Assembly (NCBI GenBank): GCA_030426945.1
Contig: JAUHXL010000017.1
Location: forward strand, 1 to 36,152
Reading direction: 5' to 3'
DNA from: a bacterium
GTDB taxonomy: Bacteria > Myxococcota_A > Bradymonadia > UBA7976 > UBA1532
DNA: 36,152 bases
In this document: piece after piece, positions 1 to 36,152 of the stretch
Position numbering within the stretch: position 1 is the first letter of the stretch
Layout: each line of letters opens with the position of its first letter
Program-made: the position numbers and the translations under genes
The notes under the pieces: generated by a model
Databases searched by the model: none
What the model was told of the DNA's origin: nothing
Seen by the model: only the letters and a program-made list of their open reading frames with translations

Positions 1-304
1 GGAGCGTGTCCGGACCGGTCGACCGCCTGGAACACTCTGTCCGGCGCTGGCGGGTCTCAATCCCCTCGATAGCGGGGAGCGTGTCCGGACGGTCACGGGT
101 CTGGCCGGCGCCTCGGCGCTGGCCGTGTCTCAATCCCCTCGATAGCGGGGAGCGTGTCCGGACCTCTTGCCGGCCTGCGGGCCGGCCGTCGTGGCCGTGT
201 CTCAATCCCCTCGATAGCGGGGAGCGTGTCCGGACCTCTCGCGGAACGCGGGGCCGCTGGCCGTCAAGTCTCAATCCCCTCGATAGCGGGGAGCGTGTCC
301 GGAC
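1..304 (-). CRISPR. CRISPR array, leader-proximal end (continues past the left edge)
   Basis: Four complete identical 37-bp repeats lie at 54-90, 127-163, 199-235 and 268-304, plus the last 15 bp of a fifth at 1-15. Spacers are 16-53 (38 bp), 91-126 (36), 164-198 (35) and 236-267 (32). Each repeat contains TCCCC and GGGGA arms around an 8-nt loop, so the RNA can form a 5-bp stem. Read on the minus strand the repeat ends in ATTGAGAC, which matches the usual 8-nt crRNA 5' handle of Cas6-processed arrays. I therefore infer minus-strand transcription, with the newest spacer being 236-267, next to the leader. The array lies directly downstream of the RT gene of the minus-strand cas operon. All copies seen are perfect, so the degenerate distal end must lie beyond position 1. 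Confidence 0.97.
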
Positions 305-480
305 CCTACCCCAAATTTCCCCAGCCGATCCAGCCGCTTGAACACCCGTTTGCGCGGACCTCGGGTGGGTCAATGACGACCCCCTCCCCCAATTTAGAAG
401 CGCACCCCGAACCGGACCCGCAAGCACCTGATACTCAACACGAAAAAGAAATGTTGGTCTAGCGCGAACCTCGACCGGTT
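305..480 (-). promoter_or_regulatory. CRISPR leader region
   Basis: This gap between the first (leader-side) repeat and the RT gene has no convincing ORF. It is more AT-rich than its surroundings, with a T-rich run on the minus strand around 440-455 and two related motifs, CCCCAAATTTCCCC at about 309-322 and CCCCCAATTT at about 384-393. Its place on the handle-distal side of the array, and its composition, fit a leader carrying the pre-crRNA promoter and integration-anchoring motifs. I cannot fix a -35/-10 pair with confidence. The rest of the gap (481-687) holds a small palindrome, GGATCGATCC at 527-536, and the hairpin at 624-651. Confidence 0.6.
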
Positions 481-623
481 CATGCGGTTTCGCGGCGATC
501 ACGGAGATCCGCGCTTCAGTCACACTGGATCGATCCGCCAGTCGCCACACCACGCGGCGCAGACCCACTCCGAACGGCGCCCTGCAGCCGGCACCCGCTT
601 CGTGCTTCCGCGACCGCGGTGGG

Positions 624-651
624 GCCGGGCGGCGCGCGGACGCCGCCCGGC
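624..651 (-). terminator. GC-rich hairpin downstream of the RT gene
   Basis: Arms GCCGGGCGGC (624-633) and GCCGCCCGGC (642-651) form a perfect 10-bp stem with an 8-nt loop, starting 36 nt after the RT stop codon in the direction of transcription. There is no U-tract, so it is not a classical intrinsic terminator. It could be a transcript-stabilising or pause hairpin closing the cas operon before the array promoter. Confidence 0.4.
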
Positions 652-687
652 GGTGCAGGTTGTCAACGAGCTCGTCGGGACGCGGTG

Positions 688-3600
688 TCACACCTCGATG
701 ATGAACCGGGGCGTCTGGCCCGGGCGCCGGACCAGCCAGCCTTGCGCCACGCGAAGCCTATCACCGCCCGCCTGGTCGAACAACGCGTCGAGCGCCGCTT
801 CGGCGCGCTCGAGTCCGCGCTGGGCGTCGTCGACCTGCCGGCGCGCGTTGGCCACCTTCTTCAGGAGCGCCTGCACGTCCGAGCCGTCCCCCGGGGGGAC
901 CGCCTGGGCGGGCGCGTTCGACGCAGCGCTCGATGGGCCGCTGGCTCCGACCGCCACGATCTTCTCTGCGCGGGCGGTCGTCCCGGCTGAGGGCGGGGCC
1001 GCCGCGTCGCTCGCGCTCGCAGCGGCGCTCGGGCCGTTCCCGCCCCGCGTGGGTTCGCCGCTGGGCATGGTGTCGTCGGCTGCACCGGCGGCCTCGTGCG
1101 CTCGCGCGGCGCGGCGGGCCTCGACCTCGGCCGCCGGCATCCGGCGCGGGCGAAGTGGGGCGTTCGACGGGTTCGCCTCGCCATGCGGCTGCGGCTGGGC
1201 TGGCCCTTCGGGCGTCGCCCGCGCTGCCGCCTCGGCGCCCGCCGCCGGCTCGGTCGACGCTTCGGGGCGCCGCGACGCGGTCGGTCGCGCCCCGCCCGTC
1301 TTCCCCTTCCGCGCCTTCCGCGGCTCCGGAAACCCACCGACCTCGTCCACCCTGAGCGTGTGCAGCACCGGCGTCGGGTACGCCCCGGGTCGCAGCTCGA
1401 CGAACCGACAGTCGCAGCCCACCTGCTGCGCGATGGGCGCGTGGCGGCGGCGGATGCTGGCGCAGCTGATCGGGCAGCCGGGCACGCGCCGGAGGCGATG
1501 CTCGATGCGCGGCGCGCGATCGCCCGTCGGCTCGAGCAGGGTCGCCAGCGTGGGCAGCCGCTGCACTTCGGGCAGGTGCAGCAGGCTCTCGTACAAGGTG
1601 GCGCGCTCGGTGCCCTCGAGGCGGCCGAGCTCGAGCGCCTTGCCGGCCAGCGCCCGCAGCACGCCACAGCCCTCGAGCACGCGCCGGCCGTCCGGCAGGT
1701 CGGCCAGCGCGATGCGCGGATCGAAGCGTTGGGGCGCCCCGCCCTCGCCCCGCCCGATGTCCGCGCGCCCGAACAACACGCGCAGCACCGCGGCCTGCTC
1801 GGTCGCCGCGGCCCGCACCACCGCGGCCGGATTTTCACCCGGCTCGCGCAGGTCGTGGTCGAACCAGCGGCTGGGCCCACCCCGTGGATCTCGACCCAGC
1901 GGCAGCGGCACCCAGGGTCCGCTGCCCGGGCGCACCCGATCCTGTGCCGGCGTGCGCAGGCGCACCAGGTCGGGGGGCGGCGGGCCGACCTCGTCCTCGA
2001 TGCGCACCCAGGCCGCGCGCACGCGGCGCAGCGGCTCGGGGCGCTCGAAGAAGACCCACAGGCGCCGGCCGCGGCGCCCGGTGTCTTCGAGGTGCGCCAT
2101 CAGCCCGTGACGGCGGGCGGCGCGCGCGAGGCGCAGCGCGTCGTCGTGGGCCAGCGCCTCGAGCGCCTGCCAGCGGTGCTTGGGTGCCTGCGTCTGGCCG
2201 GGCTGGGGCAGCAGCGCAGCGCGGCGCACGCGCACCTCGAGGCAGCCGAAGCCGACGGTGCCGTCGGCGCGCACCGGCAGCACGCCGCGGCGACGGCCGC
2301 CGGCGAGGTGGTCCAGCACGTCGTCGACGCCGAGGGGCCGATGCACCCGGTCGAAGCGCGCGTGGCCCTCGGCGTCCTCGCGCTCGCTGAGGTGCAGCGC
2401 CTCGGCGCCGGCGAAGCGTGCCAGCCAGCGCTCGGCGTCATCGGGGCTGCCCCCTGCGGTGGGGCTGGTGGGCGACGGCGCGGCGCGCGACCGCCGCAGC
2501 ACGTCGGCGAAGGCGGTGGCGCCGCAGGCGGCGAAGGCGCGCGCGGCCGGGCCGTCGGCGCCCCACAGCGTGGCGACGGCCGACGCCTCGACGCCCAGCG
2601 CGGTGGCCAGCTCGTCGGTCGACGCGCCGGCGCGCAGGGCGGCGCGCGCCTCGACCAACGCCGCGTGATCCTGGTCGAAGCGGGTCCACAGGCGCACCAG
2701 CGCCAGCCCCGCCGCGGGGGCGTCGAGGGGGCCGTCGGCGAGCGCCACGCGGGCCTCGGCCCAGGCGGGTACGGTGCTCGCTTCGAGGTCGGCGCCCTGC
2801 CCGAGCAGCGCCGCGGCGATGCCCGCCGGCGTGGCCAGGTGCGTCGGGCGCGGGACGCCGTACCAGGCGTGCCAGCGGGCGGCCCATGACGCGAGCTCGC
2901 CGACGTCGGCCAGCCGATCCACGGCGCCGGCCTCGTAGGCGCGGGCCGCGCCGCGCGTCCAGCCGCGGCCGTGGGCGTCGAAGTGGACGCCGAGGAACTC
3001 GAAGCCCGCGCCGATGGGCGCGCGGCGGGTCTTCCGGGTGTTGAGGCGCAGGCCCAGCGGGAGCAGCGTCTGCGCGATGAGATCGGCGGCGTCACCCAGG
3101 TGCGGGGCTTCGCGGCCGAGCACCACGAGGTCGTCGCCGTAGCGGTGGTAATCGAGGCCCGCGTCGCGCGCCGCCGCGTCGAGCGGCGCCAGGTAGATGT
3201 TGGACAGCAAGGGCGACAGGGCGCTGCCCTGGCTGGCGCCCAGACCGGGATCGTGGAAGACGCCACCCTGCGCGACGCCGGCGGCGAGCGTTCGGCGCAC
3301 CAGCTCGAGGGCGCCCTCGTCGACGCCGTCGGCGCCGAGCTGGGCGAGCAGGCGGTCGCGGTCGATGCGATCGAAGAACTTCTCGATGTCGGCACGCAAC
3401 ACCCAGCGCGCGCCCGCGGCCAGGGCGCGCTCGACCGCGCGCAGGGCGGTGTGGACCCCGCGGCCGGGGCGGTAGGCGTGGGCGGCGGCGTCGAGGGTGG
3501 GCTCGTAACGGGCGCCCAGCGCGAGGGCCAGGGCGCGCTGGACGATCCGGTCGCGGACGGTGGGTACGGCGATCGGGCGGTCGGGGTCGTCGGGCAGGAC

Positions 3601-3816
3601 GACGCGACGGGCGGGGCGCGGGCGCCAATGCAGCTTGCGGAGGGCCGCCGCGAGGCGCTCGAGGCGCTGGGCCGCGTTGGCGGCGAAGTCCTGCACCGAG
3701 AGGCGGTCGATGCCGGGGGCCGAGGCGCGGTCGAGCACGTGATCCCAGGCCTGGTGCAGGGTGGTCAGGTGGGTGGCGCGGTCGAACGTGGTCAGGACGT
3801 CAGACGACGTGGACAT
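688..3816 (-). CDS. CRISPR-associated reverse transcriptase fused to a degenerate primase (AEP) domain
   Basis: The protein is 1042 aa. Residues about 20-290 are a group II intron-like RT: motif A RADIEKFFD (141-149), QGSALSPLLSN (196-206) and the catalytic YGDD (226-229). Residues about 465-665 resemble the archaeo-eukaryotic primase fold of CRISPR-associated primase-polymerases, ending in a Cys cluster (C781, C785, C801, C803) also present in the neighbouring primase gene. The primase active site looks dead: the aligned DxD is E527/R529 and the motif II His is R585. Residues about 830-975 are low-complexity Pro/Ala/Glu/Arg, followed by a predicted coiled coil (about 978-1015). The start is the ATG at 3816, preceded by AGGAG; the longer frame overlaps cas2. 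It lies downstream of cas1-cas2, so a role in RNA-derived spacer acquisition is inferred, but Cas1 is not fused to it. Confidence 0.9.
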   Translation of the reverse strand: MSTSSDVLTTFDRATHLTTLHQAWDHVLDRASAPGIDRLSVQDFAANAAQRLERLAAALRKLHWRPRPARRVVLPDDPDRPIAVPTVRDRIVQRALALALGARYEPTLDAAAHAYRPGRGVHTALRAVERALAAGARWVLRADIEKFFDRIDRDRLLAQLGADGVDEGALELVRRTLAAGVAQGGVFHDPGLGASQGSALSPLLSNIYLAPLDAAARDAGLDYHRYGDDLVVLGREAPHLGDAADLIAQTLLPLGLRLNTRKTRRAPIGAGFEFLGVHFDAHGRGWTRGAARAYEAGAVDRLADVGELASWAARWHAWYGVPRPTHLATPAGIAAALLGQGADLEASTVPAWAEARVALADGPLDAPAAGLALVRLWTRFDQDHAALVEARAALRAGASTDELATALGVEASAVATLWGADGPAARAFAACGATAFADVLRRSRAAPSPTSPTAGGSPDDAERWLARFAGAEALHLSEREDAEGHARFDRVHRPLGVDDVLDHLAGGRRRGVLPVRADGTVGFGCLEVRVRRAALLPQPGQTQAPKHRWQALEALAHDDALRLARAARRHGLMAHLEDTGRRGRRLWVFFERPEPLRRVRAAWVRIEDEVGPPPPDLVRLRTPAQDRVRPGSGPWVPLPLGRDPRGGPSRWFDHDLREPGENPAAVVRAAATEQAAVLRVLFGRADIGRGEGGAPQRFDPRIALADLPDGRRVLEGCGVLRALAGKALELGRLEGTERATLYESLLHLPEVQRLPTLATLLEPTGDRAPRIEHRLRRVPGCPISCASIRRRHAPIAQQVGCDCRFVELRPGAYPTPVLHTLRVDEVGGFPEPRKARKGKTGGARPTASRRPEASTEPAAGAEAAARATPEGPAQPQPHGEANPSNAPLRPRRMPAAEVEARRAARAHEAAGAADDTMPSGEPTRGGNGPSAAASASDAAAPPSAGTTARAEKIVAVGASGPSSAASNAPAQAVPPGDGSDVQALLKKVANARRQVDDAQRGLERAEAALDALFDQAGGDRLRVAQGWLVRRPGQTPRFIIEV

Positions 3817-3896
3817 GGGTGCTCCTGGTGTCGAGCGCGCCGCCGGTGCGCACCACCGGCCGCCCACGGTCGGTGGCCGACGGGGTCGGTACGGCG

Positions 3897-3917
3897 GACT
3901 CGAGGACGCCTCGAGTC
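3897..3917. other. Perfect 9-bp inverted repeat between cas2 and the RT gene
   Basis: Arms GACTCGAGG (3897-3905) and CCTCGAGTC (3909-3917) enclose a 3-nt loop. It sits in a 212-bp gap in an operon whose other genes mostly overlap, so it may be an operator, a processing hairpin or part of a structured leader for the RT cistron. A second, shorter inverted repeat (CCGGTG/CACCGG) lies closer to the RT start, around 3844-3860. Confidence 0.5.
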
Positions 3918-3924
3918 GGCGAGG

Positions 3925-3957
<33 letters not shown>

Positions 3958-4028
3958 GAAGGACGTCGCGGCGTACCGGCGCCACGAGGCAACTCCATGC
4001 CGCGGCACGACGGCGCGGGTCGGTTTGC

Positions 4029-4307
4029 TCAGACGACGACATCGGTGTCTCCCGGCGGCAGGGGCTCGGCGGTGCCGATCAGGTCCATGCGGCCGATGCA
4101 GCCGCGGCACAGGTGGTAGACGCGGACGGTGTCGGTGGTGGGGTCGATGGTGCCGTCGACCATGCTCAGCAGGCGGGGGTAGCGGGCGTCGGGCAGGTGG
4201 CCCTCGAAGACGGACTTCTGAACCGGGCGCAGGTAGCCCTTCAGGCGGCGGTGCAGGCGGTCGCGGCGGGCGTCCGAGACGACGTCGTAGCAGAGGACGA
4301 GGTACAC
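4029..4307 (-). CDS. cas2: CRISPR adaptation protein Cas2
   Basis: This 92-aa protein matches the usual Cas2 size. It begins MYLVLCYDV, with the conserved Asp at position 8 at the end of the first strand, followed by the usual RLHRRL and VQKSVFEG segments of the ferredoxin-like fold. Cas2 bridges two Cas1 dimers in the integrase complex that inserts spacers at the leader end of the array. It starts with GTG at 4307, 3 nt after the cas1 stop, and is coupled to cas1. A Cys-x-x-Cys pair (HLCRGC) near residues 66-70 is not a general Cas2 feature. Confidence 0.96.
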   Translation of the reverse strand: MYLVLCYDVVSDARRDRLHRRLKGYLRPVQKSVFEGHLPDARYPRLLSMVDGTIDPTTDTVRVYHLCRGCIGRMDLIGTAEPLPPGDTDVVV

Positions 4308-4310
4308 GGC

Positions 4311-5354
4311 TCAGCGCAGGACGAAGGGCGTGTAGGTATCGTCCGTGCCCTCGAGGCGGCGGACGAGCGCGTGGGCGTGGGCGTCGAGCAGGTCGAGCAG
4401 CGTGTGGCGGGCGTCCTGGTCGGGGTGATCGAAGCGGGTGCGCAGCAGCGCGCCGTAGGCGCGGAGGAAGACGGCGCGGCCGTTGGGGCCGAGGTGGGTG
4501 GCGGGGCCGAGCTCGGGGCCGCCGCGGGGGTCGGTGGCGTCGGCGGGGTCGATGTCGGGGTGGACGAAGTCGGCGGGCTGGAGCTGCCGGCGGTTGACCA
4601 GGCGCAGGACGAGGCGGTCGACGAGGGGGCGGAAGGGCTCGAGGACGTCGAGGGCCAGCGACGGGCGGCGGTCGTCGGGGGGGTGCAGCGCGCCGAGGGC
4701 GGGGTCGAGCCCGGCGCGGCGCAGCGCGGACTCGACGCGGTTGCCCAGCAGGACGTAGCCGAAGGACAGGCAGGCGTTGAAGGGGTCGCGGGGCGGGCGG
4801 CGGCTGCGGCGCTCGAAGGCCATGTCGGGGTGGGCGACGGCTTTGGCGAGGGCGCGGTAGTGGAGCGCTGCGGCCTGCCCCTCGGCGCCGCGGAGGGCGT
4901 CGAGGTCGGCGGGTTGGTCGATGCGCGCGACGAGGCGGCCCAGCGCGACGACGGCAGCCGTCAGCGCCGCGTCGGCGCGTTCGCGGGCGAGGCGCTGCAG
5001 CAGCGCACGCTGGTTGACCAGCTTGCCCCGCACCACGTCCCGCGCCAGCGCCAGCGCGAAGGTCGGGTCGGCCAGCGCGCGGTACTGCGCCAGCCGGCGG
5101 CGCGCCGTGGCCGGGGCCGGCGGTGAGAGGCGGCCGAGCACCCTGCCCTTCGGCGTCAGCAGCAGGATCTCGACGCCGGCGCGCAGCGCGGCGGTGCGGG
5201 CGGCGGCGGTCAGCTCGATGGCGCCGTAGAGCTGGATCTCGTCGACCTCGTGCACGGGCTGCGTGCTGAGGGTGTGGTGGCCGTGGCGGACGACGAAGGC
5301 CTGCGCGTGCGCGGTGAGCGTGGCGCCCTCGCGTTGGACGGCGAGCAGGCCCAT
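4311..5354 (-). CDS. cas1: CRISPR integrase Cas1
   Basis: This 347-aa Cas1 has the metal-binding residues expected of the family: E158 in the GAEGQAA helix, H224 in GALHPP, and D236/E239 in LALDVLEPFRP. The SFGYVLLGNRVE helix lies between the first two. The N-terminal beta-rich domain (about 1-80) and helical catalytic domain are both present. The ATG at 5354 overlaps the TGA of the upstream primase gene by 1 nt (TGATG), so translation of cas1 may depend on that interrupted gene. It catalyses spacer integration with Cas2; here the RT is a separate polypeptide. The longer upstream frame is only a shadow of the primase gene. Confidence 0.97.
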   Translation of the reverse strand: MGLLAVQREGATLTAHAQAFVVRHGHHTLSTQPVHEVDEIQLYGAIELTAAARTAALRAGVEILLLTPKGRVLGRLSPPAPATARRRLAQYRALADPTFALALARDVVRGKLVNQRALLQRLARERADAALTAAVVALGRLVARIDQPADLDALRGAEGQAAALHYRALAKAVAHPDMAFERRSRRPPRDPFNACLSFGYVLLGNRVESALRRAGLDPALGALHPPDDRRPSLALDVLEPFRPLVDRLVLRLVNRRQLQPADFVHPDIDPADATDPRGGPELGPATHLGPNGRAVFLRAYGALLRTRFDHPDQDARHTLLDLLDAHAHALVRRLEGTDDTYTPFVLR

Positions 5355-6790
5355 CAGCGCACCTGCCTTCGGGGCTCGCGGATGTGCAGCAGGGGCGTCG
5401 GGTACAGGTCGGGGCTGTGGTCGAAGGCGCAGTGGCAGCCGACGCGCAGGGTGACGTGCGGGATGCGGGCGCGGATGCGGGCGCACGAGATGGGGTGGCC
5501 GCGCAGGGGGCGGCGCAGGAGGTCGGCGGTGGGCGCCTCGGGGCAGCGATGCATCAGGCCGTTGAACACGGCCGGACCTTCGGGCAGGTGGCCGACGACG
5601 TGGCGCAGGACGGTGCGCTCGTCGTGGGTGAGGCGGCGCTCGGCGCGGGTGGTCTCGGCGAGGGCGGCGAGGACGGGGCACGCGAGCAGCAGGCGGCCGA
5701 AGTCGGGGTCGGCCTCGGGTTGGGGCTGGCGCGGCAGTACGCGCACGGCCGGGAGCGCGGAGGTCGCGGCGGCGCGCGCCGGCGGATCGGCCGCAGTGGG
5801 CGCGTCGCGCAGGCGCGCAAGGGCGTCGAGGACGGCCTCGTGGCTGACGGTCGGCGGCGCGCGCAGCGTGGGCCAGGGATCGTCGACGACCTGACCGTCG
5901 CCGTCGAGGAGCGCCGAGCGCCGGCCGCTGCGGCGGTGGATGCCGAGGGGCAGCTTGACCAGGTTGCCGAGGCCGTCCTCGGGCACGGTGGCCTGCTTGG
6001 GGAAGAACTCGAGGTGCAGTGATTTGGGCACGGGCAGCGCGCGGCGGAGGGCGCGCCCGAGGTGCAGCAGCAGGCGCGCGGGGATGGGGCGCTCGCAGAT
6101 GCCCCACAGGTGGCGGCCCTTGTAGCCGCTGTCGAAGAGGAGTGTCGGCAGGCCGAGCTCGGCGAGGCGCGCGCGCAGGTCGTGGGCGGTGGCGGCGACG
6201 GTGGTGCGGAGCGCGTCGCGGGCGGCGGCGTCGCGGCGGGCGCCTTCGAGGGCGCGCTTGGTGATGTCGAGGTCGAGGACGAAGAAGGTGCAGGTGTCGT
6301 CGACGCGGACGAGTTAGCTGCCGACGGTGACCTTGCCGGCGAGGTGGTCGGCGACGATGGCCGGCGTCAGCGGGGTGCGGACCGGCGCGTAGCCGCCGCG
6401 GCCGCGCTGGGGGTCGAACCACTGGCGCGCGTGGACGCCCTCGCGGCCGGCGAACAGGTGGACGAAGCGGGCGCGGTCGGCGAGGTCGGGGTCAGTGGGC
6501 GGGGCGTGCGCGGGGGCCGGGGCGATGTCGAGGCCGAGGGCCGAGAGCTCGGCTTCGAGGGCGGCGGCCTCGGCGGTGAGGGCCGGATCGTCGGGCGCCT
6601 CGGCCAGGCCGGCGTGGAGCTGATCGCGGGCCTGGTGGAGGGCGCCGACCTCGAGGGCCAGGTGAATCCAGGGGACGCGGTCGGGGCCGTGGGGGGCCGC
6701 GCGGGCGAGCGCGGCGGTGAGGGCGGCGTGGGCGCCGTCGAGGTCGTCGGCGGCGGCGAGGGCGCGGATGGCCGCGGTGTCGGGGCTCAC
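5354..6790 (-). pseudogene. CRISPR-associated primase-polymerase (CAPP-like) split by an in-frame TAA
   Basis: The reading frame is 478 codons long and open except for TAA at 6316-6314 (codon 159). Both sides are in the same frame and read as one archaeo-eukaryotic primase: FAGREGVHARQW and GGYAPVRTPLTP before the stop, and VDDTCTFFVLDLDI (catalytic D173/D175), SGYKGRHLW (motif II His) and GNLVKLPLG after it. A four-Cys C-terminal element (MHRC, HPISC, GCHC) follows, as in the RT-linked copy. In related proteins an aromatic residue follows VG-S/V, so Tyr TAC to TAA is the simplest explanation. GTG at 6790 overlaps the upstream TGA (GTGA), and the TGA at 5354 overlaps the cas1 ATG. Family members are thought to help make or extend DNA for spacer acquisition. 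It could be a real null allele, a split protein (internal ATG at 6031) or a sequencing error. Confidence 0.85.
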
Positions 6791-8070
6791 CGGGGGGCCG
6801 CCGTGGGCAGCTGGGGGAACGGCGCGCGACCGTTGAAGGCCACGCGCTGGAACGCGGGCAGCACCTCGGCTTCGAACCAGGCGCGTGCCCTGCCCGCCTC
6901 GGTCGCGCCGATGGGCGTGAAGCCGTGGGCGAAGATCGAGTGGTTGCGGCGCTGGGTGAACTCGAGGCGCGTCTTGTCGGTCGCGCGGCCGACCTCGGCG
7001 AGGGGGCCGTCGAGGCGGCCGATGGCGGTCCAGGCGTTGTGGAGGCCGAGCTTGCGCTTGCCGTCGTGGCCGAGACCGACGAGGTCGGCCAGGTGCTCGT
7101 CGGCGGGCGCGTCGCCGGTGTCGATGGCGTGGTCGAAGCGCAGGGTCCACTGGGCGATCCACTCGAGGGTGCGGTACAGCAGCAGCACCTCGGTGTCGTG
7201 GCGGCCGACGGCGGCGCGGCGAGCGCTGGCGAGGTACAGGTCGTGGATGCGCAGGGCCTGGATGCGGCGCGCGCCCTTGTCGCTGGTGGCCGCGGACGGG
7301 TCGCGCATCTGGCCCAGGGCGCCGACGAGGGGGCCGCCGAGGTCGCGCGCGTAGGGCTCCAACAGGTCGAAGGCGCGCGCGTGGTCGAAGGCGTCCCAGG
7401 CGGCCAGGCCGCGGCTGAGCGTCAGCAGTCGCTGCGACGCGGGCGACTTGCGGTCGAGGCCGTCGATCAGGCGCTCGGCCTCGCCGTAGGCGAAGCGCGC
7501 CCAGGCGCGCTCGGCCTCGCGCACGCGCCAGCTCGACGCCAGCGCGTGGCCGTCGATGTGTTGGCTCGACTCGTGGCCGTCGCGCACGCGGACGAGATCC
7601 TGGCGCGGGCCGGTGACCAGGTAGAGCTCGATGCCGCCGACCAGGACCGCCGCGTGGAAGAGCGCCGCCGACATGGTCTTCGTGCCGCCGGTGTAGTCGA
7701 TGCGGACGTCGGGCACGCCGTCGTCGTGGCGCAGGCGCTCGAGCAGCGTCGTGATGCGCGCCACCGCCTCGGGCGCGTCGTCGGCGGGCACCTCGAGGAC
7801 GGCGAAGCGGTCGGACGGCAGGTCGGTCTGGGTGGGGATGTTGGGCAGGTCGGGCGGACCGCCGAGCGCGCTGTGGCAGACGTTGCCGTCGGCCGTGATC
7901 TGCGTGTGGGAGCCGACGCCGCGCGGGCCGGCGGCGGGGTTGTCCTGGCTGCAGACGAACCAGACGAAGGCGGGCTGGTGGCGCCGCACCGCCTTCACGA
8001 TCGGGGCGTGGCTGCCGCCGACGGTGACGACGAGGACGCGGTCGGGGCGGGCGGGCGCTGGGTCGGACAT
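6787..8070 (-). CDS. CARF-HEPN nuclease of the TIGR02710 (Cas02710) type
   Basis: This 427-aa protein starts RVLVVTVGGSHAPIVKAV (11-28) and has IDYTGGTKTMSAAL (124-137), the two ligand-contacting loops of a CARF domain as found in the TIGR02710 family. The C-terminal helical part carries RRNHSIFAHG (374-383), an R-x6-H HEPN ribonuclease motif (R375, H382). The inferred role is to bind cyclic oligoadenylate made by Cas10 and degrade RNA non-specifically, as Csm6 and Csx1 do; the ligand ring size cannot be told from sequence. It starts with ATG at 8070, 3 nt after the preceding gene, and its stop overlaps the primase start. It is the only recognisable cOA sensor in the locus. Confidence 0.85.
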   Translation of the reverse strand: MSDPAPARPDRVLVVTVGGSHAPIVKAVRRHQPAFVWFVCSQDNPAAGPRGVGSHTQITADGNVCHSALGGPPDLPNIPTQTDLPSDRFAVLEVPADDAPEAVARITTLLERLRHDDGVPDVRIDYTGGTKTMSAALFHAAVLVGGIELYLVTGPRQDLVRVRDGHESSQHIDGHALASSWRVREAERAWARFAYGEAERLIDGLDRKSPASQRLLTLSRGLAAWDAFDHARAFDLLEPYARDLGGPLVGALGQMRDPSAATSDKGARRIQALRIHDLYLASARRAAVGRHDTEVLLLYRTLEWIAQWTLRFDHAIDTGDAPADEHLADLVGLGHDGKRKLGLHNAWTAIGRLDGPLAEVGRATDKTRLEFTQRRNHSIFAHGFTPIGATEAGRARAWFEAEVLPAFQRVAFNGRAPFPQLPTAAPR

Positions 8071-8073
8071 GGG

Positions 8074-8838
8074 CTACTCCACGCGGGGCACCAGGCTCCC
8101 GTCGGTGGGGCGGCGGACCGTGAAGGTCACCGCCTCGTTGCTGTCGCGGACGCGGTCGAACAGGTCACCCATGCCCTCGGTGCGGGCGGTGCAGACGTGC
8201 AGGCCGGCGAGGTCGGGGTGGTCGCGCAGGGCCTCGTCGGTGGGCAGGACGGGGAGCGTGCGCTCCTTGGGGTCCCGCTTGTTCTTCTTCCACTTCGCCC
8301 ACAGCTTGCGCGCCTCGCGGGCGTCGGCGTAGTTGAGGAACATGGCCTCGAAGGTGGCCGGCAGCTCGAGGGCGGCGGGCGCGGCGGCGACCTCGGCGGC
8401 CGGCGTCGGGGTGCTCCGCACGGGGGCCTCGGTCGGCTCGGCCAGCATGCGGGCGCGCTGGTTGCGCAGGGCGGCGACGGTCGAGCCGAAGCGAGGCGCC
8501 TGCCCCGCAGCGTCCTTGTTCGGCTTCCCCTTGGCCAAGCGCTTCAGCCACCCGAGCTCGGTCGCGAACTGTCGGGCAGACACGTCGGGCTCACGACGCA
8601 GGCGACCCTCCACCCACTGCCCGACATCGGCCAGCGCGGACTTCTCGTTGTCGCCACCGGCATAACTACTTCTTTGCAGCGCCTCCAAAAGCGCCAGGGC
8701 CTCGACCGGGGCCAAGGCCTCGTCGTGCAGGTGGCGCTTGGTCGCCTCGAGTGCCTCGGACAGGAAGGTGGTATGCCTATCCGTGAACCGTCCCGCGGCC
8801 TCCTCGACGGCGCGCATCGTGGTGGCGTCCAGGCTCAT
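8074..8838 (-). CDS. Unknown CRISPR-locus protein, 254 aa
   Basis: I do not recognise this protein. The N-terminal half (about 1-150) looks helical. A Pro/Ala-rich stretch (about 135-165) links it to a C-terminal part with a basic patch (WAKWKKNKRDPKERT) and a mixed alpha/beta end. There is no signal peptide or membrane segment. The ATG at 8838 overlaps the TGA of the upstream RAMP gene (TGATG), so it is made together with the interference subunits. Its position between the RAMP genes and the CARF-HEPN gene fits an accessory subunit of the effector complex (Csx19-like proteins occupy similar places in III-D loci) or a regulator. Sequence alone does not decide. Confidence 0.85.
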   Translation of the reverse strand: MSLDATTMRAVEEAAGRFTDRHTTFLSEALEATKRHLHDEALAPVEALALLEALQRSSYAGGDNEKSALADVGQWVEGRLRREPDVSARQFATELGWLKRLAKGKPNKDAAGQAPRFGSTVAALRNQRARMLAEPTEAPVRSTPTPAAEVAAAPAALELPATFEAMFLNYADAREARKLWAKWKKNKRDPKERTLPVLPTDEALRDHPDLAGLHVCTARTEGMGDLFDRVRDSNEAVTFTVRRPTDGSLVPRVE

Positions 8839-9818
8839 CAGCAGTCCCCTCGGCTGTGCATCTCCACCAGCTTCTGCTCGCCGGCGGCGTGGTAGTCGGC
8901 GCTCGCTACGAAGGCTTCGCGCCACGCGGGCGGGTTGTGCGGGATCCTCGCTCGTCGGTGGTCGCGCAAGTCCCACGACACCTCCTTGGGGCGAAGACGA
9001 CCAAACCCGAGTCCCTTCCCAGCCCCCACCTTGAACGCCGTGTTGTGCACGAACCCGGCTGCCGAGAGGATCGCGGCCAGCTCCGCGGGCTGCACGTTGA
9101 ACAGCGTCAGGCGACCGGTGAGCGTGGCCCCCGCGGGGATCACCTCGACGAGCAGCTTGGCTTTCGGTGCCTCGGGGCCGCGGCCGATGTAGAACTTGCG
9201 CCCGTTCACCGACCCGACGTGGAAGCGACCCCCGCTGACCGAGAACTGTCCCAGGTGGTGAAGCCGGGGGCTGTACTGGCGGGACATGCGCTCGATCTCA
9301 GGACCGCGGTCGCTCAGGAAGTCGCCAACGCTCAGGCGGCCGCGCGCAGACTGCTGGCCGCTCTGATAGCCAAACAGGGCGCAAGCGGGACAGAGGCCCC
9401 TGGCGGTGCACTGCCGAAACACATCGAGCCGTTTGGGCCCATCGGTGAGTTCGGCCTCGCTGACGTGGGGATAGCTCCTGGAGCGGACCTTGCGCTGCTT
9501 GCCGCCCAGCGGCGGACCGAAGAGCGTGCAGCTGCAGGTCAGCGCTTCGAAGCGACCGCGCAACGCGCCCTTCATCGACGAGCCGGGCACCACCAGCGTC
9601 TCGCCGCTGCGCGCGGCGGTGCGCACGACGTCCCGGCCGTGGACAGCCTTGTAGCCGCTGCCCACGTGCACCGGCCGGTCGGCCGTGTAGCTCAACGTCA
9701 CCGCGCCGAACAGCAGCCCCTCGAGGCGCCGGTCGAAGCGGTTGTGGTCGCCGCGATCGACGCGGTTCACCCGATCGGGCAGCGGGACGAAGTCGTACCC
9801 GGACGCCGCGCCGCTCAT
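8838..9818 (-). CDS. Type III RAMP protein, Cas7-like (third copy)
   Basis: This 326-aa RAMP protein has the Cas7 signature VPGSSMKGALRGRFEAL (about 77-93), a zinc-type CPACALFG motif and the glycine-rich loop VGAGKGLGFGRL near the end. D63 (GRDVVRT) sits where Csm3 has its target-RNA-cleaving Asp. It is probably a backbone subunit of the Cas10 effector complex that holds crRNA and cuts target RNA at 6-nt steps. It overlaps the upstream csx7-like gene by 4 bp (ATGA). Compared with the next two RAMP genes it has an extra N-terminal segment of about 35 residues and a distinct insert (about 175-215), so it may cap one end of the filament, like Csm5. Subtype naming is uncertain. Confidence 0.85.
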   Translation of the reverse strand: MSGAASGYDFVPLPDRVNRVDRGDHNRFDRRLEGLLFGAVTLSYTADRPVHVGSGYKAVHGRDVVRTAARSGETLVVPGSSMKGALRGRFEALTCSCTLFGPPLGGKQRKVRSRSYPHVSEAELTDGPKRLDVFRQCTARGLCPACALFGYQSGQQSARGRLSVGDFLSDRGPEIERMSRQYSPRLHHLGQFSVSGGRFHVGSVNGRKFYIGRGPEAPKAKLLVEVIPAGATLTGRLTLFNVQPAELAAILSAAGFVHNTAFKVGAGKGLGFGRLRPKEVSWDLRDHRRARIPHNPPAWREAFVASADYHAAGEQKLVEMHSRGDC

Positions 9819-10732
9819 GCCAGCGCCTCCAGCGCGCGCTGCGTCGACTTCAGCCACTCGTCGGCCGCGGCGTCGGCCATCGTGAAGCGGCGGCTGAGCC
9901 CGCGCACGTGATGGTCCGCCTTCGGCAGATCCGCTTCGTCCAGCAGGCCGTAGGCCTCGGCCTCGGCGGCGTCGACGAGGCGGCCGACGCCCTTGGGGCG
10001 GTCGCCGGCGCGCAGGGGCTGCTCGATGACCAGGTGATCGACGGCGACGTTCACGACGCCCAGGCCGCGGCTCTTGGTCGAGCCGAGCTGCGCGAAGCCC
10101 TCGTCGAGCTCGGCGATGCCCGACGCCAGCAGGCCCATCTGCCACGCCTGGAAGTTCTCGAGCGCGATGTCACCCCAGAAGCTGACGCCGGCGGGGACCA
10201 TTTCGAGGTCGAAGGGGCCGTGCTTGACGCTGCCCGCGACGCGGTCGATCGCGACGCCGTGGCGGGTCTCGGTCAGGTTCGCCTTGGCGTGCGCGCCGGC
10301 GGCGTCGGCGTCCTGCGGCGTCGCGTTGGCCGGGAACGGGAACAGGTCGCGCGGCGCGCAGCGGCCCTTCATCGCCGTGCTGCCGAACAATCGGCAGGCC
10401 AGGCAGTGCGCCTTGTGGACGTCGGTGGAGGGCGCCTTGCGGTTGTCGGTGCGGCCGCCGCAGCTGGTCTTGTGGTCGAGGGGATCGCAGGCGCCGTCGA
10501 CCTCGCCGAAGCGCCGCCCGCGCACCAGCGCCTCGATGCTGGACCGGAGGACGCCCTTGAAGCTGGAGCCGGGCACGTAGACCGTCTCGCCGAAGGCGCC
10601 GTGGCGCGTGCGCACGCAGCTCAGGTCGGCGCGCGCGGGGTCGAGGCCCGTGTCGCCCGCGCGGATGAGCAGCGGCGAGACCGTGGTGACCTTCAGGCGC
10701 AGGACCGCGCGGTTGAGACTCTTCTTGAACAT
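9815..10732 (-). CDS. Type III RAMP protein, Csx7/Cas7-like (second copy)
   Basis: This 305-aa protein resembles the Csx7 (SSO1426, TIGR02581) RAMP family: VYVPGSSFKGVLRSSIEALV, HCLACRLFGS, RHGVAIDRVAGSVKHGPFD and the Gly-rich GSTKSRGLGVV. D36 (ADLSCVR) aligns with the catalytic Asp of Csm3. It is an inferred Cas7 backbone subunit, contributing to crRNA binding and target-RNA cleavage. The ATG at 10732 overlaps the TGA of the upstream gene by 1 nt. It and the 10732-11535 gene are clearly paralogous (same CxxCRLFGS and RxGVxIDR blocks), as expected from duplication within the operon. Confidence 0.88.
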   Translation of the reverse strand: MFKKSLNRAVLRLKVTTVSPLLIRAGDTGLDPARADLSCVRTRHGAFGETVYVPGSSFKGVLRSSIEALVRGRRFGEVDGACDPLDHKTSCGGRTDNRKAPSTDVHKAHCLACRLFGSTAMKGRCAPRDLFPFPANATPQDADAAGAHAKANLTETRHGVAIDRVAGSVKHGPFDLEMVPAGVSFWGDIALENFQAWQMGLLASGIAELDEGFAQLGSTKSRGLGVVNVAVDHLVIEQPLRAGDRPKGVGRLVDAAEAEAYGLLDEADLPKADHHVRGLSRRFTMADAAADEWLKSTQRALEALA

Positions 10733-11535
10733 CAGACGTGCTCCTCGACGGCCTGGGTCAGGGCGCGGCGCCAGGTGGCGAAGCGCGACTCGACGTCGGC
10801 GCCGCGCACCGGCTCGAAGGACTTGCCGCCCAGCAGGCCCTTGGGCTCGACCTCGAGCAGCTCGGACCAGCCGAGGTTGACCCGACCCAGGCCGCGGCTG
10901 GTGAAGCCACCGAGGGCCGCGAAGCCGTGGTCGAGCTGGTCGAAGGCCACCGCCAGCAGGCCCAGCATCCAGTCCTCGCCGTTGTCGACGAACACCTCGA
11001 GGCCGAAGCGGGTGCCCGGGGCGACGACCTGGAAGTCGTATTTGAGCGCGCCGGACACCGTGCGCAGGTCGCGGTCGATGCCGACGCCGTCACGCAGCTC
11101 GATGGGCGGGGGGTCGTCGCGATCGAGGGCGAGGGCGTCGCTGAACCGCACGTGGCTGGACAGCAGGTGGCTGCCGAACAGGCGGCAGACGACGCAGTGC
11201 GCGTCGACGCTCATCGCCTCGCGGTCGCCGCGCCCCACGTCACCGCAGCCGCCCTTCTTCTCGGTGGGGTTGCAGGCCCACCAGGGGTGGACGGCGGCCT
11301 CGCGCTCCGGCTGGCCAAGGCCACGGACCAGTGACTCGACGGTCGAGCGGACCACGCCCTTGATCGAGGCGCCGGGGATGAACGGGTAGCCGTCGGCGTC
11401 GCGGAGCACCGGCAGATCGACGGCGTCGGCGTCGCCGTGCTGACCGGCGCCGATGCGCAGGCCCGTGCGGGTGACGAGCTGGCCGCTGAGCCGCACGCGG
11501 CGGCGCAGCGCGTGGAAGTCGTCGGGGGCGTTCAC
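10732..11535 (-). CDS. Type III RAMP protein, Csx7/Csm3-like (first copy)
   Basis: This 267-aa Cas7-type RAMP has AVDLPVLRDADGYPFIPG, which aligns with the Csm3 segment carrying the RNase Asp (here D40), then ASIKGVVRSTVESLV, HCVVCRLFGS, RDGVGIDRDLRTVSGALKYD and the glycine loop GGFTSRGLGRV. It probably forms the repeated backbone of the effector filament and cuts bound target RNA. It starts at GTG 11535, which overlaps the stop of the Csm2-like gene (GTGA). An extra Cys pair (WACN, GGCGD, about 85-97) suggests a zinc site in the thumb insert, like the Cys-rich insert of the neighbouring paralogue. Confidence 0.9.
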   Translation of the reverse strand: MNAPDDFHALRRRVRLSGQLVTRTGLRIGAGQHGDADAVDLPVLRDADGYPFIPGASIKGVVRSTVESLVRGLGQPEREAAVHPWWACNPTEKKGGCGDVGRGDREAMSVDAHCVVCRLFGSHLLSSHVRFSDALALDRDDPPPIELRDGVGIDRDLRTVSGALKYDFQVVAPGTRFGLEVFVDNGEDWMLGLLAVAFDQLDHGFAALGGFTSRGLGRVNLGWSELLEVEPKGLLGGKSFEPVRGADVESRFATWRRALTQAVEEHV

Positions 11536-11909
11536 GCGTCACCCCCGTTTACGGCCTTGTGGTAGGTGAAGGCGCGGGACAGGTACGTGGCGTAGCGCTG
11601 CCACGCTTGGACGCGCTGCTCATCGTCAACGAGGGTGCTCGTGACCTTCCGCGCGCCTTCGACCAAGGGCTCCACCAAGCTGGCCCGCCAACCGACGTCC
11701 CGCGCGACCTGGTAGCGCAGGTAGTTGACAATCTCTTCCTCGCACGCGGCTTCGGCGCAGACCCCGATGAGTTGAGACAGCTGTGTCTTGCCGAGCTCCT
11801 TCTTCTCCCTGGCGCCCGCCGGGTAGCTGCCGCCGAAGTACGCCGTCATGACCTTCTCGGCCCCCTTGACCAGCGCCTTCCGGTGCGCGCGCAGCGCGTC
11901 CTTGCTCAT
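11532..11909 (-). CDS. csm2: Csm2-like small subunit (Cas11)
   Basis: This 125-aa, almost wholly helical protein has the Csm2 landmarks in order: GKTQLSQLIGV near the middle, a helix EEIVNYLRYQVARDVGWR, and the terminal AFTYHKAVNGG, matching the family ending AxVAYHKxxGG. Csm2/Cas11 proteins line the belly of type III complexes and stabilise the crRNA-target duplex. It lies between csx10 and the first Cas7 gene with 4-bp overlaps on both sides (ATGA at 11909, GTGA at 11535). Its LRYQVARDVGWR segment resembles FRYQVARNEEWR in the C-terminal domain of Cas10 of this locus, which fits the known relation of Cas10 domain D4 to Cas11. Confidence 0.82.
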   Translation of the reverse strand: MSKDALRAHRKALVKGAEKVMTAYFGGSYPAGAREKKELGKTQLSQLIGVCAEAACEEEIVNYLRYQVARDVGWRASLVEPLVEGARKVTSTLVDDEQRVQAWQRYATYLSRAFTYHKAVNGGDA

Positions 11910-13765
11910 CTCTTGACTCCTGCATCCGTCGGCTCGATCAGCAGAGCCGGGTCGAAGAACAAAACGCGGCCGAAGCCCTGCGTGCGGCGCAGCCCCGCGC
12001 CGTCGGTCTCGAGGTCTCTCATCGTCCGAAGGTGCACGTCGGTGGCGGCCTCGCCGAGGTCGAAGACGAACACCGAGCCGGCCACCACCGAGCGGAGCAT
12101 CGCCCGGCGGCCCGCGCGCTGGTCCCACCCGTTCTCGTACCCGAAGCGACGCACCCGCAGCGCGCAACCGGACACGTCGAGGTCGAGGGCGGCGGCCAGC
12201 GTGCCCGCGCCGTCGTCGTCCGCGCCGTCTGGTAGCAGCGGCGCCAGCAGGGTCACCGCGACATAGCGCCGCGCGTCGAGCTGGACGCCGAGCGCCTCGG
12301 CGCGTCGCTCGAGCGCTTGTCGGAAGCGGCGCTGGCGCGGGGCCAGATCGTCGCGTGCCTTGCGCGGCGCGACCTCGACGCTCAGCTGCCCCCACCCGCG
12401 GCTGCGCCCGGCGCCGACGCTCAGCGGTTGCTGCAGCGCCAGCGCGAGGCGGTCGGCGGTGCCGGCGGGCAAACGCCGAACGGACGTGCGGAACGTCAGC
12501 CCGGGCTCGAGCACTTCGGTCTGGTACAGGGCGCCCTGCCGGGCGGAGCGGCGGCGGCGGTCGAGCGCGAGGCGCGTGACCACGCGGGTGGCGATGGGCG
12601 CGTCGGCGTCGCGCGTGCGCCAGCCGGCCCGCGCCTTCAGGGGCGCGCCGCAGCCGGGCGCGGTGCAGCCTCGCTCGCCCGTCTGCGCGACGGCTTGGGC
12701 CACCCGCGCCTCGGCCTCGCCGTCGGCCAGGGTCAGCAGCAGCCGATCCAGCAGACCGTCGGTCGCGGCGTGGGCGTGGTCCGCCGCGTGGCGCTTGCAG
12801 ACGCGCGCGGTCAGCGGCCAGGGGGCCGCCCACTGACCCTGGACCTGCGGGCTGGTGGGCCACGCGAAGTCGAAGATCGCGCCCCTGTCGGCCTCGACCA
12901 ACTGCTGGAAGGCCCCGTCGTCGGCGTCCTGCAGCGCCTCCGCCAGCGCGAAGCCGACCATGCCGCGCAGGGCCGAGCCGGGGATCTCGGTGCGGCTGGA
13001 GCGCAGGTTCTCCCAGCCGAAGGGCTGCCCGACGCAGGCGGGGCTGTCGAGCGTCAGCAGCAGTTCCACGCCCTCGCCGTCGAAGTCCGCCGACGGCGCC
13101 GTGTCCTCGGCCGGCTCGAGCCACTCGACCGCAAGGTCGACGCGCCCCAGGCCTCGGCTGCGCCCGCTGCCCAGGTGCTGGGTGATGCGCATCGCGGCCA
13201 GGAAGGCGTCGCGCAGCGCCGGATCGGTCAGGCGGCCTTCGGCGACGAAGTGCGGGGCGTCGTCCTGGTTGGACAGCAGCGGCAGCTCGCGGTTGAACAG
13301 CAGACCGCTGCGCGCGCTGCGACGCTTGCGGTCGAGGCTGACGCCGTGGCGAATGGTCGTCTCGGTGGGTTCGGGCGCGACGGCGTCGCCCACCACCAGC
13401 GCCGAGAAGGTGCGTTGGCCGGTCGGCAGCGTGTCGCGGCGGGTGCCGAACAACCGGCAGGCGACGCACGGCTGTCCGTCGTCGAGCGTGCAGGGCTGCG
13501 GCTCGCCGCCTCCCGAGACGGCCGCCGGGTCGACGCCGTCGCCGCCCGCGCAGGCGGGCTGGCCGGCGCCGCGCAGCAGCGCCTCGAGCCCCTCGCGCAG
13601 GGCGCCGCGCAGGGCGCTGGCCGGGATGATGGCGCGGCCGTCGGCGCGGCGCGCGTGCACCGCGTCGAGCTCTTCGGGCACGCTGCTGTAGCCGCCGACC
13701 AGCACGGTGCCGCGCGGGCAGGTGACGGTCAGGCGGAACGGGCTGGGGGTGCGCAGGGCGGTCAC
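11906..13765 (-). CDS. csx10: RAMP protein Csx10 (Cas5-like, type III-D)
   Basis: This 619-aa protein contains two RAMP units. The first has IIPASALRGALREGLEALL, PCVACRLFGT, RHGVSLDRKRRSA and GSGRSRGLGRV. The second has IPGSALRGMVGFALAEAL, a Cys pair at RGCTAPGCGAPL, and VGAGRSRGWGQL. Two tandem RAMP folds in a protein of about 600 aa, next to cas10, match Csx10, which is expected to bind the crRNA 5' handle in type III-D complexes. It starts at GTG 13765, overlapping the cas10 stop by 4 bp. The first-unit Asp (ELDAVHARR) sits where Cas7 proteins carry the cleavage Asp, but activity in Csx10 is not assured. Confidence 0.88.
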   Translation of the reverse strand: MTALRTPSPFRLTVTCPRGTVLVGGYSSVPEELDAVHARRADGRAIIPASALRGALREGLEALLRGAGQPACAGGDGVDPAAVSGGGEPQPCTLDDGQPCVACRLFGTRRDTLPTGQRTFSALVVGDAVAPEPTETTIRHGVSLDRKRRSARSGLLFNRELPLLSNQDDAPHFVAEGRLTDPALRDAFLAAMRITQHLGSGRSRGLGRVDLAVEWLEPAEDTAPSADFDGEGVELLLTLDSPACVGQPFGWENLRSSRTEIPGSALRGMVGFALAEALQDADDGAFQQLVEADRGAIFDFAWPTSPQVQGQWAAPWPLTARVCKRHAADHAHAATDGLLDRLLLTLADGEAEARVAQAVAQTGERGCTAPGCGAPLKARAGWRTRDADAPIATRVVTRLALDRRRRSARQGALYQTEVLEPGLTFRTSVRRLPAGTADRLALALQQPLSVGAGRSRGWGQLSVEVAPRKARDDLAPRQRRFRQALERRAEALGVQLDARRYVAVTLLAPLLPDGADDDGAGTLAAALDLDVSGCALRVRRFGYENGWDQRAGRRAMLRSVVAGSVFVFDLGEAATDVHLRTMRDLETDGAGLRRTQGFGRVLFFDPALLIEPTDAGVKR

Positions 13766-15321
13766 TTCGCGTCCCTCCCGAAGGCGTCGTTCTCGAGCTG
13801 CACCAAGCGGGCGAGCTCCTGCTCGGTCCAGCTCGGGATGCGGGCGTCGGGCTGCTCGGCGGGCAGCGTGCGCCAGTCGTCGCCGACCGCCGCGTAGTAG
13901 CGCCGCCACTCTTCGTTGCGGGCGACCTGGTACCGGAAGAGGTTGAGCCACTCGCCGGGCTCCATGGCGTCGCGTTGGCGAAGGACGCTGCGCTGGGCGC
14001 GCGGGACCTTCGCCAGGGCGCGAGCGCGGTCCAGCGTTTGCCGCCACGGTCGCGCGCCGTCGGGCACCGCGCCGCTGTGCACCAACACCTCGCTTCGTCG
14101 ATCCTGCGCGCGGTCGGCCTTGGCGAGCTCGCGCGCACGCTCGGCGGTCCGGCGATCATCGCCGCCGGACAGCTCGTCGCCGGAGCGCAGGAAGGCCACC
14201 CGGAAGCCCGAGCGCGCGGCCCCAGCGCCGCACTTCTTCTTGGCCTCGCGCTCGAGACCGTGGGCGAGGTCGAGCAGGCGGCGGGCGGGCAGGCCGAAGG
14301 GCGCGACCAGCAGGCCGCCACCGAGGCCGATGTGGGCGAAGGCGTCCGCGGCGGCCTCGGGCAGGTCGAGGCGATCGCCGGCGTGGTCGAGGTCGGCTTC
14401 GAGGCGCTCCACGAGGGCCTCGACGTAGGGCAGCGCCACCTCGGGCCCGACGAACGCCCGGATGTCGTCGCCCCCGGCCACCGGCGTGACCTGCCCCCTC
14501 GGCTTCGTCTGTTCTTTTACGTAGGCGGCGTCGGCAGCGGCCTGCGCGGCGCCCACCGCGCCGGCGAAGATGCGGGCCACGGCCTCGCTGGCGAGAGCCT
14601 GCGCTTCGAGCGTCTCCAGCCCGCCGAAGAGGCGCCCCATCTCGTTGCCGTCGGCCGACAGCGTGGCGATGCGGTTGCCCACGCCGCGCACGCCTTGGAC
14701 GGTGAGATCCTCGAAGGTCAGCCCACGCTCGTCCTCGTCTCCCGCGACCCGCACCCCCTCGGCGTACAGATCGCGGCAGCGCGTGCAGATGGCCACCGTC
14801 TCGTCGCGCCGCGGCTGCCGAGGGTGATCCACCGGGCGGGTGTGGCAGTCCTGGCAGCGGCTGTGATCGTCGGGCCGCTCGACCAGCGTGGACGCGGGCG
14901 GGGGCGCGGCGTCCTTGGCGACATCCAGCCGGGCGCGCAGCAGACGCAGGCTCGCTGCTTCATCGCCGGCGAGCGTCGCCGTGGCCACGGCGAGCGCGCC
15001 GCCGAAGGTCGTCGCGCGGTAGTCTTCGACCAGGCGCGCGGCGGTCGCTTCGACCTCCTCGGGCTTCAGCAACAGCAGGCCGCGCCCGCCCCCCCCGAAC
15101 AGCCCCGCGCCAGGCACCACCGTCAGCGCGCGGCCGTCGAACGCCTTGACCAGGGCGCTGGCGCCCCGCATCGCGTGCAGCCGGTCACTGGCCGCCAGGA
15201 ACGCTTGAATCGCGTTGGCATCGTAGGCCAGCAGCGTGGCGCTGGACCCCACCCGGTGACGCGCCGCCGCGAGGCGTTCACGCACCTCGACGACGCACGC
15301 GCCCGCGTCGAACTTGCTCAT
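13762..15321 (-). CDS. cas10: Cas10, short form without HD domain, cyclase motif intact
   Basis: This 519-aa Cas10 begins directly with a palm domain (LLAYDANAIQAFLAASDRL, MRGASALVKAFD) and has no N-terminal HD nuclease. A zinc element follows (C156-x2-C159, C179-x2-C182), then LSADGNEMGRLFG (221-233) and GGDD at 283-286, the cyclic-oligoadenylate synthesis site. The C-terminal helical domain contains FRYQVARNEEWRRYY. This is far shorter than the usual 750-1000 aa. Expected behaviour: no ssDNA cleavage, but ATP conversion to cOA on target-RNA binding, feeding the CARF-HEPN nuclease. The ATG is at 15321, with GGAAGG about 12 nt upstream. It follows a 124-bp gap after cas6, one of the few breaks in the operon. 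Confidence 0.95.
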   Translation of the reverse strand: MSKFDAGACVVEVRERLAAARHRVGSSATLLAYDANAIQAFLAASDRLHAMRGASALVKAFDGRALTVVPGAGLFGGGGRGLLLLKPEEVEATAARLVEDYRATTFGGALAVATATLAGDEAASLRLLRARLDVAKDAAPPPASTLVERPDDHSRCQDCHTRPVDHPRQPRRDETVAICTRCRDLYAEGVRVAGDEDERGLTFEDLTVQGVRGVGNRIATLSADGNEMGRLFGGLETLEAQALASEAVARIFAGAVGAAQAAADAAYVKEQTKPRGQVTPVAGGDDIRAFVGPEVALPYVEALVERLEADLDHAGDRLDLPEAAADAFAHIGLGGGLLVAPFGLPARRLLDLAHGLEREAKKKCGAGAARSGFRVAFLRSGDELSGGDDRRTAERARELAKADRAQDRRSEVLVHSGAVPDGARPWRQTLDRARALAKVPRAQRSVLRQRDAMEPGEWLNLFRYQVARNEEWRRYYAAVGDDWRTLPAEQPDARIPSWTEQELARLVQLENDAFGRDAK

Positions 15322-15445
15322 GTGCTGGTCGCCCTTCCTGACTCTCGAGTCACTCCGCCACAGGCCGTGCCTGCTGTCAACGGCCTCACCGGCCCTTCAC
15401 CGACTCATTCGACGCGCCGCGCCGCGCGAACCGGACACGCTGTCC
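15322..15445 (-). promoter_or_regulatory. Gap between cas6 and cas10, possible internal promoter and operator
   Basis: On the transcribed strand this 124-bp gap has TTGACA (15380-15375) but no good -10 at the usual spacing. An inverted repeat TGACTC-TC-GAGTCA (15339-15352) lies just before the cas10 ribosome-binding region. Together they could be a separately regulated start for the interference and adaptation genes. The evidence is weak and limited to these two elements. Confidence 0.3.
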
Positions 15446-16357
15446 TCAACGCAGATCGAGCGCGCCCAACCCGAAGGCCGTCTTGCGGCCGACGTGCAGC
15501 ACCTCGGCGGCGCGCAGCAGCGGCGCCAGCTCGGCGACCGCCTGGCCCTGCAGCGTCAGGTGACCGCGCCACGCGGGCCACGTCTGCTGCCGCTTCTGCC
15601 GGTTGCTGTGCCGGCGCACGGCGTAGGGCTGCAGGTCGGCGTCGAGCACCCGAATCTCGGGGGCGATGGCACGCACCCAGCGTCCCTCCTTGGGATGTGC
15701 CTGTCCGTCGCAGCAATCGCCCAGCACCTTGACGAGCCGGCGGAACGCGCCGCGCAGCAGAGCGTCGGGCGTGACCGGCACCAGGTCGCGGCCTTCGGCC
15801 AGGCCCAGGGGGCTCGCGAGCTCGATCGTCACCTGGTCGGGGCCGCGGCCGCGCAGGTCGGCGCCGTGCTCGAGCCGCGGGGGGCGCACGATCCCGCCCG
15901 GGGCCCAGAGCGCCTCGCCGTCGAGGTCGGTCACCGCCGTCAGCTCGAACGGCGCGCGGTCCGCGCCGAGCCCCTCGCGCGCCATGCGGCCGACCGCGAC
16001 CACGACGGCCGGCAGGGCGGTTTGCGCGTGGCCCAGCAGCGTGACGTCGAAGCCGAGCGGTCGATCGGGAGTCCACGGGGCGTCGTCGATGGGCGGCGGA
16101 CGCAGCACGAAGCCGCGGACCCGGTTGCGGCCGGGTGGATCCACGGCGGGATCGCCGAAGACGCTGAGGTAGGGGCAGGTGTCGGCGAGCGCCCGGCGCT
16201 CGTCGTCGGTGCGGTGCACGTCTCCCGTGACCGCGCGCAGCGCGTGGCCGAGGGCGCCGCGCAGCGTCGAGCCCAGGAACGGAGGGAGCGTCGTGGGTCT
16301 ATCGGGCGTCAGCGTGAAGCGCGCGCGGACGTAGTGCAGATCGGTCAGGCTGTGCAT
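15446..16357 (-). CDS. cas6: CRISPR RNA endonuclease Cas6 (PF10040 type)
   Basis: This 303-aa RAMP protein has LPPFLGSTLRGALGHALR (about 24-41), SVFGDP, FRRLVKVLGDCCDG and the C-terminal glycine-rich loop VGRKTAFGLGALDLR, the layout of the Cas6 family described by PF10040 (DUF2276). It should cut pre-crRNA inside the repeats to leave the 8-nt ATTGAGAC handle. Candidate catalytic His residues exist, but I cannot assign one. The ATG is at 16357, 21 nt after the stop of the protease gene, placing the protease module in the same transcript as the core cas genes. Confidence 0.88.
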   Translation of the reverse strand: MHSLTDLHYVRARFTLTPDRPTTLPPFLGSTLRGALGHALRAVTGDVHRTDDERRALADTCPYLSVFGDPAVDPPGRNRVRGFVLRPPPIDDAPWTPDRPLGFDVTLLGHAQTALPAVVVAVGRMAREGLGADRAPFELTAVTDLDGEALWAPGGIVRPPRLEHGADLRGRGPDQVTIELASPLGLAEGRDLVPVTPDALLRGAFRRLVKVLGDCCDGQAHPKEGRWVRAIAPEIRVLDADLQPYAVRRHSNRQKRQQTWPAWRGHLTLQGQAVAELAPLLRAAEVLHVGRKTAFGLGALDLR

Positions 16358-16378
16358 GGCGCGCGTCCCGTCGCTGAC

Positions 16379-18187
16379 TCAGTAGGGGTAGTAGCGGGCG
16401 ACGTAGGCGGCCCGGCCACCGCCATCGGCCAGGGGCGCAGCCATCAGGTGGGCGAGCGTCTGGGGTGCCGCCTGCTGCAGCGCAGCGAGGGCGACCTGCG
16501 CTGTTGGGGCACCGCACCGCCCGTGCGTCGCGGCGTCGAGATCGGCGAGCCACGCGCCAGTCAGGTCTTCGAGCGTGCCCAGCGTCTCGCGCCACCCGCC
16601 CGCAGCGGCGTCATCACGCTCCGACAGCGCGAGCAAGTGCAACGCCCGCAAGGCGGGGGCCCCCCGCACTTCGAGTCGGCCTCCGCGAAAGGCCTCGACG
16701 ATGGCCTGGAGTGCGCCGGCCGTCTGTGCGTGTCCGGGCGCGTTCGGCACTCGATCGGCTCGCAGCCGGGCAGATCCGCAGGCATGCGCCGTTCGCACGA
16801 ACCACTCTCCGACGTCGCGACCACCCGCCAGGGCGCGGACCCGGTCGGCCAGCTCGCTCGCTTCGCCGAACGAAGCGAGATCCCCCGCCGCCGCGGCCAG
16901 CCGCAGCCACTCACAGAGCGGATAGCTGACCTGCTCGTAGGCGCAGCGTTCGAAGTGCCCACGCGCCGCCCGCCGCGCGCTGTCGAGCGCCTCGGCGGTT
17001 CGGCCGGTGACGCTCTGCAGGCGCCCGAGGGCGCCCAGCAGCTTCAGGTGACCGACGGTGGCCTCCGTGCCCACCCGCAAGTGTCGCTCGACCAGTCGCA
17101 TCGCCTCGTCGGTCGAAGGTGTGCCCGTGTCCGTGCACGCTTGCACCGCGTGCGCCACCAGCTCGAGGCGCAGCGGCAGCGGCAGCCGCAGGAGCACCGC
17201 GTCCGGGAGCGTCGGGAACGGCTGCCCCGGCAGGTGCGCGTGCCGCGCCGCGATGGCGGTCGCGACGCGCAAGCGTAGCAGCTCGTCCGCAGGCAGCGCC
17301 GCGCCCCAGCCCTCGAGCGCGCGGGCCCCAGCCAGGGCCACCGGGCGCCACGCGGGGACGGCGGCGTGGGGCATCAGCGCCAGCCGGAAGACCGCATCGA
17401 CCAGATCGGCGCGGGTCTCGGGCGCCCTCCCCTGCGCTTCGACCTCGGCCGCGATGGCGTCGCCCCACACGGCGTCGATCGCGCCGGCGACGGTCTCGAC
17501 CGGCACGACCGAGACGTCGGCGCCCGCCGCACGGACCGCAGCCTCGGCCGAAGGGGCGTTCTTCGGATGCACCAACAACGTGTCCACCGCAGGGGCCCAC
17601 GCGCGCAGGGCTGCGAGCTTGCCGACGAAGCCCGCATCGGACACCGGCGCGGTGCATCCGCGCGCGTCGACCTCGGCGACGGCGGCGAACCTCGCCGGCA
17701 GGGGGTGGTTCAGCGCGCGGCTGCTGACGCTCAGCGCGAAGGCCAGGCCGGCCGACGTGCCGTCGAGGGCGGCGTGAGGCCGATCACGAGATCCCACCTG
17801 CACCGCGCCGATCAGGAACGCAGTGGGGGGCAGCGGCTCGAGACGGTCCAGCGGCCGCCAGAGAAGCGGCAGCGAGGCCGCGGCGGCACCGATCGCCCGC
17901 TGCCAGGTGTCGCGGACGCCGGGCGCCCAGGCCACCGACCGCCCCTCGTAGGCGGCCCCCACGGCGTAGGCCCCGCCCCGCAGACCGTCCACCGCGAGGA
18001 CGAGCACGGCGCCGACGACCGGCGCCGGCGCGGGCCGCCAGGATCGCGCGCGGCGACCGGCCTCCGTGTGGGCGGGCGGCCACGCCCAGGCCCCGGCGTT
18101 CAGCGCGGCGCGCACCTGACCCGCGCGGATGTCGTTCTCGTCCTCGAGGCGGCACCCCGAGACCAGGCGGTGAACCAACTCGCTCAA
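16379..18187 (-). CDS. Lon-type serine-lysine protease with C-terminal helical (TPR-like) region
   Basis: The protein is 602 aa. Residues about 55-235 match the proteolytic domain of Lon (S16): GAVLVLAVDG, LDGTSAGLAFALSV with S145 as the nucleophile, and SDAGFVGKLAALRAWAPAVDTLLVHPKN with K190 as the general base. The 45-residue Ser-Lys spacing is close to that of Lon. There is no AAA+ ATPase and no CARF or SAVED domain that I can see. Residues about 240-602 are continuous helices with TPR-like character. It starts at TTG 18187, overlapping the upstream TGA (TTGA). Position upstream of cas6, and beside a sigma-like gene, points to a CRISPR-activated protease like CalpL or, by architecture, TPR-CHAT. 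The activation signal is unknown. Confidence 0.85.
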   Translation of the reverse strand: MSELVHRLVSGCRLEDENDIRAGQVRAALNAGAWAWPPAHTEAGRRARSWRPAPAPVVGAVLVLAVDGLRGGAYAVGAAYEGRSVAWAPGVRDTWQRAIGAAAASLPLLWRPLDRLEPLPPTAFLIGAVQVGSRDRPHAALDGTSAGLAFALSVSSRALNHPLPARFAAVAEVDARGCTAPVSDAGFVGKLAALRAWAPAVDTLLVHPKNAPSAEAAVRAAGADVSVVPVETVAGAIDAVWGDAIAAEVEAQGRAPETRADLVDAVFRLALMPHAAVPAWRPVALAGARALEGWGAALPADELLRLRVATAIAARHAHLPGQPFPTLPDAVLLRLPLPLRLELVAHAVQACTDTGTPSTDEAMRLVERHLRVGTEATVGHLKLLGALGRLQSVTGRTAEALDSARRAARGHFERCAYEQVSYPLCEWLRLAAAAGDLASFGEASELADRVRALAGGRDVGEWFVRTAHACGSARLRADRVPNAPGHAQTAGALQAIVEAFRGGRLEVRGAPALRALHLLALSERDDAAAGGWRETLGTLEDLTGAWLADLDAATHGRCGAPTAQVALAALQQAAPQTLAHLMAAPLADGGGRAAYVARYYPY

Positions 18188-19218
18188 GCGCGCACCTCGT
18201 CGCCACCGAAGCAGGCCGGCGCGGCCCAGTACGCCATGTCGTCCTCGTCGGCCGCTCGCGCCAGCAGCGCGTCCGGCGCGAACCGCCGCACGGGCAGGGC
18301 CGCGACGAATGGCTCCAGCCGCTCGTCGACCAAGGCTACCTCGCGCTCGAACGCTGCCGAGCGGCCGCTCGCCGCGCGCACCTGCCACGCCGACTCGAGA
18401 TCGTCCCGATCACGCAGCAGCCCGACGACCAGCGCCCGCCAAGCGTCGTCGTCCGGTGCCCACTCGGTCGCGAGCGCGTCCAGCTCGTCCAGCAATAGAC
18501 TCGCTCGCGTCGCGACGCGATCATCGAGGGCGCGCAGCTGAGCGGGCGCATGGCAGCACGACCAGAGGTCCACCGCGTGCGTCAGCGCGAACGGCGCGTC
18601 TTCGGCGACCGCGCGGACGATGTCGGCCGGCCGCGCGGACGAGGCTCGCGCAAGGCGAAGCACCCGCCCCGCGCCCACCGCTCGGCCCCACTCCGATCCC
18701 ACGTCGATCGCCTCGCGAGCCCACTCGTACAGCGCCGCGTCGACCCCGAGCGCACGCCAGGCCTCGAGGGGTGGCGGCGGGGCGCCTCGCCCACCGGCCA
18801 ACCACCCGACAGTGTCGCCCTCGGCGTCGACCAGCACGCCCGCGCCGTCCGGCGCCATCACCGCCGCGGCCCCGACACCCGCCGGTGCGAGCAGCACCAG
18901 GCCCTCGCTGCGCTGGTGAGTCCGCAAGCCGCCACTGGTCCTGACGCTCAGCGCCGCGTCGCCGAGCGAGGTGACCGCCACGACCCCTTCGCCGAAGTGC
19001 ACCCGAAGCCCGACCGCGGCGGCCGCCGCACCGGCGTCGACCCAATCGACCGCGTCCAGCTTCAGACCCTCGAGTGACACCGGCGCGCCGCCGCCGCGCA
19101 GCTTCCCGACGCCGGCCCCGAAGGTCGACATCCGCTCGCGACCCACCTCGCGACCACCCGCCGCGTGAGCGGCCTCGCGCACGTCTTCCGCGGCGGTTCG
19201 CTGTCCATCGTCCGTCAT
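18184..19218 (-). CDS. Unknown protein between protease and sigma factor; candidate protease substrate/anti-sigma
   Basis: I do not recognise this 344-aa protein. After a charged N-terminus, residues about 30-140 look beta-rich (VGLRVHFGEGVVAVTSLGDAA and similar). A Gly/Pro linker (GGRGAPPPP, about 142-150) follows, then helices to the end. There are no membrane or signal segments. It lies between the sigma-like gene (66-69 bp upstream) and the Lon-type protease (4-bp overlap), the position CalpT has in CalpL-CalpT-CalpS loci. A role as a cleavable inhibitor of the sigma factor is inferred from position only. The start could also be GTG 19221; ATG 19218 has GAGG 6 nt upstream. Confidence 0.8.
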   Translation of the reverse strand: MTDDGQRTAAEDVREAAHAAGGREVGRERMSTFGAGVGKLRGGGAPVSLEGLKLDAVDWVDAGAAAAAVGLRVHFGEGVVAVTSLGDAALSVRTSGGLRTHQRSEGLVLLAPAGVGAAAVMAPDGAGVLVDAEGDTVGWLAGGRGAPPPPLEAWRALGVDAALYEWAREAIDVGSEWGRAVGAGRVLRLARASSARPADIVRAVAEDAPFALTHAVDLWSCCHAPAQLRALDDRVATRASLLLDELDALATEWAPDDDAWRALVVGLLRDRDDLESAWQVRAASGRSAAFEREVALVDERLEPFVAALPVRRFAPDALLARAADEDDMAYWAAPACFGGDEVRA

Positions 19219-19287
19219 CACGACCTCGAGCGGTTCGTCGCCGCTTCACCCCACCGACGCGGCCAACGAGCCGCACCGGACACCTGC

Positions 19288-20367
19288 CTAAGCATTGCCG
19301 CCTCCGCGCCTCTCGCGGGTGGCCGTGGGCGCCGATTGCTGCGTCCGAGCGTGACGCAGCAGACCGAGCCAGGCCAGCGCATCGACCTGTTCGGGGGCGT
19401 AGGGCTCCAAACCCGTCTGCCGGAGCCGTTCGGCGAGCGCCCCCAACAGCGTGTGTGCGAGCACCTCGAGGGCATGGAGCTGGTCCCGCCGTAATGTGCG
19501 CAGAGCCGCCTTCGGCTCCGCGGGCCCGCCCGTCCGCGCCGCCCACTCGGCCGCGAACCGCGCCTCGTCCGCGGGCCGCTGACGAGGCGCTGCGCCCGCG
19601 GCAGCCCGCCGAGCCTCGACGAGCCACCGCGCTTCCGGTGTCTGGGTCAGCCGGTCGGCGTGAAGCGCCAGCTCTCCCCGCAGGGCGTCCGCAGCGGCGT
19701 CCGCGGCGGCCTGCTGCAGCCGCCCCATGGCCCGCTGCTGCGCCTTGCCGAGCGCGGCAATGCGCTTCTTCAGGGCTGTGGCGTCGTCGCCGACGTCGTC
19801 GCGCGCCATCTCGGCCTGGGTCCGCTCCCGGAGCGCGATGGCCAGCTTGGCCTCGACGGCCTCCCGGAACGTCTCGGCCGCCGAGCTGGGCGTCATCTGT
19901 GCCGCCACCGACTCGACCAGCGACGCGCGCAGCGAGTCGCTGGCCCGCTCCATCCACCGTTCGATGCTCGCCGATCGCGCCTGGATCACGGCGGCCTCCG
20001 GCGTCGGATTCCGCCGATCGTGCATCGCGGCCAGGGGCGCGTCGTCCAAGGACGGCGCGCGGGCGTGCCTGCTCCGCCACGTGGACGCGAGCTGCCGCTG
20101 CACCGCGCTGCGCAGGTACGCGTGGGCCTGGGCCGATGTCGTCACGCGCACGGCGGCGGAGGCGCTGATGCCATGCCGGGCGAGACGCCAGAGCACCTCC
20201 TGGCGGGCGTCGTCGAGTTCGGCGCCCGCGTCCCGCGGGCCGATCTGCTCGATCGCCGCGCTCAGCGTCCGGAAGTGGCCCTCACGCTCGCGCTGACTCA
20301 ACCCGCGGCGCGTCTCGGGCCCCAGCGCCGTCAGCGCCGCGAGCAGGTCCGGATCCCCGGCGTTCAT
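19288..20367 (-). CDS. CRISPR-locus sigma-70-like factor
   Basis: This 359-aa protein has a region 2-like block at about 50-108 (ELDDARQEVLWRLAR, AYLRSAVQRQLASTWRSR, SLDD), following the ECF pattern of an acidic Q-E-V helix, then a helix ending in an Arg-rich stretch. A region 4-like HTH lies at about 178-220 (ERTQAEMARDDVGDDATALKKRI). A further helical domain of about 120 residues follows, longer than in ordinary ECF factors. It overlaps the DUF3800-like gene by 4 bp (ATGA). By comparison with CalpS and the RpoE of type III-E loci, it is an inferred transcription switch released when its inhibitor is cut by the protease. The target promoters are unknown. The sigma call rests on motif pattern, not on strong identity. 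Confidence 0.72.
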   Translation of the reverse strand: MNAGDPDLLAALTALGPETRRGLSQREREGHFRTLSAAIEQIGPRDAGAELDDARQEVLWRLARHGISASAAVRVTTSAQAHAYLRSAVQRQLASTWRSRHARAPSLDDAPLAAMHDRRNPTPEAAVIQARSASIERWMERASDSLRASLVESVAAQMTPSSAAETFREAVEAKLAIALRERTQAEMARDDVGDDATALKKRIAALGKAQQRAMGRLQQAAADAAADALRGELALHADRLTQTPEARWLVEARRAAAGAAPRQRPADEARFAAEWAARTGGPAEPKAALRTLRRDQLHALEVLAHTLLGALAERLRQTGLEPYAPEQVDALAWLGLLRHARTQQSAPTATRERRGGGNA

Positions 20368-21437
20368 GTCGCGTCGCCCTCCCCGGGCCACCAGGTCAGC
20401 GCCTGCGCCCACGCCCAGACCTGACCATCGGGCGCGAGGCGCGGCGAGCCGGCTCCGTGACGCGCGCCCTTCAGCCAGGTGAACGGCTCACCACCCGCGG
20501 CCAGATGGGAGCGTGGGCGCAGCGTCCCCGTCCACACCCGGTGCCCCGTGCGGTCTTCGAGAGCCGCCCCATAGTCATCGAGCGCCCTCGACGGACGAGA
20601 GCGCAGCAGGTGATATGCGCGGTTGCAGACGAAGTCCGCGAAGACGTGCCGCGCGTCCAACCGACGGTTGCCGTCGGCGTGGTCGACGTGAGCGATCAGG
20701 GTCTTCACGCCGGCCGCCGCGCCGACCCGCGCGGCGATCCACGCACGCACGAGGCTCGGCGTCAGATAGGCACCGGGCCGGACGTGCCGCCCGCCGGGGT
20801 GCACCGTCAACTCGGCGTGCGGCCCGAGCCCGAGCAGATCGACCGCGCGCTGCACCGCGGCGACCAGCAGATCGGCGTAGCGCTCGCCCATCTCGACGCT
20901 CCGCGGCGCGACCTCGCCCGCGACGACCGCCGTCCAGGGCGCCAGCGCCTCGGGCGCCTCGACCGCCCCGAAGTCGCGCGCCACGGCGACGAGCAGACCG
21001 AAGACCTGATCGCTGTGCTGCTGCCAACGGAGCCATGTATCGGTCCGCTTGCGCAGCGCTGCCCGGAGCGCCCGCGCGTCGGCGTAGTCGGGGTATTCGC
21101 CGCGAGCGACGGCGTCGCGCGCTCTCGCGAGCGGCGCCGGGTGTGATCGCGACCACCACGCGACGACCTCCTCGGCGTCGCGTCGGGTGTCGGCGTCCAC
21201 CTTGGCGTGCCCGGCGCAGGCGATGGGCAGCACGACGACCTGGTTGATCCGGTTGGCGTGAAGCGGCCACGGCAGGAAAGGCAGCGTCCATTTCAGGCTG
21301 CGCCGAAGGCCGTCACCCCGCATGCGCGGGTCGTGACGCCGCACCAGCACGCCACCGACGACGACGGTGTCGGGCGCGCGATCATCCGTCGTCGCGAAGT
21401 CGCCCGACTCGTCGATGAACAGATCCCAGCTCTGCAC
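20364..21437 (-). CDS. DUF3800-like protein at the head of the CRISPR operon
   Basis: This 357-aa protein opens with WDLFIDESGDFA (about 4-15), the hallmark of DUF3800, a family with an RNase H-like fold often found in defence islands and prophages. VVVGGVLV follows, and near the C-terminus HVDHADGNRRLDARHVFADFVCNRAYH, which fits the acidic C-terminal motif of the family. It is longer than usual (200-260 aa), with an extra helical middle. It starts at GTG 21437, 55 nt after the phosphoesterase stop, and overlaps the sigma-like gene. A nuclease role is plausible but unproven, as is co-regulation with the protease module. No promoter is evident in the short gap upstream. Confidence 0.75.
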   Translation of the reverse strand: MQSWDLFIDESGDFATTDDRAPDTVVVGGVLVRRHDPRMRGDGLRRSLKWTLPFLPWPLHANRINQVVVLPIACAGHAKVDADTRRDAEEVVAWWSRSHPAPLARARDAVARGEYPDYADARALRAALRKRTDTWLRWQQHSDQVFGLLVAVARDFGAVEAPEALAPWTAVVAGEVAPRSVEMGERYADLLVAAVQRAVDLLGLGPHAELTVHPGGRHVRPGAYLTPSLVRAWIAARVGAAAGVKTLIAHVDHADGNRRLDARHVFADFVCNRAYHLLRSRPSRALDDYGAALEDRTGHRVWTGTLRPRSHLAAGGEPFTWLKGARHGAGSPRLAPDGQVWAWAQALTWWPGEGDAT

Positions 21438-21492
21438 CCGCGCCCCGCCCCGTTGCCGCGTCCAGGCAGAATGGCCGCGCCCCGCGCGCCGA

Positions 21493-22386
21493 TCAACCCC
21501 GTTCTGGGCCGCCGTGCCCCCCTCCCCCCCCGTACAGCCGCCGGATCTCCACCCCCTCGCGCAGATCCGCCACGCCGCGGTAGCGCGCGGCGAGATCCAG
21601 CCGCAGGTACACCTTGTCGCGGTCGAACAGGCCGTACGAGGTGCTGACGCAGATCTGGTGGTTCCCAGCCTTCTCGTAGCCTTCGTGCACCACGTCGTGG
21701 CCGAAGGCGACGACACCTTCGGGCGCGCCGAAGAAGGTCTGCAGCAGCGCGCGGGCCTGGGCGTCGGTGGCGCTGCGGGCCCAAAGCAGCGCGCCGAGCA
21801 CGTCGTGGGCGTACATGCGGTGGATGCCGACGCGCTCGTAACCGGCGTACGTCAGGCGCTCGAAGTCTTCGGGGGTGGCGCAGGTGGCGGCGGGGGCGCC
21901 GTGGGTGAGGACGACGCCGCAGGGGGCGACCGCGATCAGCGGGAAGGTGCGCAGGAAGCCATGGGTGTCGCGGCGGGCGTCGCCGAGGGCGGCGTCGAGC
22001 ACGGCGGCCTCGTCTTCGTAGAACTTGGGGACGACGGGGCCGCCGATATGGGCGTGCTCGTGGTTGCCGAGCAGGCTGAAGGCACGGGCGGTGCGGGTGA
22101 AGCGGTCGAAGTCCCGGATCAGCGCCGCGGAGCCGTCGGCGTAGGGCGTGCCCAAGTAGCTGGGCCAGGCGTCGGGCTCGTTGAGCTCGGGCGAGGGGCC
22201 GTGTACGAGGTCGCCGACGAGCGCGAGGATCGGCTGGTTCCCCGCGGCGTCTTCGGCGGCGTACAGGTCCTTGAGGCGCTCGTAGTCGGCCAGGTTGCCC
22301 TGCAGATCCGTGGCGACGAGGAGCACGCCCTCGGCGGGCAGGCGGGCGACGCGGCGGTTCCAGACGTCGGGCAGTGCGCGCTGCAT
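21493..22386 (-). CDS. Calcineurin-like metallophosphoesterase
   Basis: This 297-aa protein has the metallophosphoesterase motifs in order: ATDLQGN, GDLVHG, GNHEHAHIGG, VLTHGAPA and FGHDVVHEG. These supply the Asp/His/Asn ligands of the two-metal centre. The substrate cannot be told. The start is ATG 22386, or GTG 22395 three codons upstream. It is divergent from rarA with about 60 bp between, and on the same strand as the CRISPR operon 55 bp downstream, so read-through into the operon is possible. The 3' end carries a C-rich run encoding a Gly-rich tail. Confidence 0.9.
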   Translation of the reverse strand: MQRALPDVWNRRVARLPAEGVLLVATDLQGNLADYERLKDLYAAEDAAGNQPILALVGDLVHGPSPELNEPDAWPSYLGTPYADGSAALIRDFDRFTRTARAFSLLGNHEHAHIGGPVVPKFYEDEAAVLDAALGDARRDTHGFLRTFPLIAVAPCGVVLTHGAPAATCATPEDFERLTYAGYERVGIHRMYAHDVLGALLWARSATDAQARALLQTFFGAPEGVVAFGHDVVHEGYEKAGNHQICVSTSYGLFDRDKVYLRLDLAARYRGVADLREGVEIRRLYGGGGGHGGPERG

Positions 22387-22452
22387 GGGCAGCACCGTAC
22401 CCGATTCCGCGGCGCTACCGGAGTCCGGCGCGGATCGCTACCCTGGCCGCCG

Positions 22453-24693
22453 ATGAAGACCCTGTTCGATCACCGGCGCGAGAAGGCGGCGCGCGAGGAG
22501 GCGCCGCTGGCGGCGCGCATGCGGCCACGCACCCTGGACGAGTACGTCGGGCAGGACGCGATCATCGGGCCCGGGCGGCTGCTGCGGCGGGCGATTCAGG
22601 CGGATCAGCTGGGGTCGCTCATCTTCTACGGGCCGCCGGGCACGGGGAAGACGACGCTCGCGCGGGTCATCGCCAACACCACCAAGGCCGAGTTCATCGC
22701 GCTGAACGCCGTGCTGTCGGGCGTGAAGGACATCCGCGGCGCGATCGAGCGGGCCCAGGAGATTCGCGGACAGTTCGGGCGGCGCACCATCCTGTTCGTC
22801 GACGAGGTGCATCGCTTCAACAAGGCGCAGCAGGACGCGCTGCTGCCCTGGGTGGAGAACGGGACGGTCATCCTGGTGGGCGCGACCACCGAGAACCCCT
22901 ACTTCGAGGTGAACAAGGCGCTGGTCAGCCGCTCGCGCATCTTCCAGCTTCAGCCGCTGACCGACGACGACCTGCGGCGCGTGGCGCAGATGGCGCTCAG
23001 CGACGCCGAGCGGGGCTTCGGCGACCGGGCGGTCGAGGCGGCGCCCGGCGCGCTCGAGCACCTGGTCGACGTGGCCAACGGCGACGCGCGGGCGCTGCTC
23101 AACGCGCTGGAGCTGGCGGTATCGACGACGCCGCCGGGCGAGGACGGCGTGGTCCGGCTGACGCTCGACGTGGCCGAAGAGAGCATTCAGCAACGGGCGG
23201 TGCTGTACGACAAGGAGGGCGACGCGCACTTCGACGCGATCAGCGCCTTCATCAAGAGCTGCCGGGGCTCGGATCCCGACGCGGCCCTGTATTGGCTGGC
23301 GCGGATGGTCCACGCGGGCGAGGAGCCGCGCTTCCTGTTCCGGCGCATGATCATCCTGGCGAGCGAGGACGTGGGGCTGGCCGATCCCGACGTGTTGGTG
23401 CGGGTCGAGGCCTGCGCGGCGGCCTATGATCGGATCGGGCTTCCCGAGGGGCGATACCACCTCGCGCAGGCGGCGCTGGTGCTGGCGACGGCGCCCAAGT
23501 CCAACAGCACCATGGGCTTCTTCGAGGCGCTGCGGAGCGTCGCGGCGGAGCGTTCGGGCGACGTGCCCGACCACCTGAAGGACGCCAGCCGCGACGGGGA
23601 GCAGTTCGGGCACGGCCAAGGCTATCTGTACCCGCATGCCTACCGGGATCACTGGGTCGCGCAGCAGTACCTGCCCACGGGGCTCGAGGGGAAGGTGTTC
23701 TACACGCCCTCGGATCAGGGGTTCGAGGCGGGCATCGCCGATCAGGTCGCGCGGCGGCGCGAGGCGCAGCTCGCGGCCTTCGAGGGGAGCGATCCCGAAC
23801 CGCTCGGGCTGACCTCGGGGCCGGAGGACGCGGCGGTGAGCCGGTGGGTGCGGCGCGCGACCGCGGGCGAGGGCGCGCGGCTGGGCGCGCTGCGGGATCG
23901 TGTCTTCGAGGCGGCGGCCTGCAAGCGGCATCACCTGGTGCTCGACCTGCGGGCGCGCACGGGGCTGCTGACCTGGGAGGCCCTGCGGCAGGTGCCGGAG
24001 GGTGGCGTGTACGCGTGCGTCAGCGAGCCGGACGCCGACGCGGCGGCGACCTTGCTCGCGTCGCTGCGGGCGCAGGTGGACGCGCTGCCGGCGCTGGCCC
24101 GCCCGACGGTCTTCGGCGCGCCGCTGCTCGATCTGGGGCCCGCCCTGGCGCGCGAGGCGGCCGGCGTCCGCTTCGATCGCGTGGTGGGCCACGCGGTGTT
24201 CGATGGACGCTCGGGCGCGTTCGGCGCCGTCGCCGCGGCCCTGGCGTCGACGCTGCCGCCGGGGGCGCGCGTGGTGCTGGCCGAGCCCGTCCCGCGGCGC
24301 GCGCAGCGTCTGTCGGCGCTGGTGCGACCCGAGGGGCTCGATGACGCGCTGGTGGCCCGCTGGCGGGCGGCGGAAGACGCGCTCTACGCCGATCCGAGCG
24401 ATCCGCTGGTGCGCTGGGACGCGGAGGATCTAGGGCGCGCCTTCCGAGACGCGGGCTTCGTGGCGTCGGTGGAGTGCCTCACCCACCATCAGAGCGTGCG
24501 GGTCACGCCGGCGCTGTTCGAGCGATGGTGGGCCGGCGCGGGCGACCGACCGGGGTACGCGGCGCGCCTGTCGGCGTCGCTCAGCAGCGACGACGTGGAG
24601 ACGGTGCGGCGGTGGGCGCGCGGCCGGTGGCTGCGCGAGAGCGTGCGCTGGGGCAGCGTCAACGCGCTGCTGGTGGCGAAGGCGCCGCGCTGA
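22453..24693 (+). CDS. rarA: Replication-associated recombination ATPase RarA fused to a methyltransferase-like domain
   Basis: Residues about 1-430 are RarA/MgsA, a clamp-loader-like AAA+ ATPase acting at stalled forks: RPRTLDEYVGQ, Walker A GPPGTGKTT (60-68), Walker B ILFVDEVHRF (113-122), the GATTENP sensor, SRSRIFQL, and the tetramerisation domain with EDVGLADP. Residues about 440-746 add a Rossmann-like part (LVLDLRARTGLLTW) resembling an SAM-methyltransferase, an arrangement known from the RarA fusion family PRK13341. The 746-aa length fits that fusion rather than plain RarA (about 440 aa). The ATG at 22453 is chosen because the frame upstream is antisense to the phosphoesterase. It converges on the lipoprotein gene with a 12-bp gap. 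Confidence 0.95.
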   Translation: MKTLFDHRREKAAREEAPLAARMRPRTLDEYVGQDAIIGPGRLLRRAIQADQLGSLIFYGPPGTGKTTLARVIANTTKAEFIALNAVLSGVKDIRGAIERAQEIRGQFGRRTILFVDEVHRFNKAQQDALLPWVENGTVILVGATTENPYFEVNKALVSRSRIFQLQPLTDDDLRRVAQMALSDAERGFGDRAVEAAPGALEHLVDVANGDARALLNALELAVSTTPPGEDGVVRLTLDVAEESIQQRAVLYDKEGDAHFDAISAFIKSCRGSDPDAALYWLARMVHAGEEPRFLFRRMIILASEDVGLADPDVLVRVEACAAAYDRIGLPEGRYHLAQAALVLATAPKSNSTMGFFEALRSVAAERSGDVPDHLKDASRDGEQFGHGQGYLYPHAYRDHWVAQQYLPTGLEGKVFYTPSDQGFEAGIADQVARRREAQLAAFEGSDPEPLGLTSGPEDAAVSRWVRRATAGEGARLGALRDRVFEAAACKRHHLVLDLRARTGLLTWEALRQVPEGGVYACVSEPDADAAATLLASLRAQVDALPALARPTVFGAPLLDLGPALAREAAGVRFDRVVGHAVFDGRSGAFGAVAAALASTLPPGARVVLAEPVPRRAQRLSALVRPEGLDDALVARWRAAEDALYADPSDPLVRWDAEDLGRAFRDAGFVASVECLTHHQSVRVTPALFERWWAGAGDRPGYAARLSASLSSDDVETVRRWARGRWLRESVRWGSVNALLVAKAPR

Positions 24694-24705
24694 CCGGGTC
24701 CCGCC

Positions 24706-25740
24706 TCAGGGCGCGGCGCGGCAGCAGCGGAAGCCCACGTCGGGGTTGCGGTACTCGGGATCGGCGGGGGCGGCCTGCACGTCGCACACCATGTCGGCCG
24801 GGCGGAAGCGTTCGGCGATGGTGCGCCAGCCGGCGCCCTGGTAGGCGCGGCCGTCGCTGACCCACTCCCACAGGTTGCCGGTGAGATCGAACAGGCCCTC
24901 GGCGCTGCGGCAGCCACCGAAGGCGCCGGTGGGCGCCTCGCTCGAGAGCTCGGCGCCGGGCGCGACCCAGGCGCCGAGCACGTTGCACCGGCCGGGCTCC
25001 CAGCGATCACCGAAGGTCCAGGGCTGCCGGGCGGGGCCGCCGCAGGCGCGCGCCAGCTCCGCCGCGCCGCACAGGCGCCAGCCGATGCGCGCGCAGGCGG
25101 CGTCGGCCTCGACCCAGGTGACGGAGTGCCAAGGGCGCACGCCGGCGACGCTGCAGGCCTCGGGCTCGCCGGGCGGCGCGGGCACGGCCGCGCCGCTCGA
25201 CCGCGCGCCGGGGAACGCGAGGTGCTCGGTCGCCGCGGGGTGGCTGGCCTCGTAGCGGAAGACCTCGACGCCGGCCACCCGCACGGCGTCGGGCGGCGCG
25301 GCGCAGACGGTGGGCACGGGCGCGGCGTCGGGCGGACCCCGATCCGGGGCGGCGTCGACGGCCATGTCGACCGCAGCGTCGGGCCGCGCGTCCGGGCCGA
25401 CCTCGGCGTCGAGCTCGGCGTCGAGCTCGGCGTCGACGGCGCCGACATCGGCCGGCGGTCGCGCGTCGCGGCGGGGCGCCCGGGCGTCGGGGCGGCGCGG
25501 GGCGGCGTCGCGATCCTCGGGCGGCCCGGCGTCTCCGCAACCGCAGGCCGTGAGCGTTCGGTCGCCGCGGCACACCGCGACGCTCTCGCTGCCATCCGGG
25601 CACAGGCAGGGCCGCACCTCGTCGGGCAGGCACGCCGGGGCGCCCGAGCCGGCTTCCAGCGGCGGCTGCTGAGCGGTGTCGCAGGCGGCGCCGAGCAGGA
25701 GCAGCGCGACGCACGGGATCATCGGGGGGGTCCAGCGCAT
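24706..25740 (-). CDS. Lipoprotein with formylglycine-generating-enzyme-like (SUMF1) domain
   Basis: This 344-aa protein has a lipoprotein signal peptide ending LLGAAC (Cys 20), then a Cys-rich segment (CLPDEVRPCLCPDG, ACGCGD) and a D/A/P-rich low-complexity linker (about 80-145) partly encoded by a 12-bp repeat at about 25399-25434. Residues about 155-344 form an FGE-sulfatase fold: RYEASHPAAT, PWHSVTWVEADAAC, GWRLCGAAELARAC, TGNLWEWVSD and GFRCCRAAP. Such surface lipoproteins are common in myxobacteria-like genomes; sulfatase-activating or EgtB-like activity cannot be assumed. The ATG at 25740 is chosen because it puts the hydrophobic core correctly before the lipobox. Confidence 0.88.
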   Translation of the reverse strand: MRWTPPMIPCVALLLLGAACDTAQQPPLEAGSGAPACLPDEVRPCLCPDGSESVAVCRGDRTLTACGCGDAGPPEDRDAAPRRPDARAPRRDARPPADVGAVDAELDAELDAEVGPDARPDAAVDMAVDAAPDRGPPDAAPVPTVCAAPPDAVRVAGVEVFRYEASHPAATEHLAFPGARSSGAAVPAPPGEPEACSVAGVRPWHSVTWVEADAACARIGWRLCGAAELARACGGPARQPWTFGDRWEPGRCNVLGAWVAPGAELSSEAPTGAFGGCRSAEGLFDLTGNLWEWVSDGRAYQGAGWRTIAERFRPADMVCDVQAAPADPEYRNPDVGFRCCRAAP

Positions 25741-25843
25741 GGCACCACCCTGCCCTGCCCGAGCGGCCCAGGCAACGGGCATGGCGCCGCCGGGTGTGAT
25801 GCAAACCCGTTGCTCCACCGTACGCCTCGTCGAAACGGTCGGG

Positions 25844-25990
25844 CTATCAGCTTTCAGCAGTCAGCTTTCAGCTCCGTCGCGGCGATCGTACCTTCTGCCC
25901 GGTAGCCCGGCGCCTCGACCTTGCCGGCCGGTCCCGAAGTCGGCACGGCGTACGGGGCCCGGCTGACAGCTGATTGCTGATAGCTGACAG
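25844..25990. repeat. Pair of inverted CAGCT(T/G)TCAGC-type repeat clusters
   Basis: In the 357-bp gap between the lipoprotein and trpR genes, 25844-25873 consists of imperfect TCAGCTTTCAGC units, and 25962-25990 of the same type in opposite orientation (GCTGACAGCTGATTGCTG and onward). They flank about 88 bp of ordinary GC-rich sequence and could pair as a large imperfect hairpin or represent a small non-autonomous element. No gene is seen in the gap apart from the trpR promoter at its right end. Confidence 0.75.
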
Positions 25991-26044
25991 CCGGTGGGAG
26001 CGACCACCAACGGCTCGTGAGCAGACCCGGCGCCGCCGCGGCCG

Positions 26045-26074
26045 TTGCGCCTGCATCATCGTACTAGTACAGTG
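26045..26074 (+). promoter_or_regulatory. trpR-trpE promoter with TrpR operator
   Basis: TTGCGC (26045-26050), a 17-bp spacer and TACAGT (26068-26073) make a sigma-70-like promoter. The palindrome GTACTAGTAC (26061-26070) overlaps the -10. That palindrome contains GTACTAGT, the half-site of the E. coli trp operator. A nearly identical block precedes trpG. Binding of TrpR with tryptophan should block polymerase and so autoregulate trpR. Confidence 0.82.
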
Positions 26075-26097
26075 CCGGCGTCGACCCCGGAGGCGCC

Positions 26098-26421
26098 ATG
26101 ACGAGAGACACGGACGCGCAGCCGACGCCGCTGCCCGCCGACCTGGTGACGGTGCTGGCCGCGCTCGAGCGTCCCGCCGACGTTCAGCGCCTGATGGCGG
26201 ACCTGCTGAGCCCGGCCGAGGCGCGCAAGATCGGCGAGCGGTGGGCGATCATGCAGGCGCTGGCCGCTGGGGAGACGCACCGGGTGGTGCGGGACCGCCT
26301 GGGGGTGTCCATCGCCACCGTCAGCCGGGGCAGCCGGCAGCTTCAATACGGCGCCGGAGGCTTCGACCTGGCCCTGCGGACGCTGCGCGGGCTCGAGCCG
26401 GACGCCGAGGGCGACGCATGA
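26098..26421 (+). CDS. trpR: Trp repressor family regulator TrpR
   Basis: This 107-aa, all-helical protein ends in the TrpR DNA-binding region: LSPAEARKIGERWAIMQALAAGETHRVV, then the helix-turn-helix with IATVSRGSRQLQYG, corresponding to IATITRGSNSLK of E. coli TrpR. It should bind DNA as a dimer with L-tryptophan as co-repressor. The ATG at 26098 follows GGAGG at 26089-26093. Its TGA overlaps the trpE ATG (ATGA), so repressor and first enzyme are translated together. The operator sequences in front of both trp blocks support TrpR rather than the YerC branch of the family. Confidence 0.9.
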   Translation: MTRDTDAQPTPLPADLVTVLAALERPADVQRLMADLLSPAEARKIGERWAIMQALAAGETHRVVRDRLGVSIATVSRGSRQLQYGAGGFDLALRTLRGLEPDAEGDA

Positions 26422-27898
26422 CCTGCGATCCCCCCCTGCATCGGGTGCTTCAGCACCGGGGCGACGAGACCCACGTGGCGCTCACGACGACGCTGGTGGT
26501 CGACGGCGCGACGACGCTGGGGGTCTTCCGCCGCCTGGCCGATGCGCCCGGCGGTGCGTTCCTGCTCGAGAGCGTTCAGGGCGGCGAGCTGACCGGGCGC
26601 TATTCGCTGCTGGGCTTCGGCCTGCACGATCACCTGCGCGTGGAGGCGGGCGTCGCGACGCGCGTGCGGGGCGACGAGACCGAGTCGTTCGAGGAGCGCG
26701 ATCCCCTGCAGCCGCTGCAGCGCGCCCTGGCCGACCGGCGCGTCTGGCAGCGCCCCGACCTGCCCCGGTTCAGCGGCGGCGCGGTGGGCTATCTGGCCTT
26801 CGACGCCATGGCGGCCTTCGAGGGCGTCCCGCTGCCCCCGGGGCCGGCGCCGGTGCCCGACGCCTTCTTCTGGCTGTGCGACGACGTGCTGGTCTACGAC
26901 CACCTGAACCACCGGCTGGTGTGCATCACGCACGTACCGCTGGCGGGCGACCGCGCGGCGGCGTACGCGGCGGGCGTCGCGCGCCTCGAGGCCGTCGTCG
27001 AGCGGGTGACGGCGCCAGCCGCCGCGCCGGCGCCCTGGGCCTTCGATCCGGAGGCGCGCACCACCGACGCCTGGGTAGTGACCAGCGACCGCACGGCCGA
27101 GGACTACCAGGCCGCGGTGCGCCGGGCGCAGGAGGCCATCGTCGCCGGCGAGGTGTTCCAGGTGGTGGTGAGCCAGCGCACCTGCGTCCACGCCGCGGTG
27201 GATCCGCTCGAGCTGTATCGCTCCCTGCGCGCGCTGAACCCCTCGCCCTATATGTTCTTTCTGCGCTTCCCGGACTTCGCGGTCGTCGGCGCGTCGCCCG
27301 AGGTGCTGGTGCGCCTGGAGGGCGACGAGCTGCTGGTGCGCCCCATCGCCGGGACGCGGCGCCGCGGCGCCACGGCGGAGGAGGATCGCGCGCTGGCCGA
27401 GGATCTGCTGGCGGATCCCAAGGAGCTGGCCGAGCACCGCATGCTGCTCGACCTGGGGCGCAACGACGTCGGCCGCGTGGCGGCGACGGGGAGCGTTCGC
27501 GTCGAGGATCCCCTGCACGTGGAGCGTTACGCCCACGTGATGCACCTGGTGAGCGACGTGCGCGGGACGCTGGCGCCGGGGCGCGACGCCTTCGACGTGC
27601 TGCGCGCGTGCTTCCCGGCCGGCACGGTCAGCGGCGCGCCGAAGATCCGCGCCTGCGAGCTGCTCGCCGAGCTGGAGCCGCACCGCCGCGGGCTGTACGC
27701 CGGGGCCGTGGGGTACTTCGACTACGCGGGCAACATGGATACGTGCATCGCGATTCGCACGATGGTGGTGCGTGCGGATCGGGTGGAGATTCAGGCGGGC
27801 GCGGGCATCGTGTACGACTCGGTGCCAGCGAGCGAGCACGAGGAGTGTGTTCGCAAGGCGATGAGCGCGCTGACGGCGGTGCGGATGACGTTGGATCG

Positions 27899-27917
<19 letters not shown>
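26418..27917 (+). CDS. trpE: Anthranilate synthase component I
   Basis: This 499-aa protein converts chorismate to anthranilate with TrpG supplying ammonia. The N-terminal domain has the tryptophan feedback-site motif LLES (49-52) followed by GRYSLLG. The catalytic domain has the chorismate-binding motifs FQVVVSQR, NPSPYMFFLRF, SPEVLVR, PIAGTRRRG, ELAEHRMLLDLGRND, FPAGTVSGAPKIRA and IQAGAGIVYDS. It overlaps trpR by 4 bp. Its last codons and stop lie inside a 27-bp sequence repeated 51 bp downstream, at the start of the CCTTGA arrays, so the extreme C-terminus (ARRAP) is probably repeat-derived. trpG is not next to it but 5 kb away. Confidence 0.97.
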
Positions 27918-28135
<218 letters not shown>

Positions 28136-28165
28136 GGGTGAACGCCCTGCCTCCCTACCCTTTCT

Positions 28166-31100
28166 TCAGCGCACGATCCGCGCGGTGGGCCAGGCGAGGT
28201 GGCGGAAGAGGCCGCCGCTGAGGGTGTCGCAGGCGCCGCGGGGGGTGCGGGACAGATCGGTGGGAGCGACCTGCAGGACGTAGTCCACGCGGCTGTCGCC
28301 GTCGTCGAGGATGGTGTCGGCGGTCACACCCACGAAGACGTCCACGCCGGTGGGGCCGCCCTCGATGTTGAGGCATTGCACGCTGGCCTGTAGCTCGGCG
28401 CTCTCGGTGGCGGCGGCCGGGTTCTCCGGGTCGACGAAGCCGAGCAGCAGCGTGCCGTCGGTGCGGGGCGCGAAGGTCAGGTGCACGGTTCGGTCGGCGC
28501 GGGCGGGCACGTGGATGCGATACCAGTCGCCGCTGGCGCGCTCGTTGCGGCACAGCCACGCGTCGCAGACGACGGCGCGCCGAGCGCCGAGATCGGTGGC
28601 GGTGCGCGGATCGTCGTTGGCCTGCTCGCGCTCCCGGAAGTCACGGAGGCAAGCGTCGGCCTGGGTCGCCACTTCGGTCACGGTGAGGTCGTAGGTGTTG
28701 CTGGCCATGCCCGCGCCGAAGACGCGCGCGAAGTACACGCCGGGCTCGGCCTCGCCGCGGGCGAGGTGCACGAACTCACCGCTGGCCGTCGTGGAGGCCT
28801 CGTCCACCGGCTCCGCGCAGCGCCCCTCGACGCAGGCGCCTTCGGCGCAGACGCCGCCGGGGCCGCAGAGGGGGCCGCCCGGCGCGCTGCGGAAGAGCTG
28901 CAGGTCGAGATCGCCGTCGGCGTTCTGAAAGCGGGTCTCGACGCAGAGGGCGCTGGCGTCCTCGGGCAGCACGAAGCGATACCAGTCTTCGTCGCGCTGG
29001 TCGGCGGCGGGATCGCAGATGGCGGCGTTGTTGACCGTCGCGCGGCCGTCCGCGGGCATCAGCACCGTCGCGTCGGCGCTCAGATCGTTGCGCACGTCCG
29101 GCAGCTCGTGCAGGTCCTCGGCGCAGACGCCCGCGGCCGCCTCGCGGCGCACGAACAGGCGGTAGCGGCCGGTGCTGGCGGCCTGGCCGGCGACCCGCAC
29201 GAAGTAGGTGTCGGCGGTGGGCGCGATGGTCAGCGCGCCGCGCGCGTCGGCCTCCCGGCTGGTCACGCGGCCCACGTCGCCCCGCGCCTGGCCAAAGGCG
29301 TCGAGCAGCTGCACCGTCAGCTCGCCGCGCACGTCCTCGCCCTCGAGCCACGCGCGCAGCACGTCGCGCTCGTCGGCCTGGAAGCGGAAAAGGTCGACCT
29401 CGCCCTCGCACAGCTCGAGCGTCAGCGGCAGCTCGAGATCGACGCCGGTGGGCAGCCGGCCGTCGGCGCCGGCGAGCAGCCCCTCGCCGTCGAGGGGCGC
29501 GGCGGCGCCGATGCCGTCGTTGGGCTCGAGGGCGTCGGTGCACAGGGTGCCGCGGCGGAGGAACTCGAGGCTCAGGTCGTAGTCTTCGCACTGGGCGTCG
29601 GCCGCGGCCCCTGCGACGCGCAGGCACCACATCTCGTCGGTGAACGCGCCCGCCTCGGCCTCACCCAACGCTCGATAGACCGTCTCACCGGCTGGACCCA
29701 CGGCGGCCGTGATCGGCAGCGACGCGGCGTCACCGGCCTCGAAGCGCGCGCGCGGGGCGAGGGCCGCGCTCAGCGGACCGCAGCCGGCGGGCGCGACCAG
29801 GCTCATCAGCAGCCCGTCGTCGGCCACCATCGGGAAGCAGTAGTAGTCCACGTCGTCGCGGCACACGCTGCCGCGCCAGGTGTCGGTGAAACGCTCCCGC
29901 TGGCGACGCCCGGCCGGCGTGGCCGTGGCCGCCGCGTCGTCGTCGGGATCACGCGGGTCGGCGAAGCAGCGACCGACCGCGACCTCGAGCTGGTAGGGCG
30001 TGCGGCGCGGTCCGAGCACCTCGACGTGGACCTCGCCGCCGGGCCAGGCGGGCGCGCCGAGCGCGGGGAAGCGGAGCGTTCGCGGCGCGTCGAGCCGCGC
30101 GTCCTCGACCAGCATCGCGCCGTCGGCGTCGGTCAGGCGGAGCGTCAACGGGCCCCCGGTGGCCGCGTCGTAGCCGAGCGTCAGCTGGACCCGCTCGCCG
30201 GCCCCGAGCGCCACCCGGCTGCGGTCGATCACCTCGGGGCAGACGACCCGATCGCTCGCCTCGCCGTTGCCGAGCAGAGGCGCGCCCTCCCCCACCCCGT
30301 CGTCGGCGCAGCCGGCCACGCAGCGCAGCGTCTCGGCGTCGCAGCGCTCCCCCTCGGCGCAGGGCAGATGCGTCGCCGGATCACAGGGCGGTCGACACAG
30401 GCGGGCGGCCACGTCGCAGAAGCCCGCCGCGCAGTCGGCGTCGTCGAGGCAGATGGGCCGGCAGGTGCGGGCCGCGTCGCAGCGCAGACCGTCCTCGCAG
30501 GTGTCGGGCTCGGTGCGGCAGCCGGTCTGGCAACGCACGCCGTCGCAGTATTGCCAGGGCGCGCACTCGTCGTCGGTGGTGCACAGGGCCTGCACGCAGC
30601 GATGGGTCGTCGGCGCGCAGCGCTCGTCGGGCGCGCAGCTGCCGGGCTCGTCCACCCGGCAGCCGCCGCGGCAGCGGCCGAAGGTGTCGCAGTACTCGGT
30701 GACGGCGCACTCGCCGTCGCGCGCGCAGCGGGCCGTGCAGGGCTGCGCCTCGCAGGTGGTGACGCCGACCAGACGCTGGCCGTCGCAGGCGCCCTCGAGC
30801 GTGAGGCTGCAGGCGTCCTCGGCCGAACAGCAGGCGGCGAGCGGGCGGCAGGTGTGGGTCGCCGGATCGCAGGCCGACGGCGACGCCTCGTCGCCGCAGT
30901 CATCGCCCTCGAGCCGACAGCCCACGCGGCAAGCGCCGGCGTCACACCAGCGGCCGGCGTCGCAGTCCGGGTCGGCCTCGCAGGGCTTGTCCGCGCAGTC
31001 GCGGGTCTCGGCGTCGCAGAACGTGCGCGGATCGGCCGCCTCGCAGCTGTCGGGGGAGCGTCGGCAGCCCGGGACGCAGATGCCCTCGAGCTGGCCGGGC

Positions 31101-31315
31101 CGTTCCTGGCAATACGCCCCATCCGGGCACTCGCTGTCGACGAGGCACACCGGGTCGGGGATGAGCTCCGAGTCGACGTCCACCGGCGCGGCGTCCACCG
31201 GCGCGGCGTCCACCGGCGCCACGTCGTTCACGACCGGCGTCGAGCCGCCGCCGTCGTCGTCGCAGGCGGTCGACGCGAGCGCGAGGAGCGCGGCCAGCGC
31301 GAGGAAGCGACGCAT
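28166..31315 (-). CDS. Large Cys-rich lipoprotein with PPC-like domains
   Basis: The protein is 1049 aa. A lipoprotein signal ends LASTAC (Cys 18), followed by a D/G-rich and VDAAP-repeat spacer (about 19-50, encoded by a 15-bp DNA repeat near 31186-31225). Residues about 55-340 carry repeated Cys-rich modules of the pattern C-x-D-x-E/D-C-x(4-5)-Y/F-C-D, like those in predicted surface proteins of myxobacteria-like genomes. The rest has several beta-sandwich segments with D-x-Y/F-x-F/V motifs (VDYYCFPM, VDLFRFQA, EDWYRFVL, GDWYRIHV), resembling bacterial pre-peptidase C-terminal domains. It is probably outer-membrane-anchored, with a binding or adhesion role. The ATG at 31315 overlaps the stop of the truncated upstream gene (TGATG); GTG 31318 is an alternative. 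Confidence 0.88.
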   Translation of the reverse strand: MRRFLALAALLALASTACDDDGGGSTPVVNDVAPVDAAPVDAAPVDVDSELIPDPVCLVDSECPDGAYCQERPGQLEGICVPGCRRSPDSCEAADPRTFCDAETRDCADKPCEADPDCDAGRWCDAGACRVGCRLEGDDCGDEASPSACDPATHTCRPLAACCSAEDACSLTLEGACDGQRLVGVTTCEAQPCTARCARDGECAVTEYCDTFGRCRGGCRVDEPGSCAPDERCAPTTHRCVQALCTTDDECAPWQYCDGVRCQTGCRTEPDTCEDGLRCDAARTCRPICLDDADCAAGFCDVAARLCRPPCDPATHLPCAEGERCDAETLRCVAGCADDGVGEGAPLLGNGEASDRVVCPEVIDRSRVALGAGERVQLTLGYDAATGGPLTLRLTDADGAMLVEDARLDAPRTLRFPALGAPAWPGGEVHVEVLGPRRTPYQLEVAVGRCFADPRDPDDDAAATATPAGRRQRERFTDTWRGSVCRDDVDYYCFPMVADDGLLMSLVAPAGCGPLSAALAPRARFEAGDAASLPITAAVGPAGETVYRALGEAEAGAFTDEMWCLRVAGAAADAQCEDYDLSLEFLRRGTLCTDALEPNDGIGAAAPLDGEGLLAGADGRLPTGVDLELPLTLELCEGEVDLFRFQADERDVLRAWLEGEDVRGELTVQLLDAFGQARGDVGRVTSREADARGALTIAPTADTYFVRVAGQAASTGRYRLFVRREAAAGVCAEDLHELPDVRNDLSADATVLMPADGRATVNNAAICDPAADQRDEDWYRFVLPEDASALCVETRFQNADGDLDLQLFRSAPGGPLCGPGGVCAEGACVEGRCAEPVDEASTTASGEFVHLARGEAEPGVYFARVFGAGMASNTYDLTVTEVATQADACLRDFREREQANDDPRTATDLGARRAVVCDAWLCRNERASGDWYRIHVPARADRTVHLTFAPRTDGTLLLGFVDPENPAAATESAELQASVQCLNIEGGPTGVDVFVGVTADTILDDGDSRVDYVLQVAPTDLSRTPRGACDTLSGGLFRHLAWPTARIVR

Positions 31316-31721
31316 CACGGGATCTCCAGGGGCACGCGGTGGGCGGCCGTGCCGGCGTTGAGCGCGGCGTCGGCCTCGGCGGGCGCGAAGCGCGTGGGCG
31401 CGCGCAGCACGCGGATGCTGATCGGCTGGGGCGCGCGGCGCCGCAGGATCAGCCGCGCCAGCTCGCCCGAGGGCATGCGGTCGAGGTTGGGCGCGACGAT
31501 CACGATGCGCGTCTCGAAGGCGTTGAGCGTCTGGCCGATCACGTCCTTGTTCGCCGCGAGCGCCGAGGGGCCGCGCTGCACCTCGACGAGGTCGGCCACC
31601 TCGCCGTTGTCGAAGAGGTAGATCTCGGCGATCTCCGGCTGCAGATCGGCCGCCGGCTGGTACAGCCGCAGGCTGACCTCGACCTGGTCGGCCGGCGCGC
31701 CGGCCCGCGGCGCCACCAGCA
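31315..31721 (-). pseudogene. 3' fragment of a gene truncated at the transposase junction
   Basis: About 135 residues read as a plausible protein end (VEVSLRLYQPAADLQPEIAEIYLFDNGEVADLVEV to AAHRVPLEIP), with alternating beta strands and no recognised family. The frame stays open for about 45 more residues to an ATG at 31857, but that part is antisense to the ISAs1-type transposase and has no protein-like character. The original 5' part is therefore lost or displaced. The stop overlaps the start of the big lipoprotein gene, so the two were probably one operon and may both be surface proteins. Confidence 0.65.
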
Positions 31722-32761
31722 CTGAATGGTGTCCCGACCCGCCGCGTTGCCGCGAACCCGCGCGGACAGCGCCGCGCGATGAGATTGCCGCCCGCGCATT
31801 CGGGAGGGCGGTCATTCGCAAGACAACGGAAGGGCAGCCTTTCGGCGTGTGCGCCATCGACGGGAAGTACAGTGTGACGCGCCTTCCCGAGGGCGCCTAC
31901 GCGCAGGAACAGGACGGTCGGTGGATTCTACGCACGATGACCTGCGCGCTGGTTTCGGCGCGAGCGCCGGTCGTGCTCGACGCGGTACCCGTGCCCGCCG
32001 GCACGAACGAGATGGGCATCTTCCAGGCGGTGCTCGACCGGCTGGATGCGGCCTATGATCGGCTGGACCTCTTCCAGTTGGTGACGGTGGATGCGGGCAT
32101 GACCAGCGAGGCCAACGCCGCTGCGGTCCGGCAGCACGGTGGGCACGACCCCATGGCGCTCAAGGACACGCAGCCGACCCTGATCGACGAGGCAGAACGC
32201 CTTTTCGGTCCTCAAAGGAGGACGCCGCCGGCGGCGCAGTCCACCACAGTGGTGAACAACGGGAAGCTGGAGTTCCGCCGGGTTTGGTTCACTGGCGAGG
32301 CGGCCGAATACCACGGCTGGTCGCACCTCCAGACCATGGTGCGCGTGCAAAGAGAGGTCGTCGAGGACGGCGGAAAGGTCAGCTGCGAGGACCGCTACTT
32401 CGTGAGCAGCTTGGCGCCCAAGGACCTGACGGCCGACCAGTGGTTGGGGATTGTGCGCGGCCACTGGCGCGTCGAGAACGAGGTCCACGGAACACTCGAC
32501 CGCGACTACGACGAAGACGACAGCCCCTGGCTGTACGCCACGCACGGCCAGCTCGTGGTCAAGTTGTTACGGCGCGTCGGGCTGAACCTGATGCACCTGC
32601 ACCGCGACGTCAGCCGCCGAGGCGAGACCAAACGCGGCATCCCGTGGAAGGACCTGACGATGACGGCCCTGGCCGTCCTGATCGGCGGCACCGAGGCCAA
32701 CCTCGCCGGGCTGCGATGGCCGTCCTTCGCCCACCCCCTTGCGCACGGACGTCCAGGCTGA
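31721..32761 (+). mobile_element. Remnant of an ISAs1-type insertion sequence
   Basis: The left junction is placed near 31721, where the minus-strand gene loses coding character. The right limit is only the end of the transposase frame. I found no matching terminal inverted repeats or target duplication. The transposase frame stays open leftwards to about 31721 with weak protein character, so the 5' end of the element is missing. Confidence 0.6.
31847..32761 (+). pseudogene. ISAs1-family DDE transposase, N-terminally truncated
   Basis: The 304-aa readable part starts at the AIDGK block that holds the first catalytic Asp, followed by LVTVDAGMTSEA with the second Asp, ALKDTQPTL, and RGHWRVENEVHGTLD with the catalytic Glu. 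It ends with LLRRVGLNLMHLHRD. Full ISAs1 transposases (about 370-400 aa) have roughly 80-110 residues before AIDGK, which are missing here, so the DNA-binding N-terminus is gone though the catalytic triad remains. GTG 31847 is only a convenient first codon. Confidence 0.85.
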
Positions 32762-32968
32762 CCGGGCTCGGCCTGAACGACGCGCAAGGTGAGCAGCACA
32801 TAGAACCACCACGCAGGGCCGCGAACGCGAGCACCGTCAGGAGCGCCGGCTCCACGGTACGCTTGCGACGCGCGTGGGCCACTCACCGAAAGGCACCCCG
32901 GATCGCGGGAAGGGGGGAGGCCTTCGGGCTTGGCCCGCCGATCACTGCTGGGATGCGGGCCGAGCGGG
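32762..32968. other. Intergenic stretch with a possible remnant of the interrupted gene
   Basis: No intact gene is seen. On the minus strand, 32882 to about 32785 can encode a basic start followed by a hydrophobic segment (ALLTVLAFAAL, and WWFYVLLTLRVV after a frame change). This would suit the N-terminal membrane segment or signal of the gene whose end lies at 31315-31721. The frame change and lack of homology keep this tentative. Confidence 0.25.
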
Positions 32969-33030
32969 TTGACAGGCCCGCTCGCCGTCGGTCATAAACG
33001 ACGCGCCTGCGCCACTGTACTAGTACGGTG
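32969..33030 (+). promoter_or_regulatory. trpGDCFB promoter region with TrpR operator
   Basis: TTGACA (32969-32974), an 18-bp spacer and CATAAA (32993-32998) form a good promoter, with the operator palindrome GTACTAGTAC at 33017-33026 just past the expected start point. Alternatively TACGGT (33024-33029) could be the -10, as in the trpR promoter. The block 33003-33030 matches 26047-26074 at 23 of 28 positions. Only about 40 nt separate the operator from trpG, so there is no room for an attenuator. Confidence 0.82.
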
Positions 33031-33068
33031 AAGCAGCTGAACGCGGGCGGCGCGCAGGAGCGGACGCG

Positions 33069-33664
<596 letters not shown>

Positions 33665-33668
<4 letters not shown>

Positions 33669-34666
33669 AGGCCCTGCGCCGCCTGGTGGCGGGGGACGCC
33701 CTCGATCGGCCGGCCGCCGAGGCGGTCATGGAGCAGCTGCTGACCGGGCAGGTGCCCGAGGCGGCGGCGGGCGCCTTGCTGGCGGCGCTGGCCATCCGCG
33801 GCGTGAGCGCGCCCGTGCTGGCCGGCTTCGCCACGGTCATGCGCCGCCACGCCCGCGGCGTGACCGGCGGGGCGGACGCGGTGGACACCTGCGGCACCGG
33901 CGGCAGCGGCCTGCCCACGCTGAACACGTCGACCCTGGCGGCCTTCGTGCTCGCCGCCGCCGGCGTGCGCGTGGCGAAGCACGGCAACCGCGCCAGCAGC
34001 GGCAAGTGCGGCAGCATGGACGTGCTCGAGCACCTCGGGGTCGACATCGATCTCGACGTGCCGCGCGCGACGGCGCGGCTGCGCGAGGGCCTGGTGTTCC
34101 TCAACGCGCGGCGCCACCACCCGGCGCTGGGACCCTTGGCGCCCGTGCGGCGCGCGCTGGGCGTGCGCACGGTGTTCAACCTGCTGGGGCCCATCTGCAA
34201 CCCGGCCGGCGTGCGGCGGCAGCTGCTGGGCGTGAGCGACGCCGCGGCGGCGCCCCTGCTGGCGGAGTGCCTGGCCGCGCTGGGCACCGAGCGCGCGCTG
34301 GTCGTGCACGGGGACGGCGGGCTGGACGAGCTGGCGCTGAGCGGGCCGACGCGGGTGTGGCGGGTCGAGGGCGACCGGGTCGAGGCGTCGTCGGTCGAGC
34401 CGGCCGAGCTCGGGCTGGCGCCCGCGCCCTTCCCCGCGATGGCGGGCGGCGAGGTGGCCGAGAACGCGGAGCGCTTCGTGGCCGTGCTGCGCGGCGACGA
34501 CCTGGGCCCCCGACACCTGCACACGGCGCTCAACGCCGGGGCGGCGCTGTGGGTGGGCGGCGCGGCGCCCGACCTGCGCGCCGGCGTCGGGCGCGCCCGC
34601 GAGCTGCTCCGCAGCGGGGCGGCGTACCAGGCCTTCGAGCGCTACCGCGCGGCGAGCGCCCGATGA
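33665..34666 (+). CDS. trpD: Anthranilate phosphoribosyltransferase
   Basis: This 333-aa enzyme transfers the phosphoribosyl group of PRPP to anthranilate. The PRPP-binding motif DTCGTGGSG (74-82), NTST (87-90), [13 protein letters not shown] (105-117) and HHPAL after [10 protein letters not shown] are all present, and the length is normal. It starts at GTG 33665 inside the trpG stop and ends inside the trpC start (ATGA), so it is fully coupled within the operon. Confidence 0.97.
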
Positions 34667-35424
34667 GCGTCCTCGAGCGCATCGTGGCCCGGACGCGGGC
34701 CGACCTCGAGGCGCGGCGGGGGCCGATCACGGCGCTGCCCACGCCGCCCGCGCCGCCGCGCGACTTCGCGGGCGCGCTGGCGGCGGAGGGCCTGGCGCTG
34801 ATCGCCGAGTTCAAGCCGCGCTCTCCCTCGAAGGGCCCCATCCGGCCCGACGCCTCGCCCGAGGACGTCGCCCGCCTGTACCGGCGGCACGCGCACGCGA
34901 TGTCGGTGCTGTGCGACGCGCCCTTCTTCGGCGGCGGCTACCCCACCCTGGCGCGGGTGCGGGCGGCGACCGACCTGCCGCTGCTGGCCAAGGACTTCGT
35001 GGTCGACGCCTACCAGCTGCACGAGGCGCGGGCGCACGGCGCGGACGCGGTGCTGCTGATGGCCTCGGTGCTGGCGCCGGCCGAGCTCGAGGCGCTGCTG
35101 GGGCAGACCCGCGCGCTGGGCATGGAGGCGCTGGTCGAGGTGCACGACGCGCGGGAGCTGGGGGTCGCCGTCGAGGTCGGCGCGCGGGTCATCGGGGTGA
35201 ACAGTCGGGATCTGAAGACGCTGACCATCGACCTCGATCACGCGACGCGGCTGCTCGACGCCGTGCCGGCGGGCCGCCTGCGCGTGGCCGAGAGCGGCCT
35301 GACCGAGCGCGCGGCGGTCGACCGGATGCGCGAGCGCGCCGACGCGGCCCTGGTGGGCAGCGCGATCATGGCGGCCGAGGATCCCGCGGGCTTCATGGAG
35401 GCGCTCGGGTGGCCGTCGCGGTGA
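34663..35424 (+). CDS. trpC: Indole-3-glycerol phosphate synthase
   Basis: This 253-aa TIM barrel closes the indole ring from CdRP. Key residues are visible: EFKPRSPSKG (E49, K51, K57), LLAKDFVVD (K110), LLMASVL, ALVEVHD, GVNSRDLKT (Asn/Arg) and AESGL near the phosphate site. It is monofunctional; TrpF is a separate downstream gene. The ATG at 34663 overlaps the trpD stop. Confidence 0.97.
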   Translation: MSVLERIVARTRADLEARRGPITALPTPPAPPRDFAGALAAEGLALIAEFKPRSPSKGPIRPDASPEDVARLYRRHAHAMSVLCDAPFFGGGYPTLARVRAATDLPLLAKDFVVDAYQLHEARAHGADAVLLMASVLAPAELEALLGQTRALGMEALVEVHDARELGVAVEVGARVIGVNSRDLKTLTIDLDHATRLLDAVPAGRLRVAESGLTERAAVDRMRERADAALVGSAIMAAEDPAGFMEALGWPSR

Positions 35425-36035
35425 AGGTGTGCGGGGTGCGCGACGCGGCCTCGGCGCGGGCCTGCGCCGCGGCCGGCGCCGACCTCGCGGGGCTGAACTT
35501 CTGGCCGCGCAGCCGGCGGTGCGTCACGCCCGACGCGGCGCGCGGGCTGGTGGCGGCGCTGGGGACGGTGACCCCGGTGGGGGTGTTCCGGGATCAGACG
35601 GTCGACGAGGTGAGGGCCGTGGCCGAGGCCGTCGGGCTCGGGTGGGTGCAGCTGCACGGCGGCGAGCCCCCCGCCGACTGCGCGGCCCTGCGGGCGACGG
35701 GGCTGAGGGTCATCAAGGCGCTGCCCGTTCGCGACGCCGCCGATCTGGACGCCTGCGCCGCCTTCGCCGAGGTCGCCGATCTGCTGGTGCTCGACGCGCC
35801 CACGCCCGGCGGCGGCCGCCCCTTCGACCACGGGGCGCTGCGCGGCGCGCGCCTGCCCTTGCCCTTCCTGTTGGCCGGGGGCCTGACCCCCGAGAACGTC
35901 GGCGCCGCCGTCGCGCGGGTGCGCCCGCACGGCGTGGACGCCGCCTCGGGCGTCGAGGTGGACGGGGTGCCGAGCCCCGACCGCGTCGTCGCCTTCTGTC
36001 GGGCCGCCCGCGCGGCGGCCGAGGATCAGCGATGA
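35421..36035 (+). CDS. trpF: Phosphoribosylanthranilate isomerase
   Basis: This 204-aa (beta-alpha)8 protein isomerises PRA to CdRP. KVCGVRD holds the catalytic Cys (position 4), followed by LAGLNFWPRSRR, VGVFRD, VQLHGGE, and LVLDAPTPGGGRPFDH with the catalytic Asp and the phosphate-binding glycines, then LAGGLTPENV and GVDAASGVE. I chose GTG 35421 because it overlaps the trpC stop (GTGA) like its neighbours; GTG 35409, four codons upstream, is also possible. Confidence 0.93.
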   Translation: MKVCGVRDAASARACAAAGADLAGLNFWPRSRRCVTPDAARGLVAALGTVTPVGVFRDQTVDEVRAVAEAVGLGWVQLHGGEPPADCAALRATGLRVIKALPVRDAADLDACAAFAEVADLLVLDAPTPGGGRPFDHGALRGARLPLPFLLAGGLTPENVGAAVARVRPHGVDAASGVEVDGVPSPDRVVAFCRAARAAAEDQR

Positions 36036-36152
36036 GATCCGATGGCACCTTCGGTGGGCGCTTCGGCGGCTATTACGTGAGCGAGCTGCTCGTGCCCTGC
36101 CTCGAGGAGCTCGAGGCGGCGTGGCTCGAGGCGCGGGACGACCCGGGCTTCC
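36032..36152 (+). CDS. trpB: Tryptophan synthase beta chain (partial, cut by the window edge)
   Basis: The first 40 residues (GRFGGYYVSELLVPCLEELEAAW) match the conserved N-terminus of TrpB, usually GxFGGxYVPETL. The ATG at 36032 overlaps the trpF stop (ATGA). The remainder, including the PLP lysine, lies beyond the window. Confidence 0.92.
   Translation, partial: MRSDGTFGGRFGGYYVSELLVPCLEELEAAWLEARDDPGF

Follow-up and report, generated by a model that had tools for sequence, protein, structure and literature searches.

A mostly CRISPR-free cassette of sigma-like factor and Lon protease genes that recurs beside type III loci suggests a movable protease-to-transcription switch

Is a protease gene that sits beside a type III CRISPR operon, together with a sigma-like gene, part of a signalling relay dedicated to CRISPR, or does it belong to a unit of its own? 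The question is raised by a 36,152-nucleotide stretch of bacterial DNA (the window), in which three minus-strand genes precede cas6 with junctions of 69 bp, 4 bp (an overlap) and 21 bp, as ORF coordinates confirmed. The original prediction described these genes as a relay embedded in a type III-D-like locus. The CRISPR locus itself, also on the minus strand, begins with cas6 (15446-16357; TIGR01877 E=0.0013, below the cut-off), which is similar to a gene at another locus (L147:5670-6743; 4.5e-26) that PADLOC identifies as Cas6 at 2.8e-65. It continues with cas10 (13762-15321; PF22335 7e-7, PADLOC Cas10 2.4e-24), whose translation carries GGDD in the palm, a Cas7-like/Csx10 fusion of uncertain start (11906-13765; PF03787 1e-24; TIGR02674 Csx10 5.8e-29, below the cut-off), a probable small subunit judged by position and length (11532-11909), and Csx7/Csm3-like RAMP genes, one at 10732-11535 (TIGR02581 5.7e-50) and two at 9815-10732 and 8838-9818 (PADLOC Csm3 models). 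Farther on lie a CARF-HEPN gene of Csx1/Csm6-like type (6787-8070; TIGR02710 1.2e-40, PADLOC CARF_HEPN 4.8e-96), cas1 (4311-5354; PF01867 5.1e-80), a single frame encoding a reverse transcriptase and an archaeo-eukaryotic primase domain (688-3816; RVT_1 5e-25, AEP-TOTE 4e-7), and the end of a CRISPR array (1-325; 37-bp repeat, spacing 69-73 bp) that is truncated by the contig start. The combination of Cas10, Csx10 and Csm3/Csx7-type RAMPs, with matches to the PADLOC Cas5_IIId and Cas10 models, bears out the type assignment; the wording "III-D-like" is kept since the Csx10 and cas6 NCBIfam scores lie under the curated cut-offs.

Mapping of the gene neighborhood in 45 loci showed that the predicted triad is indeed a unit, and that its count was incomplete: a fourth gene, encoding a DUF3800-like protein, belongs to it as well. 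In the window the conserved cassette, all on the minus strand, consists of D38 (20364-21437; 357 aa, with an IDESGDF motif), the sigma-like gene Sig (19288-20367; 359 aa, ATG start), U344 (18184-19218; 344 aa, ATG start) and the Lon-TPR protease gene (16379-18187; 602 aa, TTG start), in that order, and all four genes are present at 28/45 loci. The D38 and Sig genes share 4 bp in the window, and the same -4 bp junction was found in 20/24 loci, while U344 and Lon genes overlap in 23/34 (starts called by script in both cases). Sig was invariably accompanied by an adjacent U344 (36/36 mapped Sig loci), including L063, at which no protease was found. A search upstream of 36 cassettes for a conserved, promoter-like gapped word found none: the best word was present at 6 loci, and 30 shuffles gave maxima of 6-9.

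The protease proved to be the best-defined member of the cassette. Its N-terminal part is a predicted S16 (Lon) domain, profile positions 6-190 aligning to S16; the family profile matched Lon in the PDB at 3e-15 and Lon_C was matched by 14/26 family members at E<=0.1 (best 9.6e-14). The window protease by itself reached TIGR02902 at E=0.0015, far below the cut-off of that model. As predicted, the protein contains DGTSAG with an aligned lysine 45 residues past its serine, and this candidate dyad, Ser145/Lys190, is kept in 40/42 homologues. Comparison of sequences supports the assignment to the Ser-Lys S16 proteases. The two exceptions, L038 and L056, lack both Ser and Lys and are also the sole mapped protease loci without U344 (dyad loss versus U344 absence: 2/2 vs 0/40, p=0.001); therefore, proteolysis appears to go with the partner genes. 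The C-terminal half is TPR-like, judging by relatives: TPR_12 was matched by 6/26 of them at E<=0.1, and TPR models do not match the window protease. No AAA+ module was present among the 15 Pfam families matched by the protease family, Pfam and PADLOC searches of the protease gave no CHAT match, and no CARF or SAVED match was obtained with PADLOC models (window protease) or Pfam (26 family members). Searches of plasmid and phage collections returned no protease homologue at E<=0.01. The C-terminal residue of the window protease is Tyr.

Sig had been predicted to be a sigma-70-like factor with regions 2 and 4. Region 2 (residues about 32-103) holds for the Sig family, though not for the window Sig by itself, which matched no sigma model. 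The family profile matched an ECF sigma factor in the PDB at 6.3e-5, and hhalign of the family against 11 ECF sigma factors of the same genome gave Prob 94.5 (P=7.9e-8), compared with at most 0.5 in controls and at most 0.1 in 20 column shuffles. At a loose limit (E<=0.5), Sigma70_r2 was found in 6/23 members and Sigma70_r4 in 1/23 (8.5e-5), the window protein being in neither group. The C-terminal alignment to region 4 gave P=0.005 with probabilities of 6.6-6.7, so region 4 is just suggestive. The AlphaFold model (pLDDT 77.6) has an all-helical C-terminal half, and Foldseek against the PDB returned weak sigma matches, none at E<=0.001.

The 344-aa protein, which the original prediction had left unrecognised, is by its sequence a new protein family, present in 39/41 mapped loci. 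Its family profile found no related Pfam or PDB sequence, Foldseek gave no PDB match at E<=0.001, and U344 resembled no known anti-sigma factor in any of these comparisons. AlphaFold (pLDDT 77.2) predicts a low-confidence N-terminus with a disordered stretch at 27-59, ahead of a beta domain (71-142) and a helical domain (151-336). The fourth protein, D38, probably stands at the margin of DUF3800 (PF12686): the match is weak (E=0.097), the window protein scores 13.8 bits, below the cut-off of 21, and 4/22 family members match at E<=0.1 (best E 0.029). Family members share the DESG motif and an Asp late in the sequence.

These features would fit a portable four-gene protease-to-transcription unit, a proposal whose chances we consider evenly balanced. 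In such a relay, U344, a putative anti-sigma factor and protease substrate, would keep Sig inactive until a signal perceived at the TPR-like half turned on the AAA+-free Lon protease. The activated protease would then cut U344, perhaps within its disordered N-terminal tail, and the released Sig could direct RNA polymerase to defence genes. D38 might work with Sig as a nuclease or a nucleic-acid sensor. At type III loci the neighbouring CRISPR-Cas genes could supply the signal or form the target operon; elsewhere, the signal would have to differ.

Whether CRISPR is the general trigger was addressed by the distribution of the cassette, which was mapped in Myxococcota, Acidobacteriota and Planctomycetota. 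At 10/45 loci, in all three phyla, it adjoins type III cas or CARF genes, and none were found at the remaining 35, many of them on short contigs; where the examined flank reached 5 kb or more on each side, no type III gene was found at 17/22 loci. Thus, a CRISPR trigger cannot be general, and the predicted dedication of the triad to CRISPR was rejected as an overall reading: the result that the original prediction itself had named as refuting it, a triad without cas genes, was obtained at loci where no type III gene was found. The total of at least 45 is a minimum, the initial scoring having taken at most four candidates from each genome. It includes the near-identical L070 and L071, counts L065, L066, L072 and L074 once, and takes in L063, which has no protease, and L062, whose protease is a contig-edge piece. 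Of 39 Myxococcota genomes with a match, 9 with only E>=7e-5 matches in Lon-like or other frames were excluded, G048 (8.5e-7) stayed outside the locus set, and G069, a contig-edge fragment, entered only a tally of 29 genomes.

A stand-alone module against stress or phage, equipped with a sensor of its own, brought beside type III genes by the clustering of defence genes and not wired to CRISPR, would produce much of this pattern, and we regard it as unlikely but a serious alternative. The many loci without type III genes are in its favor, as is the lack of CARF or SAVED matches in the protease. Furthermore, loci with a type III link are dispersed over the protease tree (which omits L071, L062 and L063), with at least 6 state changes and no more clustering than shuffled labels, and genome G159 holds both a linked (L051) and an unlinked (L061) copy. 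Against it, a single kind of system recurs alongside the cassette in three phyla, often close and on the same strand: the protease gene lies 21 bp before cas6 in the window, 36 bp before cas10 at L051, and at L146 it ends 110 bp or more ahead of a cas10 on the same strand. In Myxococcota, type III RAMP genes were found in 14/29 cassette genomes vs 34/253 others (p=3e-5), and they lay within 10 kb of the cassette in 4 of the 14 genomes bearing them, where about 0.2 would be expected at random (a rough, post hoc estimate). No other clear partner emerged near unlinked loci in PADLOC results for 90/154 neighbours listed within 5 kb, looking at the best 25 of 220 families; the leading models among these 25 are what we take to be kinases and helicases. 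Since type III cas or CARF genes adjoin the cassette in three phyla, a functional link to CRISPR remains likely at those loci.

The relay reading must also be weighed against one in which Sig is an adaptor derived from sigma region 2 with no working sigma activity, and the output is a DUF3800-like nuclease, which Sig and U344 keep silent until the protease releases it in an abortive infection. The D38-Sig junction is the tightest of the cassette, and region 4 is undetectable in nearly all Sig members, both in favor of this reading; in addition, two reports describe DUF3800 as a family with an RNase H fold that lies near CRISPR systems of other kinds (PMC10910872, PMC12669027). However, DUF3800 membership is weak, and D38 is absent from 16/41 mapped loci, some truncated by contig ends, including six that have Sig-U344-Lon and over 5 kb of sequence to either side (L033, L052, L053, L059, L070 and L071). 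We consider this reading improbable. The very tight coupling of D38 and Sig is nevertheless a feature for which a plain relay does not account.

Recurrence beside type III genes of a cassette that is mostly CRISPR-free suggests a movable protease-to-transcription switch. Tentatively, and a little short of even confidence, we propose that a CRISPR-independent switch of D38, sigma, anti-sigma and Lon-TPR protease is a portable module of old origin, captured on several independent occasions by type III loci of three phyla. If true, it would be a further, separate route wiring CRISPR detection to transcription, and such relays would evolve by recruitment of ready-made stress circuits. Protease-sigma relays in type III loci are already known; this cassette differs in its protease architecture, its unfamiliar partner and its mostly CRISPR-free occurrence. 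Since no CRISPR genes were found with most cassettes, the unit can be examined first in isolation and then where it is linked to CRISPR, which makes it possible to test whether CRISPR control of gene expression evolves when sigma circuits that already exist are captured. It also provides a new Lon protease free of AAA+, which may act on a single regulated substrate. In the open-access literature we found no description of a Lon-TPR protease accompanied by sigma and DUF3800 genes, many subscription papers lying outside the search.

Among known systems, DUF3800 accessory proteins occur in type V and VI loci, some with TPR proteins, according to PMC10910872 and PMC12669027; D38 likewise lies near CRISPR effectors, but its gene is coupled to those of a sigma-like factor and a Lon protease, and its Pfam support is weak. 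ECF sigma factors are freed through proteolysis of anti-sigma factors of the RseA and RsiW type (PMC10028731). The cassette resembles these in having a sigma gene directly followed by a partner gene and a protease as the likely switch, and differs in that its protease is encoded in the same operon and region 4 of Sig is unproven. In type III-E, the CASP relay of Csx29, Csx30 and CASP-sigma, outlined in the same source (PMC10028731), couples a CHAT cysteine protease to a Cas7-11 effector. Common to both is that an ECF-like sigma factor lies next to a type III effector, along with a protease bearing TPR and a third protein of large size; in contrast, the cassette protease is predicted to be Ser-Lys S16, the effector beside it is a multi-subunit III-D or III-B-like complex with Cas10, and for most cassettes no CRISPR genes were found. 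CalpL-CalpT-CalpS, a type III system, comprises a cA4-activated SAVED-Lon protease, an anti-sigma and a sigma factor, as described in PMC12751052 and PMC11229360. Here too an AAA+-free Lon protease occurs within type III loci next to a sigma factor and one further protein. The cassette protease, in contrast, has a TPR-like C-terminal half and matched neither SAVED nor CARF, U344 is without any named relative, the cassette includes a DUF3800-like gene as its fourth, and most cassettes were found without CRISPR genes. A divergent CalpL/CalpT/CalpS or Csx29/Csx30/CASP-sigma system would follow the same logic, in which a type III locus combines a protease and a sigma-like factor with one further protein, with an AAA+-free Lon as in CalpL and a TPR-like part as in Csx29, but is very improbable given the missing SAVED, CARF and CHAT matches, the effector type, and the absence of CalpL from the 53 PDB matches of the protease profile and of CalpT and Csx30 from the PDB sequence matches of U344; membership in either system was rejected on protease architecture. 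The predicted analogous relay with a different protease architecture thus stands in its S16 domain without SAVED, in region 2 and in the analogy to both systems, and falls in its exclusivity to CRISPR. The best reading, drawn by analogy, is that the cassette would work like CalpL/CalpT/CalpS and Csx29/Csx30/CASP-sigma while being a member of neither.

The sigma-like gene (Sig; window 20367-19288), the gene for the 344-aa protein (U344; 19218-18184) and the Ser-Lys protease gene (Lon; 18187-16379, start codon TTG) lie before cas6, as the original prediction had placed them, and are preceded by a fourth gene, D38 (21437-20364), which overlaps Sig by 4 bp and encodes an IDESGDF motif as in DUF3800 proteins. 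Searches of the window with Cas and other family models showed the rest of the operon to be type III-D-like, with cas10 (GGDD present), a Cas7-like/Csx10 fusion, three Csx7/Csm3-like genes, a CARF-HEPN protein gene, cas1 and the end part of a CRISPR array. Near cas1, one frame (688-3816) carries both a reverse transcriptase (RVT_1, 5e-25) and a TOTE-type archaeo-eukaryotic primase domain (4e-7), and similar RT and primase-like frames surround cas1 at a related locus (L033 of genome G039). Between the last RAMP-type cas gene and the CARF-HEPN gene is a 254-aa gene of no known family (8074-8838); a slightly longer frame gave no NCBIfam or PADLOC match.

We screened 282 Myxococcota, 297 Acidobacteriota and 294 Planctomycetota genomes, plus GTDB contigs. 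Matches at E<=0.001 were obtained in 39/282 Myxococcota genomes, with E under 1e-5 in 30, among which G048 was left out of the study; a full-length protease was present in 3/297 Acidobacteriota and 4/294 Planctomycetota genomes, and GTDB contigs supplied 10 cassette loci. Among 41 mapped loci, protease was present in 40, U344 in 39, Sig in 36 and D38 in 25, with the complete set in 25; adding L145-L148, of which all except L145 (no D38) are complete, gave 45 loci and 28 four-gene cassettes, several incomplete ones stopping at contig ends. Gene order was D38-Sig-U344-Lon, with the protease divergent in L048, and the D38-Sig junction as called was -4 bp in 20/24 loci, a close coupling which hints that D38 acts together with Sig. 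Iteration of the family profiles drew on the very loci counted here, so the E-values below are not independent; the synteny is. At L063 (7396-9643), Sig and U344 are adjacent and no protease was found in the 18 kb examined, so the pair may exist without Lon. In a Sandaracinus-related group (L054/L074, L055, L073), the protease is followed by a common set of three genes encoding ~330-380, 470 and 460 aa, the third of which gave AAA/helicase-like matches, and in both copies in G239 a DEAD/DEAH helicase gene (824 aa; L043 6832-9306, L060 11820-14294) lies ~290 bp past the cassette.

By itself, the window protease gave a weak LonB match (E=0.0015) and no match to TPR models. The family profile (n=26), however, matched PDB Lon across the S16 domain at 3e-15, and among the 26 members Lon_C was matched in 14, TPR_12 in six and MalT-like TPR at best at 4.8e-8 (Pfam, E<=0.1). 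The predicted catalytic residues, the Ser of DGTSAG and a Lys 45 residues later, are kept in 40/42 homologues, and the C-terminal residue is Tyr in 41/42 rows (YPY in 23). AAA+, CARF, SAVED and CHAT domains were not matched in window-protein and family model searches. Both catalytic residues are lost in L038 and L056, the sole mapped protease loci without U344, where Sig is absent too (p=0.001). Proteolysis thus goes with the presence of the partners, on the basis of two loci, L038 being on a short contig. L056, classed as unlinked, has three copies of an array-like repeat at the end of its contig (bases 1-224), 7.6 kb away from the protease.

No sigma model matched the window Sig alone. Within its family, Sigma70_r2 was matched in 6/23 members (best 3.5e-5) and Sigma70_r4 in 1/23 (8.5e-5; both E<=0.5), and the family profile retrieved PDB ECF sigma structures (best 6.3e-5). 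An hhalign comparison with 11 ECF sigmas from the same genome (12 candidates from a motif filter over 30 loci, less one misaligned row) gave a probability of 94.5 (P=7.9e-8, residues 32-103), while controls (U344, protease family and 20 column shuffles) gave <=0.5. The C-terminal half aligned to region 4 only at P=0.005; the proposed region 2 block stands at family level, and the region 4 block is suggestive. The AlphaFold model is helical throughout (pLDDT 77.6), and its Foldseek matches include several sigma factors, all weaker than E=0.001. Two separate Sig profile matches per gene (L043 2750-3742, L060 7752-8729) indicate a seeming duplication of the C-terminal part in some members; inspection by eye suggests the same for L031 and the window Sig. 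U344 is a new protein family, with no sequence relative in Pfam or PDB and no Foldseek match to its model at E<=0.001. In the model, confidence is low at the N-terminus (27-59 <50); a beta domain follows and then a helical domain, the latter predicted with confidence, and it is chiefly in the helical half that the invariant residues of the 26 aligned sequences lie.

Type III cas or CARF genes adjoin the cassette at 10/45 loci. Besides the window, these are G039 (L033/L072; RAMPs, cas6, CARF-HEPN, RT, cas1, array), G080 (L048; Cas10, CARF-HEPN-CARF, RAMPs, array), G159 (L051; III-D, cas10 36 bp past the protease), G480 (L146; III-D-like, same strand) and G620 (L147; cas6, CARF-HEPN-CARF, Cmr1, Cas10 and Cmr3, same strand). 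At the cassette itself, only a convergent cas6 and CARF were seen in G168 (L037), only CARF genes in G028 (L049; CARF-HEPN 486 bp past the protease, and CARF-RelE), only CARF-HEPN ~140 bp before D38 in G246 (L050), and only CARF-HEPN and Cas6 just upstream in G664 (L148); G168, G028 and G246 have RAMP genes on separate contigs. Type III genes were not found at the other 35/45 loci by genome RAMP Pfam search (except G412), comparison with the window Cas proteins, array scan and neighbour clustering, and such occurrence of the triad without cas genes had been named beforehand as evidence against the original prediction. Since the CARF search covered part of the unlinked loci, 10 is a minimum. 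At least 5 kb on both flanks was examined at 22/45 loci, 5 of the 22 being linked; the G010 cassette reaches its contig end, and its congener G039 is linked. Type III RAMP genes occur in 14/29 Myxococcota cassette genomes vs 34/253 others (p=3e-5, ignoring relatedness and completeness). On a 42-row protease tree, the 10 linked loci require 8 changes of state, which may be gains or losses, and well-supported branches force no fewer than 6 of them; clustering of the label was not above that of shuffled labels (~105/500 equally low). An earlier tree (39 rows, 7 linked loci; bootstrap not settled) required 7 changes.

A protease-to-sigma relay is the best inference for the cassette. At rest, Sig would probably be held in a complex with U344; a signal would probably be received by the TPR-like half of the protease, which would then probably cut U344, and Sig, set free, would probably go to RNA polymerase. 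Gene order and precedent suggest U344 as the putative anti-sigma factor and protease substrate. At type III loci, the effector complex could serve as the signal, as with Csx29 and Cas7-11; alternatively, the cassette could lie upstream in the pathway, and Sig could switch on the neighbouring cas operon. Known cyclic-nucleotide sensor domains were not matched in the window's cassette.

According to PMC10910872 and PMC12669027, DUF3800, in which D38 membership is weak, is a family with an RNase H fold that occurs in Cas12a2/type V and type VI loci. CalpL/T/S (PMC12751052, PMC11229360) shares the working logic proposed here, but its defining SAVED feature was not matched in the cassette protease. 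Csx29/Csx30/CASP-sigma (PMC10028731) likewise shares this logic, but its defining CHAT and Cas7-11 features were not matched at the window locus. The observation behind the original prediction, a triad in a III-D-like locus with a protease architecture other than SAVED or CHAT, is real, conserved and more general than first claimed; by the criterion named beforehand, the triad is not CRISPR-specific. The cassette is a portable protease-sigma unit, repeatedly associated with type III.
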